Shown here: positions 1 through 64,000 of the stretch, in pieces
How positions within the stretch are numbered: position 1 is the first letter of the stretch
Layout of the letters: every line of letters starts with the position of its first letter
DNA from: an uncultured Ectothiorhodospiraceae bacterium
GTDB taxonomy: Bacteria > Pseudomonadota > Gammaproteobacteria > XJ16 > Halofilaceae
Direction of reading: 5' to 3'
Assembly: GCA_913055615.1 (NCBI GenBank)
Contig: CAJXKK010000008.1
Span: forward strand, 1-64,000
Length of the DNA: 64,000 nt
Made by a program: the position numbers and the translations under genes
Notes under the pieces: model-generated
Database searches by the model: none
The model's input: only the letters and a program-made list of their open reading frames with translations
What the model was told of the DNA's origin: nothing

Positions 1-2
1 AC

Positions 3-92
3 AAGCAGTCCGGCAACGGCCGCGACAAATGCTTTGAAAGCATCGTCGCCCACACCCAGAGCAAGTCCGTCTGGGTCGATCTCGGTGAATGA
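3..92 (+). CDS. Aldehyde dehydrogenase, C-terminal end only (partial)
   Basis: Only the last 29 codons are inside the window, ending in TGA at 90-92. The translation begins KQSGNGRDKCFESIV and ends VWVDLGE. The KQSGNGRDK box followed by a short T-x-x-KSVW tail is the usual end of NAD(P)-dependent aldehyde dehydrogenases of the gamma-glutamyl-aminobutyraldehyde or betaine-aldehyde type, where this segment helps form the dimer interface. The catalytic Cys and Glu lie outside the window, so the substrate cannot be judged. It lies 36 bases before an alcohol dehydrogenase in the same direction, which suggests an alcohol to aldehyde to acid pathway. Confidence 0.75.
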   Translation, partial: KQSGNGRDKCFESIVAHTQSKSVWVDLGE

Positions 93-128
93 TCATGCTG
101 CTCACGAAACAAATTTGTGGTGGACGAA

Positions 129-1154
129 ATGAATGCAGTCAGACTGATAAGACAGGGCGAATCCCTGGTCGTTGAGGAAGTGCCGGTTCCTCTGCCCGGA
201 CCTGGCGAAGTGCTTGTACGACTCGAGGCATGTGGCGTTTGTCACAGCGACTTGCATATTCGATCCGGCGATGAACTCGTGGATAGCGGAACTTTGCCGT
301 TGACGCTGGGGCATGAAGGTGTTGGCCTCATCGAGGAGACTGGAAGCGGCGTCACGGGTTTATCGGTTGGTGATCGTGTCGGTGTGCCCTGGTTGCATGA
401 TACTTGTCTACGATGTCGTGACTGCCTTTCCGGTCACGAATCAGTGTGCGTGAAACAGCGCGCGCACGGCATGCAAGTGGATGGAGCGTTTGCTGAATAT
501 GTAGTTGTCAAAGAAGGCTTTACGGTTGGTATCCCAGATGAACTCGATCCAATCGCGGCGGCTCCTCTTCTCTGCGCGGGCGTGACTGCGTACGGAGCCA
601 TAAAACGTGCACAACTTGAGCCCGGTTTGACGTGTGTGATTTTGGGATGTGGTGGTCTCGGTCAGTACGGGATTCAGTTTGCACGCCTGACTGGAGCCAG
701 GGTGATCGCTGTGGATAACGACCAATCCCGTCTCGATGTGGCACGTCGTCTTGGGGCGAATGAGTGTTACATGTCAAATGACAGTACGGCTCGCAAAATA
801 AATATGGGGGGTGGAGCTGATGCGTTTGTGAATTTCGCTCCGACATCCGAAATATGGGGAATCGTAGAATCGAGCTTGCGAAACCGTGGGCGTTTTGTCT
901 CTGTCGCAATGCCAACAGAACGCGTAGCTATGTCTCTTAGTTGGTTAACAAATGTTACGCCGGTGATTACGGGCTCATCAGTGGGAGGTCGACTGGATTT
1001 GTCGGATATGCTTACTCTCGCGGCGAAGAACGGAATTAATATTCCAGTTGAAAGAATCGAATTAAGTGATGTCGATCGTGCATTGGACCGCCTTGCTGGC
1101 CATCCGAATGAGGAGGCTGTTGAAGGGCGTCTTGTGGTGGACTTTTCGATGTAG
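129..1154 (+). CDS. Zinc-dependent alcohol dehydrogenase (MDR superfamily, AdhP-like)
   Basis: A 341-residue medium-chain dehydrogenase that probably oxidises a primary alcohol with NAD. The catalytic zinc site shows as CGVCHSDLH near residue 38 and GHEGVG near 62. The structural zinc loop C-x2-C-x2-C-x7-C is at about 93-107. The Rossmann nucleotide loop is GCGGLG near 175. Length is normal for the family. A GTG lies four codons earlier at 117, but the ATG at 129 has a GGTGGA-like ribosome site just upstream and is preferred. It follows an aldehyde dehydrogenase end, so the pair may act in sequence. Its base composition looks less GC-rich than genes further right, consistent with transfer. 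Confidence 0.85.
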   Translation: MNAVRLIRQGESLVVEEVPVPLPGPGEVLVRLEACGVCHSDLHIRSGDELVDSGTLPLTLGHEGVGLIEETGSGVTGLSVGDRVGVPWLHDTCLRCRDCLSGHESVCVKQRAHGMQVDGAFAEYVVVKEGFTVGIPDELDPIAAAPLLCAGVTAYGAIKRAQLEPGLTCVILGCGGLGQYGIQFARLTGARVIAVDNDQSRLDVARRLGANECYMSNDSTARKINMGGGADAFVNFAPTSEIWGIVESSLRNRGRFVSVAMPTERVAMSLSWLTNVTPVITGSSVGGRLDLSDMLTLAAKNGINIPVERIELSDVDRALDRLAGHPNEEAVEGRLVVDFSM

Positions 1155-1250
1155 TAAATCGTCGTGGGGTCGTGACAAGTGCGGCCGAACATTGGTCGTA
1201 TCGTAAACGACCAGTTTTGGATGTGTACTGTGCGGGAGCGGGACAAGAAA

Positions 1251-1277
1251 ACCGACTCTGTTGAATTTCGAGTCGGT
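1251..1277 (-). terminator. Rho-independent terminator, minus strand
   Basis: ACCGACTC (1251-1258) and GAGTCGGT (1270-1277) form a perfect 8-bp stem with an 11-base loop. On the minus strand the stem is followed by TTTTCTT, the expected U-tract; on the plus strand there is none. It sits just downstream of the decayed GGDEF gene on that strand and probably served it. Confidence 0.6.
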
Positions 1278-1339
1278 CATGCGAGGGCCTGCGGAATCAG
1301 CGGTCAGGCTCACGGGGATACGCATGAGTCGAGGGCCAG

Positions 1340-1559
1340 CCGTCCCCTCAGTGTAGAACACGGGGTTGTTGCCCTCTTCCCTGGCGCTGTACATAGCCCG
1401 ATCAGCCGCCACGAACAGCGTTTCCAGTCCGTCCCGATCTCGGGGGAAACCGCAATCCGGATGGAGGTCCTGAGCCGTAACGTGAGCCCGTCCTGTTTGA
1501 ATGGTTGGTCCCCTGCGCTCGGCCAGGCCTTGCATTCCCCGTGTGCTGGAGACCGCCAA
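1340..1559 (-). pseudogene. Diguanylate cyclase (GGDEF domain) C-terminal remnant
   Basis: The minus-strand reading contains FPRDRDGLETLFVAADRAMY followed by SAREEGNNPV. This matches the last part of GGDEF domains (a P-x-D-G-x-x-x-x-x-L-x-x-x-ADxAMYxAKxxGRN pattern), the region after the active site. Upstream residues resembling LAERRGPTIQTGRAHVTAQ fit the preceding helix, but the SIGVA strand is garbled by a frame change. The GGDEF signature itself is gone and no start or correct stop is visible. It is a fragment of a c-di-GMP synthase gene, left between an alcohol dehydrogenase and a betI-like gene, with its terminator still present. Confidence 0.7.
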
Positions 1560-1667
1560 TGTCGGTGACTACCCGGTTCCCGTAGGCCCGGTGTGATCCA
1601 CGGTTGAGGGTGATTTGCCCGTGCGGTTGGTATGCCGGGATCGATTTTTTCTTTGTGGGCTTGTTTT

Positions 1668-1687
1668 TATAATACGAAGATATTATA
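1668..1687 (+). promoter_or_regulatory. AT-rich inverted repeat, probable promoter/operator of the betI-like gene
   Basis: TATAATA (1668-1674) and TATTATA (1681-1687) form an inverted repeat around a 6-base spacer, 36 bases before the betI-like start. The left arm includes a perfect -10 hexamer TATAAT; a T-rich but poor -35 lies 17 bases upstream. TetR-family repressors usually bind such palindromes over their own promoters. That this is the operator is inferred from position. Confidence 0.45.
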
Positions 1688-1722
1688 ACAATGAAAGGGA
1701 TAGCGATTCATGGAGAAGCCCG

Positions 1723-2325
1723 ATGCCCAAACTCGGTATGCAGCCCGTCCGCGAACAACAGCTCGTGGAGGCCGCGCTCCAGGTGCTCTCAGTCGAGGGG
1801 TTCGCACGAACCACCATGGCGCGTGTTGGTCGGCAGGCGGGCCTGTCGACTGGAACGGTCCAGCACTACTTCCATGACAAAGAGGGGTTGCTTGTGGCCA
1901 CGCTGGCCGCCCTGAACAAACGCATCGGTGAGGCGACCATAGAGCGGATGCGTGGAGCGCGTACGCCGATCGAGCGACTCCACGCGATCGCCGACGTGCA
2001 GTTTGACGACGAACAGTTTTCTTCCGACATGGTGGCGGTGTGGCACGCGCTTTGGGGCAACCTTCGGGAAGTGCCCCGACTTGTCCGTCTGCAGACGATT
2101 TTCGAGCGGCGCATGCAGAGCAATGTGCAGCATGCAATGCGTCAGCTCGTGCCCGTCGGTGATGTCGCGGATCAGACGGATTCCATGCTCGCGATGATCT
2201 ACGGACTCTGGATGAAAGCGGCGCAGCCGGCGAACGATATAAGCCCGGCGAGAGCCCGCCGGCTAATCCGCTCCTACCTGCACCATCAGGTTGTCGTCCC
2301 GTACAGCGAGGCCGTACATGAATAA
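1723..2325 (+). CDS. BetI-like TetR-family transcriptional repressor
   Basis: A 200-residue regulator beginning MPKLGMQPVREQQLVEAALQ, the characteristic BetI opening, followed by a helix-turn-helix (about residues 25-48, ending GLSTGTVQHYFHDKEGLL). The rest is the all-helical ligand domain. Family members repress choline/betaine genes and are relieved by choline. The ATG at 1723 is chosen because GGAGAAG lies at 1712-1718 and the BetI-type N-terminus starts here; upstream in-frame codons are unlikely. It overlaps the downstream amidase by 8 bases, so the two are translationally coupled. A choline-type binding protein follows. True betA and betB are not seen nearby, so the regulated substrate may be a relative of choline. 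Confidence 0.8.
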   Translation: MPKLGMQPVREQQLVEAALQVLSVEGFARTTMARVGRQAGLSTGTVQHYFHDKEGLLVATLAALNKRIGEATIERMRGARTPIERLHAIADVQFDDEQFSSDMVAVWHALWGNLREVPRLVRLQTIFERRMQSNVQHAMRQLVPVGDVADQTDSMLAMIYGLWMKAAQPANDISPARARRLIRSYLHHQVVVPYSEAVHE

Positions 2326-3733
2326 CCGCACACCGCTTGCGGGGGTATCTGCGGGGCCATCGGTTCGCGAGATCACGGCCACGCTGCGCAGCGGGAGTAC
2401 TTCGGCCGTTGCGGTTATGGAAACAACCCTCGACCGGATCCGGAAGGTGGATTCATCCCTTACGGCGTTTACCGAAATTTATCCCGAGGAGGCACTGGAG
2501 GCCGCCGCGAGAGTCGACAGGACGATCGCGTCGGGTGAGCAACCCGGGGCGCTCGCGGGCGTACCTGTTGCAGTCAAGGACCTGAGTCCGCTCGATGGCA
2601 AACGCACGACCATGGGGTCGCTCGTCTACCGGGACCACGTCGGTTCATTCGACCCTATCTATGTCCAAAGGCTGCGACAAGCGGGCGCAATCGTTGTCGG
2701 CAAAACGAATACGCCGGAGTTCGCGCATGCCGGGTTCTGCTCCAATCGGGTTTTTGGTACGACCCGTAATCCGTGGAACCGTGAATATACACCGGGCGGG
2801 TCATCGGGCGGCGCTGGCGCGGCCGTCGCCGCGGGACTGGTTCCGTTTGCAGAGGGCTCCGATATGGGCGGGAGTATCCGGATCCCCGCCGCATACTGCG
2901 GTGTCGTCGGACTCAAACCGAGCCTGGGGCGTATCCCGATGGATATTCTGCCATCGGCATTCGACACCATTTCGCATTTCGGTCCATTGGCCGGTTCGGT
3001 CGAGGATGTCTGGCATTTTCTTGCTGCGACCATGGGACCGGACGAGGTCGATCCGTTCTCGCTGCCGGTACAGCCCATTTCATTCGACGCCGCTGGCGAC
3101 GTTGCAGGTCTGCGTATCGCCCTGAGCCGGGACCTCGGATTTTATGCCGTGGACGATGATGTGACCGCTAATCTGGAATCCGTGGCAGCGATCTTCCGCG
3201 AGCGCGGGGCAAGCGTGGACCCGGTGCGCCTCGCGTGGGATCACGACGTGTTCGAGGCGACCAATGACAACTGGGCCGTATTCCTGGCCGCGTTCCATGG
3301 CCATCTGCTCGATACGCATCACGACCTGCTTGATCCTGAGAGCGTCGACCTGATGGAACAAGGGCGCGCGATGGATGCGGTCTCCTACAAGCGCATCGAA
3401 CTGATACGGACCCGTTTGTGGCGCGACCTTACAAGTTTGTTCACGCACTACGACGCGCTGCTCTGCCCGACGGTTCCCTGTACGCCGCCGCTTGCGTCAA
3501 GCACTGATCGCGAATTTGGATATCGTGACTCGCAGGGCAGGACTGTCGCTGCGGAAATGACCGCTCCTTTCAATCTCGTTCCGCATTCTCCCGCGCTCAG
3601 CGTTCCGTCCGGATTCGGCGTGAACGGACTGCCGACCGCGGTCCAGATTGTCGGTCGACGCTTCGATGAGGCGACGGTTCTCCGGATTGGTCGGGCGATT
3701 GAACTCATGGACCGAATGAACGCGAGAGCATGA
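2318..3733 (+). CDS. Amidase signature family hydrolase
   Basis: A 471-residue cytoplasmic amidase. The Ser-cisSer-Lys triad is visible as Lys87 (VAVKDL), Ser162 (PGGSSGG) and Ser186 (SDMGGSIRIP). The 24-residue spacing between the two serines is the family norm. It hydrolyses a carboxamide to acid and ammonia; the substrate cannot be read from sequence. The ATG at 2318 overlaps the end of the betI-like gene, arguing for one transcript. Between a BetI-type repressor and a choline-type transport protein, a quaternary-amine amide such as a carnitine or betaine amide is a reasonable guess but only that. No GatB or GatC genes are near, so it is not the tRNA amidotransferase subunit. Confidence 0.85.
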   Translation: MNNRTPLAGVSAGPSVREITATLRSGSTSAVAVMETTLDRIRKVDSSLTAFTEIYPEEALEAAARVDRTIASGEQPGALAGVPVAVKDLSPLDGKRTTMGSLVYRDHVGSFDPIYVQRLRQAGAIVVGKTNTPEFAHAGFCSNRVFGTTRNPWNREYTPGGSSGGAGAAVAAGLVPFAEGSDMGGSIRIPAAYCGVVGLKPSLGRIPMDILPSAFDTISHFGPLAGSVEDVWHFLAATMGPDEVDPFSLPVQPISFDAAGDVAGLRIALSRDLGFYAVDDDVTANLESVAAIFRERGASVDPVRLAWDHDVFEATNDNWAVFLAAFHGHLLDTHHDLLDPESVDLMEQGRAMDAVSYKRIELIRTRLWRDLTSLFTHYDALLCPTVPCTPPLASSTDREFGYRDSQGRTVAAEMTAPFNLVPHSPALSVPSGFGVNGLPTAVQIVGRRFDEATVLRIGRAIELMDRMNARA

Positions 3734-3823
3734 AGTGATTGAAATCCAGGTCGGCGGGATCGTGGCTTACCCAGGTTAAGCCGTGACCTACGGGCAAATC
3801 TGTCCCTGATAGTGGAGAACGTA

Positions 3824-4795
3824 ATGATCAAGAAGGTAATAGTCGCCGCAACTGCAGGCACGGCACTTATATTCGGTGCATCAGTCCATGCAGAGGCCGA
3901 AAATGAATGCAGTGAGATCGGATTCGCCCAGATGCCCTGGACGGGTGTCAGTGGCAAGACGGAGACCGCTGCATGGATGATGGAGGAACTGGGCTATGAT
4001 GTAGATATCGGAACGGCCGACGTTGCGATCGTCTATCAGTCCGTCGCCAATGGGACACACGATGTATCATTTGGCCTGTGGCTTCCGATAGCACGTACCC
4101 CAATTCGAAAACACATGCTCGACGGAGACATCAATATCGTCGGGACCAACATCGAAGGCGCACAGCTCACGCTGGCAGTGCCGGATTACGTTCAGGAAGC
4201 AGGGGTCGACCACCACTCGGATCTGGACGATTTCAGGGACCGGTTCGATGGGAAAATCTACGGACTGGAACCCGGCACGGACAACAACGAAAGAATCAAG
4301 AACATGATTGCCGATGATGCATACGGCCTCGGCGACTGGGAACTGGTTGAGTCGAGTGAGGCGGGGATGCTCGCGCAGGTGCAGCGCAAAGTGGCCAAGG
4401 AGGAATGGGTCGCGTTCGTTGGCTGGACACCGCATCCGATGAATCTGAATATCGATATGTCATTCGTTGATGGAGGCGATGAATACTGGGGACCGGATGG
4501 AGGTCGTGCGACCGTGCATACTTTCGTGAATCAGGGTTTCGCCTGGCGTTGCCTGAACGTCGGCCAGTTCCTGAAAAACTACAGGTTTACGTTGCAGGAG
4601 CAGTCGAAGATGGCAAAGTACATTATCAATGATGAGATGGAGTATGCCGAGGCTGGTCGCAGACTGATCCGCGAAAAACCGGAACTCCTTGAGCGCTGGT
4701 TCGGGCAGGGCGGGATGTATCAGGATGGCCCAGTGCGCGGCGCGGATGGCGAACGCAATGCAGTTGATGTGATCCGCAGTGCTCTGGACAACTGA
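3824..4795 (+). CDS. Choline/glycine-betaine ABC transporter substrate-binding protein (ChoX/OpuAC-like)
   Basis: A 323-residue secreted binding protein. A signal peptide is clear: MIKK, then a hydrophobic stretch, with probable cleavage after VHA near residue 23. The mature part has typical ChoX/ProX landmarks: QMPWTGVSGKTE, DVSFGLWLPI, EPGTDNNERI and FVGWTPHPMN followed by YWGPDGG. Such aromatic residues build the cage for a quaternary ammonium group. The start is the ATG at 3824, preceded by a GGAG at about 3813-3816; a GTG four codons upstream is less likely. No permease or ATPase gene follows, since the next 270 bases are repeats and then a transposase. It therefore looks like an orphan or one cut off from its partners. 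Confidence 0.8.
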   Translation: MIKKVIVAATAGTALIFGASVHAEAENECSEIGFAQMPWTGVSGKTETAAWMMEELGYDVDIGTADVAIVYQSVANGTHDVSFGLWLPIARTPIRKHMLDGDINIVGTNIEGAQLTLAVPDYVQEAGVDHHSDLDDFRDRFDGKIYGLEPGTDNNERIKNMIADDAYGLGDWELVESSEAGMLAQVQRKVAKEEWVAFVGWTPHPMNLNIDMSFVDGGDEYWGPDGGRATVHTFVNQGFAWRCLNVGQFLKNYRFTLQEQSKMAKYIINDEMEYAEAGRRLIREKPELLERWFGQGGMYQDGPVRGADGERNAVDVIRSALDN

Positions 4796-4914
4796 GTCTG
4801 TGCGGATGCGCGCCAGGGATGGTGCGGCCGTTTGGAGCAGTGCGCGGTTAAAGTGTTCGTAACTGCCGATCTTTACTGAAGCGGTCCAGAACTCGAGGCC
4901 GGGGCCAAAGTAAA

Positions 4915-4997
4915 CGGCGAGTCCGGCGAGTCCGGGCGAGTCCGTGGTCAGAGTAAATAAAAACTCGGCGAGTCCGGGATCAGAGTAAAAACTCGGA
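4915..4997. repeat. REP-1 repeats, left side of RAYT1
   Basis: CGGCGAGTC-type units recur about four times, together with two copies of GGTCAGAGTAAA...AACTCGG (about 4946-4970 and 4976-4997). The second is an exact inverted match of CGAGTTTTTACTCTG, found at the 3' end of the transposase gene 800 bases to the right. This is the usual placement of REP sequences flanking their own RAYT gene. Confidence 0.7.
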
Positions 4998-5070
4998 CCC
5001 ACGCGGTTACTCCCGGTATCCGGATCGGTATCCTTGTCACGGACAAGGCACGTCAAGTCACGGAGGACTC

Positions 5071-5805
5071 ATGGCACGAGGGAACCGTGTATGCCCCGCG
5101 GGTGTGGCCCAGCACTTGATCCAGCGCGGCAACAACGGCCAGCCCTGTTTCGGCGGAAGGGAAGATTTCGGAGCGTACGCGCACTGGCTTCGTGAGGCGG
5201 CCGAGCGCCACCGGGTAGCCATTCATGCCTGGGTATTCATGACCAACCACGTGCATCTTCTGGCCACCCCGTTCACGGACGAAGGCGTCTCGCGCATGAT
5301 GCAGCACCTGGGACGGCGCTACGTGCGGTATTTCAACCATGTCCACGGGCGGACCGGAACTCTCTGGGAGGGCCGCTTCAAGGCCTGCGTGGTCCAGGAT
5401 TCAGCCTACCTCATGCGTTGTTACCGTTACATCGAGCTCAATCCGGTTCGGGCCAGGATGGTGTCGGATCCTGCTGACTACCGCTGGTCCAGCTACCGGG
5501 TGAATGCCCTCGGTATACAATCGGTCCTGTGTACACCCCACGAGATCTACCGCGGCCTTGGGCAGGGCGCGGAACGGCTGACGGCCTACCGCGCGCTATT
5601 CGCTGCTCAGGTCGACGACGAGCCCATCGCGGAAATTCGCGAGGCCACGCGTCGCGGCCACGCCCTGGGTGACGAGCGCTTCGTTCGTGAAATGGAGGCG
5701 CGGACTGGAACGCGGCTGCGAGCCGGGAAGCCGGGGCCGAAGGCGAAGGGAGAGTCGGATGATTGCATCCCGGACACTACGATGGCGAGCGAGTTTTTAC
5801 TCTGA
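5071..5805 (+). CDS. REP-associated tyrosine transposase (RAYT1, IS200-like Y1/HUH)
   Basis: A 244-residue Y1 transposase. The HUH metal motif is HVHLL in MTNHVHLLATP, and the catalytic tyrosine lies in the helix CYRYIELNPVRARMV. These single-strand transposases bind and cleave REP hairpins. The gene is flanked by inverted copies of REP-1, and the right copy is part of the coding region: the codons for SEFLL and the TGA stop are themselves GCGAGTTTTTACTCTGA. The C-terminal tail after residue 180 (EIREATRRGHALGDERFVRE) is found again at 7380-7561 as a relic. The start at 5071 is preceded by GGAGG at about 5060. Probably intact and possibly active. Confidence 0.85.
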   Translation: MARGNRVCPAGVAQHLIQRGNNGQPCFGGREDFGAYAHWLREAAERHRVAIHAWVFMTNHVHLLATPFTDEGVSRMMQHLGRRYVRYFNHVHGRTGTLWEGRFKACVVQDSAYLMRCYRYIELNPVRARMVSDPADYRWSSYRVNALGIQSVLCTPHEIYRGLGQGAERLTAYRALFAAQVDDEPIAEIREATRRGHALGDERFVREMEARTGTRLRAGKPGPKAKGESDDCIPDTTMASEFLL

Positions 5806-5813
5806 CCCCGAAT
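5789..5813 (+). repeat. REP-1 copy overlapping the RAYT1 stop codon
   Basis: GCGAGTTTTTACTCTGACCC and the following CGAAT overlap the last codons and stop of RAYT1. The inner part is the perfect reverse complement of the copy at about 4981-4995. Confidence 0.75.
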
Positions 5814-6260
5814 ACCCCTGGTTCGGTATACCGTCCCCGGAATTCATGTCCCGTGATTCGCGCACATCGGCGGAAGGTCGCCATAATGGAACCTCGGCGC
5901 TGAGCGGTCGACAACTGCGTGATATCGGGGTGGAGCGTCGCCGCAGAACCGGGGTCACAGAATCGGGGTCACACAGAACCGGGGTCAGATGATACTTGCG
6001 TGTGGAGTTCGGGGTCAGTGGGAGTTCGGGGGCAGAGTAGGAGCTTCCGGGTACCGCAGTCAGTGGGTTTTTACTCTGACCCCCGAAACTCCGCGACTCG
6101 GACGACTACTGGACGAAAACACTCGCCGCCGTCGTAACCCGGCCGCCTTGCAGGGGCGGGTACAGGCCACGAATCGGGTCGAAGGGTGGCCAGATGCGTG
6201 GTCTGTTTTCTATTGTCCGGTGTCGATTCTCGCCGCGAAGACTACCGGGAACTCCGCGTG
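5814..6260. repeat. Intergenic region with degenerate REP-1 copies
   Basis: No gene is seen in these 447 bases. From about 5935 to 6030 the motif CGGGGTCA or a close form recurs five times. A good REP-1 copy TTTTTACTCTGACCCCCGAA is at about 6068-6087. About 6140-6260 resembles a promoter-proximal leader for the antiporter gene, but no clear promoter was found. Confidence 0.55.
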
Positions 6261-7295
6261 ATGCTCGACCCAGCGACCTCCAGCCTGCCATGGGCGACCG
6301 GTGTGTTCGTGCTTGCCGCCGCCGTGATCGGCGTCGCGGGCAGCCGGTTGAGCTCGATCTGCGATCGACTGGCCGACCGAACGGGCCTGGGGGAGGCCTT
6401 CACCGGCGCCGTTCTGCTCGGCGCGGTCACCTCGCTGCCGGGCATTACCGCTTCGGTCACCGCCGCACTCGACGGGCTGCCGACCCTTGCACTGTCGAAT
6501 GCGATCGGTGGCATCGCGGTGCAAACGGCCTTTCTGGCGATCGCCGACATCGCCTACCGCCGCGCCAACCTCGAGCACGCCGCGGCATCCGTACCAAACA
6601 TGATGCAGGCGTCGCTCCTGGTCATACTGCTGGCTTTGATGCTGGCCGCTATGGCTGCGCCGGCGGTAACGGTTTTCGGGGTGCACCCGCTTTCACCTCT
6701 GCTCCTGGTCGTCTACGGCTTCGGCATTCAAATCGTCTATCGTAGCCGCGAACACCCGATGTGGACGCCCCGGATGACGCGGTCCACACGGCTCGACGAG
6801 CCCGATGCGGGGGCGACCGGACTCCCGCTCCAGCGCCTCTGGATCGAATTCGTGGTGGTCGCGGTGCTGGTCATCGGAGCCGGCGTGGCCGCTACTCGTT
6901 CGGGGGAACAGATCGCGACTGCGACCGGGATGTCGCACACCTTCGTCGGTGCCCTGCTGCTCGCGGTCGCTACGTCGCTGCCCGAGCTGGTCACCTCCGT
7001 GGCGGCCGTTCGGCGGAGTGCCTTGACGCTTGCGGTGGGCGGCGTCATCGGGGGCAACGCGTTCGACACGCTGTTCGCAGCCGTGGCCGACTTCGCCTAT
7101 CGCTCCGGTTCGCTGTACCACGGGGCGAGCGGAGGAGAGCAGTTCCTGATCTCGCTCACGATCGTCATGACCGGCGTGCTGCTGCTCGGGCTGTTGCGAC
7201 GCGAGCGGCTGGGAATTGCGCGCATCGGCTTCGAGAGCTTCGCGGTGCTCGTGCTCTATACGGGCGGCATGGTGATCCTTGGCGCCGCCCTGTGA
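6261..7295 (+). CDS. Sodium/calcium exchanger family membrane antiporter
   Basis: A 344-residue inner-membrane protein with about ten hydrophobic segments in two homologous halves. The two alpha-repeats are plain: GAVLLGAVTSLPGITASV near residue 45 and GALLLAVATSLPELVTSV near 230, the second being the classic cation-binding form. In the first repeat a Gly stands where the usual Glu follows SLP, so ion stoichiometry or activity may differ. A hydrophilic linker (about 165-190) joins the halves. The ATG at 6261 is chosen over upstream codons that fall in repeat DNA. The gene lies between RAYT1 and a relic of a second RAYT1 copy, with REP-1 units on both sides, so it may have been carried or trapped by the repeat. 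Confidence 0.8.
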   Translation: MLDPATSSLPWATGVFVLAAAVIGVAGSRLSSICDRLADRTGLGEAFTGAVLLGAVTSLPGITASVTAALDGLPTLALSNAIGGIAVQTAFLAIADIAYRRANLEHAAASVPNMMQASLLVILLALMLAAMAAPAVTVFGVHPLSPLLLVVYGFGIQIVYRSREHPMWTPRMTRSTRLDEPDAGATGLPLQRLWIEFVVVAVLVIGAGVAATRSGEQIATATGMSHTFVGALLLAVATSLPELVTSVAAVRRSALTLAVGGVIGGNAFDTLFAAVADFAYRSGSLYHGASGGEQFLISLTIVMTGVLLLGLLRRERLGIARIGFESFAVLVLYTGGMVILGAAL

Positions 7296-7346
7296 ACAGT
7301 CGAGGGCGCGGCATGTTCCCGGAATCCGTCCGGTGTGGGATAAATG

Positions 7347-7369
7347 GAGTTCTTACTCTGACCCCGAAC
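7347..7369 (+). repeat. REP-1 copy
   Basis: GAGTTCTTACTCTGACCCCG and trailing bases, same orientation as the copy at 5789. It directly precedes the RAYT1 relic. Confidence 0.7.
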
Positions 7370-7379
7370 TCCCGAACTC

Positions 7380-7561
7380 CGATCGCGGACATCCGCGAGG
7401 CCACGCGTCGCGGCCACGCACTCGGCGATGACCGCTTCATCCGGGAAATGGCGGCTCGGACCGGGACGCGGTTGCGAACCGGCAATTCGGGGCCGAAAAC
7501 AAAGGGCATATCGGACGACGGCGATCCTGATGCGACGGTGGCGAGCGAGTCTTTACTCTGA
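7380..7561 (+). pseudogene. RAYT1 relic: C-terminal 60 codons only
   Basis: The reading IADIREATRRGHALGDDRFI continues to ...DATVASESLL and stops at TGA 7559-7561. It aligns along its length with the last 60 residues of RAYT1, differing at roughly a dozen positions. The HUH and Tyr parts are absent, so it cannot be active. The final codons again form a REP-1 unit (about 7546-7569). The divergence shows it is an old copy or comes from a related element, not a fresh duplication. Confidence 0.85.
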
Positions 7562-7678
7562 CCCCGAATATCCCTGCGTCTTAGGCGTTCGACCTCGAAT
7601 CAGCGCGGATTCGTGGTCTGTCCCCTGGTGCTTCTCGCTTACTATACTGTCAGCAGATATCTCGATCCGGGGGGCGCA

Positions 7679-8347
7679 ATGTGGCGACTGAATCCTGATC
7701 GGTGTCGGGGAGCGGCGCGCCGGTTGCTGCCTCTATTGGCGCTGTTGGTCCTGACCGGCCCGTCCTCCGCGGACGCCGGCGGGAATGGTTCGAAGACCAT
7801 CGCGATGATCGGTGCGGGCGACATGGGGCAGGCGCTCGGCAACCTGTGGGCCTCGGCCGGCTATCACATTATCTTCGCGACCCGGAATCCGGATGAACTC
7901 GACGAGGTGGTCGAAGGCGCCGGTCACGGCGCCGAAGCCGCGTCGGTCGGTGAAGCGGTCGCACGCGCGGACATCATCACATTGGCTGTTCCCTATAAGG
8001 CCGAACCTTCGATTGCGGAAAAGTACGGTGACGCCATGAAGGGCAAGGTACTCGTCAATGTCGACAACGCGCTCGAATATCGCGACGGCGAGATCGCCCA
8101 AGAGGCCGAGGCCGTGGGTGAGGCCATCTATTCCGCGCGACTGTTCGAAGGCACGCGTTTCATCCGGGCATTCAACCTCAAAGCCGCCTATAGCTTCCCC
8201 GATCCCGGTGAGGTGGAGTCCGCGCATTTCCGGATGCCGTGGACGACCAACGACGAGTCCGTGCGCCCGATCGCCGAAAAGCTGATCCGCGCGACCGGCG
8301 GTACGCCGGTGTATGAGGGCGGCCTGGAGAATGCACGCGAATACTGA
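7679..8347 (+). CDS. Secreted NADP/F420-type oxidoreductase-like dinucleotide-binding protein
   Basis: A 222-residue protein of the NADP-dependent F420 reductase fold. After an N-terminal MWRLNPDRCRGAARR and a hydrophobic run LLPLLALLVLTGPSSADA that looks like a signal peptide, the Rossmann motif IGAGDMGQALGNLWASAG appears. It is followed by ATRNPDEL and LAVPYKAEP, as in the family. The ATG at 7679 is preferred because it begins the signal peptide; the upstream GTG at 7613 would bury it. Cofactor binding outside the cytoplasm would be unusual, so the hydrophobic segment may instead be a membrane anchor. The substrate is unknown. TATACT at 7644-7649 could be its -10 element. Confidence 0.65.
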   Translation: MWRLNPDRCRGAARRLLPLLALLVLTGPSSADAGGNGSKTIAMIGAGDMGQALGNLWASAGYHIIFATRNPDELDEVVEGAGHGAEAASVGEAVARADIITLAVPYKAEPSIAEKYGDAMKGKVLVNVDNALEYRDGEIAQEAEAVGEAIYSARLFEGTRFIRAFNLKAAYSFPDPGEVESAHFRMPWTTNDESVRPIAEKLIRATGGTPVYEGGLENAREY

Positions 8348-8390
8348 CCGCTCCCTGGTCAACGCTGCCGCGCACGCTGGAGGCTCGTGG

Positions 8391-8747
8391 ATGAGCGAGG
8401 TCGAGCTGGAAGGGATCAATGCCATCACGCTGTTTACCACAGACATGCAGCGCGCTGTGCGCTTTTATCACACACTGGGGTTCACGTTGCGGTACGGCGG
8501 TGAAGCGGCGGCGTTCACCAGTTTCCACGTCGGGGAGGGCTTCCTGAATCTCATGCCGGGCGATCCCCCGGCCAAATTGTGGGGCCGAACGATCATCCAC
8601 GTTTCCGATGTCGATGACATGTATGCCCGTGTCCGGGCGGCGGGGATAACGACCGAGACCGAGCCCGCCGATGCGGCCTGGGGCGAACGCTATTTTCACG
8701 TGCGTGATCCGGACGGCCATGAACTGAGCTTCGCCCGCCCGCTGTAG
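8391..8747 (+). CDS. VOC-family (glyoxalase/dioxygenase fold) protein
   Basis: A 118-residue protein with the beta-alpha-beta-beta-beta pattern of the vicinal oxygen chelate fold. It shows LEGINAITLFTTDMQRAVRF, YHTLGF, then TIIHVSDVDDMYARV and FHVRDPDGHELSFARPL. The DPDGHELSFA ending supplies the usual metal-ligand Glu. Family members include glyoxalase I, fosfomycin-resistance enzymes and extradiol dioxygenases; nothing here selects among them. It begins 43 bases after the secreted oxidoreductase gene and is probably cotranscribed. Confidence 0.75.
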   Translation: MSEVELEGINAITLFTTDMQRAVRFYHTLGFTLRYGGEAAAFTSFHVGEGFLNLMPGDPPAKLWGRTIIHVSDVDDMYARVRAAGITTETEPADAAWGERYFHVRDPDGHELSFARPL

Positions 8748-9138
8748 TCGGCTTCTTCGGCGCAGCGAGAAACCGGGGCTACGGAGACGTCCCAATCAGA
8801 TTCGTGGTCTTTCCCTTATCGTTCCGTCCCCGGAATTCCCGACGGCGGACATGTCACGGAGTGAGGTCCGCAAGTCCCTGATGCCCACGGCGTCATTGCG
8901 AACGAAGTGAAGCAATCCAGAGCCAGCATCACGGGCCAACCATGCGTAGCGCCGCACGGAGTCCGGCGAGACCTCCGCGGCCCTGTATCCGGAGGACTGC
9001 GTGTAACGCCCGACAGGCACTCAGGCCCGGGGTTGCCGTGTCGCCGCTCGGCTTTTTTAATGACCTTCCCGTTTTCCGCCGTCGACTCCCAACGCCGTAG
9101 GGCGGCTTGCGACCGAAGGGAGCCAGCCGGCGATCGAG
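8748..9138. repeat. Intergenic region containing a CATTGCGAACGAAGTGAAGC repeat
   Basis: No convincing gene is seen. At about 8894-8922 the sequence GTCATTGCGAACGAAGTGAA followed by GCAATCCAGAG matches a dispersed intergenic repeat common in many bacteria, here present once. Several short open frames cross the region but have no ribosome site or family resemblance. Confidence 0.5.
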
Positions 9139-9624
9139 CTACGGGCGCACCCGTGCTTCGTGCAGGCACAGCACAGCGGTATGCAGAATCTCCCAGCAAT
9201 ACGCCTGCTCCTGTGCGGACAACTCGACCTCGTCGTCATCCGAATCGAACAGCACGTCGTAGACGTACTGCATTACATGCGGCTCCGGTGATTCGGCGAC
9301 GAGATCCGCGTAATTGCCTGATTCGGGGCGTGCCCCCTGCACCCGCTGGATCATCGGGGCGCGCACCGCCCGGAGGCCGGGGCGGGCTCGCAGGAATGCC
9401 TCGATCAGGACGTGGAAGGCATACAGGCCGACGCCGGCCGCGTCTTCGCGCAGGTTATCGAGAAGGTACTTGTATACGTATCGGCACAGCGCCTTCTGGG
9501 CTTTCCCGTGCCGCTTCTGCATGGATTCCACATTGCGTGGGCCCGACGCGCCGACCGCGCGCCAGGTGGCGTCCATATGTTCCGCCGAGACATATGTGGT
9601 CGCATCACCCGAAGAAGCAGCCAT
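9139..9624 (-). CDS. Hypothetical protein, 161 residues
   Basis: I do not recognise a family. The product is soluble, mostly helical in look, with an aromatic-rich central part (KALCRYVYKYLLDNLREDAA) and an acidic stretch (FDSDDDEVELS) near residue 130. Codon use matches the neighbouring genes. It lies 40 bases upstream of a PIN toxin gene on the same strand and at the edge of the toxin/defence island. Confidence 0.5.
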   Translation of the reverse strand: MAASSGDATTYVSAEHMDATWRAVGASGPRNVESMQKRHGKAQKALCRYVYKYLLDNLREDAAGVGLYAFHVLIEAFLRARPGLRAVRAPMIQRVQGARPESGNYADLVAESPEPHVMQYVYDVLFDSDDDEVELSAQEQAYCWEILHTAVLCLHEARVRP

Positions 9625-9664
9625 AACGATCCTCGTCCACTACCCGCAGTGTCTGCTCAGCCGG

Positions 9665-10051
9665 CTATAAGCGGGGTTCGCTGACGGTTGCGAATACGGT
9701 CGCCAAGGCGTCATCCAGGGTCAGCAATCGGTACGAAGACTCCAGGGCAGTTGCGGCGATGGTGGCGTCGGGCAGCTTGATCCGGTGGTTCCGGCGCAAG
9801 GCGATGGTGCGATCCTCGATGGCGTGAGTCAGTCCTATATACGTCATGGTGGCCAGGGTCGATTCGATGGCGGCACCCTCGTCGTCGGTCAAGTCGGGGT
9901 AACCCATCAGTTCCATGCGTGTAATCGCACTGTATGCCAGTGGTGTATCGTCGCCGATGGACCGGAGCATTTCCACGGCGGGAGTGAGCTCCTTCAGCAC
10001 GCCGATGACGACATTGGTATCCAGCAGGTAGCCCCGGAGTTCACCAGTCAT
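9665..10051 (-). CDS. PIN-domain ribonuclease toxin (VapC-like)
   Basis: A 128-residue PIN domain. The first acidic residue is in GYLLDTNVVIGVL near position 9. The conserved middle glutamate is in SAITRMELMGYP, and the last acidic cluster is KLPDATIAATALE followed by LLTLDDALA. Such proteins are Mg-dependent RNases that cut tRNA or mRNA and act as toxins. The ATG at 10051 is chosen because it overlaps the stop of the upstream antitoxin-like gene, the usual coupling in these pairs. Confidence 0.85.
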   Translation of the reverse strand: MTGELRGYLLDTNVVIGVLKELTPAVEMLRSIGDDTPLAYSAITRMELMGYPDLTDDEGAAIESTLATMTYIGLTHAIEDRTIALRRNHRIKLPDATIAATALESSYRLLTLDDALATVFATVSEPRL

Positions 10052-10268
10052 CGCGGAGGCTTCGCTGGATGTGTACTGGATCCTCATTCAGGTTCGGCGA
10101 GCCCTTGAGCCGGCCGACATGGTGCATGAGCGATGCCCGTTGACCACTGTCGGCGCGGTAGCGGCTGTTGAGCCAGCCGATGAAGTCGAGTACCTCTTCC
10201 TGCTTTTCCGGTGGGAGCTGCTCGAAGTCGCGCCGGAAACGTTCGCTTACATTCATCAGATTCTCCAT
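10041..10268 (-). CDS. Antitoxin-like protein paired with the PIN toxin
   Basis: A short protein (MENLMNVSERFRRDFEQLPP then EKQEEVLDFIGWL) of about 75 residues. The PPEKQEEVLDFIxxL helix is typical of DUF2281-type antitoxins. The C-terminal part is basic and polar, as expected for a segment that wraps the toxin. The gene ends 11 bases inside the toxin gene. The start is either the ATG at 10268 or the ATG at 10256. Confidence 0.7.
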   Translation of the reverse strand: MENLMNVSERFRRDFEQLPPEKQEEVLDFIGWLNSRYRADSGQRASLMHHVGRLKGSPNLNEDPVHIQRSLRDDW

Positions 10269-10503
10269 CGGGCTACCGCGACTGGGGCCCAGCGCTACGC
10301 GGCGGCGTATACCCCATTGTATCGACTCTGGGTGCTCCTCGCTGCTTACCGCACCTATACCGCCGCAGGGCGCATCATCGCAGGTCCACCTCACCCCACA
10401 ACGGGAGCACGGAAGTCACGGATTGACGTGTGCCGTAGCGAGCGCGGAAAGACGCCACTGTGGTACGCGCGCAGTAGGTACATGGTTTCCCGGAGTGACA
10501 AAC

Positions 10504-10716
10504 TCACGCATAAAACAGTCGTCCACGTGGCTCGGGCACAGGCCGGCCCAACTCCTCCGCGGTTTCGATCCACTTTTGAATGATTTGCTGGGCGTTCACG
10601 ACGGCGGCCTCATACGTCTGGCCATCCGCCATGCAGCCGGGCAGCTCGGGGACCTCGACCAGGAAGGTCTGATCGTCGTCGCTCCAGTAGATGATCAGCT
10701 GATAGCGGAGCGACAT
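10504..10716 (-). CDS. HicB-family antitoxin
   Basis: A 70-residue protein beginning MSLRYQLIIYWSDDDQTFLV, with EVPELPGCMADGQTYEAAVV and NAQQIIQKWIETAEELGRPVPEP. This is the degenerate RNase-H-like fold of HicB. No DNA-binding tail follows, which is normal for the short form. The partner hicA lies immediately upstream but is frameshifted, so the antitoxin may now be orphaned. Confidence 0.85.
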   Translation of the reverse strand: MSLRYQLIIYWSDDDQTFLVEVPELPGCMADGQTYEAAVVNAQQIIQKWIETAEELGRPVPEPRGRLFYA

Positions 10717-10917
10717 CGTTGCCTCCAAAACGGTACTTCGCGACCATGTTGCGGACCTGCCGGATTTGGTAGCGCTGGGTCCTGCCGCCTTTTGGGTAGC
10801 AGATTCAGGATTTCGACTACTCCTTTGGTGAAGCTCCGGTGACTGCTCCTGATCCTCTTCGAAAATCCGAGCTGGGTCAAAAGCCGGCGGAGGTCAGAGG
10901 GGGCGGTTTCAGGACGT
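10700..10917 (-). pseudogene. HicA-family mRNA interferase gene, frameshifted
   Basis: One frame gives SDLRRLLTQLGFSKRIRSSH and RSFTKGVVEILNLLPK, the first two thirds of a HicA double-stranded-RNA-binding fold including the catalytic His (SSHR). The rest, GGRTQRYQIRQVRNMVAKYR, is in the next frame. The switch is at CCCAAAAGG (about 10787-10795 on this strand), where one extra A breaks the frame. Removing that base restores a HicA sequence overlapping the hicB start. It may be true decay, a phase-variable A tract, or a sequencing error. No good ATG is seen at the 5' end; TTG at 10880 or a codon further upstream is possible. Confidence 0.75.
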
Positions 10918-11056
10918 TACCGGAGCCAGGATATCGTATCTACGGCCCGTTGAGTGAGCATCCGCCGGGGTGGACCACAAGGTAGACCCCAGCGGCTCTC
11001 GTTTCCGGCGGTATACCCGGGACGGTTTCTCGAACTCGCCCAGTGTAGCGCGTTAC

Positions 11057-11332
11057 TTACCCTGCTTTTCGCGACGGGGCGCCAGGCGCGGGAGCGCCAC
11101 GCAACAGGCCTTCGGTGCTCAAGTCCTCGTCGAGGTCCGGCCAGTGAATTCCGTAGCCCCCACCCGAGATCTGCCAGTTGGCCAGGTCGGATCTCGAAGC
11201 CCGTGCCAGTCGGGGATACCATTCGATCGGCACGGAGATTTGGCGGCCATCCTTTAGACCGACGATCAGCGAATCCGCCGAACATTCGACCGTGTCCACG
11301 CCCTCGTCTGCGTTAACTGCCAAAGTACCCAT
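11057..11332 (-). CDS. DUF2442-family protein
   Basis: A 91-residue protein with VECSADSLIVGLKDGRQISV, PIEWYPRLARASRSDLANW and GYGIHWPDLDEDLSTEGLL. The D-G-R-x-I-x-V-P-x-x-W-x-P-R-L and IHWPxLDEDLSxxGLL blocks are the DUF2442 signature. Members are often the second gene of a pair with a DUF4160 protein and behave like an antitoxin; no DUF4160 gene is seen here. The ATG at 11332 is chosen over one eight codons earlier. Confidence 0.8.
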   Translation of the reverse strand: MGTLAVNADEGVDTVECSADSLIVGLKDGRQISVPIEWYPRLARASRSDLANWQISGGGYGIHWPDLDEDLSTEGLLRGAPAPGAPSRKAG

Positions 11333-11385
11333 TCCAGGCCTCCAGAAGCCTGTCATGATGCGATTCTAGAATGTTCCGGCACCGC

Positions 11386-14181
11386 TTATTCCACCGGCTC
11401 GGAAACACCCGCATGCTTCGTGACGATGTCCTGCACTTCGCTCGGCTCGAACGCGACGTCCCACGCCCAGCGCCCGAAGCCCCCTGACGCATTGATGGCT
11501 TTGACCCATTCGTCCAGGGCGTCGCGCTTGGCGCGGTTCTGGGGGCTGTCGGTGCCCTTGATCTCGAGCGCCAGGAGTGTGCCGCCGGACAGGCGGACAA
11601 GGAAGTCCGGGGTGTAGCGGCGCCGGGAGCCCGCCCACATGTAATAGATCTGGAACCCGAGATGGTCGTTCTTGGCATAGGCCTCGACCTCGTCGCGGGT
11701 TTCGAGGACATTCGCCGCATGCCCCTCCCATGACGAGTCGCCCACCAGATGACTGATATGCGACTTGCTGGTGGGGAAGCAGGGCTTGGTGGTGTACCAG
11801 GTCCGCATCTGGCCGGTTGCGCCGATCGGATTCTCTTCGTCGAATATCGGCGTCAGGCGCTCGGCGTTCTGCTCGGTCACATGGCTCAGGACATGCTGAA
11901 CCACGAGGTCGATATTGAGGGCGATGAGGATACGCCGGCGGAGCGGGTCCGAGTGGAACAGGGACGGGATCTCCAGATGCCTGGATCGCAGGAATGTCTC
12001 GACGATCCTGACCAGCTGCGCCGCCAGATACTCGTTCGTGCCCGAAAATCCATGGCTCATTTGCGCGAAAGCCTTGCGCACGGCCTGAAAGACAAGCCGC
12101 TGCAGTCGGAACTCGTCGGGGAGTTTTTCCAGATCGATTTCCGTAACCTTGCCCATATCGGCCGCGCCGCCGAGCGCCGGGGCGAGGTCGGCGCTGATCG
12201 GTGTGCTTGCAGGGTCAAGGACCAGCGTCGGCACCTGGGCCCAGTCGATCGTCAGCTGCGGTCTGACCACCGTCTCGACACGCAGGACGTTCGGCCACTT
12301 GATCTCGAGGTGGAGCCGGTCGGGGATGACCTCGATCTGCGTCGTCGGCTTGGGCGGCGGGGGCGCCTCGCCGGCTTCCCCGGTCTCCGAGATGGAAAGA
12401 GGCACCCCGAACACGTTGACGTATTCCGGAAGGAACAGCCCGTCCTCGTCGGTGTCGTAGGAGACCCTGCGCAGGCCGCGCCCCACCACCTGCTCACAGA
12501 GCAGTTGTGAGGTAAACGCGCGCAACCCCATGATGTGGGTCACGTTCTTGGCGTCCCAGCCTTCGGAGAGCATCTGCACCGATATGACATTCTGCAGGTC
12601 CTGCCCGCCCGTGCCGCGCTTGCCCACGTTGTCCACGATCTCACGCAGGAGCTCCTCCTTCTTCAATGCGCGGATCTGCTGGCGGCGCGTTTCCGGGATG
12701 TCCGTGTCCTCGATGATCTCCTTCAGGCGCGCCTCGTAATCCTTGTCGGATGAGGCGGCTTCGCCCAGTTCGGCCTTTTCCAGCACCTTCGAATCGACCC
12801 GCAGCGTCCGCGTCGGGGCGTGCAATTCCGGCCAGTGCGTATCGCCCTGGTTGAAGTAGTGCTCGATGCGCGCCGCGGTCTCCGTACGGTTGCAGACCGT
12901 GAGCATCACGGGCGGCGACACATGCCCCTTCTGGCGCCACTCCGCCGCCGTTTCCCGCCAGTCGGCCCCGAGGAGCGTATAGGCGTCCTGCACCAGCTTC
13001 GGAAGCGCCTCGTGCGGCTGGGCCTTCGTCCGGTTCAGATCCTCGGAGACCGAAGGATCGCGGTAGAGGTGGTAGAGCTTCGAGCGGAGCGTCTTCGCAT
13101 CGGGCAGGGCGTCGTCGCGCACGACGACACGGGGGGTCTTGACCAGCCCGGCCTCGATCGCGTCGTTCAGACCGAAATCCGAAACAATCCACTCGAACAG
13201 CGCGACGTCGGTGCTTTTCTTGCCCGTCGGGGCAAACGGCGTGGCCGACAGGTCGAAACACCGCTGGATGCGCCGGGTCTTGTGGATGCGGTCCAGCCCC
13301 TCGATCCAGCGCGTCGCCTCGTCCAGATCGATGCCCTGTTCGGCCGCCTCCTTCTTGCTGATCTTGACCTCGGGCGGCTTGCGATAGGCGTGGTGGGCCT
13401 CATCGTTGATCACGATGATGTCCTTGTGGGCGGCGAGCTTGCCCAGAACCCGGCGCGTGAAGGCCTCGTCCGACTCAGGCCCCTTCTTGACCACCGAGCG
13501 ATCCGCCTCCTTCAGGGGCATCAGCGTGTGCCAGTTCTCGATCAGCACCTCGGCCTGGTTCAGCTTCTGGCGCAGCGCCTCCGAGGGGCACAGGTTGAAC
13601 TCATCAAAGGTGCTGCCCGCACCGGGGTACAGCACCTGCAGGCGTTCCTTCACCGTCAGACCGGGCGCCACGATGAACACGGCGCGGCTGAAATCCTTGT
13701 TGCGCTTCGGGTAGGTCAGGGCGTTGAGCACCTGCCAGGTGATGATCATCGCCATCACCAGGGTCTTGCCGGCCCCGGTCGCCATCTTGTTGCAGAGCCG
13801 TTGCCACGCACCGCCGTCGCCGGGGATCGCGATGCCCTGCTTGTAGGCCTCCGCGCCCTCGACCCACCAGATCAGCGTCTCGATCGCCTCGAGCTGGCAG
13901 AAATAGAAGGGATGCTGCCGCGCCTCCGGGTCGTACCAGTGGTCCAGCAGTCTGCGCGTGACGATCGTGACCCCGGGCCAGCCCGCCTCGCGCCACGCGG
14001 CGACGCGATCCCGGATCGTGTTGACCAGATCGAGCACGTGGACACGCTTGGTGTTGGTGCGTGCGTCGAACACCTCATAACTCGCCGGCCGGCGCTCGGG
14101 TTTGATCTCCAGCTTACCGCCCGCGCCGTCGATCCAGTGCTGCTCGGGACGCTCCGAGGGTTTGTTGATGATCAGCGACAT
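11386..14181 (-). CDS. Type III-like restriction endonuclease, helicase/nuclease subunit (Res)
   Basis: A 931-residue protein. The SF2 helicase core has Walker A at about 133-141 (MATGAGKTLVM), Walker B DEAH at about 259-262 (VINDEAHHAYRKP), a DLSATPFAP motif III-like segment, and motif VI near QVVGRGLRRV. The C-terminal part holds a PD-(D/E)xK nuclease: PDFLVRL then LALEIKG near residue 880. It needs the Mod subunit for site recognition and uses ATP to translocate before cutting. The ATG at 14181 follows the mod stop by 4 bases and begins MSLIINKPSE; upstream in-frame residues would overlap mod and are ignored. It works with the next gene as a defence system against unmodified DNA. Confidence 0.9.
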   Translation of the reverse strand: MSLIINKPSERPEQHWIDGAGGKLEIKPERRPASYEVFDARTNTKRVHVLDLVNTIRDRVAAWREAGWPGVTIVTRRLLDHWYDPEARQHPFYFCQLEAIETLIWWVEGAEAYKQGIAIPGDGGAWQRLCNKMATGAGKTLVMAMIITWQVLNALTYPKRNKDFSRAVFIVAPGLTVKERLQVLYPGAGSTFDEFNLCPSEALRQKLNQAEVLIENWHTLMPLKEADRSVVKKGPESDEAFTRRVLGKLAAHKDIIVINDEAHHAYRKPPEVKISKKEAAEQGIDLDEATRWIEGLDRIHKTRRIQRCFDLSATPFAPTGKKSTDVALFEWIVSDFGLNDAIEAGLVKTPRVVVRDDALPDAKTLRSKLYHLYRDPSVSEDLNRTKAQPHEALPKLVQDAYTLLGADWRETAAEWRQKGHVSPPVMLTVCNRTETAARIEHYFNQGDTHWPELHAPTRTLRVDSKVLEKAELGEAASSDKDYEARLKEIIEDTDIPETRRQQIRALKKEELLREIVDNVGKRGTGGQDLQNVISVQMLSEGWDAKNVTHIMGLRAFTSQLLCEQVVGRGLRRVSYDTDEDGLFLPEYVNVFGVPLSISETGEAGEAPPPPKPTTQIEVIPDRLHLEIKWPNVLRVETVVRPQLTIDWAQVPTLVLDPASTPISADLAPALGGAADMGKVTEIDLEKLPDEFRLQRLVFQAVRKAFAQMSHGFSGTNEYLAAQLVRIVETFLRSRHLEIPSLFHSDPLRRRILIALNIDLVVQHVLSHVTEQNAERLTPIFDEENPIGATGQMRTWYTTKPCFPTSKSHISHLVGDSSWEGHAANVLETRDEVEAYAKNDHLGFQIYYMWAGSRRRYTPDFLVRLSGGTLLALEIKGTDSPQNRAKRDALDEWVKAINASGGFGRWAWDVAFEPSEVQDIVTKHAGVSEPVE

Positions 14182-14185
14182 GGGC

Positions 14186-17100
14186 TCAGTCCTCGAGCGG
14201 CATGATCTTGAGCGACTCGATCCCGCGGTCGTCCACGATCTTGACGGCAACCCGCCCATTGTCGCCCGCCTCGAAGGGCAGCGAGACGGTGCCGTGGAAC
14301 TGCTCCAGCAGGTCCTCGTCCAGCTCGGCGCGGACCGTCTTGCGCAGGCGGTTCCAGCCGCCCTTCGCGTCCGCCATCGGGAAGAACACCTGATGCGGCA
14401 TCAGTGACCGCTGGTCGTAGTCGGTATCCAGCGACCACATCGCGATCTGCTTCTTGCCGCCGGAGACGAGATCGCCCGCCTTCGGGTCGAAGTAGTCGAA
14501 GCCGTTGACCTCGACCTCCCACATCCCGTCCTCGCGCCTGCGCAGGTCGACATCCGGCTGGCCCATCAGCCAGAAGGACTCGTTCGAGGCGCGCTTCTTC
14601 CGGAGGTCCTCGGTCAACAGGTCCGTGTTCATCTGCGTCTTGAGCAGCGTCACGCCCGGCCAGTTCACCTCGTCGATATCCTTCGCGGCCTCCGGATCGA
14701 AGGTGAACGCGCAGAACAGGATGAATTGGGGCGAGGGGCGCAGGGTCTGGGCCTCGTCCAGGGCCATTTCCACCTGCCGCTGCTCCAGGGCCGCATGCTC
14801 GGGGCCGAAACTGACGACGACGCGCTCGCCGGTCTCGGCCACCGATCCGCTGGCGTGGATATGTTTCAGCCCCGGCAGCGTCTCGAACTCGGCGAACCGC
14901 AGCATCGCGCCGCCCTTGCCGCGCACGCCGGTCTTGAGCAGTTCATCGCGCCACATCGACTGGCGCGAAGTCTCGCCGGAGCGGGCGACCGACTCGTCCG
15001 CCTCCTGCGGCGGGATCTCTTCGTCCAGCGACAGGACGGTCGGCGCCGGCACTGCCTCGACCGAGAAGGGCCCGCTGATGCGCAGCTTGGACTTGTCGAT
15101 GCGCGGCTTGTCGTAGAGGGTTTCCTGCTCGGCGTGGTCCGCGATGGACTCGTCCATGCGGCGCTGCATCGCCTGTCGGGCCGCGTGGAAGGAATCGAAG
15201 GCAGATCGGGCCGACTCGGGCCAACCCTCCGGCCAGTCGAAGGGGACCTCCCATTCGTACAGCGTGTCGCCCTCGGCAAAGTTGACCGGCTTGCCTTTGC
15301 GCACGCCCTGCACGGGCTTGATCGGATCGGGCGGTGCAGCAGTCAGCGCGGCATTCAGGTCATCGAGCGCCGCCTCGATCTTGGGATGATCCTCGTCGTA
15401 GATCGTGTCGATGTCGGGGTTGTTGGCGATGCTCTTCAGCGTGATCCGCGGCACGGTTTCATAGTCGAAGCCGCCCTTGAGCCCTTCATGCGGATAGCGC
15501 AGGGCGTAGTAGTCGAAGCTGGCGGTCATCAGCCGCTGTTTGGCCAGCGTGATCGCTACGCGGGAGGTGTCGCAGGTGATCCAGCGCCGCCCCCATTTCT
15601 CGGCAACAAGGGCCGTGGTGCCCGAGCCGCAGGTAGGATCGAGCACCAGATCGCCGGGATCGGTGCTCATCAGAACGCAGCGCTCGATAATCGAGGCGCT
15701 CGTTTGTACGACGTAGACGATGTCGCTGGCCCCGGCTACATCGGACCAAATATTCGAAATTGGATAGGCGGCGAAGTCGTCAATATACCTAATGTACTCA
15801 ATTGACGACGTCCGCGCTCCAATTCGGTTGGATTTCCGAAGCCTGTCCAACCCTTGATAGCTGGTTTTCCAGTTCGACGTGGCGCCGGAGTCGTAGTCCT
15901 TTCCTTGAAATTTCCACTCTCCGGTAGTGTTCGCTCGCACTCCGCTGGAGATTAGGCTGGTAAGACGGAAAACGCGCCCTTCCGGGATATCCTCCTCGCC
16001 TCGCTTTTGCTTCGCGTTTAGGGCAATCCTTTTTCCGGTAGGCAACTCAACCTGATCGTACCTCTGGCCGCTTCCATGGCCGACACCGACTTCCTTTGTG
16101 CGATAGATTTGCCGATACTTCAGGCTATCGATATCTTTCGCATACCAAAGTATGTAATCGGCAACGTTTGGAATCTTTTCCGTTTCCTGACCACCAGTCT
16201 TTTGAACCGTGATGACGGAGACACGGTTCTCTGGTCCGAAAAGCTCGTTTAGTAAGTCAGCGCAGAGATTTAAGTTTTCATCGCCGATCTGCACGAACAC
16301 CGAGCCGCTCTCGGCAAGCAGTTCCCGCGCCAGCATCAGCCGATCGCGCAGATAGGTGAGGTAGGAGTGGATACCCAGCTCCCACGTGTCCCGAAACGCC
16401 TTGATCATTTCGGGTTCTTGGGTGAGGTCCTCGTCGGATCGGTCTTTAACGTCACGCTTGTTCGTAAACGGCTGGAAGTTCGAGCCGTACTTGATGCCGT
16501 AAGGTGGATCGATGTAAATCGTCTGCACCTTGCCGCCCATGCTTTCCTTGGTCAGGAGCGAGTTCATCACCAGCAGCGAGTCGCCGGCTATCAGCCGGTT
16601 CGACCAGCCCTTTTCATGGTGGTAGAAATCCAGCGCCTGGCGCAGTGGCAGGTTCTCGAACGGCGCCGCGAACAGGTCCGATTGCCGCCACTGGTCGCTC
16701 GCGTCCTTGCCCTTCAACCGTTTCGACGCATTGGCCAGGATCGTGGCCGGATCCACCCGCTCATGGACATGGAGCGAAACGGTGTCGACCTCGAAGCTCG
16801 TCCGTTCCGCCTTCCCGGTCCAGTTGAGATACGGTGCCTGCAGCCGCTTCAGCTCCTGCAGTGCGTCGCGCATCTGGTCCCGATCGCCTGAGGCGAGCGC
16901 GTCGTCGATCAGCTTCTCGATGCCCCCGCGGGCGCTGTCGAAGTTCAGTTCCGGGTCGAGATGCGGGTCGTGGGCCCAGGTGGTCTTGTCGCCATCCGGA
17001 TCGGTGCCCGCATGCACCATCCCCACCTCGGGGTTGTTCACGCGGCTCTCGTCATGCCGGTAGCTCAGCACCTGCGCCGGCCCGTGCGCCTTGCTCGCGG

Positions 17101-17422
17101 ATTTCTTGCGCGCGGCCTTCTTCCGGCCGGCGGCCTCGCGCTGCCCGGATACGGGGGCTTCGGTCGGGCTCAGACCGAAATCGGAATCGCCTTCGGCTCC
17201 GCCATCACCCGGCGCAGCGCCGACCCGGAGAATGGAACCGCCGCGCCCCTTGCCGCGGCGCAGCAAGCCCGCCGCGACCAGTTCGTCGCGCGCCGCGACA
17301 TAATCGGCATCCTCCAGGTCGGGCACGTGCTCCCGCAGACGGGCCATCATCGCGTTGTTGCCGATGGAGGAGCCGTCTTCGGGGGTGAGGGACAGGATCA
17401 GGTCGGTCAGACGATCGGCCAT
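14186..17422 (-). CDS. Type III-like site-specific adenine-N6 DNA methyltransferase (Mod)
   Basis: A 1078-residue beta-class methyltransferase. Motif IV is DPPYGIKYGSNF at about 305, and the AdoMet motif I follows later as LDPTCGSGTT at about 594-603, the beta order. Residues 1-66 look like a winged-helix domain (MMARLREHVPDLEDADYVAA), then a Lys/Ala-rich linker near 100. Both are additions to the usual 600-residue Mod. The segment around residues 400-570, expected to hold the target recognition domain, is visibly more AT-rich than the rest. It is long enough to include a further C-terminal domain after 700. It starts the operon, with res 4 bases downstream. The product both protects host DNA and guides Res. 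Confidence 0.88.
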   Translation of the reverse strand: MADRLTDLILSLTPEDGSSIGNNAMMARLREHVPDLEDADYVAARDELVAAGLLRRGKGRGGSILRVGAAPGDGGAEGDSDFGLSPTEAPVSGQREAAGRKKAARKKSASKAHGPAQVLSYRHDESRVNNPEVGMVHAGTDPDGDKTTWAHDPHLDPELNFDSARGGIEKLIDDALASGDRDQMRDALQELKRLQAPYLNWTGKAERTSFEVDTVSLHVHERVDPATILANASKRLKGKDASDQWRQSDLFAAPFENLPLRQALDFYHHEKGWSNRLIAGDSLLVMNSLLTKESMGGKVQTIYIDPPYGIKYGSNFQPFTNKRDVKDRSDEDLTQEPEMIKAFRDTWELGIHSYLTYLRDRLMLARELLAESGSVFVQIGDENLNLCADLLNELFGPENRVSVITVQKTGGQETEKIPNVADYILWYAKDIDSLKYRQIYRTKEVGVGHGSGQRYDQVELPTGKRIALNAKQKRGEEDIPEGRVFRLTSLISSGVRANTTGEWKFQGKDYDSGATSNWKTSYQGLDRLRKSNRIGARTSSIEYIRYIDDFAAYPISNIWSDVAGASDIVYVVQTSASIIERCVLMSTDPGDLVLDPTCGSGTTALVAEKWGRRWITCDTSRVAITLAKQRLMTASFDYYALRYPHEGLKGGFDYETVPRITLKSIANNPDIDTIYDEDHPKIEAALDDLNAALTAAPPDPIKPVQGVRKGKPVNFAEGDTLYEWEVPFDWPEGWPESARSAFDSFHAARQAMQRRMDESIADHAEQETLYDKPRIDKSKLRISGPFSVEAVPAPTVLSLDEEIPPQEADESVARSGETSRQSMWRDELLKTGVRGKGGAMLRFAEFETLPGLKHIHASGSVAETGERVVVSFGPEHAALEQRQVEMALDEAQTLRPSPQFILFCAFTFDPEAAKDIDEVNWPGVTLLKTQMNTDLLTEDLRKKRASNESFWLMGQPDVDLRRREDGMWEVEVNGFDYFDPKAGDLVSGGKKQIAMWSLDTDYDQRSLMPHQVFFPMADAKGGWNRLRKTVRAELDEDLLEQFHGTVSLPFEAGDNGRVAVKIVDDRGIESLKIMPLED

Positions 17423-17829
17423 GGGAAACGGGCTGCCTGTGTGTCGGAAACGGTTTATTTCCCGATACCGTATCGCGCACGTCCTGCTTTTGCACGCCTG
17501 ATTTTGGCGCCCCGCGTGGCCTCGCCGTTGCTTTCCAGTCGGTCGGATATCGCCTCGATGCCAACCGATACGACGATTGCGCGACGGCCGGGATTACCGG
17601 TGCGTCCCGGTCTCGAAGCATCGGGGCACAATGGACTCTCCTCTGCTGACCGAGAAGTCGTGTCTAAAGCTGAGTATCGCAGAAGTCGCCCGTCAAGGGT
17701 GGTGCCGGACAGCCCGGGTACGATCGGTTGTTACGCTGATACCGAAGGTTTTCGTTCAAATTGTGGGATGTGGGAACTGAACTCGACGTCGCCCTATCCG
17801 GATCCGCCAGAACTCTGTTCTGACCCCAT
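17423..17829. other. Intergenic region upstream of mod
   Basis: No gene is supported in these 407 bases. The part nearest mod should hold its promoter, but no clear -35/-10 pair was found. Near 17811-17831 a REP-1-like sequence CTCTGTTCTGACCCCATTC abuts the end of the protease fragment. Confidence 0.4.
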
Positions 17830-17831
17830 TC
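17811..17831 (+). repeat. REP-1-like sequence at the broken end of the protease gene
   Basis: AACTCTGTTCTGACCCCATT is a variant of the ACTCTGACCCCGAA unit seen at 5789, 6068, 7347 and 7546. It lies exactly where the reading frame on the other strand is cut. Confidence 0.5.
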
Positions 17832-18177
17832 ACCTAATGAAGGTGTACGTGTCTCCGTCCCAATCCCTTGTTAGTAGGTAGCGCTGCTTGGCACCGTCAT
17901 TTACTGCGTCGACCACATGAGCGCATGTGGCGAGTTTACCGTCGCCAACTTGAATAGCCGTTCCGACGATTTCGATCAAGTATTTCTCGAAATCTGGATC
18001 GGAGCTGCTGATTCCGGGTAACGGATCGCCCGGAGAAGGCGGAGCATGCGGCTCATACGGCACGTGCCCAACGGGCAAGAGGCTTAGTCCGGCTCGATAA
18101 AGAACTGTCTGTCGTCCAAGGCTGGCCCAAGGCGTGTCCCTAGCTTGCCTAGTGTAGCTTTTCATCGACGCTTTCAA
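17830..18177 (-). pseudogene. Trypsin-like serine protease, N-terminal fragment
   Basis: The 115-residue reading includes YLIEIVGTAIQVGDGKLATC followed by AHVVDAV. This is the strand and catalytic-His region of chymotrypsin-fold bacterial proteases (G-T-A/G-x-x-x-x-x-x-x-T-C/A-x-H-V-V). The Asp and Ser of the triad are missing because the frame stops ten bases after a REP-1-like sequence. The upstream side is also bounded by REP-1-like DNA at 18183-18250. It is a protease gene cut by the repeat, or the surviving 5' end of a deletion. Next to a large membrane protein gene, it may once have been part of a membrane-associated defence operon. Confidence 0.65.
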
Positions 18178-18182
18178 CCTTA

Positions 18183-18250
18183 GTCGAGGGTCAGATTAAT
18201 GACCTCCGGGTAATCTTGCGAGTCGGCGAGACCATACTCTGACCTTGAAT
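18183..18250. repeat. Paired inverted REP-1-like units (REPIN-like)
   Basis: GGGTCAGATTAATGACC near 18189 and ATACTCTGACCTTGAAT near 18234 face each other as an inverted pair about 45 bases apart. Both are variants of the REP-1 core. It sits between the protease fragment and the start-distal end of the 513-residue membrane protein gene. Confidence 0.5.
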
Positions 18251-18274
18251 ATCGACGGTGAATCGCCGGAAAGA

Positions 18275-19816
18275 TTATATTAGTGTCAACTGCACCACGT
18301 TTGCGATTAAGCGGACAAATCCCGTGACAAATTTTTCGGTGTGCGTAATCGCGACGGCAAAAGCGGCAAAAAAAACGCTCACGAACGCACCAGCCGCCGT
18401 CGGGGCCCAAACGCGTACGATCGTGTCGTGGTGGCCAGCGCGCGTAGTAGATCTGATCCGTAAGGCTGCATGGAGGATATTGCCGACAAGGTTAGCCCCG
18501 AGGCATACCACGCCAAGCAATGCTGCAGCAATGTGTGCAAGTGTAGGGACCAGCGTGCTAGCAAGCATGGCAAAGAACCAGACCGATGTCTCCATCTGTA
18601 GGTGGTTTAGCTGGTCTAGGAGGGTTTGCGAGCTAAAAACGGGGGCACCATTCGGAGTAACCGAGATACTCGATAGCGCGGCCATACAGTTCACGAGCGC
18701 GCAGCTGAGCGCAAGAAGAAAACCAACGGCTAGAGTGGTGTCTAGAATTGCCCATAGAAGTGCACGTCCATCGCGTCCGGCGTTCAGGGAGTGATATGTT
18801 CGGCTCGCTGTGTATCGCGTGACCCCAAGAGAGATCCAGTCAAAGACGACGTTTATCAGGGGCAGCAGAACCAATATGCTCAGCGGAAGGAGTAACGCGT
18901 GGGCTAAGTCGCCGAGAACTGAAGAGTAATGCAACGCGACGAGTACCGCAGATAGTGCAAGAAACCATTGAGCCATGTCGTAAATTGGACCGAATGACCG
19001 CGCGGCACGTTGAAAATCCGTCCGCCACACGACGAGGAGTACGGCGACTAAGAGCGTAATTGTTAACGGGGTTCGCCAAGGAGGGTCTGTGATCCCGCTC
19101 ACAAGGGCAAGTAGGCCGACCAAGATAGCTAGGTTGAGCGCAACGCCGGGACGATGGAGACGAAGTACAAATAGGGCGATCATGAAGCACCATGCTAAAT
19201 AAAAAGTTTCTATGGTGCCGCTCTTAGCAATAAGGGGAATGACGGCAATCAAAGCGAGAATGCGGAGCAGTTGCGCACCGACGATTCTTGGGGCGGAGAC
19301 ATTTTTGGGTGTCTTCCATCCGCCCTGAATCATGAGGTCCACCGCCACGAAGGCGCCAATCAACGTCCAGACGCGATCCCAAAGGGGTGTAGGCTCGCTG
19401 GAAATAACCAAGCCAGCGAATTCAGTCGAGCCGGTAATTAGCCAAAGCATAAGGATCGCGGCGAGAGGGTAAGCGAGCGCGACTTGGAGACAGAACTGAT
19501 AGGAGCGGTGGTTAAAGGCTCCGCGAAAGCTGACAGGGGGCAGATGCGGTCGTTCGTTCGGGGGGCGGGGGCCGAAGGCTGAGGGTGCGAGGTGTGCTTC
19601 GACAGTTGAGATGAGGTTTCGGAGTCCACGGATGTAGTAAATTCTTGTTGTGCGTAATGCACTGGCTGTGCCTGAGATCACCGGGAGGCTGCTGTCGTCT
19701 GGGCATTCGCTTGCGAGTATGGTGCGCGTGAGCCGGAAGGTGAGGTAACCAAGGACGAGCGGCAGCGCAAAATAAAATGGAATTGATTCAATAAACTCAT
19801 GGAGCCAAGTGGGCAC
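18275..19816 (-). CDS. Polytopic inner-membrane protein of unknown function, 513 residues
   Basis: I do not recognise a family. At least ten hydrophobic segments are visible (for example LPLVLGYLTFRL near 20, LILWL-type near 125, ALFVLRLHRPGVALNLAILV near 215, and a C-terminal pair after 420). Between them are short polar loops; one larger soluble loop at about 50-105 is Pro/Arg-rich. No transporter, kinase or channel signature stands out. Base composition is lower in GC than the flanking nrdJ, which together with its place beside a restriction system and a broken protease suggests acquired DNA. The start at 19816 (MPTWLHEFIESIPFYFALPL) gives a plausible first membrane helix. Confidence 0.65.
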   Translation of the reverse strand: MPTWLHEFIESIPFYFALPLVLGYLTFRLTRTILASECPDDSSLPVISGTASALRTTRIYYIRGLRNLISTVEAHLAPSAFGPRPPNERPHLPPVSFRGAFNHRSYQFCLQVALAYPLAAILMLWLITGSTEFAGLVISSEPTPLWDRVWTLIGAFVAVDLMIQGGWKTPKNVSAPRIVGAQLLRILALIAVIPLIAKSGTIETFYLAWCFMIALFVLRLHRPGVALNLAILVGLLALVSGITDPPWRTPLTITLLVAVLLVVWRTDFQRAARSFGPIYDMAQWFLALSAVLVALHYSSVLGDLAHALLLPLSILVLLPLINVVFDWISLGVTRYTASRTYHSLNAGRDGRALLWAILDTTLAVGFLLALSCALVNCMAALSSISVTPNGAPVFSSQTLLDQLNHLQMETSVWFFAMLASTLVPTLAHIAAALLGVVCLGANLVGNILHAALRIRSTTRAGHHDTIVRVWAPTAAGAFVSVFFAAFAVAITHTEKFVTGFVRLIANVVQLTLI

Positions 19817-19939
19817 AGTGGCTTCGACTCGCGAGTAGGCGGCGCGGCGCTGGGCGCGGCGTGGCGATAATGGCGGGGCGGCCGTGTGACCGCCCCTTCG
19901 GGTTCGTGGGTGCGCTTAATCTGGCGCAGTGGAGTCGAC

Positions 19940-22900
19940 TTACCCACACCCCCCCTGAGCCCCACAAGCCGTACAGAAATCACACCCATCCCGCTTGATC
20001 ATGGCGTAATTCCCGCACTCGCTGCAGCGGCGGCCCGGGGTGACTTCGTTGGCGCCGGCGGCGCGCATGCCCTCGAAGGGGATGACGTTGTCACTCTGGC
20101 CGTCGTGGGCGGCGCCGGTGTCGGTGAACATGACGTCCATCGGCTGTACCGGGAAGCCGTCCTCGTCGAGGATGCCGAGCATGTGGTAGCGGTGGATCAT
20201 CAGCCGGGCGATGTAGGCGACCGTGCTGGGCTGTACCGCCTGGCGGTGGGCGCCGGGCACCCAGGCGAGGAAGTCGCCCTGGGCCTCGGGGAAGTCCACC
20301 AGCGTGCGCAGCTTGGAGCCGATCCAGGCTGGATCGATGACGCGCATGTCGTAGGACAGGACCTTGCACAGGCCGTCCAGGGCGCGCGGGTATTCGCCGG
20401 CGAGCCACATGCTGTACGGGCGGCGTTCGCCGTCCGGCAGGCTCAGTTCCTTGAGGCCGAGGACGAAGTCGTCACCCGTGCTCGGGTTCAGGACGTCCAC
20501 GGTCCAGGACATGGTGCCGCTGGCGCCGGTCTTCGGCTCCTTCGGTGACATCAGCGCGTCGAGCACCGGGGTGTCTTCCTTGTTGCGGTCGAACACGCCC
20601 AGTTCCTCGCAGCATTGGCGCACGAGGATGGCCATGGCGGCGACGGCCGACGGCACGCGCTGCGGCTCGCCGTTCGGCGGCATCGGCAGATCGAACGCCT
20701 GGTCGTGGACCCTGGCGAGGCTGTCGAGTTTGGCCTTGAGGAACGCCGTGTCGCGGGTGCGCATGTCCATGGACAACGCCTTGGCGATCGCGCCCGCGCC
20801 GCGCGGCTGCTCGGCGCCGTTCACCCAGACCTCGAACGGGTGCTTTTCGTCACCGTTCGGGCCGTTCTCGACGTAGCCGACGAAGACCGCGAACTTGCCG
20901 CCCGGGTGGCTGACCATATAGGTCTTGGCCGGGTTCCCGTCCGGGAAGCTCGGGCGGTTCTGCCAGCGCAGGCTGGCCAGCGCCGGCTGCGGGGCCTTGT
21001 CGAGGCGCAGGCGGCGGTCGGCGTCGGACTGGTCGAACTCCGACGGCTGCTGGCTGTCGTGGCTGGTCTCGAGGACCGCACCGGTGATGTCGTTCGGGCG
21101 GAACGTGGTCAGGCCCTTGGCGCCGGCACGCCAGGCGCGCGAGTAGAGCTCGCGGAAGCCCTGGTAGTCGTAGTCGGCCGGGACGTTGCAGGTCTTGGAG
21201 ATGGCCGAGTCGATGTAGGGCTGGACCGCGGCGATCATCTGCATGTGGTCCTCGACGTTCATCTCCAGCGCGGAGACGAACGCGTCGGGCAGGTTCTCGT
21301 AGCGGCCCTGGACCATCGGACCCGGGTCGTTGCCCTGCTGGCGCCAGACGCGGAAGGCGTGGTCCTCGACATCGAACGCCTGGGTGGTGTCGTCCGGCAT
21401 GCGCTTGTTGCGCCGGTAGGTCCAGGAGAACGGCGGCTCGATGCCATTGGAGGCGTTGTCGGCGAACGCCAGCGTGATTGTGCCCGTGGGCGCAATCGAC
21501 ATCAGGTGGCTGTTGCGGATGCCGTGCTCACGGATGCTTGCCTTGATGTCCTCCGGCAGGCGCGCGACGAAATGGCCTTCGAGGTACCTGTCGGCGTCGA
21601 ACAGCGGGAACGCGCCTTTCTCCTGCGCCAGTTCGACCGATGCCCGGTAGGACTCGTCGCGCATCACGCGGGACATCTCGGCGGCCATCGTGCGGCCTTC
21701 CTCGCTGTCGTAGCGGATGCCGAGCATGATCAGCGCGTCGCCGAGGCCGAGGTAGCCCAGGCCGACGCGGCGCTTGGCCTCGGCTTCCTTGTCCTGCTCG
21801 GGCAGGGGCCAGGCGGTGGCGTCGAGGACGTTGTCCAGCATCCGGATGGAGGTGCGCACGACCTCGCCGAAGCGCTCCTTGTTGAAGTACGCGTTCTCGG
21901 CGAACGGCTGTTCGACGAACTCGGTCAGGTTGATCGAGCCGAGGCAGCAGCAGCCGAAGGCGGGCAGCATCTGCTCACCGCAGTTGTGCACGTAGAGGCC
22001 GTTGGCGTCGAAGGCGTGGACGCCGGGGACCTGCACGTCGTACACGGTCTCGGTGCCGTCGGCCTCGAGTGAGTCCACGGTTGCGTGGAAGCGCGGGCGA
22101 TTGATGCCGCGCTTGTAGCTGGCCAGCGTGTGGCGCAGGCGCTCGGCCTTCGCCGTGTCGGTGAAGCCGACGCGCTCGGCGAAGCGGGGCAGGTGGCCGC
22201 CGGTGATCAGCAGTTCATGCTGCGCCTTGCACGCGTACTCGGCATGGCCGCCCTTGCCGTCGGGTAGTTCGGCCGTGCGCGCGGGGCGGCGCTCGGCGTA
22301 GATCGTGCTGGCGATGCCGAGGCGGCCGAGCATGCGCTGCGCGGCTTCGAGGGTGGCGAGGTCGGACTGCGCGAGACGCACGCTGATGCCCTTCTGCTGC
22401 GTGCCCTGCACGCTGCCATCGGCGTCGAACAGGCCGCGCAGGAAGCCGCTATAGAACTCGCTCGAAGCGCGTTCCATGGCGGGCGTGATGCCCTTGGCGC
22501 CGGGGGCCATGCCGAACTCGCCCGCGAGGTCGCGCAGGCCGGTGGAGTTCAGGCGGAACTCGTTGCGCCCGGCGATGGCGGACCAGCCGCCGAAATCGGC
22601 ACGATGGGGCAGGGCGCGGGCCGCGGTCTCGGCCGCGCGCATCACCGGATGGGCCGGAATGCCGCCGTCGGCGGTCGCCGCCTCGGCGTCCGTCCACACG
22701 GAGAGCGTGGCCGTCTGCTGCTTGAGCGTGCCGTCGCCCAGCAGCAGGCCGAGCAGGTAGCCTTCATCCGCGTCCGAGGCGCCCTGCCAGTTCACGTCGG
22801 CGCCGTGGTCATGCAGCACGACCTGATCGCCGGGCTGCAGATCGCCCGCGTTGACCCATTCGGTGCGCGGCAGGCTGCCGCGGGTGTCCTGGATCCGGCG

Positions 22901-23950
22901 AAGGACCGGATGGTCTTCCGTCAACCGCAGGCTGAGGCCTTCGCGCGTAGTTAGCCGGAAGACCGGTTTCTCGCCGGTCACGAAAAAGCCGGCTTCCGTG
23001 GACGCATGCGCCTTACCGTCGATCAGCAGTTCCGTCGGCTGGTCCACGAGTTCGCTGACCTGGCGCGGGCCGTCGGTGGTGTGTACCCAGGTATCGCCGG
23101 TGACACAGGGGTTGCAGGCCTGGATGTGCTCGGCATACCAGAGGTTGTTTTCGTTGTTGATGCGGTCCAGGAAGAGCACGCCCGGATCGGCGTGGTCGTA
23201 GGTCGCCTCCATGACGAAGTCCCAGATCTCCCGGGCCCGCACGCGCTCGTAGACCCACTTGCCCTTGTCCGCGTCGAAGTAGACGTCGGTGGCTTCCTTG
23301 CGCCGCGGGGAGGGCTCGGACTCGTGGGTGAGCTCGAAGTAGCCGTCGTCTTCGACCGCCTGCATGAACTCGTCGGTGACCCCGACCGAGACGTTGAAGT
23401 TCGAGAGCTGGCCGCGCTCGTACTTGGCGTCGATGAACTCGCGGATGTCGGGATGATCGACGCGCAGCACGCCCATCTGGGCGCCGCGGCGGTAACCGGC
23501 GGACTCGATGGTCTCGCAGGCGCGGTCGAACACGCGCATGAACGAGATCGGGCCGGACGCCTCGGCGTTGACGGCCTTCACGAGCGCGCCCTTCGGGCGG
23601 ATCGGGCTGAAGTCGTAACCGACGCCGCCGCCGGCCTTGAGCGTCAGCATGGCCTGGCGCAGGGCCTCGGCGATGCCGTTCATGCTGTCCTCGACCGGCT
23701 GGACGAAGCAGTTGATCAGCGTCACCTGCAGACCGGTACCGGCGCCGGACTGGATGCGCCCGCCCGGGACGAAGCCGTCCTTCAGGGCGCCGGCGAACTT
23801 CTTCTCCCAGTCCTTCTTGTTCTTCTTCTCGACCGAGGCCAGTGCCTTGGCCACGCGTGCGCGCTGCGCGACGCGGTCTTCTCCGTCTTTGGCGTATTTT
23901 TCCTGGAATGCGTCGTCTGAAATCGGCTGGAAATCCATGGGGGCAGTCAT
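19940..23950 (-). CDS. nrdJ: Adenosylcobalamin-dependent ribonucleotide reductase (class II), with intein
   Basis: A 1336-residue precursor; the spliced enzyme would be about 961 residues. It reduces ribonucleotides to deoxyribonucleotides using coenzyme B12. Family marks: the N-terminal RIQSGAGTGLQVTLINCFV, the KAGGGVGYDFSPIRPKGA loop, the active-site NPCGEQMLP split by an intein at Cys657 of the precursor, and SIAPTGTITLAFADNASNGI. Near the end are a TSCPD-type domain and a zinc ribbon, CSECGNYAMIKRDGCDFCTAC. The start ATG at 23950 begins MTAPMDFQPI. Two NrdR boxes lie upstream. It is the only reductase in the window and depends on B12, as does the mutase at 31.5-36.4 kb. Confidence 0.92.
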   Translation of the reverse strand: MTAPMDFQPISDDAFQEKYAKDGEDRVAQRARVAKALASVEKKNKKDWEKKFAGALKDGFVPGGRIQSGAGTGLQVTLINCFVQPVEDSMNGIAEALRQAMLTLKAGGGVGYDFSPIRPKGALVKAVNAEASGPISFMRVFDRACETIESAGYRRGAQMGVLRVDHPDIREFIDAKYERGQLSNFNVSVGVTDEFMQAVEDDGYFELTHESEPSPRRKEATDVYFDADKGKWVYERVRAREIWDFVMEATYDHADPGVLFLDRINNENNLWYAEHIQACNPCVTGDTWVHTTDGPRQVSELVDQPTELLIDGKAHASTEAGFFVTGEKPVFRLTTREGLSLRLTEDHPVLRRIQDTRGSLPRTEWVNAGDLQPGDQVVLHDHGADVNWQGASDADEGYLLGLLLGDGTLKQQTATLSVWTDAEAATADGGIPAHPVMRAAETAARALPHRADFGGWSAIAGRNEFRLNSTGLRDLAGEFGMAPGAKGITPAMERASSEFYSGFLRGLFDADGSVQGTQQKGISVRLAQSDLATLEAAQRMLGRLGIASTIYAERRPARTAELPDGKGGHAEYACKAQHELLITGGHLPRFAERVGFTDTAKAERLRHTLASYKRGINRPRFHATVDSLEADGTETVYDVQVPGVHAFDANGLYVHNCGEQMLPAFGCCCLGSINLTEFVEQPFAENAYFNKERFGEVVRTSIRMLDNVLDATAWPLPEQDKEAEAKRRVGLGYLGLGDALIMLGIRYDSEEGRTMAAEMSRVMRDESYRASVELAQEKGAFPLFDADRYLEGHFVARLPEDIKASIREHGIRNSHLMSIAPTGTITLAFADNASNGIEPPFSWTYRRNKRMPDDTTQAFDVEDHAFRVWRQQGNDPGPMVQGRYENLPDAFVSALEMNVEDHMQMIAAVQPYIDSAISKTCNVPADYDYQGFRELYSRAWRAGAKGLTTFRPNDITGAVLETSHDSQQPSEFDQSDADRRLRLDKAPQPALASLRWQNRPSFPDGNPAKTYMVSHPGGKFAVFVGYVENGPNGDEKHPFEVWVNGAEQPRGAGAIAKALSMDMRTRDTAFLKAKLDSLARVHDQAFDLPMPPNGEPQRVPSAVAAMAILVRQCCEELGVFDRNKEDTPVLDALMSPKEPKTGASGTMSWTVDVLNPSTGDDFVLGLKELSLPDGERRPYSMWLAGEYPRALDGLCKVLSYDMRVIDPAWIGSKLRTLVDFPEAQGDFLAWVPGAHRQAVQPSTVAYIARLMIHRYHMLGILDEDGFPVQPMDVMFTDTGAAHDGQSDNVIPFEGMRAAGANEVTPGRRCSECGNYAMIKRDGCDFCTACGAQGGCG
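21983..23107 (-). mobile_element. Intein with LAGLIDADG homing endonuclease, inside nrdJ
   Basis: Precursor residues 282-656 (375 residues). The N-terminal splice cysteine is in CVTGDTWVHT (block A), and TEDHPVL is block B. The endonuclease blocks are YLLGLLLGDG (398-407) and FLRGLFDADGS (503-513). The C-terminal end is VYDVQVPGVHAFDANGLYVH plus Asn656, followed by extein Cys657. All residues needed for splicing and both endonuclease aspartates are present, so the element looks complete and able to home. It sits between NP and CGEQ, splitting the catalytic loop so that the thiyl-radical cysteine is also the +1 splicing nucleophile. Confidence 0.93.
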
Positions 23951-24111
23951 CCTGTTCTTGGTTTCTCGCTCATCGGTGCCGTGCCGGGGCGGCGGCTCCC
24001 TCGTAAAACCCGCTTGGGCAACGGCCGTGCGCCGTTGGCGGGTCGGGCGGCGTCAGTGCTCGCGCCCAGTGATCGAAGTGTAGGACTCGCCCCGTGAGTG
24101 GTCAACAGAAA

Positions 24112-24127
24112 CCACAACAAATTGTTA
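24112..24127. promoter_or_regulatory. NrdR box 1 (proximal) of nrdJ
   Basis: CCACAACAAATTGTTA matches about 11 of 16 positions of the NrdR consensus ACACWATATATWGTGT. Its start is 32 bases from the second box, the three-helical-turn spacing typical of tandem NrdR sites. NrdR represses reductase genes when dATP is high. Confidence 0.6.
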
Positions 24128-24143
24128 TTGGATTTGATTTCGA

Positions 24144-24159
24144 CCACAATATGATGTGT
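24144..24159. promoter_or_regulatory. NrdR box 2 (distal) of nrdJ
   Basis: CCACAATATGATGTGT matches about 13 of 16 positions of the NrdR consensus. With box 1 it lies about 170-200 bases before the nrdJ start, in an AT-rich stretch unlike the GC-rich surroundings. Confidence 0.65.
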
Positions 24160-24357
24160 ATAGCCTGTGGATAAGCTGTTTGTGGATTGCAGTCGCTATC
24201 GCCGTTTGCGAGGCAGAAATCGCGACGTGGCGGGGGTTTGGGCGGGTTGGATTGATCGGTGTGTCAGTGGGGCTACCGAGTCGGTGGCACAGCTTATTGT
24301 GGTCAAGGGGGTAGAGCGAAAAATTTTCCGGAATCCGATTGAGCCAGGCAGGGAATT

Positions 24358-24496
24358 GTAGGAGCGAGCTTGCTCGCGATGGTTGGCGGGATCGTGGCGG
24401 CCCTTGGTAGGCAGCGACTTGGCCATTGGGGCGTTTTCGAGCGGGGTGCGCTCCGGACCTTGTGCGGGCACGATCGCGAGCAAGCTCGCTCCTGCA
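24358..24496. repeat. REP-2 inverted pair
   Basis: GTAGGAGCGAGCTTGCTCGC (24358 on) and its reverse complement (about 24474-24496) face each other about 95 bases apart. Each unit is itself a hairpin (GCGAGC-TT-GCTCGC). Confidence 0.85.
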
Positions 24497-24545
24497 GTGT
24501 GCCGGCAGGGATGCGGGGGGAGCGCGTTCGGTTGGTGCGGTGGAT

Positions 24546-24711
24546 GTAGGCCGGTTTTGCCCGGCGCCTTGGACTGGGCGTCGGATCGGTGCGCCGGTTG
24601 GGCGCCGGTCAATGCCGGCAAACGCGCGGCCGCGATTACGCGTATCGGCAATGGGGACCTCGTCTGCCGGCATTCCCTCCGCTTCGCTGCGGGAAGGCCG
24701 GCCTACGTGGG
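24546..24711. repeat. REP-3 element pair
   Basis: GTAGGCCGGTTTTGCCCGGC at 24546 and an inverted partner GCCGGCATTCCC...GGGAAGGCCGGCCTAC at about 24666-24706. Together they fill the space before the prpD stop codon and may act as a transcription end. Confidence 0.75.
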
Positions 24712-24719
24712 TTGCGCGC

Positions 24720-26201
24720 CTACGGTTTCCACTGGCTCATGAAGTCGTTGACCGGCATGTCGTCGAGTTGGGCCGGGTCGGTGCAGATCTCTTCCAGGGC
24801 TTCGTACTGGTGCTGGTCTAAACGCGTGCGCGCGTTGCGGCGGAACTTGGTGAGCAGGGCGGGGATGCCCTCGTCGCGGCGGCGCGGGTGGCCGATGGGG
24901 TATTCGACCTCGATGCGATCGGTGGACGAGCCGTCTTTAAAGAACACCTGCACGGCGTTGGCGATGGAGCGTTTGTCCGGATCGAGGTAATCGCGGGTGT
25001 AGCGTTCGTCCTCGCTGATCTCCATGCGCTCGCGCAGGCGGTCGATCGCCGGATGATCGGCGTGGAAGTCGTCGGCGTAGTGTTCGGCGCGCAGGTCGCC
25101 CAGCAGGAGGGCGACGGCGGTCATGTACTGCAGGCAGTGGTCGCGGTCGGCCGGGTTCGCCAGTTCGCCGGTCTTGGAGATGATGCGGATCGCGGATTCG
25201 TGGGTGGTGATGGCGATGTGCTCGATATCGTCGATGCGGTCGCGCACCTCGTCGTGCAGCGTGACCGCCGCCTCGCACGCGGTCTGGGCGTGGAATTCGG
25301 CCGGGAACGAGAGCTTGAACAGGATGTTCTCCATGACGTAGCTGCCGTACTCGCGCGGCCGGCGGAAACGGCGCTCGCCTTCCGGTTTGATCGCCTGGTC
25401 GCGGTTGGTCTTGCTGAACAGCACGTCGTAGAAACCCCATTGCGGCGCCGACAGCGCGCCCGGGATCCCCGGCTCGCCCCGGAGCGCGATATCCGCCAGG
25501 CGCACGCCGCGCGCGGTGGCATCGCCCGCCGCCCAAGACTTGCGCGGGCCGGCGTTGGGCGCGTGGCGGTAGGTGCGCAGGGCCTGGCCGTCCACCCAGG
25601 CGTGGGAGATCGCGGACAGGAGCTGCTCGCGCGTGGCGCCCTGCATGTGCGCGACGACCGCCGTGGTCGCGACCTTCACCAGCACGACGTGATCCAGCCC
25701 GACGCGGTTGAAGCTGTTCTCCAGCGCCAGCACGCCCTGGATCTCGTGCGCCTTGATCATCGCCTCGAGTACCGCGCGCATGGTCGGTGGCGCGACGCCC
25801 TTGGCGACACTGCGCCGCGAGATGAAATCCGCCACGGCGAGGATGCCGCCGAGGTTGTCCGAGGGATGCCCCCACTCCGCGGCCAGCCAGGTATCGTTGT
25901 AATCCAGCCAGCGGATGATGCAGCCGATATCCCAGGCCGCCTTCTCCGGATCGAGTTCGAATTCCGTGCCCGGGACGCGCGCGCCGTGCTGGATCTCCAT
26001 CCCCGAAAACCGCGGCCCCAGATGCCGCGTGCACTCCGGATACCCCAGCGCAAGCAGACCGCAGCCGAGCGTATCCAGCAGACAGTGACGGGCCGTATCG
26101 AAGGCGAGGTCCGAGTCGATGCGGGTGTCGCGGACATAATCCGCGATCGCCTGGATCTCGTCGTCGTAATCGGGGCGGATGTTGGTCTCGGTTGTGCTCA
26201 T
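24720..26201 (-). CDS. prpD: 2-methylcitrate dehydratase
   Basis: A 493-residue MmgE/PrpD-family enzyme that dehydrates 2-methylcitrate to 2-methyl-cis-aconitate in propionate catabolism. Typical segments are present: the N-terminal [62 protein letters not shown] followed by KSWAAGDA, and the C-terminal domain with [11 protein letters not shown]. Length is normal. It is the last gene of gntR-prpB-prpC-prpD but is separated from prpC by 332 bases of inverted repeats, so it may be expressed less than the others. No acnD or prpF is present, consistent with use of PrpD. Confidence 0.92.
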
Positions 26202-26237
26202 GGGGATTTTCCGGAGTCAGGGGGAGTGGAATCAGAA

Positions 26238-26528
26238 ATCAGGAACCACGAATGGACACGAATGGACACGAATGTTTCCCGGGTATTGGTGGCGCTCCTG
26301 GGAGCTACCGCTGAGATGTCGTGGGAAATTGAAGTGCACTTTAGAACCACAGATGAACACAGATGGACACAGATAAAGTCAAAATCGCAAATCCGCCTTT
26401 ATCTGTGTTCATCTGTGTCTATCTGTGGTTCCTGAATGTAACGATCTCCGATACTCATTCCGGTATCAGTGAAGCTCCCGGAAGATCCGCAAACCCCAAT
26501 CCCATTCGTGTTCATTCGTGGTTCTAAA
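26238..26528. repeat. Nested inverted repeats between prpC and prpD
   Basis: An outer pair, GAACCACGAATGGACACGAA (about 26236-26275) and CATTCGTGTTCATTCGTGGTTC (about 26503-26524), encloses an inner pair GAACCACAGATGAACACAGA (about 26343-26376) and TTTATCTGTGTTCATCTGTG... (about 26398-26433). The two families are relatives (CACGAATG versus CACAGATG). The whole can fold into a large double hairpin in mRNA inside the operon. No gene lies here. Confidence 0.8.
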
Positions 26529-26533
26529 AAAGA

Positions 26534-27658
26534 TCAGCGCTCGTCGATAGCCGGCACAGGTCGCAGTTCCTCGCCGGTGTATTCGGCGGAGGGGCGGATG
26601 ATGCGGTTGTCGGCGCGTTGTTCGAAGACGTGGGCGGCCCAGCCGGTGTGGCGGCTCATGACGAAGATGGGTGTGAACAGCTTCGTCGGGATGCCCATGA
26701 AGCGGTACGCCGAGGCGTGGAAGAAGTCGGCGTTGCAGAAGAGTTTTTTCTCACGCCACATGACTCCCTCGCAGCGCTCCGATACGGGGTAGAGCGTCTC
26801 GTCGCCGACCGTTTCGGCCAGGCGTTTCGACCAGCCCTTGATGATGGCGTTGCGCGGGTCGGATTCGCGGTAGACGGCGTGGCCGAAGCCCATGATCTTC
26901 TCTTTGCGTTCGAGCTTGCCGAGGATCTCGCGCTCGGCCTCCTCCGGCGATCGCCACTGCTCGATCATCGCCATGGCGTGTTCGTTGGCGCCGCCGTGCA
27001 ACGGGCCGCGCAGGGAGCCGATGGCGCCGGTGATGCAGCTGTGCATGTCCGACAGGGTCGAGGCGCACACGCGGGCGGTGAAGGTCGAGGCGTTGAATTC
27101 GTGCTCGGCGTAGAGGATCAGCGATACGTGCATTGCCTGCTCGTGGACCGGGTCCGGCTGCTCACCGTGGAGCATGCGCAGGAAGTGGCCGCCGATCGAG
27201 TCGGCCTCGACGTCGGTGTCGATGCGCACGCCGTCGTGGCTGTAGCGGTACCAGTAACAGACGATCGCCGGTAGCAGCGCGAGGATGCGGTCGGCCACCT
27301 CGTCCTGCTCGCTGAAGTCCTGTTCGGTCTCGAGCGTGCCCAGCATCGACACGCCGGTGCGCATCACGTCCATGGGGTGCGCGCTGGCGGGGATGCGCTC
27401 CAGCGCCTCGGCCAGCGGCGCCGGCAGTTCGCGGCGCTCGCGCAGGCGCTGTTTGTAGGCGTCCAGTTCCCGGCGGTTCGGCAGATGGCCCTTGAGCAGC
27501 AGGTGCGCGACCTCTTCGAAGATGCACTGCTCGGCCAGTTCCTTGACGTCGTAGCCGCGGTAGGTCAGGCCGGAGCCCTCGATGCCGACCGTGGAGAGCG
27601 CGGTCCGGCCGGCGACCTGGCCGCGCAGGCCGGCGCTCGCGTTGGCTTGTTTGTTCAT
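26534..27658 (-). CDS. prpC: 2-methylcitrate synthase
   Basis: A 374-residue citrate-synthase-fold enzyme that joins propionyl-CoA and oxaloacetate. Landmarks include [20 protein letters not shown], the first catalytic-His region [29 protein letters not shown] with the second His, and [10 protein letters not shown]. The short length and N-terminal [11 protein letters not shown] are typical of PrpC rather than GltA. It overlaps prpB by 4 bases (ATGA type), so the two are coupled. Confidence 0.95.
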
Positions 27659-28566
27659 TGGTTCTTCTCCCTCTTGTTGCCGCGGCCCTGGCCGCGCGCG
27701 AACAGTTCGTCGAGTTTGTGTTCGTAGGCGTGGTAGTCGAGGTAGTCGTAGAGTTCTTCGCGCGTCTGCATCAGATCGACCACCTCGTTCTGGCTGTCGT
27801 TCTCCAGCAGGCTGAAGTACACCGCCTCGGCGGCGCGGTTCATCGCGCGGAACGCGGACAGCGGGTAGAGCACCATGTCGACGCCCCAGGCGGCGAGGTC
27901 GCTGCGATTGTGCAGCGGCGTGCGACCGAACTCGGTCATGTTCGCCAGCAGCGGCACGTCGCCGAGCGCCTTGCGGAACGCGCGGTAGTCATCTTCCTCG
28001 GCGACCGCCTCGGCGAAGATGCCGTCGGCACCGGCCTCTACATAGGCGCAGGCGCGGTCGATGGCGGCATTGCGGCCTTCGCGGGCGAAGGCATCGGTGC
28101 GGGCCATGATGAAGAACTCGGGGTCGGTGCGGGCATCGACCGCGGCCTTGATGCGGTCGACCATCTCGCCGGTGTTCACGCAGGCCTTGTTGGGCCGGTG
28201 GCCGCAGCGTTTCTGCGCGACCTGGTCCTCGATGTGCACGGCCGCCGCTTCGGCGCGGATCATTCCGCGGATGGTGCGGGCGATGCCGAGCGCGTCGCCC
28301 CAGCCGGTGTCGATGTCGACCAGCAGCGGCAGCGACGAGGCGTCGGTGATGCGGCGGACGTCTTCCAGCACGTCGTTGCGGTCGGTCAGCCCGAGATCGG
28401 GCAGGCCGAAGGAAGCGTTGGCGACGCCGCCGCCGGAGAGGTAGATCGCGCGGTGGCCGAGGCGCTCGGCCATGACCGCGCAGTAGGCGTTGATCGTACC
28501 GACGATCGGCAGCGGCTCGTGCGCCGCGAGCTCGCTGCGGAAGCGCCCGCCTGGTGATGTACTCAT
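27655..28566 (-). CDS. prpB: 2-methylisocitrate lyase
   Basis: A 303-residue member of the isocitrate lyase/PEP mutase family, cleaving 2-methylisocitrate to pyruvate and succinate. The catalytic cysteine is Cys121 in KRCGH. The metal-binding DIDTGWGD and substrate segment [19 protein letters not shown] are conserved. The gene overlaps both the upstream regulator and the downstream prpC by 4 bases. Confidence 0.95.
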
Positions 28567-29246
28567 GAGGTCTCCTCGGCCGGCGATTCGGTCGCGGCCA
28601 TGCGTTGTTCGATGTTCTTCAGCGATGCGCGGATGTGGCGGCGCATCAGCATCTCGGCCATCTCCGGGTCGCGGTCGGCGATGGCGTCGACGATCTGCTG
28701 GTGCTCGTTCCAGGCCGGGCGCGCGCGCGGGCCGACCATGCCGAACTGGCGCCGGTACAGCCGCAGCTTGTCGTAGAGCTGGCCGTCGAGCTGGCGCTCC
28801 AGCATGGCGTTGCCGCTGCCGGCGGCGAGGCGCGAGTGGAAGTCGAGGTCATGTTCGCCCTGAATATAGGCGGTGCCCTCGCGCAGCGCGGCGCTGTTCT
28901 CATGGTCGGACAGCAGCGCGCGGATGCCCTCGATGGCGCGGTCGCTCATCGTCTGCGCCGCCAGGCGGCAGACCATCCCCTCCAGGCACTCGCGCAGCTC
29001 GTACAGGTTGCGCAGTTCCCCGCGCGACGGGATGCATACCCGGGCGCCGGCGTTGTGTCGGCGCACGACCAGGCCGCGGTTGACCAGCCCGGTGATCGCC
29101 TCGCGCACGGTGCTGCGCGCGACGCCGTGGCGGCGGGCGAGTTCGAGTTCGGGCAGGTGGGCGCCCGCCGGCAGCCCGCCGTCGATGATGGACTCGCGCA
29201 GGTTGGCAAGGAGGGCGGTCGCGGTCGTCGGTGTGCTCAGGTCCAT
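28563..29246 (-). CDS. GntR/FadR-type regulator of the prp operon
   Basis: A 227-residue regulator with an N-terminal winged helix-turn-helix ([20 protein letters not shown], about residues 33-52) and a C-terminal all-helical FCD ligand domain. It is the first gene of the prp operon and overlaps prpB by 4 bases. Two copies of the putative operator GATTGTCNGNCAATC lie just upstream of its start, and a third before prpE, so it probably controls both units and itself. The effector is expected to be a methylcitrate-cycle intermediate, by inference only. Confidence 0.85.
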
Positions 29247-29253
29247 GGGTCTC

Positions 29254-29268
29254 GATTGTCAGACAGTA
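29254..29268. promoter_or_regulatory. Putative prp GntR operator, copy 1
   Basis: GATTGTCAGACAGTA: the left half GATTGTC is perfect and the right half is partly degenerate compared with copies at 29317 and 36964. It lies 8 bases before the gntR start, well placed for repression. Confidence 0.45.
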
Positions 29269-29316
29269 AAGCGTGAAAGCTCGTACAGATGGTCTCTCAT
29301 GTCAAGAGTCTGTGCG

Positions 29317-29331
29317 GATTGTCGAACAATC
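29317..29331. promoter_or_regulatory. Putative prp GntR operator, copy 2
   Basis: GATTGTCGAACAATC is a palindrome with a three-base centre (GATTGT-CGA-ACAATC). It lies in the divergent region between gntR-prp and the MBL-fold gene and could control both directions. Confidence 0.6.
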
Positions 29332-29389
29332 TTGCACCGAGCGCCATGGGCGGTTATCAATGGCCGCTGGGTCGACACCGGAGCCGAAC

Positions 29390-30358
29390 ATGACGCAGCC
29401 GAACGCAGATGAACGCCTGGATCCGATCGCCGACGGGATCTGGCGCTTCGATACCCGCTACACCCGGCCGCGCCACACGGGCTGCACGATCGTGGTCGAC
29501 AGCGGCCGCGCGGCGATTTTCGATACCGGCGTTCCCGGCAACGTCGATGCGCTGGTCGCTGCGGTCGGGTCGCTCGGTATTCCGGCGGACGCGGTGGACT
29601 GGGTGATCGTCAGCCATGCCCACCTCGATCATATGGCCGGCGTCGGCCCACTGATGCAGCGCCTGCCCACCGCGCGGGTGGCGGCGCATCCGTCCGCCGC
29701 GCCGCACGTGATCGATCCGGAGAAGCTCGAGAAGGGCTCGCGGACGGTCTTCGGTGGCGATTTCGTCGATCAGTACTACGCCGGCGTCGAGCCGGTGGCG
29801 ACCGAGCGTGTGGTCGAAACGGATGATGGCGACGTACTCACGATCGGCAAGCGCGAGTTGCAGACCGTTTACGCGCCGGGTCACGCCTGGCACCAGCAGG
29901 CGATCTGGGATGCGCGCACCCGGACCGTACTGGCGGGCGATGCGTTCGGCGTGTCCTATCCAGAGCTGGTGGGGGACGACGGGCCGTTCGTCATCCTGCC
30001 GACGGCGCCGCCGCAGCTGGCGCCGGAGGCGATGCACGAGACCATGGACCGCATCGTGGGCCTCGAACCCGCGCGCGTGGTGCCGGCGCACTTTACGGTG
30101 ATCGAGCAGCCACGTGCGGTCGCCGGCGAACTCCACCGCATCATGGATGAGTGGCTGGATATCGCGCTCGAGGCCTCCTCGGCCGAGGATCTGCTGGAAC
30201 GACTCAATGCCGCCTGCTCGGCTGACCTCGAACGCCGCGGCCGCGGCGACGAGGCCGCGACCATGCGCGAGCTGTATCACCTGGATATCGCGGTCAACGC
30301 CCAGGGCCTGTGGCATTGGCGCCGCCGCCGCGAAGAACGCGCGCAGAAGTCCAGGTAG
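29390..30358 (+). CDS. Metallo-beta-lactamase-fold hydrolase
   Basis: A 322-residue MBL-fold protein. The zinc motif is VSHAHLDHMAGVGP near residue 80, followed by a His in PGHAWHQQAIW, the metal-bridging Asp in LAGDAFGVSYPEL, and a final His in VPAHFTVIEQ. The C-terminal 70 residues are helical, as in members that hydrolyse thioesters or lactones. The ATG at 29390 is preferred; upstream codons run through the operator region. It is transcribed divergently from gntR-prpBCD with a shared putative operator, so a role in acyl-CoA or organic-acid metabolism is likely. The substrate is unknown. Confidence 0.8.
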   Translation: MTQPNADERLDPIADGIWRFDTRYTRPRHTGCTIVVDSGRAAIFDTGVPGNVDALVAAVGSLGIPADAVDWVIVSHAHLDHMAGVGPLMQRLPTARVAAHPSAAPHVIDPEKLEKGSRTVFGGDFVDQYYAGVEPVATERVVETDDGDVLTIGKRELQTVYAPGHAWHQQAIWDARTRTVLAGDAFGVSYPELVGDDGPFVILPTAPPQLAPEAMHETMDRIVGLEPARVVPAHFTVIEQPRAVAGELHRIMDEWLDIALEASSAEDLLERLNAACSADLERRGRGDEAATMRELYHLDIAVNAQGLWHWRRRREERAQKSR

Positions 30359-30570
30359 GCCGGCCTGTCCGCAGCGAAGCGGAGGAAATGCCGGCAGACG
30401 GCGCCTCCCTCGCCGCGCACGTGCTCGATTCCGACACGCGTGCCGGCATTGCCCGGCGCGCCAACCGACGTGCTCATCGCCCGCCGCGTCACGCGCCGGA
30501 CAAGACCGGCCTACGTCCCATGGTGATGCCGCGATGCGCGCGTTCGCCTTCGGCGAAAACGCGCCTATGG
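30356..30570. repeat. REP-3 copies and a GGCGAAAACGCGCC hairpin
   Basis: GTAGGCCGGCCTGTCCGCAG at 30356 and an inverted AAGACCGGCCTACG near 30501-30515 bracket the region. At about 30537-30570 GCGCGTTCGCCTTCGGCGAA continues into AACGCGCCTA, a hairpin that recurs inverted at 39061-39098. No gene is seen between 30359 and 30824. Confidence 0.7.
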
Positions 30571-30758
30571 GCTGGGGTGCGACATGCGACGTAGCCGCGT
30601 CTTTGACCGGGCCACCGCACCGGTCGAATGCGCACAGCCCGCCCCGAATCGCCCGATTCCGCCCGCACCGCAAACCGCGCGTGCTCGCCTCCAGTGGAAC
30701 CGTGAACCCGTGTGCTGCATCCGTTCGGGTTGCGCGGAGCATTTGGTTTCGGTACAAC

Positions 30759-30778
30759 GCATTCTGTATACAGAATGC
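30759..30778. promoter_or_regulatory. Perfect 20-bp palindrome, putative operator of the hcm-locus GntR regulator
   Basis: GCATTCTGTATACAGAATGC reads identically on both strands and lies 47 bases before the regulator start. GntR/FCD proteins often bind short symmetric sites of this kind around TGTATACA. It is the strongest palindrome of the neighbourhood. Confidence 0.65.
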
Positions 30779-30824
30779 AAAACGGGTTCATCACGGACTC
30801 GTTGCATGGAGAGCGACGGAGACA

Positions 30825-31514
30825 ATGGACGCAATCGGACATCAAAAAGCGCTGCCGGATCTGGTCCACGAGCGGATCGTGGAGGGTATCTGCAACGGCT
30901 CGCTGGCGCCGGGCGAGCGCCTCACGCAGGACGGTCTGGCGCGCCAGCTCGACGTCTCGCGGCTGCCGGTGGGGCAGGCGCTCAAGCGCCTCGAAGCGGA
31001 AGGCTTCGTGCAGCCGGCCGGGCGGCGCGGGGTCAAGGTGGCGCCGCTGGAGGAGCGCTTCGTGCGCGAACTCTACGAGTTCCGCATGGGGATCGACCAG
31101 GTCAGCGCCGGTCTGGCCGCACGCCGTGCTGGCCCCGATCTGCGCCAACGCGGCGAGGCCATACTCGAGCGCGGCCGCTGCGCCTCCGGGGACGGCGATA
31201 TTCCCGAACTCATCGCCGCCGATATGGCCTTCCACCAGCTGATCTACGAGGCCGCCGGCAACGGCATGATCCTCGAGACGATGGCCTCGCACTGGAACCA
31301 CACCCGGCGCGTGATGCAGACGATCCTCAGCGATGACCGCCACAAAGAGCAGGTCTGGCATGACCATGCCGCGATCCTCGACGCGGTCTGCGCCGGTGAC
31401 GTGACGACGGCTGAGCGCGCGGCGCGCGATCACGCCGAACGCGCGTCGGAATGGTTCGAAAACGAGATGGCCCGCGCGGATTCGCACGCACGGGTCGGGA
31501 CTGCACAGGGGTAA
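30825..31514 (+). CDS. GntR/FCD-type regulator of the B12-mutase locus
   Basis: A 229-residue regulator. The winged helix is at about residues 12-75 (VHERIVEGICNGSLAPGERL then LARQLDVSRLPVGQALKRLE) and the FCD domain follows, with metal-type residues in DMAFHQLIYEAAGN and HAAILDAV. The ATG at 30825 follows a GGAGAC and starts MDAIGHQKALPDLV. It ends 6 bases before the small mutase subunit gene, indicating one transcript. The palindrome at 30759-30778 probably mediates autoregulation. Confidence 0.85.
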   Translation: MDAIGHQKALPDLVHERIVEGICNGSLAPGERLTQDGLARQLDVSRLPVGQALKRLEAEGFVQPAGRRGVKVAPLEERFVRELYEFRMGIDQVSAGLAARRAGPDLRQRGEAILERGRCASGDGDIPELIAADMAFHQLIYEAAGNGMILETMASHWNHTRRVMQTILSDDRHKEQVWHDHAAILDAVCAGDVTTAERAARDHAERASEWFENEMARADSHARVGTAQG

Positions 31515-31520
31515 TCAGCG

Positions 31521-31961
31521 ATGGCGGAGAATGCAGCGAAATCGGCGCAGGGCGCCGGCGAGAATATCCGGGTCCTGCTGGCGAAGGTGGGCCTGGACGG
31601 CCACGACCGCGGCGTAAAAGTCGTCGCGCGCGCCCTGCGCGACGCGGGCATGGACGTCGTCTACTCGGGCCTGCACCGCACGCCCGAGGAAGTGGTCGCC
31701 GCCGCCGTGCAGGAGGACGTCGACGTGCTCGGTGTTTCGATCCTCTCGGGTGCGCACATGACGGTGTTCCCGCGCGTGATGAAGGCGCTCGACGAACACG
31801 ACGCCGAGGACATCATCGTCGCCGGCGGTGGCGTCATCCCGGACGACGACGTCGCCAGGCTCACGGAGATGGGCGTGCAGAAGATCCTGCTGCAGGACAC
31901 GCCGCCCGATGAGATCGTCAACGCGTTCCGCCAGCTCGTCGCCGAGCGTGGGCCGCGGTGA
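31521..31961 (+). CDS. hcmB: Cobalamin-binding small subunit of an acyl-CoA mutase (HcmB-like)
   Basis: A 146-residue B12-binding domain. DGHDRG at residues 26-31 provides His28, the expected axial cobalt ligand. Further B12 loops are LGVSILSGAH and VAGGGVIPDDD. Length agrees with separately encoded small subunits of 2-hydroxyisobutyryl-CoA and archaeal-type methylmalonyl-CoA mutases, not with fused MutB. Its large subunit is encoded 2.7 kb downstream, with a ligase and a G-protein chaperone between. The Hcm naming depends on the large-subunit residues described at 34696-36396. Confidence 0.75.
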   Translation: MAENAAKSAQGAGENIRVLLAKVGLDGHDRGVKVVARALRDAGMDVVYSGLHRTPEEVVAAAVQEDVDVLGVSILSGAHMTVFPRVMKALDEHDAEDIIVAGGGVIPDDDVARLTEMGVQKILLQDTPPDEIVNAFRQLVAERGPR

Positions 31962-32307
31962 ATCCCGATGCCGGTGCGATTGCCTTGTGTCTTTCGTGAA
32001 TGGGGGACCGTGCATGGGGTTCTCGCAGAGGCGCGAAGAACGCAAAGGGACGCAAAGCGACTGCAATCAAAGCGGAGGTCTTGTAGGAGCGAGCTTGCTC
32101 GCGAACCGACGTCCGGTGTCCGAGGGGGTCGGATTGGCGAGCATTGTCTGGAGGTGGCGGAGAAGTAGACGGTAATACCAGTGGACAGCGGTTCGCGAGC
32201 AAGCTCGCTCCTACAGACAATCCTTGGCTCGCTTTGCGCCTTGGCGAGAAACCGAATTCCGACTGCGTAAAACAACACCCGTGGGCCATGCCCGACGTGG
32301 AGTGTGA
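31962..32307. repeat. Repeat-filled gap inside the mutase operon (REP-2 pair and REP-4)
   Basis: REP-4 TTCTCGCAGAGGCGCGAAGA begins near 32020. A REP-2 unit at 32083-32104 is paired with its inverse at 32193-32214. A second REP-4 part, GCGCCTTGGCGAGAAACC, is near 32238. No gene is seen; an internal promoter for the ligase may lie in the last 50 bases. Confidence 0.8.
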
Positions 32308-33732
32308 ATGATGGAAGAGTGGCAGTTTCCACCGAATTACGACGAAGGGTATTTCCCGGATCCGTCCAGCCGTTACTGGTTCCCCGAGCGCGAGACCATG
32401 GATCCGGCCGCGCGTGAAGCGAAGATCCTCGGGCGCCTGCAGGAGGTCATGAACTACGCCTGGCAGAATTCCGCCTTCTACCGGCGCAAGTGGGAGGAGG
32501 CCGGCGTCCATCCCGATCACATCCAGTCGCTGGAAGACTTCGAGGATCGGGTGCCGGTCATCACCAAACAGGACCTGCGCGATTCGCAGGCCGGGGCGCC
32601 GCCGTTCGGCGATTACCTGTGCATCCCCGAGGACGAGATCCATCACATCCACGGGACTTCGGGCACGACCGGTCGGCCGACGGTTTTCGGCATCGGCCGC
32701 CGCGACTGGAACACGATCGCGAACAACCAGGCCCGCGTGATGTGGGGCATGGGGTTGCGGCCCGGCGACATGGTCTTCATCGCCTCGGTCTTCAGTCTCT
32801 ACATGGGTTCCTGGGGTACGCTCACGGGCGCCGAGCGCCTCGGCTGCAAGTGCTTCCCGTTCGGTGCCGGTGCGCCCGGCATGACGCAGCGCGCCGTGAC
32901 CTGGCTGAAGATGATGCAACCGGCCGGTTTCTACGCGACGCCGTCCTATGCGCTGCGCCTCGCCGAGGTCGCCGAGGAAGAGGGCGTCGATCCGCGCGAG
33001 TTCGGTCTGAAGGTGATGTTCTTCTCCGGCGAGCCGGGTGCGTCGATCCCCGGCATCCGCGACCGCATCGCCAGGATCTTCGGCGCCCGCGTCGTCGACT
33101 CCGGCACTATGGCCGAGATCACGCCATGGATGAACGGCGCCGGCAGCTCCGAGACCGGCGGCATGTTGCTGTGGCAGGACATGGTCTACGGCGAGGTCTG
33201 CGATCCGCACACGAACCGCCGCGTCCCCTGGGGCGAGCAGGGGACGCCGGTCTACACCAACCTTGAGCGCACCTCGCAGCCGATGATCCGGCTGCAGTCG
33301 GGCGACCTGACCCACTGGGTCATGGAAGACAACCCCTGCGGGCGCACCTATCCGCGCCTGCCGCGTGGCATCTACGGCCGCATCGACGACATGTTCCAGA
33401 TCCGCGGCGAGAACGTGTACCCGAGCGAGATCCACGCCACGCTCAACGAGATGGAAGGCTACGGCGGCGAGCACCGCATCGTGATCACCCGCGAGGGCAG
33501 CATGGACGAACTGCTGATCCGCCTTGAGCCGTCGAAGGGGCTTGAGGCGTACGGTGCCGATGCGGTGAAGGAATTCCGTGATAAGGCCAAGCACGATCTC
33601 GAGCGCATGCTCGGTTTCCGCGTCGGCATCGAGATGGTCGCGGCGGACACGTTCCCGCGCACCGACTTCAAGGCCAAACGCGTGATCGAGGACCGCGACC
33701 TCTACAGCAGCCTGCGCCAGGAGGCGGAGTGA
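32308..33732 (+). CDS. PaaK-like acyl-CoA ligase, probable 2-hydroxyisobutyryl-CoA ligase
   Basis: A 474-residue AMP-forming ligase of the phenylacetate-CoA ligase type. The P-loop is HGTSGTTGRPTVFG near residue 115, the adenylate region is SGEPGASIPGIRDRI and DSGTMAEITPW, and the hinge is YGRIDDMFQIRGENVYPSEI near 355. It converts a carboxylic acid, ATP and CoA to the acyl-CoA. In known 2-hydroxyisobutyrate degraders a ligase of this family is encoded beside hcmA and a MeaB-like chaperone, exactly the order here. Substrate assignment is therefore from context. ATGATG at the start allows either 32308 or 32311. Its stop overlaps the next gene by 4 bases. Confidence 0.75.
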   Translation: MMEEWQFPPNYDEGYFPDPSSRYWFPERETMDPAAREAKILGRLQEVMNYAWQNSAFYRRKWEEAGVHPDHIQSLEDFEDRVPVITKQDLRDSQAGAPPFGDYLCIPEDEIHHIHGTSGTTGRPTVFGIGRRDWNTIANNQARVMWGMGLRPGDMVFIASVFSLYMGSWGTLTGAERLGCKCFPFGAGAPGMTQRAVTWLKMMQPAGFYATPSYALRLAEVAEEEGVDPREFGLKVMFFSGEPGASIPGIRDRIARIFGARVVDSGTMAEITPWMNGAGSSETGGMLLWQDMVYGEVCDPHTNRRVPWGEQGTPVYTNLERTSQPMIRLQSGDLTHWVMEDNPCGRTYPRLPRGIYGRIDDMFQIRGENVYPSEIHATLNEMEGYGGEHRIVITREGSMDELLIRLEPSKGLEAYGADAVKEFRDKAKHDLERMLGFRVGIEMVAADTFPRTDFKAKRVIEDRDLYSSLRQEAE

Positions 33733-34724
33733 GCGAGCGCGTCCCATCCGATGAGCTCGCGCGGCGTGTGCGCGAGGGGAATCTGCGTGCCGCCGCGCGG
33801 CTGATCACCCGGGTTGAAGCGGGCGAGGACGAGTGCCGCCCGGCACTGGCCGAGCTCTATCGGCACACGGGGCACGCCCACGTCGTCGGCATCACCGGAG
33901 TGCCGGGCTGTGGCAAATCGACGCTGGTTTCCCAGCTCGCGCGCACCCTGCGTGCGGACGGCCGTCGGGTGGGGATCGTCGCGATCGACCCGTCGAGCCC
34001 GTTCTCCGGCGGGGCCATCCTGGGTGATCGCATCCGCATGTCGGACCTGGTCGAGGATCCGGGCGTGTTCATCCGCAGCATGGCCACGCGCGGTGCGCTG
34101 GGCGGACTCGCCAAGGCGAGTCTCGATGCCGTGGATATCCTCGACGCCGCCGGCTTCGACACCATCCTGATCGAGACGGTCGGAGTCGGTCAGGACGAGG
34201 TCGATATCGTCCAGGCGGCGCAGTCCACCGTGGTCGTCTCCGCCCCCGGGCTCGGCGACGACATCCAGGCGATCAAGGCGGGCGTGCTCGAGATCGCCGA
34301 CATCCATGTCGTTTCCAAGGCCGACCGCGCCGATGCGAACCGTACCGTCATGGAACTCAAGACCATGCTCACCATGAGCATGCCCAGCGGCCCGGATCAG
34401 TGGTACACGCCCGTGGTCGCCACAAGTTCCGAAAAGTGTACCGGCTTCGACGAACTGCGCGATGCCATCGACCGCCACCGCGCGCATCTGATCGATTCCG
34501 GTGAGCTGGAGAACAAGCGCAGCGAGATCGCCGCCAACCGAATGCTCAAGATCGCCGAAGGCATCGTGCGTGAGGACTTCCGTCGCGAGCGCGAAGCCGA
34601 TCTTGCCGATGTCCTGGGCCGCGTCAGCCGACGCGAGACCGACCCGCATGCCGGCGCCGTCGAGCTGCTGGCCGTAGTGAATTCGAGGATCCGCCATGAA
34701 TCGACAGCAGACCCTGTTCAGTAA
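33729..34724 (+). CDS. MeaB/ArgK-type GTPase chaperone of the B12 mutase
   Basis: A 331-residue G3E-family GTPase. Walker A is GVPGCGKST at residues 57-65, followed by VGIVAIDPSSPFSGGAILGD and VETVGVGQDEVDIV. SKADRADAN provides the guanine-specificity motif. Such proteins load adenosylcobalamin and guard or repair the mutase. The GTG start at 33729 overlaps the ligase stop (GTGA), and the 3' end overlaps the mutase gene by 29 bases, so the three are tightly coupled. In a 2-hydroxyisobutyrate locus this gene is called meaH. Confidence 0.88.
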   Translation: MSERVPSDELARRVREGNLRAAARLITRVEAGEDECRPALAELYRHTGHAHVVGITGVPGCGKSTLVSQLARTLRADGRRVGIVAIDPSSPFSGGAILGDRIRMSDLVEDPGVFIRSMATRGALGGLAKASLDAVDILDAAGFDTILIETVGVGQDEVDIVQAAQSTVVVSAPGLGDDIQAIKAGVLEIADIHVVSKADRADANRTVMELKTMLTMSMPSGPDQWYTPVVATSSEKCTGFDELRDAIDRHRAHLIDSGELENKRSEIAANRMLKIAEGIVREDFRREREADLADVLGRVSRRETDPHAGAVELLAVVNSRIRHESTADPVQ

Positions 34725-36396
34725 AGACGAACTCGACCGCATCGACGCTGAGTACCGCGACTGGGAAGGCAACGAGGTAGCCCGTTTCCTGGAGCGTTCG
34801 CCCGAGCGCCGTGACACCTTCCGCACCGGTGCCGGGCTCGACGTCAAGCGCACGTACACGCCGGTCGATACGCCCGAGACGCCCTGGGATGACATCGGCC
34901 TGCCGGGCCGCTACCCGTTCACCCGCGGCCCGTACCCGACCATGCATCGCGGTCGTCCATGGACCATGCGCCAGATCGCCGGCTTCGGCATGGCGGCCGA
35001 TACCAACCGGCGTTTCCATTACCTTATGGCGCAGGGCCAGACCGGCCTGTCGGTCGACTTCGATATGCCCACGCTGATGGGCTACGACTCAGACCACCCG
35101 ATGAGCGAGGGCGAGGTCGGTCGCGAGGGCGTGGCGATCGACACCCTGGCCGACATGGAGGCGCTGTTCGACCGGATCGATCTGGAGAAGATTTCGGTCT
35201 CGATGACGATCAATCCCTCGGCCTGGATCCTGTTCGCGATGTACATTGCCGTGGCCGAGAAGAACGGCTTCGATCAGGCGAAGCTGTCGGGCACGATCCA
35301 GAACGACATCCTCAAGGAATACATGGCGCAGAAGGAGTGGATCTATCCGGTGCGCCCGTCGCTGCGCATCGTGCGCGACTGCATCACCTACGGGGCGCAG
35401 CACCTGCCGCGCTACAACCCGCTCAACATCTCCGGCTATCACATCTCCGAGGCCGGCGCCGTGGCGACCCAGGAGGTCGCCTACACCATGGCCAGCACGA
35501 TCCAGTACGTGCAGGAGGCCGTCGACGCCGGCGTCGATGTCGACGACTTCGCACCCAGGTTGTCGTTCTTCTTCGTCAGTCAGGCCGACTTCTTCGAGGA
35601 GATCGCCAAGTTCCGCGCGGCACGCCGCGTGTACGCGAAGATCATGGCCGAGCGCTTCGGCGCGAAGAAGCCCGAGTCCTGCCGCCTGCGCTTCCACGCG
35701 CAGACCGCGGCGGCCACGCTCACGAAGCCGCAGCCCAAGGTGAACATCGTCCGCACCGCCTTCCAGGCGATGTCGGCGGTACTCGGCGGCGCGCAGTCAC
35801 TGCACACCAACGGCCTCGACGAGGCCTACTCGATCCCGACCGAGGAGGCGATGAAGATCGCCCTGCGCACCCAGCAGGTGATCGCCCACGAAACGGGCGC
35901 CGCGGATGTCGTCGATGGCATCGGCGGCTCCTGGTATGTCGAGAATCTGACCACGCGCATCGAGGAAGAGGTCTGGAAGATCCTCGACGAGGTGGAGGAG
36001 ATGGGCGGCACGATCCAGTGCATCGACGACGGCTACTTCCAGCGCGGCATCGCCGACTCCGCTTACGACTACGCCATCCGCAAGGCGAGCGGCGACCGCC
36101 CGGTCATCGGCGTCAACTGCTACGTCGAGGAGGGCGGCGACCCGGAGGTCGAGGTCCATCCGCACGACCCCGAGACCGAACGCAACCAGATCGCGCACCT
36201 GCAGCGCGTACGCGACGGGCGCGATGAGTCGCAGGTCCAGCAACTGCTGGAAGAACTGCGCAACACCGCCGAGGACGAGTCGAAAAACCTGATGCCGGTC
36301 ACGATCAAACTGGTAAAAGCCGGTGCTTCGATGGGCGACATCGTCGAGACCCTGCGCGAGCTTTGGGGTACGTATCGCGAGACGCCGGTGATCTGA
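34696..36396 (+). CDS. hcmA: B12-dependent acyl-CoA mutase large subunit, probable 2-hydroxyisobutyryl-CoA mutase
   Basis: A 566-residue TIM-barrel subunit lacking the B12 domain. The substrate channel has PTMHRGRPWTMRQIAGFG and GLSVDFDMPTLMGYDSDHP. Aligned from memory, methylmalonyl-CoA mutase has Tyr in place of Ile94 (RQYAGF) and a different residue in place of Asp121, and isobutyryl-CoA mutase has Phe at the first site. The Ile/Asp pair, 27 residues apart, is that of 2-hydroxyisobutyryl-CoA mutase (Ile90/Asp117), which forms 3-hydroxybutyryl-CoA. The rest (ISVSMTINPSAWILFAMYIA, RLRFHAQTAAATLTKPQPKV) is ordinary for the superfamily. Methylmalonyl-CoA or another branched acyl-CoA as substrate is not excluded by sequence alone. 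Confidence 0.78.
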   Translation: MNRQQTLFSKDELDRIDAEYRDWEGNEVARFLERSPERRDTFRTGAGLDVKRTYTPVDTPETPWDDIGLPGRYPFTRGPYPTMHRGRPWTMRQIAGFGMAADTNRRFHYLMAQGQTGLSVDFDMPTLMGYDSDHPMSEGEVGREGVAIDTLADMEALFDRIDLEKISVSMTINPSAWILFAMYIAVAEKNGFDQAKLSGTIQNDILKEYMAQKEWIYPVRPSLRIVRDCITYGAQHLPRYNPLNISGYHISEAGAVATQEVAYTMASTIQYVQEAVDAGVDVDDFAPRLSFFFVSQADFFEEIAKFRAARRVYAKIMAERFGAKKPESCRLRFHAQTAAATLTKPQPKVNIVRTAFQAMSAVLGGAQSLHTNGLDEAYSIPTEEAMKIALRTQQVIAHETGAADVVDGIGGSWYVENLTTRIEEEVWKILDEVEEMGGTIQCIDDGYFQRGIADSAYDYAIRKASGDRPVIGVNCYVEEGGDPEVEVHPHDPETERNQIAHLQRVRDGRDESQVQQLLEELRNTAEDESKNLMPVTIKLVKAGASMGDIVETLRELWGTYRETPVI

Positions 36397-36963
36397 CGAT
36401 TTCGCGTGTCTTTCCCGGAAAAACCGGTTCTCGCCAAGACGCAAGGTTCGCCAAGGAGCGCAAAGAAAACGAAGAACGTTTGTAGGAGCGAGCTTGCTCG
36501 CGAACCGGTGTCCCGAGACGATCGACTCCGGATCGATACCGGCAGATAGATGTAACGCCAATCGAGGGTCTGAAGCGGTTGATCGCCCGACCTCGTGAAG
36601 GCGGTTTCTCGCAGAGGCGCGGAGTGCGCTGAGAAAAAGCAATATCAAGGGTCTTGTCCTGGTGGTCTTGGCGTCCAGGATCCGAAACATCATGTAGGCC
36701 GGTTTTCGGCGAAGCCGAATGCCGGCATTGCCCGGCGCGATGACCGCACAGCACCGGCCATACGTTGTCGCCGCGCCGGGCAAAACCGGCCTACGTGTTC
36801 CCGCCCGCTCGATTCCTGATCCATTCTTTCTTTCCTGATTTTCTCGATTTTTCTCCGCGCACTCCGCGCCTCTGCGAGAACCGAATTTCGCCGTTCCAGG
36901 TGTTGTCCGACACGTAATCCGAAATCGCTGTTCAGACTCCGATAGATTGCACAAAATCGACCG
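36397..36963. repeat. Intergenic repeats: REP-4, REP-2, REP-3
   Basis: In order: REP-4 TTCTCGCCAAGACGCAAGG near 36431, REP-2 at 36482-36503, REP-4 TTTCTCGCAGAGGCGCGGAG near 36605, a REP-3 pair at 36694-36794 (GTAGGCCGGTTTTCGGC and AAAACCGGCCTAC), and inverted REP-4 CTCCGCGCCTCTGCGAGAAC near 36863. No gene is seen. Confidence 0.8.
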
Positions 36964-36978
36964 GATTGTCTGCCAATC
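36964..36978. promoter_or_regulatory. Putative prp GntR operator, copy 3, before prpE
   Basis: GATTGTCTGCCAATC shares GATTGTCNGNCAATC with the copies at 29254 and 29317. It lies 105 bases before the prpE start, linking prpE to the prpBCD regulator 7.6 kb away. Confidence 0.55.
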
Positions 36979-37082
36979 CTTGCGCGCGGTTGCCCGGGCG
37001 GTTATATGTGAGCGATCCAACGCAAGGTCGTTTCGGGGGGCATACGGAGTCGGGCGCCCCGCGGCCGGGAGGGAGAACCGCG

Positions 37083-38987
37083 ATGACGGCCTACGACCCG
37101 ATCCACGAACGCTCGCTGCGCGACCCCGAAGGCTTCTGGGCCGAGGTGGCCGAAGATCTGCACTGGGACCGACGCTGGGAGCGCGTGCTCGACGATTCCG
37201 ATGCCCCGTTCTACCGCTGGTTCACCGGCGGCCAGCTCAATACCTGCTACAACGCCATCGACCGCCACGTCGCGGCCGGCCACGGCGCGCAGACGGCGTT
37301 GATCCACGACAGCGCGGTCACGGGCACCTGCAGCCGCTGGGATTACGCGGGGCTGCAGGACGAGGTCGCCCGCCTCGCGGGGCTGCTGCGCGCGCAGGGC
37401 GTGGATAAGGGGGATCGCGTCGTCATCTATATGCCGATGATCCCCCAGGCCGTGTTCGGCATGCTCGCCTGCGCGCGTATCGGCGCCATCCATTCGGTGG
37501 TGTTCGGCGGTTTCGCCGCGTCCGAACTCGCCTCCCGCATCGACGACGCGGAACCGAAGCTGGTACTGAGCGCATCCTGCGGGGTCGAACCGGCGGGCGT
37601 CGTCGATTACCACGGCCTGCTCGACCGGGCCCTCGCGCTCGCGACGCATGAGGTGCCGGGCTGCCTGATCTGGCAGCGCGAGCAGCAGCCGGCGGGACTC
37701 GTGAGCGGCCGCGATGTCGACTGGGCCCAGGCGCTGCAGACGGCCACACCGGCGGATTGCGTGCCAGTGGACGCCACCGATCCCCTCTACATCCTCTATA
37801 CCTCCGGCACGACCGGCCACCCGAAGGGCATCGTGCGCGACAACGGCGGCCACGCCGTCGCGCTGCAGTGGTCGATGCGCAACATCTACGCCATGGCGCC
37901 CGGCGACGTGTACTGGACGGCCTCCGATATCGGCTGGGTCGTGGGGCACTCCTATATCGTCTACGGGCCGCTGCTGAACCGGAACACGACCGTGATGTTC
38001 GAGGGCAAGCCGGTCGGTACGCCGAATGCGGGTGTCTTCTGGCGGGTGATCCAGGATCACGGCGCGAAGGCTTTGTTCACCGCGCCCACCGCGATCCGCG
38101 CCATCCGCTCGGCGGATCCGGATGGCGAGTACCTGCGGCAATACGATATCAGCTCGCTCGAGTCGTTCTTCCTCGCCGGTGAGCGTTCCGATCCCGCGAC
38201 CATTCACTGGTCGGAACGCAATCTCGGCGTCCCCGTGGTCGATCACTGGTGGCAGACCGAGACCGGCTGGGCCATCGCCGCCAATCCGCTGGGCATCGAA
38301 CGCCTCCCGGTCCAGGCCGGCTCGGCAGGCAAGCCCATGCCCGGGTACGACGTGCGGGTGCTGAATGAGCGCGGTGAAGAAAAGCCCCGCGGCGAGCTGG
38401 GCAATATCGCCCTCCGGCTACCGCTGCCGCCGGGGACGCTGGCCACGCTCTGGAGCAACCGAGCAGGCCACCACGAGCATTACCTGTCGCGCTATCCCGG
38501 CTACTATCTCACCGGCGACTCCGGCGTGATCGATGCCGACGGCTACATCCACGTCATGAGCCGTATCGACGATGTCATCAACGTTGCCGGGCACCGGCTG
38601 TCGACCGGCCGCATGGAGGAGGTCCTTTGCGATCACCACGCCGTCGCCGAGGCCGCGGTGTTCGGCGTCAATGACGAGACCAAAGGGCAGCTCCCGCTTG
38701 CTCTGGTCGTACCCGCCGCCGGCAAGGAAACGGACCGGGAGGCACTGGTGAAAGAGCTCGCCGGACACATGCGCAACGAGGTCGGACCGGTCGCCGCGTT
38801 CCGCCTGTGCACGCTGGTCAAACGCCTGCCCAAGACCCGCTCCGGCAAGGTCCTGCGCGCCACCATGCGCAAGATCGCCAACGGCGAGGAGTGGAAAGCG
38901 CCCGCGACCATCGACGACCCGAAGATCCTCGACGAGATCGGCGAGGCCTTGTCCGATCTCGGGTTCCCGCGTACGGGTGCCGATTGA
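37083..38987 (+). CDS. prpE: Propionyl-CoA synthetase
   Basis: A 634-residue AMP-forming acyl-CoA synthetase of the acetyl/propionyl-CoA type. The P-loop is YTSGTTGHPKGIVRDNGGHA; the RDNGGH extension is the PrpE/AcsA-like form. WWQTETGW and the hinge SRIDDVINVAGHRLSTGRME follow. The C-terminal acetylation-prone lysine is in PKTRSGKVLRATMR. It feeds propionate into the methylcitrate cycle encoded at 24.7-28.6 kb. The ATG at 37083 has GGGAGGGAGAA upstream; the longer reading from 36966 would overlap the operator. It stands alone. Confidence 0.92.
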   Translation: MTAYDPIHERSLRDPEGFWAEVAEDLHWDRRWERVLDDSDAPFYRWFTGGQLNTCYNAIDRHVAAGHGAQTALIHDSAVTGTCSRWDYAGLQDEVARLAGLLRAQGVDKGDRVVIYMPMIPQAVFGMLACARIGAIHSVVFGGFAASELASRIDDAEPKLVLSASCGVEPAGVVDYHGLLDRALALATHEVPGCLIWQREQQPAGLVSGRDVDWAQALQTATPADCVPVDATDPLYILYTSGTTGHPKGIVRDNGGHAVALQWSMRNIYAMAPGDVYWTASDIGWVVGHSYIVYGPLLNRNTTVMFEGKPVGTPNAGVFWRVIQDHGAKALFTAPTAIRAIRSADPDGEYLRQYDISSLESFFLAGERSDPATIHWSERNLGVPVVDHWWQTETGWAIAANPLGIERLPVQAGSAGKPMPGYDVRVLNERGEEKPRGELGNIALRLPLPPGTLATLWSNRAGHHEHYLSRYPGYYLTGDSGVIDADGYIHVMSRIDDVINVAGHRLSTGRMEEVLCDHHAVAEAAVFGVNDETKGQLPLALVVPAAGKETDREALVKELAGHMRNEVGPVAAFRLCTLVKRLPKTRSGKVLRATMRKIANGEEWKAPATIDDPKILDEIGEALSDLGFPRTGAD

Positions 38988-39576
38988 TCTCGTCATGCGC
39001 CGACAGGATAAAAGCGGTTCTTGCAAAGGCGCCAAGGCCGCAAAGGTCGCCGAGAGAGAGCGTAGGCGCGTTTTCACCGAAGGCGAACGCGCGCATGAAT
39101 GGCATCGCGATCGAATAACCTGTGGGAATTGAGGAGCCTATGCCGGCTTACGTGCCCATCTGCAATCCGATTCCTCTGTAAACACGTAGGCCGGTTTTGC
39201 CCGGCGCGGCCACAACGGTGGCTGTTTCCCTGGAGCGATCGCGCCGGGCAATGCCGGCATTCGGCTTCGCCGAAAACCGGCGTACGTTCTATTGGTCTCA
39301 TCGAGCGGACGCTTGCGACTTCGAGAGACCGGTTCGCGAGCAAGCTCGCTCCTACAAAAGTCCTGAATTTCCTTTGCGTCCCTTGGCGCGCTTGGCGTCC
39401 TGGCGAGAGGCGCTTTTGACCTTATCCCAGAGCCATCCGCGAACTCCGCGCCTGCGCGAGAACCCGACGCACCACGCCTGACCGAAGCCATCAACCGATC
39501 CAGACCCCATGTGCAGCAACGAGACGACTGGGCGACCCACACACATCACCGGTATGCTTGACGCAGGAGGTATCCC
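38988..39576. repeat. Intergenic repeats: REP-4, hairpin, REP-3, REP-2
   Basis: REP-4 near 39018, the AGGCGCGTTTTCACCGAAGG hairpin at 39064-39098, a REP-3 pair at 39186-39285, an inverted REP-2 at 39334-39355, then two inverted REP-4 parts near 39385 and 39434. The final 90 bases should hold the promoter of the ROK kinase; none was clear. No gene is seen. Confidence 0.75.
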
Positions 39577-40467
39577 ATGCGTATCGGAATCGATCTGGGT
39601 GGTACGAAAATCTCGGGCCTGGCGCTCGGCGATGACGGCGAAATCCTGGCACGCCAGCGTATCCGCACGCCCAAAGGCGATTACAACGGCACCCTCGATG
39701 CGATCGCCTCTCTGGTGGCGGAACTGGAACGGCAAACCGGCCAGGCCGGGTCCGTAGGGATCGGCACGCCCGGTGCGATCTCACCGGCGACCGGCCTGTT
39801 CAAGAACGCGAGTGCCGTATTCCTCAACGGTCGTCCCGGCAAGGTCGATCTGGAGGCGCGGCTGGAGCGTCCGGTCCGCATCGCGAACGACGCCAACTGC
39901 TTCGCCCTGTCCGAGGCGGTCGATGGCGCCGGTGCCGGCTATAACGTCGTCTTCGGCGTGATTCTCGGCACCGGCTGCGGCGGCGGGATCGTCTTCGATG
40001 GCCAGGTGCATGTCGGGCCGAACGCCATCGGCGGCGAATGGGGCCACAACCCGCTTCCGTGGCAGACGCCGGAGGAATACCCCGGTCCCGAATGCTACTG
40101 CGGCCGCCGCGGCTGTATCGAGCGCTGGGTATCCGGCACCGGTCTGCAGCAGGATTATGCCAACGTCTGCGGCGAGGAACTCACCGGCGAGGAGATCGCC
40201 GCGCGCGCCGAGACCGGCGACACCGAGGCGAAGGCCGTCATGGATCATTACGAGGACCGCCTCGCCCGCGGCCTTGCGAGCGTGATCAACATGCTCGACC
40301 CGGACGTCACCGTGTTGGGCGGCGGGGTCTCCGCCGTCGCGCGTCTCTACGACAGCGTCCCGGTACTCTGGCAGCGCTACGTCTACTCGGACCGCTGCGA
40401 TACCCCGCTGCGGCAGAACGTCCACGGCGACGACAGCGGGGTACGTGGGGCGGCCTGGCTGTGGTGA
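39577..40467 (+). CDS. ROK-family sugar kinase (Mak/fructokinase-like)
   Basis: A 296-residue kinase. MRIGIDLGGTKISGLAL is the N-terminal phosphate loop. GIGTPGAISPATG and RIANDANCFALSEA contain the catalytic Asp, and CYCGRRGCIERWVSG is the zinc-binding ROK motif CxCGxxGCxE. FGVILGTGCGGGIV completes the fold. It phosphorylates a hexose with ATP; Mak-type enzymes take fructose, others glucose or N-acetyl sugars. AGGAGG at about 39567 precedes the ATG. It stands alone between repeats. Confidence 0.88.
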   Translation: MRIGIDLGGTKISGLALGDDGEILARQRIRTPKGDYNGTLDAIASLVAELERQTGQAGSVGIGTPGAISPATGLFKNASAVFLNGRPGKVDLEARLERPVRIANDANCFALSEAVDGAGAGYNVVFGVILGTGCGGGIVFDGQVHVGPNAIGGEWGHNPLPWQTPEEYPGPECYCGRRGCIERWVSGTGLQQDYANVCGEELTGEEIAARAETGDTEAKAVMDHYEDRLARGLASVINMLDPDVTVLGGGVSAVARLYDSVPVLWQRYVYSDRCDTPLRQNVHGDDSGVRGAAWLW

Positions 40468-40513
40468 ATCCCACCGCCTGAGGGCAAAATCGCCCTACGG
40501 GCAACGGATTGAG

Positions 40514-40548
40514 GTAGGCCGGTTTTCGGCGTAGCCGAATGCCGGCAC
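40514..40548. repeat. REP-3 unit left of RAYT2
   Basis: GTAGGCCGGTTTTCGGCGTA followed by GCCGAATGCCGGC. A near-identical unit lies 87 bases after the RAYT2 gene in the same orientation. Confidence 0.85.
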
Positions 40549-40581
40549 TGACGGGTTGGCGATTCCACGGAAGGAGTCACT

Positions 40582-41085
40582 ATGGCTGATTATCGACGCT
40601 TCGTCGTTCCGGGCGGGACGTATTTCTTCACTGTCGTCACGGCGAATCGACGTCCGTGGTTGTCGCGCTACTCGGCACGCGGAATCCTGGCCGGGGTGAT
40701 GCGCGAGGTTCGATCTGAATTCCCGTCCGAGACCGTCGGCCTGGTGGTTTTGCCGGACCATCTGCACGCCTTGTGGCGGCTGCCGGATGGTGACAGCGAT
40801 TTCCGTGGTCGCTGGCATCGCATCAAGCAGCGGGCCACGCTTCGACTGCGCACAGCCGAGGGTTTGACGGGACGGTTGTGGCAGCCGCGCTTCTGGGAAC
40901 ACGTGATCCGCGACGAGGATGATTTGCGGCGCCACCTCGACTACATCCATTACAACCCGGTCAAGCACGGGTTTGTCGGCTCACCCCGTGACTGGGGGCC
41001 GAGCTCGTTTCACCGGTATGTGACGGCCGGTGTCTATGCGGCCGATTGGGCGGGACCGGATGTCGAATTCGAGGTCCCCGAGTAG
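40582..41085 (+). CDS. REP-associated tyrosine transposase (RAYT2)
   Basis: A 167-residue Y1 transposase of the compact type. The HUH motif is HLH in VVLPDHLHALWRLP, the catalytic Tyr lies in LDYIHYNPVKHGFV, and the basic segment WHRIKQRATLRLR is near residue 75. It is bracketed by direct REP-3 units at 40514 and 41172 plus an inverted one at 41124, which marks REP-3 as its substrate family. It differs strongly from RAYT1 in length and sequence. Appears intact. Confidence 0.88.
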   Translation: MADYRRFVVPGGTYFFTVVTANRRPWLSRYSARGILAGVMREVRSEFPSETVGLVVLPDHLHALWRLPDGDSDFRGRWHRIKQRATLRLRTAEGLTGRLWQPRFWEHVIRDEDDLRRHLDYIHYNPVKHGFVGSPRDWGPSSFHRYVTAGVYAADWAGPDVEFEVPE

Positions 41086-41123
41086 GGATCGGACGTCATT
41101 TTGACGATTTCAGGGCTCGTCGT

Positions 41124-41204
41124 GCCGGCATTGCCCTCCGGGCAAAACCGGCCTACGGCTGGGGGAATGAGGTAGGCCGGTTTTCGGCGAAGCCGAATGC
41201 CGGC
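41124..41204. repeat. REP-3 inverted pair right of RAYT2
   Basis: GCCGGCATTGCCCTCCGGGC...ACCGGCCTAC (41124-41157) then GTAGGCCGGTTTTCGGCGAA...GCCGGC (41172-41204). It ends 10 bases before the hrpB stop codon. Confidence 0.85.
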
Positions 41205-41213
41205 ATCGCGCGC

Positions 41214-43559
41214 CTACCGCACATCCACTACACGACTCGCACGACGGTACTCGACTTTCCATCCGGGCCACGCAGGCAATTCCCAGCTCTTTGGATCGCT
41301 CTTGCGGCGGCCGCCGACGTGTTCGGCGGTTACGGTGCGGCGGTGGACGTTGTAGTGGATGCGCAGTTCGAGGTCGGATAGTGACACGTGGCGCGGGTAC
41401 TGGCGGTCGAAGCGTTCGCGTTCCCATTCGGGGACGCCGTCGAAATGCAGGTCGTCGGGTTCGACCAGGGCGATGTCGGTGGCCTGCTCGACGCCGAGGT
41501 CTCGGAGGCGTTCGGTCAGCCAGGATTCGGCATCCGGTGTCTCGCCTTCGGCGTATCCCAGACGGACGTACAGATTCCATGCGGCGAGGTCGTCGCGCAG
41601 GCATTCGCCGGCCGGTTTGAGCAGGCGGCGCTCGAGTACGAGCCGCGCGATCGCTGCACGGGCTTCCTCACCTTCGGGTTCGATCTCTTCGCTGCCGATG
41701 GACCGTCCGGCGAAATACCAGCGGCGTTCCGCCAGAACGGTCCCGTTGCCGGGCTTAGGGTCCTCGATGGCCGCGGTCGCCAGTCGAGCGCCGACGAGGT
41801 CCTGGAGACTGACCGGCGCCAGGCAGGTCCCGAGGGTGAGCGTCTCGCGCGTGCCGCGGCCGGGTACCGCGTGGTCATCGAACACGAGCGCGGCCTCGTC
41901 GTCGTCGCCGAGCAGGCTGTCGTCCGCCGGTTGCAGTTCGCGCTCGCCGTTGGCGAGGACGTGGCGCCTTTTGCCGCGCCGGACATGCGCCAGTTCCGGG
42001 ACCGCGGCCATCGCCGCGCGCAGGGCGTTGGCCGGGTCGATATCGAGCGCGTCCGGGCGCGCGGGCAGAGCGGCGAGCGCCCGGACCCGGTCGCTGAGCC
42101 GCCGTGCCTCCTCACGCGCGCCGCGGTTGGCGCGCACACCGGGTAGTGCCTGTCCGCGTAGCAGGGCGACCAGCAACGTGGCGTCGCAGCGCCGCCCGAG
42201 TGCCCGCAGCAGGACTTCTCGTTCGGCTGGATCCGCTGGTGCGGTCGCGATCCGCTGGCGTGTCGACAGCGCCGCCACCAGATCCGCCATGAATCCGCCG
42301 GTGCCCGGATCGGGCATGGCCGTCACGAGATGCGCGAGCAGCGGGTCCAGCGGCAGGGCGAACAGGGCATGGCCGCGCGGGGTGGCGTGGCCGTCACCGT
42401 CGATGGCGCCAATATCGGTTAACAGGCTCTCGGCGCGGGCCAGTGACTGCCCCGGCAGTTCGTCCGGAAACGACAGCGCCCGCGCCGGACGGCCGCAGCA
42501 GGCGGCGGCCAGTACGGTATCGGTCAGATCCTCGCGCTCGATCTCGGGCGGTGTAGCGCTCGCCAGCGGCGCCTGGGCGCCCCACAGCCGCAGGCAGAGC
42601 CCGGGCGCGGTCCGCCCGGCGCGGCCGGCGCGCTGGTCCGCGGCCGAGCGGGCGATCGCCTCCAGTGCCAGCACGGTGCGGCCATTGCGACGCCGCGTCC
42701 GGCGTTCGAGGCCGCTGTCGATTACGGCGGTGACGCCGGGCACGGTCAGCGAGGTCTCGGCGACATTGGTCGCCAGGATCACGCGCCGACCGTCGCCGGG
42801 GGCGAGGGCGCGGCGCTGGTCGGCATCGGGCGCCCCGGCGTGCAGGGCGATGACGTCGGCGTCGATCTTCCCGAGCCGGTTCGCCGCGCCCCGGATCTCG
42901 CCGCGCCCGGGCAGGAACACGAGCAGATCGCCTTTGGTTTCCCCAAGCGCCTGCTGGACCGCTTCCGCGATCCGGCGGTCCAGGCCCTTCGAGGTCGGCA
43001 TGTCGCGCGGCTCTCGGCCGATGTGGCGCGTTTCGACCGGATGGCTGCGGCCCTCGGCGTCGAGACGGCGGGCGCCCAGCTGTTCGGCCAGGCGGTGGCC
43101 ATCGAAGGTGGCCGAGGTGAGCACGAGCCGGTGGCGGTCGGTGTCGCGCAACAGGGCCAGCAGCAGATCGGTGTCCGCTCGGCGTTCGTGGAATTCGTCG
43201 AGGATAATGGTCGCAAAACCGGCGAGACCATCGTCGGTGAACCAACGCAGGGCGATGCCCGGTGTCACGAACAGGACGCGGGTAGCCGGCCCGTAAGCGC
43301 TGTCAAAACGGATCGCGTAGCCGACCTCGCCGCCCGCCTCGCCACCATTCAGCGACGCGACATAGCCGGCCAGACTGGTCGCCGCGATGCGCCGGGGCTC
43401 GATGACCAGCACGGGGCCGTGCTCGGCCGCCCACAGGGGCAGGCGCGTGGATTTGCCGGAGCCCGTGGCCGCCGAGACCACGGTGTGGCCGGCGGCGAGG
43501 GCCTCGTGGAAATCCGTGCGCAGCGATTCGATCGGCAACGGGGTCGCCGGTTCGGTCAT
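41214..43559 (-). CDS. hrpB: ATP-dependent helicase HrpB
   Basis: A 781-residue DEAH/RHA-family helicase. Walker A is AATGSGKSTRLP near residue 31, Walker B is LDEFHERRADTDL, and TSATF is motif III. ATNVAETSLTVPGV and QRAGRAGRTAPGLC are motifs V and VI. The HrpB C-terminal domain ends WPGWKVEYRRASRVVDVR. The true cellular role of HrpB is unclear; the family acts on RNA. Slightly shorter than the 810-820 residue norm. It stands alone on the minus strand. Confidence 0.92.
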   Translation of the reverse strand: MTEPATPLPIESLRTDFHEALAAGHTVVSAATGSGKSTRLPLWAAEHGPVLVIEPRRIAATSLAGYVASLNGGEAGGEVGYAIRFDSAYGPATRVLFVTPGIALRWFTDDGLAGFATIILDEFHERRADTDLLLALLRDTDRHRLVLTSATFDGHRLAEQLGARRLDAEGRSHPVETRHIGREPRDMPTSKGLDRRIAEAVQQALGETKGDLLVFLPGRGEIRGAANRLGKIDADVIALHAGAPDADQRRALAPGDGRRVILATNVAETSLTVPGVTAVIDSGLERRTRRRNGRTVLALEAIARSAADQRAGRAGRTAPGLCLRLWGAQAPLASATPPEIEREDLTDTVLAAACCGRPARALSFPDELPGQSLARAESLLTDIGAIDGDGHATPRGHALFALPLDPLLAHLVTAMPDPGTGGFMADLVAALSTRQRIATAPADPAEREVLLRALGRRCDATLLVALLRGQALPGVRANRGAREEARRLSDRVRALAALPARPDALDIDPANALRAAMAAVPELAHVRRGKRRHVLANGERELQPADDSLLGDDDEAALVFDDHAVPGRGTRETLTLGTCLAPVSLQDLVGARLATAAIEDPKPGNGTVLAERRWYFAGRSIGSEEIEPEGEEARAAIARLVLERRLLKPAGECLRDDLAAWNLYVRLGYAEGETPDAESWLTERLRDLGVEQATDIALVEPDDLHFDGVPEWERERFDRQYPRHVSLSDLELRIHYNVHRRTVTAEHVGGRRKSDPKSWELPAWPGWKVEYRRASRVVDVR

Positions 43560-43985
43560 TGCGAGGTTCTCAGTACATTCCGCAGGTAGCCGCGCACCGG
43601 AGATGGACGCGGAATCCCATCAAAAACGAGCCGTAGCCTGCACGGAGGCGGCAGCCGGAGTCCGGGGCGACCTCCGCCGCGTACGCGGTGTTTCCCGGAT
43701 TCCGCCGGCGGCTGCATCCGGGCTACATCTTGTGCCTTAGGCAACAGCCGCAGCGTTGCCGGGACAGCCCCCGATTCCCCCACCTGGATATCAACACAGG
43801 GTTCATGGCCATCAGCTCCCCGGCGCCGTCTGATCGCGAGCAAGCTCGCTCCTGCCGTTGCGTTGCCAGCGCGGGTTACGGATTCTGTGTAGGAGCGAGC
43901 TTGCTCGCGATGAGCGGTTCCCCGATGCCATCACCTCGATGAGGTGGAGGGGACCCGCGGGAAAATCCCGAGCCCACGCGCCGCG
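43560..43985. repeat. Intergenic region with a REP-2 pair
   Basis: An inverted REP-2 at 43834-43855 and a direct one at 43889-43910 are 33 bases apart and can pair into one long hairpin. The remaining sequence (43560-43830), upstream of hrpB, shows no gene. Confidence 0.75.
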
Positions 43986-45095
43986 TCAGGTCTGCGCGGC
44001 GTAGCGCGCCGTCACGTCGCGCAGTTTCTCCTGCAGTGCGGCCACCAGGGCGTCGTGCGAATCGATGAATTTCTGCACGCCGTCCGCTTCGAGATCGGCC
44101 GCCACCTGGGCCATGTCGATGCCGTGCTTGTGCAGGGCGTCGAGCGTGGTGCGGGCGCCTTCGAGGTCGTTGTCGATCGTGACCGCGGCGGAGCCGTGCT
44201 CGAGGACCGCATCCAGCGTCTTCGGCGGCACCGTGTTCACGGTGTCGGGGCCGATGAGCGTGTCGATATAGAGCGTGTCGGACAGGTTCGGGTCCTTGGT
44301 GCTCGTGCTGGCCCAGAGCGGGCGCTGGACGTTGGCGCCGCGCTGCTCCAGGGCGCGGAAGTCGGGCGCGCGGCGCATTTTTTCGAACGATTGATAGGCC
44401 ATCCTGGCGTTGGCGATCGCGGCGTTGTGCATATATGCCGTCGCATCGGCACCGATCGCTGTCAGTTTGGGGTCCACAACGCCGTCTACCCGCGAGACGA
44501 AGAAGGAGGCGACCGAGTTGACGCCGCGCGGATTGTCGCGCTGGCCGAGGCCGCGGCTGAAGGCGGCGAACACCTGCTCATAACGCTCGACCGCGAACAG
44601 CAGCGTCACGTTGATGTTGAGGCCCTCGGCCGTGAGGTTCTCGATCGCCTCGAGCCCGGCCTCGGTCGCCGGTACCTTGATCATGACGTTGTCGCGGTGA
44701 ACCGAGCGCCACAGGTGGCGGGCCTGCTCGATCGTGTTCTTCGTGTCGTGCGCCAGGTGCGGCGAGACCTCGATGCTGACGAAACCGTCCTTGCCTTCGG
44801 TGCGGTCGTAGACCGGGCGCAGCTGGTCGCAGGCCATCTGGATATCCTGGATGGCCAGCCACTCGTAGAGGACTTCCGCGTCGACCTCGGGGTCTGCCTG
44901 GATGAGGTCGAGAATGGCCTCGTCATAGGCGCTGGAGCCCGTGATCGCCTGGTGGAAGATTGTCGGGTTGCTGGTCACGCCGCGCAGACCCGACTCGACC
45001 AGGCGTTCGAGACCGCCACCGGTCAGCAGGTTGCGGTCCACGTAGTCCAGCCACAGCGATTGCCCGCAATCGAGCAGATGTTGGATCGAGGCCAT
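43986..45095 (-). CDS. tal: Transaldolase
   Basis: A 369-residue transaldolase of the long cyanobacterial/actinobacterial type. The N-terminal SLWLDYVDRNLLTGGGLERL and GVTSNPTIFHQAI are diagnostic. The Schiff-base lysine is Lys140 in VMIKVPATEAG, and WASTSTKDPNLSDTLYID follows. It transfers a dihydroxyacetone unit in the pentose phosphate pathway. Alone on the minus strand, with REP elements on both sides. Confidence 0.93.
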   Translation of the reverse strand: MASIQHLLDCGQSLWLDYVDRNLLTGGGLERLVESGLRGVTSNPTIFHQAITGSSAYDEAILDLIQADPEVDAEVLYEWLAIQDIQMACDQLRPVYDRTEGKDGFVSIEVSPHLAHDTKNTIEQARHLWRSVHRDNVMIKVPATEAGLEAIENLTAEGLNINVTLLFAVERYEQVFAAFSRGLGQRDNPRGVNSVASFFVSRVDGVVDPKLTAIGADATAYMHNAAIANARMAYQSFEKMRRAPDFRALEQRGANVQRPLWASTSTKDPNLSDTLYIDTLIGPDTVNTVPPKTLDAVLEHGSAAVTIDNDLEGARTTLDALHKHGIDMAQVAADLEADGVQKFIDSHDALVAALQEKLRDVTARYAAQT

Positions 45096-45397
45096 TGAGC
45101 GGTTACTCCGTCTCGTTCAGGGGGTGTCATCGAATCGTAGCAGACACCGACCGGAAAACCCTTGCCGGGTCGATTGACGCGGGCTATGAGAGGCCGGCCT
45201 TGCCCGGCAATACGGATACGGTTCGGCGGTCGATCCGGTCGGCGCCGGGCAATGCCAGCAGATGGTTTCGGGTGCCGGGCGCGTCCGGCGGTGGACGCGG
45301 GGTGCCGGCATTCGCCCTTCACTTCGTTGCGGGCGAAAGCCGGCCTACGTGAGGTGATGGTTGCGTCGCGCGGGACAGGGCGTTCGCGTAACCAAAG
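45096..45397. repeat. Intergenic region with REP-3 units
   Basis: AGGCCGGCCTTGCCCGGCAA at 45191 and an inverted GCGAAAGCCGGCCTACG near 45334-45350, with GCCGGGCAATGCCAGC between. No gene is seen. The tal promoter should lie near 45100-45150. Confidence 0.7.
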
Positions 45398-47317
45398 TCA
45401 GGCGGTACCCGTCTCCGCCCGCTCGAGCTCCTCCGCCGCCTCCAGCCAATCGCTCTCGATCCGGGCGATGGCCTGTTGGGCGGCGCCCTGGTCCTGCAGC
45501 AGGCGATCGCGCTCATTGGCCCGGGCGGGATCGTTGTAGAGCTCGGGGTCGGCGAGGGCGGTCTCGATCTTCTCGAGTTCCTTCTGGCGCTTGTCCAGAT
45601 CGCGTTCCAGCCGGCGCACGCTGTCGCGCAGCGGTTTGATCCGGTTGCGGGCCTCGGCCGCCTGCTTGCGGCCGTCGCGCCCGGCCTCCTTCTTCGCCGG
45701 TTTGGGTACGTCCGCCTTGCCGCCGGAACCGGATTTCTCCGCCTTCAGGTTGCCGGCACGCCAGGCCGCGTAATCGTCGAGCGTGCCGTCGAACGGCCGC
45801 AGGCGGCCGTTGTCGATGAGCCAGAACTCGTCGACCGTGTCGCGCAGCAGGTGGCGGTCGTGGGTGACGATGACGACGGCGCCGGAGAATTCCTGCAGCG
45901 CCATGTCCAGCGCGTGGCGCATGTCCAGGTCGAGATGGTTGGTCGGCTCGTCGAGCAGCAGCAGGTTCGGCCGGCGCCAGGCGACGATGGCGAGCGCCAG
46001 CCGCGCCTTCTCGCCGCCCGAGAAGTTGCGCACCGCGCGCAGCGCGTCGTCCCCCGGGAAGCCGAAACCGCCGAGGAACGTGCGCAGTTGCTGCTTGCGG
46101 ACCTCCGGGCTTTCCTTCTGCAGATGCTCGAGCGGGCTCCAGTCGATGGTCAGGGCATCGACCTGGTGCTGAGCGAAGTAGCCGACGGCAAGATTCTCGC
46201 CTGGTGTGCGCTCGCCCGCCAGCGGCGGCAGTTCGCCCACCAGCGTGCGGATCAGGGTCGACTTGCCGGCCCCGTTCACGCCCAGCAGACCGACGCGCTG
46301 CCCCGGCAGCAGGCTGAGGCCGACATCATGCAGAACCGGGGCATCCCGGCTGTAGCCGGCGTGCAGGTCGCGGCAGGTGATGAGCGGATGCGAGGTCTTC
46401 GCGGCCTCGGGGAACTGGAAGCGGAACGGCGAGTCGATGTGCGCCGGCGCGAGGTCCTCCATGCGCTCCAGTTCCTTGATGCGGCTCTGCGCCTGGCGGG
46501 CCTTGTTGGCCTGCGCCCGGAAGCGGGCGACGAACTGCTCGATCTCGCGCACGCGCTGCTGCTGCTTCTCGTACGCGGCCTGCTGCTGCGCCAGCCGCTC
46601 GGCGCGCTGGCGTTCGAACTGGCTGTAGTTGCCGCGGTACAGAACCAGCCGCTTGTTATCGAAATGGACGGTGTGATCGACCACGGAGTCGAGAAAATCC
46701 CGATCGTGCGAGACGATCATCAGCGTGCCGCTGTAGCGCCTGAGCCACTGCTCCAGCCACATGACCGCCTCGAGGTCGAGGTGGTTGGTCGGTTCGTCCA
46801 GCAGCAGCAGATCGGAGGGCGCCATGAGCGTACGCGCCAGGTCGATGCGCACGCGCCAGCCGCCCGAGAACTCGGCCACCGGCCGCCCGCAGGCCTCGGC
46901 GGAGAAACCGAGCCCCGCCAGCAGCTGCTCGGCGCGCGTGCGGGCGGTATAGCCGTCCTCGGCGTCGATCCGGCCGTGGAGCTGCCCGAGGCGCTCGCCG
47001 TCGCCCGCGCTCTCGGCCTTCTCCAGCTCGTTTTCCAGGCGGATCAGTTCCGCGTGACCGCCCACCACATGCTCGCGCGCCGTCGCCGAGCGGCCCGGCG
47101 TTTCCTGTTCCATATGCGCGATGCGCATGCCGCCCGGCAGATCGACCCGGCCGCGCTCAGGCGTGAGTTCACCCCGCAGCAGTCTGAACAGACTCGACTT
47201 GCCGCAGCCGTTCGGTCCGATGATCCCGATCTTCCAGCCCTCGTGCAGCGCGCACGAGGCGCTTTCGAGCAGGGGGTCGCCGCCGATCTGGAGCGAGACG
47301 TCGTCGAGGGTAATCAC
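45398..47317 (-). CDS. yheS: ABC-F family ATPase, YheS-like
   Basis: A 639-residue cytoplasmic protein with two ABC domains and no membrane part. Walker A motifs are GPNGCGKSSL near residue 35 and GVNGAGKSTL near 345. LSGG-type signatures are EFSGGWRVRIDLARTL and NFSGGEKARLALAI. Both Walker B glutamates are in LLLDEPTNHLDL. The linker YEKQQQRVREIEQFVARFRA and the C-terminal coiled coil (about 540-635) are those of YheS. Members act on the ribosome to relieve stalled translation. The start is the GTG at 47317 (VITLDDVSLQIGG); longer readings run into repeats. Confidence 0.9.
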   Translation of the reverse strand: MITLDDVSLQIGGDPLLESASCALHEGWKIGIIGPNGCGKSSLFRLLRGELTPERGRVDLPGGMRIAHMEQETPGRSATAREHVVGGHAELIRLENELEKAESAGDGERLGQLHGRIDAEDGYTARTRAEQLLAGLGFSAEACGRPVAEFSGGWRVRIDLARTLMAPSDLLLLDEPTNHLDLEAVMWLEQWLRRYSGTLMIVSHDRDFLDSVVDHTVHFDNKRLVLYRGNYSQFERQRAERLAQQQAAYEKQQQRVREIEQFVARFRAQANKARQAQSRIKELERMEDLAPAHIDSPFRFQFPEAAKTSHPLITCRDLHAGYSRDAPVLHDVGLSLLPGQRVGLLGVNGAGKSTLIRTLVGELPPLAGERTPGENLAVGYFAQHQVDALTIDWSPLEHLQKESPEVRKQQLRTFLGGFGFPGDDALRAVRNFSGGEKARLALAIVAWRRPNLLLLDEPTNHLDLDMRHALDMALQEFSGAVVIVTHDRHLLRDTVDEFWLIDNGRLRPFDGTLDDYAAWRAGNLKAEKSGSGGKADVPKPAKKEAGRDGRKQAAEARNRIKPLRDSVRRLERDLDKRQKELEKIETALADPELYNDPARANERDRLLQDQGAAQQAIARIESDWLEAAEELERAETGTA

Positions 47318-47779
47318 GATCGGGTTCCGGGGTGTTACGGGAAGCCGTGCAGGATACCGGATGTTGTCGCGTGTATGGAAACGGGGGTGTGGCGGACGTC
47401 TGGCCGGGATTCGGGTTCTCGCAGAGGCGCGGAGAGCGCTGAGGAGAGCAAGGAAAAACGATTTCTCGCCAAGGCGCCAAGCGCGCCAAGGTTGAAGAAC
47501 AAAAACGAAGGACATTGTAGGAGCGAGCTTGCTCGCGATCTTGCGTGCAGTGCGGTTTCGCGGTACCGGTAATGCGTGGCCGACCGCTGCCTTTCAGGCA
47601 CACCCCGATGGAAGCCGATGCGCCATCCGGGCACATTCGCGAGCAAGCTCGCTCCTGCAGTGTCGTCGTTTCTTTCATGGCCTTCTTGGCGCGCTTGGCG
47701 CCTTGGCGAGAAACGCCTTTGACTTACTCTCGGCGCTCTCCGCGCCTCTGCGAGAACCCGCCTTGCCTGCCCTTCCCGC
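47318..47779. repeat. Intergenic repeats: REP-4 and REP-2 pair
   Basis: REP-4 TTCTCGCAGAGGCGCGGAG near 47419 and TTCTCGCCAAGGCGCCAAG near 47463, a REP-2 at 47517-47538 with its inverse at 47637-47658, then inverted REP-4 parts near 47690 and 47733. The layout is a near-perfect mirror: REP-4, REP-4, REP-2, centre, REP-2, REP-4, REP-4. No gene is seen. Confidence 0.85.
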
Positions 47780-48928
47780 TCAGGCCGCGACACGCGGCCG
47801 CAGCCACATCGGCCCACAGCGCAGCAGGAACAGGAGGAACGCGGTCGACCACAGGACGCCGGCGACGTGCCATGCCTGCGGGCCGACGACGGGGCCGAGC
47901 AGGCGGATGACGATGGCGCCCTGGATGGCGACGAAGGCGGTGGTCATCACTACGCCGGCCTGCAGCGGACGACCCGTATGGCCGAATGTGGCGCGGGTCA
48001 TGACGGCCAGGGTCATCGTGCCGATCGCGCCGGTCAGCAGGCCGTGCAGCGCCCACGTATCGGACCAGCCCGCTGACAGCATCCCGAATCCGAGTATGAG
48101 GTAGCCGATGGCCAGCCAGCCGTAGCCGATGTGCAGGATGAACAGCAGTGGATCGCGCCAGGTACGCAGGCCGCGCCAGCCAAACTGCCGGATGGCATGC
48201 AGCGCGCCCGCCGCGATCGCGAGCCAGGCGACGAGCCCCGGTGCGCCGATTTCCGCCAATGCCGTTGCCGCGCTGGCACCGATGGCGAGTCCATCACGCA
48301 GATCCGTCGCGCGCGGTTCCACGGATGCGCCGGATTTCTTCAGGTGGTTGCGCGTAAACGCCGGGATGATCCGGCCACCGATCACCGCGATCAGCGTGGC
48401 GACCAGCAGCGTTGTGAAGGTCAGGGCCCTTGATGGCAGGGCCGGGGCGTTGATCACGGGGCCGAGGTGCCAGAGCGCGTTGGCCAGACCGAGCGTGATG
48501 ATGACGCCGACCGGCAGCCACTGCCGCGCCTTGCCGCCGGACCAGAGCGGCCGGCTGGCGACCAGCGCGGCGGCCGGCAGGAAGGCGATATCGGCGGCGA
48601 TGGCCCAGGCCGCGGCGTCACCCGACCACAGGCCGATCCGTGCCACGGTCCAGGTCAGGAACAGCACGACCAGTGGCAGGCCGCTTACCGCTCGGGTGCC
48701 CGTCCAGTTGGGTACGGCGGTCAGGACGAAGCCGGCGATCGCGGCGGCCACGTAACCGAACAGCATCTCGTGGCCATGCCAGGTAAACGGGTTGCCGGCC
48801 GGCGCGTCGCCGCCGTGCAGTATCGCTACGGTGCGCAGCATGATCGCGAGCGTCGCGATGCCGGCGAGGGGGAAGAACAGGCGGAATCCCGCCTGCAAGG
48901 GCTGGGGCCAGCCGGGCGAAGGCGACAT
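47780..48928 (-). CDS. nnrS: NnrS family membrane protein
   Basis: A 382-residue haem- and copper-associated inner-membrane protein, with about twelve hydrophobic segments. Family marks: FRLFFPLAGIATLAIML near the start, FTWHGHEMLFGYVAAAIAGF with conserved His pairs, VPNWTGTRAVSG, ALWHLGPVINAPALPSRAL, RIIPAFTRNHL, and HGLLTGAIGTMTLAVMTRAT. NnrS protects against nitric-oxide stress in denitrifiers. A TTGATCGCCGTCAA box (48992-49005) lies 64 bases upstream and may bind an FNR/DNR-type regulator. Confidence 0.9.
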   Translation of the reverse strand: MSPSPGWPQPLQAGFRLFFPLAGIATLAIMLRTVAILHGGDAPAGNPFTWHGHEMLFGYVAAAIAGFVLTAVPNWTGTRAVSGLPLVVLFLTWTVARIGLWSGDAAAWAIAADIAFLPAAALVASRPLWSGGKARQWLPVGVIITLGLANALWHLGPVINAPALPSRALTFTTLLVATLIAVIGGRIIPAFTRNHLKKSGASVEPRATDLRDGLAIGASAATALAEIGAPGLVAWLAIAAGALHAIRQFGWRGLRTWRDPLLFILHIGYGWLAIGYLILGFGMLSAGWSDTWALHGLLTGAIGTMTLAVMTRATFGHTGRPLQAGVVMTTAFVAIQGAIVIRLLGPVVGPQAWHVAGVLWSTAFLLFLLRCGPMWLRPRVAA

Positions 48929-48991
48929 CTCGATGGATCCTGAAGCGGCGGTGATGGATGCGAATCATGCGTGACTGATGGGTGATTCACA

Positions 48992-49005
48992 TTGATCGCC
49001 GTCAA
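48992..49005. promoter_or_regulatory. FNR/DNR-like box before nnrS
   Basis: TTGATCGCCGTCAA matches TTGAT-N4-ATCAA at nine of ten specific positions. Confidence 0.5.
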
Positions 49006-49166
49006 TTGGCGCTACTCGGCGGGACCGCAAACGCGGCGTCCAGCCATATCGCACAATGGCATTGCAAAGGTGTTTTACGACGATTGCGGGGAATCGGCAC
49101 GGGCCGGGTCCAGGCTGCGTGCGGGGTACGGTCGGGGCGTCGCCGGGACGCCCCGCAACAGCGTCG

Positions 49167-49496
49167 TCAGGCGTCGCCGTCCTCACTTTCCGGGTCGCCG
49201 ATCCAGGTGTAAGCGGCCGCGGCGCGCGGGAATCCAAGCGTCGAGATGGCGAGCAGCGCGACCTGTTCCAGCGCACTCTCCTCAAGGCCTTCGGCCCGTG
49301 CCCGGCGCACGTGTGAGTGGACACCACCCTCCGAGTCGGCACCGATGGCCAGTGCCAGCTTCACGAGTCGCCGCTCACGCTCATCGAGTGGGCCGGCCTC
49401 GGCCGTCGCCTTGCCGAGTGCGCTGTAAGCGGACCAGACGTCCGGGTGGTTTTCGGCGATGTCGCCAGCGGTCGAGGGCAGGTCGGATTTCTTCAT
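49167..49496 (-). CDS. AhpD-like/carboxymuconolactone decarboxylase-family protein lacking the catalytic cysteines
   Basis: A 109-residue helical protein with ERERRLVKLALAIGADSEGG, VHSHVRRARAEGLEESALEQ and VALLAISTLGFPRAAAAYTW. This is the CMD-domain pattern. In AhpD-type peroxidase partners the helix reads E-x-x-x-x-C-x-x-H-x; here SEGGVHSHVRRA has Gly and no Cys anywhere in the protein. Thiol chemistry is therefore excluded. Context (between nnrS and moeA) suggests a role in anaerobic or NO metabolism, by association only. Confidence 0.75.
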   Translation of the reverse strand: MKKSDLPSTAGDIAENHPDVWSAYSALGKATAEAGPLDERERRLVKLALAIGADSEGGVHSHVRRARAEGLEESALEQVALLAISTLGFPRAAAAYTWIGDPESEDGDA

Positions 49497-49550
49497 GGCG
49501 GGTGCTCCGTCGGTTGCAGATCTTTCGGGGGCGTTGCCGCGGTCGCCGGT

Positions 49551-50795
49551 TCAGTCGAGCAATGTCGCCATGGGCCAATAAGCCAAGGGCTCGCCGGGCG
49601 CGACCGTTGAATCCGGCGGGATACAGGCCAGGCCGTCGGCGATCGCTGTCGGCGTCAGTATTCCCGAGCCCTGGCCGCCACAGGGGACCGCGCGGCCGTC
49701 TTCCAGGCGAACGCGGATATAGTCGGCGCGCCCGCGCGTACGGGTTTGTTCGAATCCGGCGGGCACCCAAAGCGCTTCCGGCATGGTCGCGGTGCGACCC
49801 TGCAGGCGCCGCAGCAGCGGGGCCCCGAACAGCAGGAACGTCACGAACAACGACACCGGGTTGCCGGGCAGTACCAGCAGCGGGGCGTCCTCGATGCGGC
49901 CGAACGCCAGCGGCTTGCCCGGTTTGATCGCGATGCCGAAGAAGGCCAGCTCGCCTATGGACTCGGCCGCTGAGCGCACGTGATCGCAGTCGCCCACGGA
50001 GGCACCGCCGCTGGTGACGATGAGGTCCGCGTTCGCGGCGGCGCGAGCCAGCGTCTCACGCGTGGCGTCGGCGTCGTCCGCGACCGTGTGGATCGCCTGG
50101 ATCTCCGCGCCCAGCTGCGCGCCCAGTGCGGCGAGCATATGGCCGTTGGATTCGTGGATCTGACCATCACCGAGCGCTTGACCCGCCGGCACCAGTTCGT
50201 CGCCGGTGATCATCAGTGCGATTTGCATGCGTGGCTGCACATGAACCGAGGCCGCACCCGCGGATGCGGCCAGCGCGATATGCTGGGGGCGCAGGTGCGT
50301 ACCGGCGGCGAGTACCGGCTCACCGTCGGTGAAGTCCTCGGCGGCCGGCCGGATATTCACGCCGGGCTCGGGCGTCTTTTCCACGAAGACCCGGTCGCCG
50401 TCGACGCGGCAGTGCTCCTGCATGACGATGGTATCGGCACCTTCCGGAACGGGGGCGCCGGTAAAGATCCGTGCGGCCGTACCCGCCGCGAGCGGGGCCG
50501 GTGCGGTACCCGCCGCTACACGTTGACTGACCGGCAGGCCACCCTCACCCACGTCACCCAGACGCAGCGCATACCCATCCATCGCGCTGTTGGGCCAGCG
50601 CGGCATCGACAGCGCGGCGACCACGTCGGTGGCGAGGACCCGCCCCGCGGCCTGCTCCAGGGCGATCGGCGCGGCCGCCGAGGGATCGGGCGGTGCCACG
50701 GCCGAGAGGATGGTCGCCCGTGCCTCTTCGACACCAAGCAGGCGTTTGCCGGTCGCCGAAGCGGGGCGGGTTGCGGTCGGATCAGCCGTTGTCAT
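49551..50795 (-). CDS. moeA: Molybdopterin molybdenumtransferase MoeA
   Basis: A 414-residue enzyme that inserts molybdate into adenylated molybdopterin. Visible marks: MPRWPNSAMDGYALR, RIFTGAPVPEGADTIVMQEH, NIRPAAEDF, MITGDELVPAGQ, TSGGASVGDCDHV, and LPGNPVSLFVTFLLF. The ATG at 50795 begins MTTADPTATRP; the upstream codons overlap the FNR box. Molybdenum cofactor is needed for nitrate reductase, consistent with the narK genes at 62-64 kb. An FNR box lies between it and divergent hemN. Confidence 0.95.
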   Translation of the reverse strand: MTTADPTATRPASATGKRLLGVEEARATILSAVAPPDPSAAAPIALEQAAGRVLATDVVAALSMPRWPNSAMDGYALRLGDVGEGGLPVSQRVAAGTAPAPLAAGTAARIFTGAPVPEGADTIVMQEHCRVDGDRVFVEKTPEPGVNIRPAAEDFTDGEPVLAAGTHLRPQHIALAASAGAASVHVQPRMQIALMITGDELVPAGQALGDGQIHESNGHMLAALGAQLGAEIQAIHTVADDADATRETLARAAANADLIVTSGGASVGDCDHVRSAAESIGELAFFGIAIKPGKPLAFGRIEDAPLLVLPGNPVSLFVTFLLFGAPLLRRLQGRTATMPEALWVPAGFEQTRTRGRADYIRVRLEDGRAVPCGGQGSGILTPTAIADGLACIPPDSTVAPGEPLAYWPMATLLD

Positions 50796-50868
50796 CGGGT
50801 GCACCTCTGCGCGGACTTGCCTCGGATCATTACGGTCGTAACGATACCGGTGCGACGCGACCATGGAA

Positions 50869-50882
50869 TTGATGTCGATCAA
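50869..50882. promoter_or_regulatory. FNR box, moeA-hemN divergent region
   Basis: TTGATGTCGATCAA is a perfect TTGAT-N4-ATCAA site, 74 bases before moeA and 114 before hemN. FNR/ANR proteins bind such sites without oxygen. Confidence 0.75.
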
Positions 50883-50917
50883 TATCGCGGGCCGCGGTGC
50901 CGTCCGCGCGCGGCATC

Positions 50918-50931
50918 TTGATCCTCGTCAA
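50918..50931. promoter_or_regulatory. Second FNR-like box, before hemN
   Basis: TTGATCCTCGTCAA differs from the consensus at one position, the same G as the box before nnrS. It is 65 bases before the hemN start. Confidence 0.5.
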
Positions 50932-50995
50932 TGTCAGCATCGTCGCGCAGCGTGATACTCCACGTCCATTCCTGATTGGTTGCCGGAATCCGCTC

Positions 50996-52375
50996 ATGAC
51001 ATCCGCCGTGGAATTCGATACCGAGCTGGTCCAGCGTTACGACGTCGCGGGCCCGCGTTACACGTCCTACCCGACGGCGCCCTGGTTCCGGGACGATTTC
51101 GGTCCGCAAGACTACCGCGCCCGTGCGGCCCCGACGGATCCGGAGCGGCCACTGTCACTGTATTTCCATATTCCGTTCTGCGCGACGCTGTGCTTCTACT
51201 GCGCGTGCAACAAGATCGTGACCAGAAACCGCGCGCATGCGGTGCCCTATCTGGAGCGCCTGGGCCGCGAGATCGAACTGCAGTCGGCGCTGTTCCCGGG
51301 GCGTCCTTCGGTGGATCAACTGCACTGGGGCGGCGGCACGCCCACGTTCCTGGATGACGGTCAGATTGAATGGCTCGTGGAACGGATCCGCGCCGCATGG
51401 CCGATGCGAGAGAACGATGCCGGCGACTACTCGATTGAACTCGATCCACGGGCCGTCGGGACGGATACGATCCATCTCCTGCGGCGGCTCGGTTTCAACC
51501 GCGCCAGCCTCGGCGTCCAGGACCTCAACGAGGATGTGCAGAAAGCGGTCAACCGGATCCAGCCGGAGGCGGTCACCCGGGCGACCCTGGATACCTGCCG
51601 TGAGGCCGGTTTCCGTTCCCTGAATGTCGATCTGATCTACGGCCTCCCGCTGCAGACGCTTGATACCTTCACGCGCACGATCGAACGCGTGATCGAGCTC
51701 GGTCCGGACCGCATCGCCATCTACAACTACGCGCATCTGCCGCACCACTTCCCGCCGCAACGGCGTATCCGCGCGGAGGATCTGCCGTCCCCGGCGGAGC
51801 GTCTCGCGATCCTGCGCCGCGCGATCGAACGCCTGACGGCCGCCGGTTATGTCTATATCGGCATGGATCATTTCGCGCGCGCGGACGATGAACTGGCCGT
51901 GGCCCAGCGCGCGGGGACGCTGACGCGCAATTTTCAGGGCTACAGCACGCATGGCGACTGCGACATCGTCGCCCACGGCACCAGCGCGATCAGCATGTTC
52001 GGCGACTGCTACACCCAGCATTTCCGCGACCGCACCCTGTGGTCCGCGGCGCTGGACGGCAACGAGATCCCGGTCAACCGCGGGCTGCAACTGTCGGCCG
52101 ACGACCGGCTGCGTCGGGATCTGATTACCCGCCTGATGTGCGATTTTGAGCTCGACGTACCGGTGTTCGAACGGCGCCACGGGATCGACTTTGCGCAGAG
52201 GTTCGCGCCCGAGTGCGCCGCACTGGAACCGTTGATTGCCGACGGACTTATCGAATGGGAGCGACAACGCCTGCGGGTTACGCCTGCAGGGCGGCTGCTG
52301 GTGCGCAACGTGGCCATGGTGTTCGACAGCTACCTGGAACGGGATCAGGGCACACGGTGGTCACGGGCGATTTGA
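50996..52375 (+). CDS. hemN: Oxygen-independent coproporphyrinogen III oxidase
   Basis: A 459-residue radical-SAM enzyme for anaerobic haem synthesis. The cluster cysteines are Cys62, Cys66 and Cys69 in FCATLCFYCAC (with Cys71), the same numbering I recall for the E. coli enzyme. Further marks are HWGGGTPTFL, SIELDPRA, RASLGVQDLNEDVQKAVNRI, YIGMDHFA and FQGYSTHGDCD. The ATG at 50996 begins MTSAVEFDTELVQRYD. Two FNR-type boxes lie upstream. Length is normal. Confidence 0.95.
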   Translation: MTSAVEFDTELVQRYDVAGPRYTSYPTAPWFRDDFGPQDYRARAAPTDPERPLSLYFHIPFCATLCFYCACNKIVTRNRAHAVPYLERLGREIELQSALFPGRPSVDQLHWGGGTPTFLDDGQIEWLVERIRAAWPMRENDAGDYSIELDPRAVGTDTIHLLRRLGFNRASLGVQDLNEDVQKAVNRIQPEAVTRATLDTCREAGFRSLNVDLIYGLPLQTLDTFTRTIERVIELGPDRIAIYNYAHLPHHFPPQRRIRAEDLPSPAERLAILRRAIERLTAAGYVYIGMDHFARADDELAVAQRAGTLTRNFQGYSTHGDCDIVAHGTSAISMFGDCYTQHFRDRTLWSAALDGNEIPVNRGLQLSADDRLRRDLITRLMCDFELDVPVFERRHGIDFAQRFAPECAALEPLIADGLIEWERQRLRVTPAGRLLVRNVAMVFDSYLERDQGTRWSRAI

Positions 52376-52412
52376 AACAGTACTTGTGGCACTCAATCGA
52401 GGTGAAACGGCA

Positions 52413-52912
52413 ATGAACGTGAGCGATGCGCAAGCGCGAACGGTGCTTGATCGAGGCGATCGGCTGGAGGCCCGGCTCGAACGGATCATCGACCATGACC
52501 GGGGCGAAGTCTGGCGCATGCTGACCGACCCGGCGGCCCTGGTGAACTGGCTGGCGCCCGGCGAGATCGATGCGCGCAAGGGGGCCGGATGCATATCGAT
52601 TTTCCGCAGAGCGGCGCGATCATCGACAGCCGTATTGTCGAGTTTGATCCGCCCGGGCTGTTGGCGTATTCATGGAGCAGTGGCGACGAGCGGGAGCGCC
52701 CGCTGCGCTGGCAGCTCGAATCGCCGGGGACCGGGACGCGCCTCGCGCTGACGCTGCGTCTGCCCCTCGACGAAGACATCGCCAAGGCTGCAGCGGGCTG
52801 GGATGCGCATCTCGAGATGCTGCTCGCGGCCCTGGAGGGCGTGCCGATCCATTTCCCGGTGGATCACTTCCTCGAGGCACGCCGTTTTTACGGCGAACAG
52901 CTGCAACGCTGA
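52413..52912 (+). pseudogene. SRPBCC (AHSA1-like) domain protein gene with a one-base frameshift
   Basis: The N-terminal frame starts at the ATG 52413 (MNVSDAQARTVLDRGDRLEA) and contains RIIDHDRGEVWRMLTDPAAL followed by VNWLAPGEIDARKG. The remainder, MHIDFPQSGAIIDSRIVEFD to HFLEARRFYGEQLQR, is in another frame that ends at 52912. The break lies in the run of five Gs at 52580-52584; one more G would give a continuous 166-residue SRPBCC protein (lipid-binding helix-grip fold). Slippage, decay or sequencing error are all possible. The gene follows hemN by 37 bases and precedes a P450 fragment by 9. Confidence 0.75.
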
Positions 52913-52921
52913 AGCTGCGCC

Positions 52922-53617
52922 ATGGCCGCCGGTGCAGGCGATCGGGAGCGGCTCGCCGAACTGGCGCGTGAGTTCGAGGCGCAGGTGGAGGCTCTGCTGG
53001 TCGAACGCCGGGAGCGACGCGTGAGCCCGGTTGCCGACGTCACGGCGAGCCTTTTGCACGAACGCGGCGAAGGCCGGCCACTGCGGATCGAGGAGATCGT
53101 CAGCATCCTGCGCAACTGGACCGTCGGCGAGGTCGGTACGATCGCCGCGGCGGTTGGAATCCTGGCCGGGTATCTGGCGAACAATCCGGATCTTCAGCGG
53201 CAGTTGCGGGCGGAACCCGGGCGTCTGCCGTACGCGATCGATGAGATCCTGCGTCTCGATGGCCCTCTGGTGGCGAACCGGCGCCGGACCACCTGTCCCG
53301 TCACGCTCGGTGATCACCCGATCGAGGCGGGGCAACACCTGTCGATCGTCTGGATCGCCGCCAACCGCGATCCCGATGTGTTCGAGGATCCCGACGAATT
53401 CCGCTGGGATCGTGATCCCGCCGACAACCTGCTCTACGGCGCCGGCATCCACGTCTGCCCCGGGGCGCCGCTCGCACGCATGGAACTGCGAGTGGCGATG
53501 GAAGAACTGCTGCGCGCGACGACATGGTTCGAGCCGGCGGAAAGTGAGCACGCGCATCGTGCGACCTCGCCCGCGGCCGGTTTCGAACGCCTGCCGCTGC
53601 GCATGCACCGCGACTGA
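52922..53617 (+). CDS. Cytochrome P450, C-terminal part only (N-terminally short)
   Basis: A 231-residue protein that matches the last 55-60 percent of a bacterial P450. The I-helix is WTVGEVGTIAAAVGIL (about 66-81), the ExxR motif Glu108-Arg111 (IDEILR), and the haem loop YGAGIHVCPGAPLARME with Cys179. Normal bacterial P450s have about 400 residues; helices A to F, including substrate-recognition parts, are absent. No remnant of them is seen upstream, where an SRPBCC gene lies instead. The usual acidic-alcohol pair of the I-helix is Glu-Val-Gly-Thr here. It could be a decayed gene or a minimal haem protein. Confidence 0.75.
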   Translation: MAAGAGDRERLAELAREFEAQVEALLVERRERRVSPVADVTASLLHERGEGRPLRIEEIVSILRNWTVGEVGTIAAAVGILAGYLANNPDLQRQLRAEPGRLPYAIDEILRLDGPLVANRRRTTCPVTLGDHPIEAGQHLSIVWIAANRDPDVFEDPDEFRWDRDPADNLLYGAGIHVCPGAPLARMELRVAMEELLRATTWFEPAESEHAHRATSPAAGFERLPLRMHRD

Positions 53618-53647
53618 CACCCGACTGCATGTTGGGCAGTGCCGCCT

Positions 53648-53659
53648 GATACATGTATC
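53648..53659. promoter_or_regulatory. Palindrome before nsrR
   Basis: GATACATGTATC is a perfect 12-bp palindrome about 96 bases before the nsrR start. TACATGTA also appears in part at the rubredoxin promoter (55413-55424, ATATACATGTTA), so both may be sites of the same regulator. Confidence 0.4.
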
Positions 53660-53754
53660 CTTGATCTATCTTCAGTCGATTATGGTCGGCAAAACGCCGC
53701 ACCGAAAACGACCATCGCGCGGCCACCGCGCCGCGAATGACCCGGGAACGCCGT

Positions 53755-54222
53755 ATGGAATTAACCCACCTCACGGACTACGCATTGCGCGTACTGATGT
53801 ACGCCGGCGTACACGATCAGCGGCGCGTGACGATGCGGGAAATCGCAACGGCCTACGACATCTCGCTGGAGCACCTGCGCAAGGTGGTGCACCAGCTCGC
53901 TGCGCTCGGCTATATCGAGACCTCGCGTGGACGGGGGGGCGGACTGTGGCTGGCCCAGGCGCCGGACCGGATCGAACTGGGCGTGGTCGTCAGCGGCTTC
54001 GAACGCTCAATGGATATCGTCGACTGCGATCGGCAGCCGTGTGCGCTGCGCGGTAACTGCGCCCTGAAAGGGGTATTCGAGGATGCCCGCGATGCCTTCA
54101 TGCAACGGTTGAATGCCTACACGCTCGATGATCTGATCGCGAATGCCTGCACGCGCGATCAACTCCATCGGATTGAACAGCCGTTGCACGGTCCGTCCCC
54201 CAGGCCGGCCGATCCGCACTGA
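53755..54222 (+). CDS. nsrR: Rrf2-family nitric-oxide sensor repressor NsrR
   Basis: A 155-residue Rrf2 regulator. The N-terminal MELTHLTDYALRVLMYAGVH and winged helix with ISLEHLRKVVHQLAALGYIE are typical. The iron-sulfur ligands Cys91, Cys96 and Cys102 (VDCDRQPCALRGNCAL) stand at the same numbers I recall for E. coli NsrR. The ATG at 53755 begins the conserved start; an upstream ATG adds six residues. It probably controls nnrS and the rubredoxin/ferredoxin genes nearby, by inference. Confidence 0.92.
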   Translation: MELTHLTDYALRVLMYAGVHDQRRVTMREIATAYDISLEHLRKVVHQLAALGYIETSRGRGGGLWLAQAPDRIELGVVVSGFERSMDIVDCDRQPCALRGNCALKGVFEDARDAFMQRLNAYTLDDLIANACTRDQLHRIEQPLHGPSPRPADPH

Positions 54223-54359
54223 CGGCCGTGGTCATCGCACTCGTCCGGAAGAAACCGGTAGCGATTACCGGTGCAGATCGCGGCGGGATATCTGTTGTAC
54301 GAAGGGGAGGGGCCGGCCCCGCTGTGGCGGCTCGATACTGATCGGCTGGGCTCTCGCTT

Positions 54360-54701
54360 CTATCGGGAAGATGCCTCACCGCGGTCGAGCAGTTCCAGCT
54401 TGTTCGGTACGTCTTTCCACTCGTCGGCGTCGGCGGGCGGATCCTTGCGCTCGGTAATCACGGGCCACTGCGGCGCCAGTTCCGCATTGAGGCCGAGGAA
54501 ATGCTGGAACTCTTCCGGCACTTCATCCTCCGCGAAGATTGCATCGACCGGGCATTCGGGTTCGCAAAGGGTACAGTCGATGCACTCTTCGGGGTCGATG
54601 ACCAGGAAATTCGGGCCCTCGTGGAAACAGTCCACGGGACAGACCTCGACGCAGTCGGTGTATTTGCACTTGATGCAGTTATCGGTAACAACGTAGGTCA
54701 T
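54360..54701 (-). CDS. fdxA: 7Fe ferredoxin FdxA
   Basis: A 113-residue ferredoxin with nine cysteines. The pattern (Cys9, Cys17, Cys50 for a 3Fe-4S cluster; Cys21, Cys40, Cys43, Cys46 for a 4Fe-4S cluster) is that of Azotobacter-type ferredoxin I. The sequence begins [20 protein letters not shown] and has the usual acidic C-terminal tail. It is convergent with nsrR. Confidence 0.95.
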
Positions 54702-54876
54702 GGCATTTTACCGGGCTGATGGAGTAACCCCTGTTCGCGTATCGTGCATAAAAATGTATTCTAAAAAGGCGATGCGCGTACGCCTCGCGAAAATGCGCGT
54801 CGTTTGATCGGCGAGCCATCATGCTCGCACTGCGTCGGGCAAAGCGCACTCCCGGCTCCGGCACGGGTGCAGGCGT

Positions 54877-55191
54877 TTATCCGGCCATGCGGACGACAAA
54901 ATGCTCGCCGTCGTCGCTCTTGCGATGATCGATTTCCCGTCCGCGCAGACGGCGATGAGACTCTGGGTCGAGCAATACCGCGATGCGCACGTAATCGAGT
55001 TCGATGTCGTTACCGTTGCCGTTTTTCTCGAACGAGAATATGTATTCGGGGTTGTCCGCCGGCCCGTCGGCCTCGATCCGCAGTTTGCAGTGGGTATCGC
55101 CGGATTCCTCGAGCAGCGAGCGCAGCCGCTCGACCGCGTTCATGGTGAGCACCAGTTCCGGCCCTTCCCGCGTCGATCCCATGTCGTCCAT
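54877..55191 (-). CDS. A-type iron-sulfur carrier-like protein (IscA/HesB fold) without the cluster cysteines
   Basis: A 104-residue protein. LVLTMNAVERLRSLLEESGD followed by CKLRIEADGP matches the first half of the IscA/ErpA fold, and VRIAVLLDPESHRRLRGREI then DHR matches the LDxxSxxxLxGxxIDY strand. The ligand cysteines are gone: the GCSG loop is replaced by DGPADNPEYIF, and the CGCG tail is absent (ending GEHFVVRMAG). It cannot carry a cluster in the usual way. It is translated directly after rubredoxin, with the two genes abutting, so it may act as a partner or structural homologue. Confidence 0.7.
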   Translation of the reverse strand: MDDMGSTREGPELVLTMNAVERLRSLLEESGDTHCKLRIEADGPADNPEYIFSFEKNGNGNDIELDYVRIAVLLDPESHRRLRGREIDHRKSDDGEHFVVRMAG

Positions 55192-55398
55192 TCAATCCCC
55201 GATCCGCAGTTGCTGGAACCAATCCTCGCCGGCGCCGCACTCGGGGCAGACGAAATCCTCGGGGACGTCGTCCCAGTGCGTACCTGGCCGGATGTCCTCC
55301 TCCGGGAGGCCGCGGTCTTCTGCATAGAGCCAACCGCAGATGGTGCACATAAACATGCGGTCCGGCAGTTGATCCCGAGTCTGTTCCGCTTCAGCCAT
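55192..55398 (-). CDS. Rubredoxin
   Basis: A 68-residue rubredoxin with an extra 14-residue N-terminal segment. The iron ligands are Cys18 and Cys21 (MCTICGWLY) and Cys51 and Cys54 (VCPECGAGEDWF). It transfers single electrons, often in oxidative or nitrosative stress defence. A 25-bp inverted repeat begins 2 bases upstream of its start codon, so its expression is probably tightly repressed. Confidence 0.95.
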   Translation of the reverse strand: MAEAEQTRDQLPDRMFMCTICGWLYAEDRGLPEEDIRPGTHWDDVPEDFVCPECGAGEDWFQQLRIGD

Positions 55399-55399
55399 A

Positions 55400-55424
55400 T
55401 AACAAGTATATCATATACATGTTA
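55400..55424. promoter_or_regulatory. 25-bp inverted repeat at the rubredoxin start (NsrR-like)
   Basis: TAACAAGTATAT-C-ATATACATGTTA: the arms match at 11 of 12 positions around a central C. The inner part agrees with about 13 of 18 positions of the NsrR pattern GATGYATTT-N-AAATRCATC and has the same 19-bp size. NsrR is encoded 1.2 kb away. Confidence 0.55.
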
Positions 55425-55498
55425 TGGCGCAATCCAGCGCAGACCGTGATCGGAGAGGCGGTATCGGGGTGAAAAAGGGCTGTCCGGCGGTGGACCAA

Positions 55499-55933
55499 TC
55501 ATCCGTCGCCTGGATGGGCCGGACGGGTGGCGAGGAAAACCGCTACGCACAGCATAATGACGCTGGCCAGCAGTCGGACAGGATTGGAGCCGACCGTCAC
55601 CATCATGATCAGCCAGCTCGCCGTGATCAGCAGCAGGGCCACGCTTTTGACGCGGGGCCGCAGGGCGCGATGATCGCGCCAGTCGCGCAGCACCGGGCCG
55701 TAGCGGGGGTGCCGGTAGAGCCATTCATGCAGTTCGGGCGAACTGCGTGATGCCGCCCAGGCCGCGAGCAGCAGAAACGGTGTGGTCGGAACCAGGGGCA
55801 GGACCGCGCCGAGACCGCCGAGGCCGACGCAGGCGACGGCGAGACACTGCCAGGCGCGCCTGATCGGTGCCGGGGCTGCCCTGGAGGAATCGCCCGCGTT
55901 GTTGCGGATCACCTTGTAACGCTTCTTCGCCAT
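55499..55933 (-). CDS. DUF454 (YbaN-like) inner-membrane protein
   Basis: A 144-residue protein with three or four hydrophobic segments. The signature LGAVLPLVPTTPFLLLAAWA followed by ASRSSPELHEWLYRHPRYGP is that of DUF454/YbaN. ALRPRVKSVALLLITASWLI completes it. The function of the family is unknown. Confidence 0.88.
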   Translation of the reverse strand: MAKKRYKVIRNNAGDSSRAAPAPIRRAWQCLAVACVGLGGLGAVLPLVPTTPFLLLAAWAASRSSPELHEWLYRHPRYGPVLRDWRDHRALRPRVKSVALLLITASWLIMMVTVGSNPVRLLASVIMLCVAVFLATRPAHPGDG

Positions 55934-56085
55934 CGATCAAGAGTATGATGCAGTGCCTTGACGTGCGGTACCGGGCGGTTGGTGCCGTTTGCACTCACAG
56001 CCAATCGAGCGGAATGTGCCGGGTGGTCGGAGCATGTTGGGGGCGCTCGCCAAGGGTTTGTCGGTTGCTGCACTGACCGCGGACG

Positions 56086-56859
56086 TCAGACGAAGCGGGC
56101 GTACAGATCCCCGGGGCGGCCGTCCGCGGCCGTCGCCGCGAGCCGCTCGGCGGCCGCGCGCGGGGGCAGCCATTCCTGCCAGTCGAAGCGGTCGGTCTCG
56201 CCGCGCACCGCGTTGACGCGGCACTCACCCAGTGCCGCGAGCCGCTCGAGGCAGGCCCGCGCACGGTTGAGTGCCGCCGGTACGTATTCGACGGCGATCC
56301 AGGGGATCGACTGAGTCAGGCCGGCGAGTACCTCCGGCTCCATACCCTCGACATCGATTTTACAGAACCGCGGTCGGCCGTGGATGGCGATCAACGCGTC
56401 CAGGGTCGTCTGTTCCACCGTCTCGGTCGCGTCCCAGGCGACACCGGCGAAGGTCGGGGTGTCGGCGACATCACCCAGCCAGTCGGCGGATCCGCTGGAG
56501 ACCGTGGGATGGCGGCGCGAGACGGCGAGTTCGAGTTTCCCCGCGGACGCTCCGATCCCCGCCCGATGGAGGACGACATCCCGTGGTAGCGTGGCGCTGA
56601 GCCAGCGGTGGAACAGCGCCTGGGGCTCGACCGCGACGACCCGTGCGCCGACGGCGCGCAGCGCGCGTGTGCGGTTGCCGACATGGGCACCGACATCGAA
56701 AGCGAGGTCGCCCGGACCGATGATCCCGCGGTAGAGCCGGCGCAGCGTGCGGGCACGCCACGGCATCCCATAGTAGATGGCAAGCGAGCGTGCCAGCCCC
56801 GTCGCTCCGCGCAGCCGCGCGGTAGGCGTCGCTGCTGCCGCGCGCGATGTCCGGTTCAT
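56086..56859 (-). CDS. FkbM-family SAM-dependent methyltransferase
   Basis: A 257-residue methyltransferase. AdoMet motif I is DLAFDVGAHVGNRTRALRAV, followed by VVAVEPQALFHRWL and the FkbM-type FCKIDVEGMEPEVLAGL. IPWIAVEYVPA precedes the last strand. Members methylate hydroxyl groups on sugars or small molecules. The ATG at 56859 is chosen; a longer minus-strand reading upstream is a shadow of the next gene. It is divergent from the membrane hydrolase gene. Confidence 0.88.
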   Translation of the reverse strand: MNRTSRAAAATPTARLRGATGLARSLAIYYGMPWRARTLRRLYRGIIGPGDLAFDVGAHVGNRTRALRAVGARVVAVEPQALFHRWLSATLPRDVVLHRAGIGASAGKLELAVSRRHPTVSSGSADWLGDVADTPTFAGVAWDATETVEQTTLDALIAIHGRPRFCKIDVEGMEPEVLAGLTQSIPWIAVEYVPAALNRARACLERLAALGECRVNAVRGETDRFDWQEWLPPRAAAERLAATAADGRPGDLYARFV

Positions 56860-57030
56860 GCGTAGGCGCTCCACTGGGGCATGCGCTTGAGGATACGCTC
56901 GATCTCGGGGAGTTCGATAATGCCGACGTCCGGCCGTGTCTGGACCCTGGTGGTGTGCGACACCGGCGCCCGTTTTCATGCGAACGTACACCGCGATCAC
57001 CGCGCATCTGTGCGGTCCAACCTGAGGGCG

Positions 57031-58608
57031 ATGACCGCTTTGCGCCGAATCCTCGTCACCTTTCTCGTCCTGAACGGGTTGTTCGCGGGCATCGCGTGGC
57101 TGCATCGAGGGGGTGAGGGCGCGGCCTGGGTGGCGCTGGATGCCATGGCCGTCGTCGGTGTGTTGGCCCTGGCTCCGCGCCGCCGATGGGCGGTTCTGGT
57201 GGGCGCCGCCGCCGGCGTGGCCGTGGCCTTCCTGCTCCTGCTCGCGCTCGGTGACCGGCTCACGCGCCTGAGTCTTGCGCGACCGCTGGATCCATATATC
57301 GACTGGCGCCTGTTGCGTCCGCTGTTCGAACTGGGCGTGGGCCAGACCGGCGTCTCGGTTACCGCGCTCGCGGGTTTCGGGGTGGTGGCGGCCGCGCTCC
57401 TGCTCGCGGCGGCCGCGGCCTTCTTGTTGGCTTGCCTGCCGGGCACCGCCCGTGACCGCCGCACGCGGACTGCCGCGGTGGCCATGCTGGCCGCGGTGCC
57501 CGTCGGTACACTGGCGCAGCCGCAGATGGCGCCCCGGATCGACGCGCCGGCGTGGCATCTGGCGACGGAACAGTCGCAGCGTGCGTGGCGCACGCATCGG
57601 GATGTCGCTACGTTCAAGACCCATCTCGCGGAGTCGCGTGAGGGCGCAACACCACTGCCGGGACTTGCCGGCGTCGATGTCGTCGTGGGGTTCATCGAGT
57701 CCTACGGCGAGTCTGCACTGACCGATCCGCGTTACACGCAGATCGTGCGCCCGGCACTCGATCGGGCCGCCGCGGCGATCGAGTCCGCGGGGCTGCATGC
57801 GGCCTCGGGCCTGGTCCGTGCGCCAACCCGCGGCGGACAGTCGTGGCTCAGTCACGGGACCTTCCTGAGCGGGCAGTGGCTCGACAGCCACGCCCGCTAC
57901 GACCAGTTTCTGGCGAGCGAGGCCTCCACGCTGATCGACGACTTCGAGGCCAGCGGACACGAGAGCACGGCCGTGATGCCGGCCATCGCGCGTCCTTGGA
58001 CCGCGGCGGATGCCCTGGGCTATGACCGAGTGCTGGACGCCACCAACATCGATTACGCCGGACCGCGGCTGAACTGGGTCACCATGCCTGATCAGTTTAC
58101 GTGGCAGGTCGTGGATCGTACCCGCAGGGCCGCGGATCGACCGGTGTTCATCGAGACCGCGCTGATCAGCAGTCATGCACCGTGGTTACCGATACTGCCA
58201 GTGCTCGACTGGGATCGCATCGGTGACGGCAGCGTGTTCGAGCGTTGGGCCGACGCCGGTGATCGCGCCTCGGCGTTGTGGCGCGATCCCGCGCGAGCGC
58301 GCCGGGATTTTGCGCATTCCCTCGCCTATGCGCTGCAGGTCGCGGGCGAGTATGGGGCGCGTCGCGTGGACCGGGAGACCCTGCTCATCCTGCTCGGCGA
58401 CCATCAGCCCGCGCCGGTGATCACGGGTCCCGGTGCGTCGGACCGGGTACCCGTGCATGTGATCAGCGGGGATCCGTCACTGGTGGATGCCTTCGTCGAG
58501 CGCGGTTTTGCGCGCGGAATGCGCCCGCCGACGACCGGGCCGGCCCCGCGAATGGAGGTATTGCGCACATGGCTGCAAGGCGCCTTCGGGCGTGAGCGTG
58601 GCGGATAG
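57031..58608 (+). CDS. Membrane-bound sulfatase/alkaline-phosphatase-superfamily hydrolase
   Basis: A 525-residue protein. The N-terminal 190 residues form about five membrane helices (RRILVTFLVLNGLFAGIAWL, AVLVGAAAGVAVAFLLLLAL and others). A periplasmic domain follows: VVVGFIESYGESALTDPRYT has the first metal-binding acidic residue, THGG-like RGGQSWLSHGTFLSG the nucleophile region, and LLILLGDHQPAPVITGP the GDHxP metal motif. This layout is shared with lipid A or glycan phosphoethanolamine transferases and LTA synthase-like proteins. The substrate is not clear. The ATG at 57031 starts the first helix. Confidence 0.75.
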   Translation: MTALRRILVTFLVLNGLFAGIAWLHRGGEGAAWVALDAMAVVGVLALAPRRRWAVLVGAAAGVAVAFLLLLALGDRLTRLSLARPLDPYIDWRLLRPLFELGVGQTGVSVTALAGFGVVAAALLLAAAAAFLLACLPGTARDRRTRTAAVAMLAAVPVGTLAQPQMAPRIDAPAWHLATEQSQRAWRTHRDVATFKTHLAESREGATPLPGLAGVDVVVGFIESYGESALTDPRYTQIVRPALDRAAAAIESAGLHAASGLVRAPTRGGQSWLSHGTFLSGQWLDSHARYDQFLASEASTLIDDFEASGHESTAVMPAIARPWTAADALGYDRVLDATNIDYAGPRLNWVTMPDQFTWQVVDRTRRAADRPVFIETALISSHAPWLPILPVLDWDRIGDGSVFERWADAGDRASALWRDPARARRDFAHSLAYALQVAGEYGARRVDRETLLILLGDHQPAPVITGPGASDRVPVHVISGDPSLVDAFVERGFARGMRPPTTGPAPRMEVLRTWLQGAFGRERGG

Positions 58609-58722
58609 AATCCTGCGGCCTCTCGCCGATACCGGTCGGGTCAGCGCCTACTCGTGCCACGTTGATGATCAGCGCTTGGGGACCGGTCGTGACGCTGACG
58701 GGCCGCGACAGCGTGAAGCGCG

Positions 58723-59295
58723 TCAATCGACCGGGCACTGGGCCACGAGCTGGGCGATATCGCGCAGTCCACGATCAGTGGCGCCGGCGCGGTCTTCGTC
58801 GCGGTAGAAGCGTACCCGCAGACAGGGGAACAGGGTCAGCAGCTCGTTGTCGCTGAGCCGATAGTACTCGTTCCGCGGTCCGTGGCCGGTCACTCCGGCA
58901 CGCGTAAAGGTCTCGTAGAAAAGCAGGCCCCCGGGGCGCAGCGCGGCGGCGAGGGCGGGACATAGGGCCCGCTCGAGGAAGCGGCTGACAGCGATTACGT
59001 CGAAGGTGGATGCCGCAGGCGGCTGGGCAACCACGTCGCGCACCTCCGCGGTCAGCGGGAGTTCCTCGGCGTGCGCCTGCGCCGTGAGCCTTTCGATTGC
59101 CGTGGCCGCGCTGTCCCAGGCCCTGGTGGTCAGCCCGTGGCGCGCCAGGTGAAGGGCGTTGCCGCCGAGTCCGCAGGCGAGGTCGAGGGCGTCGCCGCTC
59201 GCTGGCAGGAGGTGTTCGAACTCGGTCAGTACCGCGGCTGGCCGCGGGGCCGTGGCCGAGCATTCGCGGTATCGCGCTTCCCAGTCCGGTGCCAT
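58723..59295 (-). CDS. Small class I SAM-dependent methyltransferase (TehB-like)
   Basis: A 190-residue enzyme. MAPDWEARYRECSATAPRPA starts it, ALDLACGLGGNALHLARHGL is AdoMet motif I, and FDVIAVSRFLERALCPALAA and LLFYETFTRAGV are later motifs. Similar to TehB and tellurite/thiopurine-type methyltransferases, but the substrate is open. The ATG at 59295 is preferred over one 39 codons earlier. It is 49 bases downstream of the folate cyclo-ligase gene on the same strand. Confidence 0.82.
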   Translation of the reverse strand: MAPDWEARYRECSATAPRPAAVLTEFEHLLPASGDALDLACGLGGNALHLARHGLTTRAWDSAATAIERLTAQAHAEELPLTAEVRDVVAQPPAASTFDVIAVSRFLERALCPALAAALRPGGLLFYETFTRAGVTGHGPRNEYYRLSDNELLTLFPCLRVRFYRDEDRAGATDRGLRDIAQLVAQCPVD

Positions 59296-59344
59296 GACTG
59301 CCGTTCCCGTGGTTGGGCCGACGCCCTGCGCCGCAGGCGTCCGT

Positions 59345-60010
59345 TCAGCGCAGGCGCCGGCTCGCGGCCGCTTGCGCGTCGGCTGGATCCACGGCGACGA
59401 GTCGGCCATCAACCCGTTGGTAAATGCCGGCCTCGGTCACCATGAAGTCGAACGGGATATCGTGCTCGCGCGGGAAAATGGTGTCCATCCACGCGATCTC
59501 GAAGCCGAGGCCGATGCACAGGGGGCGCTGCCCATAGGAGGCGAGCGTGCGGTCGAAATAGCCGCCACCATAACCGAGTCGGTAACCGTTGCGGTCGAAG
59601 CCGTTCACCGGAACCAGGGCAACCTCGGGAATGCACACCGGCGTGCCCACCGGGTAGGGGATGTCATACACCCCCCGTTCCATCGCAGCGCCCGGCCACC
59701 ATTCGCGAAATTCCAGCGGCGTGCGGGGTGCGACGACGAGCGGCAGGGCGGCGTGACTGCCGCCTTCGCGCCAGCGCCGCACGGCGAAGCGCGGGTCGGG
59801 CTCTGCGGCGAAGGGCCAGCAGAAGCCGACCGTGTGGCCGGCCACGGGCCCGAAGCCTTCGGCGAGCCAGCGATCGACGGCGGCGCTTCGCTGTTTCAGG
59901 TCGTCCGTATGTAGCGCGCCTCGCCGCTCGATGAGTTCGCGTCGCCGCGCCTTGCGCCACGCCCGCCAGTCTTCGGGCTCCGGTTCCGTGACCGGCTTTT
60001 CTTCGTTCAT
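59345..60010 (-). CDS. fau: 5-formyltetrahydrofolate cyclo-ligase
   Basis: A 221-residue enzyme that converts 5-formyl-THF and ATP to 5,10-methenyl-THF. The motif RNGYRLGYGGGYFDRTLASY and VALVPVNGFD are diagnostic. An N-terminal basic segment WRAWRKARRRELIERRG is usual. Also called ygfA. In many gammaproteobacteria 6S RNA lies upstream of this gene; no 6S-like sequence was recognised here. Confidence 0.92.
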   Translation of the reverse strand: MNEEKPVTEPEPEDWRAWRKARRRELIERRGALHTDDLKQRSAAVDRWLAEGFGPVAGHTVGFCWPFAAEPDPRFAVRRWREGGSHAALPLVVAPRTPLEFREWWPGAAMERGVYDIPYPVGTPVCIPEVALVPVNGFDRNGYRLGYGGGYFDRTLASYGQRPLCIGLGFEIAWMDTIFPREHDIPFDFMVTEAGIYQRVDGRLVAVDPADAQAAASRRLR

Positions 60011-60480
60011 GCGTATTCTCCACCCGTCGAGACGTACGAAACCATGAGGGACACTCGTCGGTGTGGGACGGGGTTGTGTCCACGGGAACGCTACGGAACA
60101 GGTAGTCTGAATGCGTTATGAATGGTTTTCGAAAAACCGGCGATGGATTCAGTATAGCCATCAAGATCCCATGACGGCTTCTCGCGTATGCTGCCAATTG
60201 CGAAACGCAAAGGGCATGAGCCGCGACGACGGAGCACGAAATCATCCCGATGGAACTGGCATGCCGGGCGGGCTGGGACGAGCGGCGGATACTGACCAAA
60301 TGGACTCCAGCAGTCGATCGAAGATGGGGGCGGCGGTGGTGTGCAGTGCGGAGCGGATGGACGAATGATTCACATGCATGGCGATATTCTCCAGACATGC
60401 AGTCTATCGGGGCCGCATCGGGCTGCATTGATGCCCATCAAGGTCCGGGATCCGATCGCACCGGAGGAAGGGAGGCGGAC
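60011..60480. other. Intergenic region between fau and the FAD oxidase gene
   Basis: No gene is supported in these 470 bases, where fau and the FAD-oxidase gene diverge. On the minus strand a TATACT near 60160 resembles a -10 element without a good -35. A strong GGAGGAAGGGAGG lies at about 60462-60474 and serves the next gene. Confidence 0.4.
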
Positions 60481-61752
60481 TTGCATGTAGTCGTAATCGG
60501 CGGTGGCCTCATGGGGACGGTTACGGCCTGGTTCCTGATCGAGGCGGGCCATGAGGTCACACTGCTGGACCGAAACCCCGAACTGGCGGCCGAGGGCAGC
60601 TACGCCAATGGCGGTATCCTCCACGCCGGCCACGCCGCCCCCTGGAACTCGCCGTCCGTAGCCGGTCAGCTGCTGCGCTGGGCTGGGCGCGAGGAGTCGC
60701 CGCTGTTGCTGCGCCCCGGCCGGCTGCCGCATATGGCGCGCTGGGGACTCGGCTTCCTGCGCCACTGCCGGGCCCATGACCACGAGCGCGTGAAAGCGCT
60801 GAATACGCGCCTGGCGCTGTATGGGCGTGAACGCATGGGGGAACTGCGCGCAGCCGCCGGCATGGCTTACGACGGTGAGCAGCGCGGCAGCATGAAGATC
60901 TTCCGTGACCGTGCGGCCTTCGATACAGCGCGTTCGGCCGCCGCGTCCATCGAATCACTGGGGATCCGCTCGTGCGCACTGGATACCGATGGTGTGCTGG
61001 AGCTGGAACCGGCGCTCGCGGATACGCGTGCATCACTGGTCGGTGGTATCCATTTCCCGGGCGACGAGTCGGGCGATGCCTGCCGTTTCGTGCGCGAGTT
61101 GGGGCGGGTGCTGGTCGAGCGGGCCGCGGACGTGCGCACCGGCGAGGTGGTGCAGCGGATCGAGGGCGATCGCTCGGGCGTGCGTTCCGTCGTGACCGAT
61201 CGCGACGTCATTCAGGCGGATCGATATGTCCTCGCGGCCGGTGTAGACGCCCCGGCGCTGGTGCGCCCGCTGGGCCTGCGGTTGCCGATCGAGCCGGCCA
61301 AGGGTTACTCCGTCACGCTGGCGGTGGATGATGCGCCCGATGTGCCCCGCATGCCGCTGATCGACGAAGCCCACCGCGTGGTCATCACGCGCCTCGGCGG
61401 GCGGTTGCGGATCGCCGGGACCGTCGAGTTCTCGGGATTTGACCGGGAGATCCGGCGGCGACGGGTCGAAGTCGTAAGGCGTCAGGGGCTGTCGAATCTG
61501 CCGTCGCTGGCGGCGCGGCTTGATCCGGATGAGTCCGAGCCGTGGGCCTGTCTACGACCGGTCAGTACTGATGGGGCGCCGATCCTCGGTGCGAGCCCGA
61601 TCACGAACCTCTTCCTGAACACGGCCCCGGGCCATCTGGGATGGACGCTCGCGGCCGCCGCGGGAAAGATCGTGGCCGACCAGGTGAGCGATCGCGCATC
61701 GGGATTCGAGCATGCCGGGGAACTTGCGCTCCGGCGCTTCCGCCTCATCTGA
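60481..61752 (+). CDS. FAD-dependent D-amino-acid dehydrogenase-like oxidoreductase (DadA family)
   Basis: A 423-residue flavoprotein. The FAD motif is VVVIGGGLMGTVTAWFLIEA, then the glycine-rich YANGGILHAGHAAPWNSPSV typical of DadA. KGYSVTLAV and PWACLRPVSTDGAPILGASP, and NTAPGHLGWTLAAAAGKIVA, complete the family pattern. It oxidises D-amino acids or similar amines and passes electrons to the respiratory chain. No ATG matches the conserved start. The TTG at 60481 has an ideal GGAAGGGAGG seven bases upstream and is chosen. Confidence 0.85.
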   Translation: MHVVVIGGGLMGTVTAWFLIEAGHEVTLLDRNPELAAEGSYANGGILHAGHAAPWNSPSVAGQLLRWAGREESPLLLRPGRLPHMARWGLGFLRHCRAHDHERVKALNTRLALYGRERMGELRAAAGMAYDGEQRGSMKIFRDRAAFDTARSAAASIESLGIRSCALDTDGVLELEPALADTRASLVGGIHFPGDESGDACRFVRELGRVLVERAADVRTGEVVQRIEGDRSGVRSVVTDRDVIQADRYVLAAGVDAPALVRPLGLRLPIEPAKGYSVTLAVDDAPDVPRMPLIDEAHRVVITRLGGRLRIAGTVEFSGFDREIRRRRVEVVRRQGLSNLPSLAARLDPDESEPWACLRPVSTDGAPILGASPITNLFLNTAPGHLGWTLAAAAGKIVADQVSDRASGFEHAGELALRRFRLI

Positions 61753-61775
61753 GCGACGCCGTCCGTGTTCACCGG

Positions 61776-62126
61776 TCAGGCCGGCGCGGCGCCGAGCAGA
61801 TCCAGGCCGAGGAAAGCGCCGACGAGCACGACATTGAGCGCCCACGCCACGGTCAGCGCGCGGGCGAGTATCTGCCAGCGTTCATCACGCGCATTCTCCG
61901 CACACCGCCAGACGGAGACGAGGATCCAGATCGTGTAGGCGATCATGATTGCGGCGATTACAAGATAGACCGCCCATGAGAGCCCCCATGCCCTGGTAAA
62001 AGTCAGGAAAACCGCGGCCAGAAGCCAGCTCCCGACGACGCCCCATAGCCAGAAGGCCCTCCATAGTGGGCCACGGCCCCGCCAGTAGAATTCGATCGTC
62101 CCACTGATACCCGCAACTTCGGTCAT
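61776..62126 (-). CDS. Small inner-membrane protein of unknown function
   Basis: A 116-residue protein with three hydrophobic segments (LWLWGVVGSWLLAAVFLTF-like near 30, SWAVYLVIAAIMIAYTIWIL near 50-70, ALTVAWALNVVLVGAFLGL near 90-108). The first part is IEFYWRGRGPLWRAFWLWG, and WRCAENARDERWQILAR lies between helices 2 and 3. This pattern occurs in small proteins often annotated only as hypothetical. A good GGAGGTG lies just upstream of the start. It faces away from narK and may share the FNR boxes. Confidence 0.75.
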   Translation of the reverse strand: MTEVAGISGTIEFYWRGRGPLWRAFWLWGVVGSWLLAAVFLTFTRAWGLSWAVYLVIAAIMIAYTIWILVSVWRCAENARDERWQILARALTVAWALNVVLVGAFLGLDLLGAAPA

Positions 62127-62205
62127 GCTGGCACCTCCTTTTATCCCAGCTTCTCGTGACTGTAGACCCTGTCCGGAGGGCAGTCAGCATCAAGCCTGCC
62201 AACGT

Positions 62206-62219
62206 TTGATCCAGATCAA
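62206..62219. promoter_or_regulatory. FNR box 1 before narK
   Basis: TTGATCCAGATCAA is a perfect TTGAT-N4-ATCAA site, 112 bases before the narK start. Confidence 0.8.
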
Positions 62220-62244
62220 TTCCGGGCAACAAAAAGCCGGACGG

Positions 62245-62258
62245 TTGATCAAGATCAA
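62245..62258. promoter_or_regulatory. FNR box 2 before narK
   Basis: TTGATCAAGATCAA is a second perfect site, starting 39 bases after the first and ending 73 bases before the narK start. Confidence 0.8.
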
Positions 62259-62330
62259 GGAGTGAGACGGTGCCTTTTTGGCCTAATTGCGTGCGTTCAA
62301 ATTCCGCAACAAAAACGAGGGAGAGGGGCA

Positions 62331-63668
62331 GTGCTCGACGAACAGCAATACGATCCCCCGAAGGCACACAAGGCGTGTGCCATGTCCACGCTGGCGTTCA
62401 CCGTGTGTTTCGCGGTGTGGACGATCTTTTCGGTTATCGGCGTCAAGATCCAGCAGGACCTCGGGCTCAGCGAGACCGAGTTCGGCATTCTTGTGGCGAC
62501 GCCGGTGCTGACCGGTTCCATCAGCCGGATCTTCCTGGGCATCTGGACGGAGAAATTCGGTGGCCGTCTGGTCTTTACCGTACTGATGCTGGCGACCGCC
62601 GTTGCGGTCTACCTGCTGTCCGCGGTTGAGTCCTACTTCATGTTCCTGGTGGCCGCGCTCGGCGTGGGCCTCGCGGGCGGATCCTTCATCGTCGGCATCG
62701 CCTATACCTCGGAGTGGTACGACAAGAATCACCAGGGAACGGCGCTCGGCATCTTCGGCGCCGGCAACGTCGGTGCCGCGGTGACCAACTTCGGTGCACC
62801 GTTCCTCGTGGTCGGCGTCGGCTGGGAGACCACTGCCCAGATCTACGCGGCGGTGCTCGCGGTCATGGCCATCGTGTTCTGGTTCCTGACCGAGGCCGAC
62901 CCGCGTATCCAGAAGCGCAAGGCCGAGGGTGGCAAGCCGACCCCGCTGAAGAAGCAGCTCGAACCGCTCAAGAAACTGCAGGTGTGGCGCTTCTCGCTGT
63001 ACTACTTCTTCGTCTTCGGCGCTTTCGTCGCGCTCGCCTCGTGGCTGCCCCGCTATTATACCGGTGCGTACGACATGGGCCTTGAAGCGGCCGGCATGCT
63101 GGCCGCGGCGTATTCGCTGCCCGCGTCCGTATTCCGGGCACTCGGGGGTTGGCTGTCTGACAGGATCGGGGCGCGTGCGGTGATGTACTGGACCTTCGGC
63201 GTGTCTCTGGTCGCCCTGTTCATCCTGTCGTACCCCGAGACCCAATACGTGGTCTCTGGAATCGAAGGGCCGATCGAGTTCGCCTTCGGCGTCCCGGTGT
63301 GGCTGTTTGCACTGCTGACGATCGCGCTCGGTTTCATGATGTCGCTGGGCAAGGCGGCCGTTTACAAGCACATCCCGGTCTATTACCCGGAGCACGTCGG
63401 TTCCGTCGGTGGTCTGGTCGGCATGATCGGCGGCCTTGGCGGCTTCTTCCTGCCGATCGCGTTCGGTGTACTCAACGATCTGACCGGCGTATGGACCAGC
63501 TGCTTCATGCTGCTCTTCGTGGTCGTTGCGGTCTCGATGATCTGGATGCACTTCGCAATCCTGCGCATGGAACACCGCCGCAATCCCGAGCGAGCCGCGG
63601 AAGACCGGTTCCGGTATCTCCCCGAGATCCAGCCCGATTACAAAAACGAGGGTCGCGGAGCGCAGTAA
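62331..63668 (+). CDS. narK: NarK1-type nitrate transporter (MFS)
   Basis: A 445-residue major-facilitator protein with twelve membrane helices. The nitrate signature appears as GLAGGSFIVGIAYTSEWYDK in the first half and GKAAVYKHIPVYYPEHVGSV with GGLVGMIGGLGGFFLPIAFG in the second. NarK1 forms are thought to be nitrate/proton symporters. The start is a GTG at 62331 with GAGAGGGG upstream; no ATG fits. Two perfect FNR boxes predict anaerobic induction. A second NarK gene follows 25 bases later. Confidence 0.92.
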   Translation: MLDEQQYDPPKAHKACAMSTLAFTVCFAVWTIFSVIGVKIQQDLGLSETEFGILVATPVLTGSISRIFLGIWTEKFGGRLVFTVLMLATAVAVYLLSAVESYFMFLVAALGVGLAGGSFIVGIAYTSEWYDKNHQGTALGIFGAGNVGAAVTNFGAPFLVVGVGWETTAQIYAAVLAVMAIVFWFLTEADPRIQKRKAEGGKPTPLKKQLEPLKKLQVWRFSLYYFFVFGAFVALASWLPRYYTGAYDMGLEAAGMLAAAYSLPASVFRALGGWLSDRIGARAVMYWTFGVSLVALFILSYPETQYVVSGIEGPIEFAFGVPVWLFALLTIALGFMMSLGKAAVYKHIPVYYPEHVGSVGGLVGMIGGLGGFFLPIAFGVLNDLTGVWTSCFMLLFVVVAVSMIWMHFAILRMEHRRNPERAAEDRFRYLPEIQPDYKNEGRGAQ

Positions 63669-63693
63669 GCGCTCCCGCGACAGGAGAACAGTG

Positions 63694-64000
63694 ATGGCGT
63701 CAAAACCGACACAACAAAAGGGTTTGCTGACCGACATGGGCAAGGTGCTCGACGACTGGCGGCCGGAGGACCCGGATTTCTGGGAGTCGAAAGGCTACCC
63801 GGTGGCCCAGCGCAATCTGTGGATCTCGATCCCGTGCCTGCTCCTCGCTTTCTGCGTGTGGCTGGTCTGGAGCGCGGTTGCAACGCGCCTGAATGATATC
63901 GGCTTCACGCTGAGCACGAACGAGTTGTTCTGGTTGACGGCACTTCCGGGTCTGTCCGGCGCTACGCTGCGGATCTTCTACAGCTTCATGGTGCCGATCT
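63694..64000 (+). CDS. NarK2-type nitrate/nitrite transporter, 5' part (runs off the window)
   Basis: The first 102 codons are present. After MASKPTQQKGLLTDMGKVLD and DWRPEDPDFWESKGYPVAQR comes the first membrane helix NLWISIPCLLLAFCVWLVWS and the segment FWLTALPGLSGATLRIFYSF. The long hydrophilic leader with WRPEDPxFWxxxG is typical of NarK2 (nitrate/nitrite antiporter) in denitrifiers. AGGAGAA at about 63682 precedes the ATG. NarK1 and NarK2 are encoded side by side, as in several Pseudomonas-like and Ectothiorhodospira-like genomes. Confidence 0.88.
   Translation, partial: MASKPTQQKGLLTDMGKVLDDWRPEDPDFWESKGYPVAQRNLWISIPCLLLAFCVWLVWSAVATRLNDIGFTLSTNELFWLTALPGLSGATLRIFYSFMVPI

Follow-up and report, generated by a model that had tools for sequence, protein, structure and literature searches.

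A probable TIRYT-type transposase gene whose stop codon lies within the right terminal inverted repeat of its element

RAYT-like genes flanked by terminal inverted repeats (TIRs) with the motif GGGGWSAS were described by Di Nocera et al. in 2013 and named TIRYTs; the figures of that study also mark repeats that overlap the 3' or the 5' end of the gene (3'ov, 5'ov) (PMC3733652). In a classification published in 2018, most TIRYTs were placed in TnpAREP subclass 2.1, and no REP-like sequence was reported near them (PMC6006769). At the ends of IS200/IS605 elements, pairing between guide and cleavage site has been established for IS608 (summarised in PMC8266576). A biochemical determination of the TIRYT recognition site was not found in the literature searched, and a search for papers quoting the core sequence described below in the context of TIRs or transposases returned unrelated papers only.

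The locus analyzed here lies within a stretch of 64,000 nucleotides from an uncultured Ectothiorhodospiraceae bacterium (contig CAJXKK010000008.1), referred to as the window, and its features are listed in Table 1. The protein encoded by RAYT1 matches the Pfam domain Y1_Tnp (5.5e-10) and the structure of E. coli TnpAREP (4er8, E=0.00037), with a weak match to ISHp608 (2a6m, E=0.48); against the NCBI equivalog model for RAYT (NF047646) it scores 70.7 bits, which is under the cut-off of 80. The HUH motif is H60-V-H62, and the catalytic-type tyrosine Y120 aligns with Y115 of 4er8. All three residues (H60, H62 and Y120) are invariant in an alignment of 23 homologues, and RAYT1 thus combines the HUH motif, the catalytic tyrosine and the RAYT kinship of a Y1/HUH transposase, as is characteristic of TIRYTs. 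The last invariant residue in this alignment is G222, so that the conserved protein stops at about residue 222, and the EFLL tail is present only in genes that carry the TIR in frame. For the C-terminal 101 amino acids, no Pfam match was obtained up to E=1, including the HTH-like families Bac_DnaA_C, HTH_23 and HTH_28, and the same was true of three homologues.

Table 1. Positions of the transposase gene, the relic and the TIR copies in the window.
Feature	Position	Strand	Remarks
RAYT1, TIRYT-type Y1 (HUH) transposase gene	5071..5805	+	244 aa; C-terminal end ...M-A-S-E-F-L-L-TGA
Right TIR	5790..5816	+	centre T5803; RAYT1 stop is the TGA of the TIR
Left TIR closest to RAYT1	4969..4995	-	contains CGGGATCAGAGTAAAAACTC; 4975-4994 inverted, 19/20 match to 5791-5810
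Second left TIR copy, partly degenerate	4937..4963	-	direct tandem with the first; 4943-4962 inverted, 15/20 match
Degenerate left-type TIR copies, cluster	5944..6046	-	CGGGGTCA-like repeats
Right-type TIR copy	6064..6090	+	contains GGGTTTTTACTCTGACCCCC; direct copy of the unit at 6065-6084
Right-type TIR copy, directly 5' of the relic	7346..7372	+	perfect 7-bp arms GGAGTTC/GAACTCC; unit at 7347-7366
Relic, 5'-truncated copy of the 3' tail of a sister element	7379..7576	+	last 60 codons, stop and right TIR

The stop codon of RAYT1 (TGA, 5803-5805) is located at the centre of a repeat of about 27 bases. Bases 5791-5810 read GAGTTTTTACTCTGACCCCG and include the last four codons together with the stop, GAG TTT TTA CTC TGA, which confirms the proposal of a first-pass annotation of this DNA that the end of the gene (SEFLL-TGA) is itself the repeat unit. 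As it had also noted, the unit recurs in inverted orientation 5' of the gene, namely in both left copies of Table 1. A further direct copy of the 20-base unit is found within the relic (7547-7566). No 20-mer with at least 15 positions matching the unit occurs in the other 61 kb of the window (outside 4.7-7.7 kb), and CAGAGTAAAA is found six times with at most one mismatch, compared to 0.5 expected occurrences; the recurrence of the unit is therefore not due to chance.

A sodium/calcium exchanger gene (Pfam Na_Ca_ex, 1.7e-25; window 6010-7372) is situated between left-type TIR copies (6004-6046) and the right-type TIR in front of the relic. These TIRs share inverted matches of 15-26 nt, as if the exchanger gene were carried between them. 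A homologue with 73% identity is present in a different context in a genome of the same genus (G155). Two same-genus genomes contained no empty insertion site for the RAYT1 element, and synteny with the locus was absent: G155 has only the exchanger gene in common with it and G266 only a distant transposase.

The position of the stop codon was compared across homologues drawn from two sources, 274 genomes belonging to the class and scanned GTDB contigs, which yielded 105 distinct homologues and, together with RAYT1, 106 loci. A right TIR was recognised in 88 of them (RAYT1 included), while in 18 none was recognised by pattern, partly through a diverged motif. The expectation that the stop always lies in the repeat did not hold: it coincides with the TGA of the TIR in 20/88 loci, precedes it by 6-66 nt in 62/88 and follows it by 7-13 nt in 6/88, where the gene reads through in another frame. 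Genes ending clear of the repeat, which the first-pass annotation had regarded as the mark of a chance overlap, are thus the majority. Within one subgroup with read-through in another frame (L022, L026 and L036, also L029 and L035), the proteins end in ...K-R-A-L-T-P-stop and the arms of the TIR read AAAGG/CCTT.

On a transposase tree built with the tail excluded, the in-frame stop state changes 17 times, with at least seven changes forced by well-supported branches, and it is clustered no more than shuffled labels (17 changes versus a mean of 18.3; 118/500 shuffles as low). The constant feature is closeness, since the gene end is nearly always no more than a few dozen bases away from the TIR core, and the stop never requires host sequence well past the element. 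Of 26 genes whose reading frame stays open as far as the TIR, 20 use its TGA, where one third would be expected (p 7e-6, with shared ancestry ignored). This excess may hint at selection, with a stop supplied inside the element being mildly favoured; a simple reason would be that in this frame the protein ends inside the element.

Taken together, we consider it very likely that RAYT1 is the transposase gene of a compact element packed against its right TIR, that its stop lies in the TIR by happenstance and that the TIR is kept for DNA recognition. Such an element would be of the IS200/IS605 type and of the TIRYT kind, and the repeats of about 27 bp at its ends would represent TIRs recognised by the transposase. 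Tight packing against the right TIR could place the end of the gene anywhere from about 66 nt before the TIR centre to 13 nt past it, and the reading frame of RAYT1 would happen to stop at the TGA inside the conserved core CTCTGACCCC. The sequence of the TIR would be kept for DNA recognition, translated or not, and the RAYT1 protein would presumably bind it as single-stranded DNA and cut at its outer edge.

An alternative explanation is a local accident, in which this copy of RAYT1 lost its original stop and now reads into the TIR. The relic bears directly on this question. It aligns without gaps to 5623-5820 with 80% identity over 198 bp, ends in SESLL-TGA and starts just behind another right TIR (Table 1). 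Its differences to RAYT1 are distributed over codon positions 1/2/3 as 10/3/25, and only 2/31 bases differ in the TIR part. The relic derives from a sister element whose gene was still functional while the two diverged. The first-pass annotation was right that the relic (which it placed at 7380-7561) keeps the same arrangement, including SESLL-TGA; however, as the relic is homologous to the 3' end of RAYT1, this arrangement is inherited and does not constitute an independent case. Since the two copies share the arrangement and diverged under codon constraint, the in-frame stop is probably older than their split. Beyond residue 226, the tail of RAYT1 exceeds that of most homologues in length, as a lost stop would lead one to expect, but the sister copy is arranged alike and 19 other homologues have the in-frame stop as well, which makes a local accident unlikely.

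It could also be assumed that the overlap serves a function. The binding site would then be carried at the 3' end of the gene or its mRNA and would allow the transposase to recognise, and perhaps repress, the gene or transcript from which it is made, with the shared bases under a double constraint. The preference for the TGA among genes reaching the TIR (20/26) would fit such a role, as would the higher frequency of all four GAGT/ACTC pairs in the in-frame class (35% versus 3-17% in the other classes). However, in 62/88 loci the gene terminates short of the TIR, and the tree requires about 17 switches of state. Moreover, the overlapped class shows no extra conservation: the mean match to the 25-nt TIR consensus is 18.2 in the in-frame class, compared to 19.7 and 19.9 in two classes with the stop upstream. 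The hairpin GAGT-TTTT-ACTC is weak and not conserved across loci (42% of cells pair versus 40% in shuffles), and its fold is no more stable than that of shuffled sequence (z -0.4 and -0.8; as DNA of the + strand -1.5 kcal/mol, z -0.4); it was consequently rejected as a conserved element. We therefore regard a functional overlap as very unlikely, and there is no support for the idea that the same bases are subject to both coding and hairpin constraints, as the untranslated TIR is equally conserved and the tail is not. That the TIR is equally conserved when untranslated, that G222 is the last invariant residue and that EFLL occurs only in frame argue instead for a TIR kept as DNA, next to which any protein tail is tolerated. 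The related view of a transposase carrying its substrate within its coding sequence stands insofar as the coding sequence enters the terminal repeat of the element and borrows its TGA, but not as a special design, because the overlap is not conserved (20/88).

The first-pass annotation had named the unit REP-1, a label at odds with its distribution and motif. The core TCAGAGTAAA has exactly five copies in the 3.0-Mb genome, all within 4948-7561, and GGGGTCAGAGTAAAA with up to three mismatches gives eight sites in the locus and six weak ones (three mismatches each) in the rest of the genome, compared to nine for a reversed control pattern. Copies outside the locus are hence at control level, and a genome-wide REP was rejected. 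REPtrons have many dispersed copies and a GTAG/GTGG tag beside the stem; the RAYT1 repeat is restricted to one locus and its flanking copies bear no such tag. The right TIR, read on the reverse strand, is GGGGTCAG, in agreement with the motif GGGGWSAS published for TIRYTs, from which GGGATCAG and GTGGTCAG in the left copies deviate by one base; RAYT1 is accordingly flanked by TIRs in the manner of TIRYTs. Because it is confined to one element in the genome, the repeat qualifies as a terminal inverted repeat rather than as a REP population. That RAYT1 is a classical REP-associated tyrosine transposase with dispersed REPs is extremely unlikely and largely refuted by the copy count: it is kin to RAYTs (NF047646, 4er8) and the core reaches up to 31 copies in some other genomes, but here it occupies one locus without a GTAG tag adjoining the stem, the RAYT1 score is under the curated RAYT cut-off, and a real RAYT with GTAG repeats outside the gene is present at 40582-41085.

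This second gene, RAYT2 (window 40514-41188 including its repeats), scores 169.8 bits against NF047646 and lies between GTAG-tagged palindromes (GTAGGCCGGTTTTCGGC..., e.g. 40514-40547). Its repeat is rare in the genome too, with five sites at up to one mismatch, four of them within 36.7-41.2 kb. The window thus contains one TIRYT and one classical RAYT.

Comparison of the loci also provides insights into the shape of the TIR. With the T of the TGA set as 0, positions -7 to -10 and +7 to +10 are complementary in 65-83% (right TIR) and 62-85% (left TIR) of loci, around the core TTACTCTGACCCC. Over arm positions 7-13 the mean complementarity is 57% versus 42.5% and 39.5% in shuffles, a value reached by 0/2000, and in shifted registers it does not exceed 41%. 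When independent paths on the tree are contrasted, covariation is clear only at position 8 with all branches included; well-supported branches alone supply very few pairs. These results give moderate support for arms that tend to pair around a constant 13-nt core. The pairing could reflect a hairpin with a large loop or a guide-to-cleavage-site interaction as at IS200/IS605 ends; it is compatible with the IS200/IS605 scheme, where single-strand cleavage of the end is guided by a tetranucleotide 5' of the hairpin.

Among 79 loci with both TIRs, 33 extra gene-derived copies were detected within about 1.5 kb, of which 19 coincide with the element at one end (to within 6 nt), one is full length, 10 are internal and three extend past the end. 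Ends in common with the element are expected of any decayed copy. It is less expected that several copies directly adjoin the outer edge of another TIR with their cut end: tail copies are located behind a right TIR (L093, L098, L108, L118, L082) and head copies in front of a left TIR (L090, L097, L107, L029, L092, L114). Nested self-insertion is disfavoured, since it would leave both halves, and in the near-identical L093, L098, L108 and L097 the other half is missing. Such abutting copies would be the outcome if the TIR edge were nicked and the template then switched.

Short TIR-bounded elements are also present in related genomes. In G077, dispersed elements bounded by the same TIRs occur in both orientations (L130-L136); they comprise about six copies of about 130 bp and a longer one (L136) whose TIRs enclose the final codons of the transposase. 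As these short elements occur away from the gene, a TIR pair seems sufficient to define a mobile unit. A 1.4-kb array at L146 (G125, C1:2628909-2630297) contains at least nine left-type and four right-type TIR units, between which a segment is repeated. A single near-perfect palindrome is formed at L145 (G218, C49:1-127), where two nested left TIRs adjoin two right TIRs without an insert.

Only tentatively, and with considerable doubt, we propose that the TIR is a palindromic unit with the constant 13-nt core set in co-changing arms of 4-7 nt, at whose outer edge the enzyme nicks. Such nicks would give rise to partial tandem copies (tails behind the right TIR, heads before the left TIR) as well as to short derivatives bounded by TIRs. 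Among these products would be the relic, and the stop codon would travel with the right TIR as a by-product.

The overlap is thus a real but ordinary result of tight packing, of a kind already on record as 3'ov since 2013, and its interpretation as dual coding is not supported. RAYT1 clearly illustrates how tightly a gene can be packed against the end of a small mobile element, and it warns against reading such overlaps as dual coding. In addition, the comparison of about 100 loci offers a testable picture of the TIRYT recognition site, in which a 13-nt core is fixed, the arms pair and breakpoints recur at the outer edge.

Comparing the element to known systems, it shares with IS200/IS605 members (IS608, ISDra2) a Y1 HUH transposase and recognised structures at both ends, whereas IS608 terminates in imperfect hairpins that have guide tetranucleotides, and not in terminal inverted repeats (PMC8266576). 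RAYT/REPtron systems with GTAG REPs (Nunvar et al. 2010, PMC2817692), such as RAYT2, likewise have an HUH/Y1 transposase between inverted repeats, but differ from RAYT1 by the conserved GTAG tag and usually many dispersed repeats, and the repeats of RAYT2 lie outside the gene. With TnpAREP subclass 2.1 (PMC6006769), RAYT1 has in common a long Y1 protein with an added C-terminal part, GGGG[AT][CG]A[CG] inverted repeats and no GTAG REP, while the HTH-like C-terminal domain of that subclass has no Pfam match in RAYT1. From the TIRYT/TIRtron (PMC3733652) there is no fundamental difference: both combine a RAYT-like Y1 transposase with GGGGWSAS inverted repeats, the 3' overlap and TIRs that occur singly, in dimers and in clusters. 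To that description the present comparison adds that the position of the stop shifts freely relative to the TIR and that the arms of the TIR tend to pair.

Follow-up and report, generated by a model that had tools for sequence, protein, structure and literature searches.

Does the split acyl-CoA mutase of this uncultured Ectothiorhodospiraceae bacterium act on methylmalonyl-CoA, as its automatic annotation states, or on 2-hydroxyisobutyryl-CoA? The window, i.e. the whole stretch of 64,000 nucleotides (64 kb) analysed here, carries at positions 30825-36396 five genes on one strand (+) in the order GntR-hcmB-hcl-meaH-hcmA, and the automatic model TIGR00641 labels HcmA methylmalonyl-CoA mutase. 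A sequence-only reading had argued for 2-hydroxyisobutyryl-CoA mutase rather than methylmalonyl-CoA mutase; its coordinates and motifs are correct, and on the mutase the two residues and the tree agree with it, as independently do the ligase and the small subunit. We consider it highly probable that the five genes constitute a 2-hydroxyisobutyrate (2-HIBA) catabolic cassette with the pathway and the GntR repression proposed below.

The catalytic large subunit is encoded by hcmA (34696-36396, + strand; 566 aa) and was assigned on its identity to 4R3U, the crystallised 2-hydroxyisobutyryl-CoA mutase of Aquincola, and on the tree. Among solved structures 4R3U was the best match (864 bits, E = 3e-259, so that a chance match is not an issue), followed by methylmalonyl-CoA mutases at ∼445 bits, and identity was 68% to 4R3U, 44% to the Mycobacterium tuberculosis methylmalonyl-CoA mutase and 42% to the human enzyme. 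The residues on which the earlier reading was built, Ile94 in RQIAGFG and Asp121 in GLSVDFD, 27 residues apart, are present, and the segments MRQIAGFG and TGLSVDFDM align without gaps with MRQIAGFG and TGISTDFDM of 4R3U, Ile on Ile and Asp on Asp. We take this pair to be the one numbered Ile90/Asp117 in the characterised enzyme. Both methylmalonyl-CoA mutase references (human and M. tuberculosis), which share superfamily and cofactor with HcmA, have Tyr at the first site, as had been claimed, and Ala at the second. The 3.0-Mb genome, with a stated completeness of 100, encodes no PF01642 protein other than HcmA, whose score lies under the cut-off of NF006944, a full-length equivalog model.

To place HcmA, a tree was built from 80 loci from genome contigs, plasmid records and mutases from a class-wide sample, with RcmA left out. 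A group of 88 sequences including the window protein and 4R3U (the HCM group) stood apart from 36 others, and thus outside the methylmalonyl-CoA mutases, with an SH-aLRT of 86, a value to be read as a rough guide because the group was picked by similarity to the window protein and the tree was a quick one. This support of only 86 is a point against the 2-HIBA reading. Inside the group, HcmA belongs to a 17-member subgroup (SH-aLRT 98), and its closest named neighbours in the tree are the sequences of Arhodomonas and Aquisalimonas. The residue pair is Ile/Asp in 86 of the 88 members and Leu/Asp in the other two (L034 and L046, with Leu replacing Ile at the first position), Tyr/Ala in all sequences of methylmalonyl-CoA mutase type, Val/Asp in split mutases of Sinorhizobium and Shinella, and Phe/Ala in one haloarchaeal mutase. 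Hence the Ile/Asp pair, named in the sequence-only reading as the mark of the 2-hydroxyisobutyryl enzyme, is a good marker of the HCM group within the sampled sequences.

Two further kinds of mutase were seen in this survey. The Val/Asp split mutases on Shinella and Sinorhizobium plasmids (L085, L087) share a conserved gene cluster with genes for an aminotransferase, an enoyl-CoA hydratase and an AMP-binding ligase, and possibly represent an uncharacterised acyl-CoA mutase. Moreover, some betaproteobacterial and related loci (L039, L040, L055, L057) have upstream of the hcm cluster a second, distant mutase that is 33-35% identical, with Phe/Ala and the motif RMFAGEG.

The neighbours named earlier, a B12 subunit, a PaaK-like ligase and a MeaB-like GTPase overlapping the mutase, are all present in the window, and homology establishes gene identity and family membership for all five proteins. 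The first gene (30825-31514, +) encodes a GntR family, FCD subfamily transcriptional regulator (Pfam FCD 7e-30, GntR 4e-13), of which 52-54% identical orthologues occupy the same position in Arhodomonas, Marinobacter and Aquisalimonas. It is followed by hcmB (31521-31961, +; TIGR00640), encoding a separate B12-binding small subunit of 146 aa with the base-on His motif DxHxxG (DGHDRG), whose best structure match is chain C of 4R3U (1.2e-57). The product of hcl (32308-33732, +; 474 aa) is an AMP-forming, PaaK-like 2-hydroxyisobutyrate-CoA ligase, which shares 66% identity with its Methylibium PM1 counterpart and, over its whole length, scores 754 bits against the 2-hydroxyisobutyryl-CoA synthetase 6HDW versus 239 bits against the best PaaK (phenylacetate-CoA ligase); this match to 6HDW is independent evidence for the predicted substrate of the mutase. 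Downstream, meaH (33729-34724, +) encodes a MeaB-like G-protein chaperone (GTPase) of 331 aa (TIGR00750, 329 bits, above cut-off), and the start of hcmA overlaps its end by 29 bases; hcmA is found in operonic association with hcl and meaH.

Between hcmB and hcl lies a gap of 346 bp (31962-32307) with a GC content of 59% versus 65-69% in the genes, containing a REP-like palindromic pair (32082-32114 and 32183-32215). REP-like palindromes of this kind (TGTAGGAGCGAGCTTGCTCGCGA) occur in intergenic gaps at 24356-24496, 32081-32215 (the inverted pair between hcmB and hcl), 36480-36513, 39325-39356 and 43825-43920, and further palindromes of the GCCGGTTTTCGGC type were observed at 36694-36800, 39181-39286, 40509-40555 and 41114-41214.

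ATP-dependent CoA activation, radical carbon-skeleton rearrangement and chaperone-assisted cofactor loading are traits of the family, from which we infer substrate, stereochemistry and regulation of the cassette. Accordingly worded as a proposal, Hcl would convert 2-HIBA to 2-hydroxyisobutyryl-CoA at the expense of ATP, and HcmA, providing the TIM-barrel substrate domain, would act with the cobalamin carrier HcmB in an adenosylcobalamin-dependent radical rearrangement of the carbon skeleton to 3-hydroxybutyryl-CoA, while MeaH would serve in cofactor loading and protection. Given the Ile/Asp active site, the product is most likely the (S) form; (S)-3-hydroxybutyryl-CoA is the published product of HcmAB (PMC7176365). 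General beta-oxidation enzymes would then carry 3-hydroxybutyryl-CoA to acetyl-CoA, and 3-hydroxyacyl-CoA dehydrogenase homologues are present in the genome, as is a PduO-type cobalamin adenosyltransferase on another contig (C57).

The proposed regulation centres on a perfect 20-bp palindrome, GCATTCTGTATACAGAATGC, at 30759-30778 upstream of the GntR gene; its core TGTATACA is found at no other place in the window. Of 69 hcm control regions, 25 contain a GTATAC-centred motif, in most cases 35-80 bases before the first hcm gene and with similar palindromic surroundings; among 3904 other 300-bp stretches taken from these loci as background, 52 (1.3%) contain it (binomial P ∼3e-29 with kinship of the loci ignored). 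A palindrome centred on GTATAC recurs upstream of the hcm operons of ten loci (L002, L008, L021, L027, L032, L037, L042, L047, L074 and L090), and in Marinobacter it takes the variant form GAATACTGTATGCAAACGAC. We regard it as the probable operator, at which the hcm GntR regulator would bind (30759-30778 in the window) and repress the operon until a pathway ligand appears. Searches for other control elements gave no Rfam match to a cobalamin riboswitch in the 64-kb window, and a sigma-70 promoter scan found nothing.

The surroundings of the cassette are those of a propionate locus, a point against the 2-HIBA reading, since a pathway through 3-hydroxybutyryl-CoA has no need of such a setting. 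A methylcitrate operon (GntR/FCD, prpB, prpC and prpD; 24720-29246, − strand; NCBIfam equivalogs and Pfam), in which prpB, prpC and prpD each pass the NCBIfam equivalog cut-offs, is complete and is predicted to handle propionate in this genome in place of a methylmalonyl-CoA route, which speaks for the 2-HIBA reading; between prpD and prpC, at 26344-26431, a 35-base inverted repeat (91%) of ACACAGATGAACACAGATGG-like units was observed. The operon is divergent from a metallo-beta-lactamase-fold (MBL) hydrolase gene (29390-30358, +; PF00753), the left neighbour of the cassette, and on the other side of the MBL gene lie the cassette and its right neighbour, a gene for a PrpE/Acs-like acyl-CoA synthetase (36966-38987, +) whose best matches are propionate--CoA ligase models, below cut-off. 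One congener (G001) has the entire region at 85-98% protein identity, with the order of the prpE-like gene next to the cassette retained. In a second congener (G002), where no hcmA was found, the MBL-fold and prpE-like genes are directly adjacent beside the same methylcitrate operon, and because of this adjacency the hcm cassette was probably inserted between these two genes; this is the simplest reading, to which loss from G002 is the alternative. The MBL-prpE adjacency with no hcm cassette between is also seen in a genome of another family (G016). The probable empty site corresponds to window positions 30359-36965 and to L119 5372-5429, and also lies in L140.

The same neighbourhood invites the idea that the main substrate is the C5 homologue, with 2-hydroxy-2-methylbutyryl-CoA rearranged to 3-hydroxyvaleryl-CoA, whose thiolytic cleavage yields acetyl-CoA and propionyl-CoA, the latter passing to the methylcitrate operon. 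The cassette indeed sits between the methylcitrate genes and the prpE-like gene in the window's genus, and Aquisalimonas lutea (L008) has prpBCD immediately before its hcm cluster, in a different arrangement. However, the active site carries the residue pair of the 2-hydroxyisobutyryl-CoA enzyme, no prp genes were found beside hcm in the Arhodomonas, Natronospirillum and Marinobacter loci (hcm and prp are ∼200 kb apart in M. salarius), the cassette-less locus of G002 suggests that the cassette entered the prp locus by chance, and the hcm operator motif is not common to the prp genes. We therefore regard a C5 main substrate as unlikely; if it were true, the hcm-prp neighbourhood of some Gammaproteobacteria would point to a natural substrate beyond the fuel-oxygenate and isobutene degraders.

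Propionate metabolism would also be served by a split-subunit methylmalonyl-CoA mutase beside the prp genes, which the TIGR00641 name and the flanking propionate genes favour; it is contradicted by the sequence and was rejected on the Ile/Asp instead of Tyr/Ala pair, the score under the NF006944 cut-off, the tree, a ligase that is an Hcl orthologue, and the missing epimerase (no methylmalonyl-CoA epimerase at cut-off in the genome, best 21.7 bits against a cut-off of 114.95), and we give it hardly any credence. That HcmA is some other acyl-CoA mutase of the broad group (pivalyl-, isobutyryl- or uncharacterised) is favoured by the nearby place in the tree of related split mutases that carry Val/Asp (Sinorhizobium, Shinella) or Phe/Ala, but these are 33-56% identical versus 65-78% inside the HCM group and their clusters lack hcl, which makes this very improbable.

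The cassette can be compared with known systems. The cluster of Aquincola tertiaricarbonis L108 and Methylibium petroleiphilum PM1 (4R3U, 6HDW) has the same order hcmB-hcl-meaH-hcmA, the Ile/Asp pair and a GntR gene nearby, with 66-70% identity for hcmA, hcmB and hcl and 57% for meaH. The window differs in that its GntR gene opens the operon and is read in the same direction, whereas that of Methylibium PM1 is divergent; the window cassette is also without the linked adenosyltransferase, TPP lyase, gamma-carbonic anhydrase and 3-hydroxybutyryl-CoA dehydrogenase, and no MdpJ was found in the genome. The closest named relative, Arhodomonas aquaeolei DSM 8974 (L002; hcmA 78%, hcmB 79%, hcl 75%, meaH 69%, GntR 53%), agrees with the window in gene order and in the type of palindrome that precedes the operon; unlike the window, it has an adenosyltransferase directly downstream and no prp genes within the flank. 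RcmAB of Kyrpidia tusciae has been described as only distantly related to HcmAB.

The order GntR-hcmB-hcl-meaH-hcmA is common to the window, Arhodomonas, Marinobacter and others, and the closest relatives of HcmA come from Gammaproteobacteria (Arhodomonas aquaeolei 78%, Natronospirillum 75%, Aquisalimonas 74%, Marinobacter 72-74%). G203 gives matches identical to those of the Arhodomonas locus L002, which puts the window in the class of Arhodomonas, Gammaproteobacteria. The genomes covered include three from the window's order, all of one genus. Among 369 class genomes sampled, only four had a full-length match of at least 75% (the window's own, its congener, G203 and G074) and one had a 65% fragment; the trait is thus patchy, although named carriers are many. 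The hcm cluster has been described in many strains, associated with hcl and meaH and usually preceded by a GntR gene, and marine dinoflagellates have been mentioned as a source of carriers (PMC7176365); a limited literature search found no published reports of hcm in Marinobacter. The novelty once seen in a dedicated GntR regulator does not hold, since such a gene is usual in hcm clusters, and the suggested widening of the taxonomic range is weak and minor, with many strains already described and carriers in Arhodomonas, Marinobacter, Aquisalimonas and Natronospirillum common in public genomes. The window holds a standard 2-HIBA gene set, complete in a little-sampled gammaproteobacterial lineage, and both the system and the regulator type are already known.

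With regard to the source of 2-HIBA, the link to degraders of tert-butyl compounds drawn in the sequence-only reading found no support. The genome has no orthologue of the MdpJ-type tert-butyl alcohol monooxygenase (best match 36% over ∼104 aa, in the Rieske domain only), and degradation of tert-butyl alcohol as the source was therefore rejected. The TPP lyase of the Methylibium cluster, on the route 2-hydroxyisobutyryl-CoA <-> acetone + formyl-CoA, has matches of just 28-30% in the genome. The lack of an evident 2-HIBA source counts against the 2-HIBA reading.

The name methylmalonyl-CoA mutase that automatic models give to this gene is corrected by the two-residue check together with the linked ligase. 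Neither the insertion site among the propionate genes nor the candidate operator alters the picture of the hcm system; both are handles on the natural 2-HIBA source of strains that do not live on fuel ethers.
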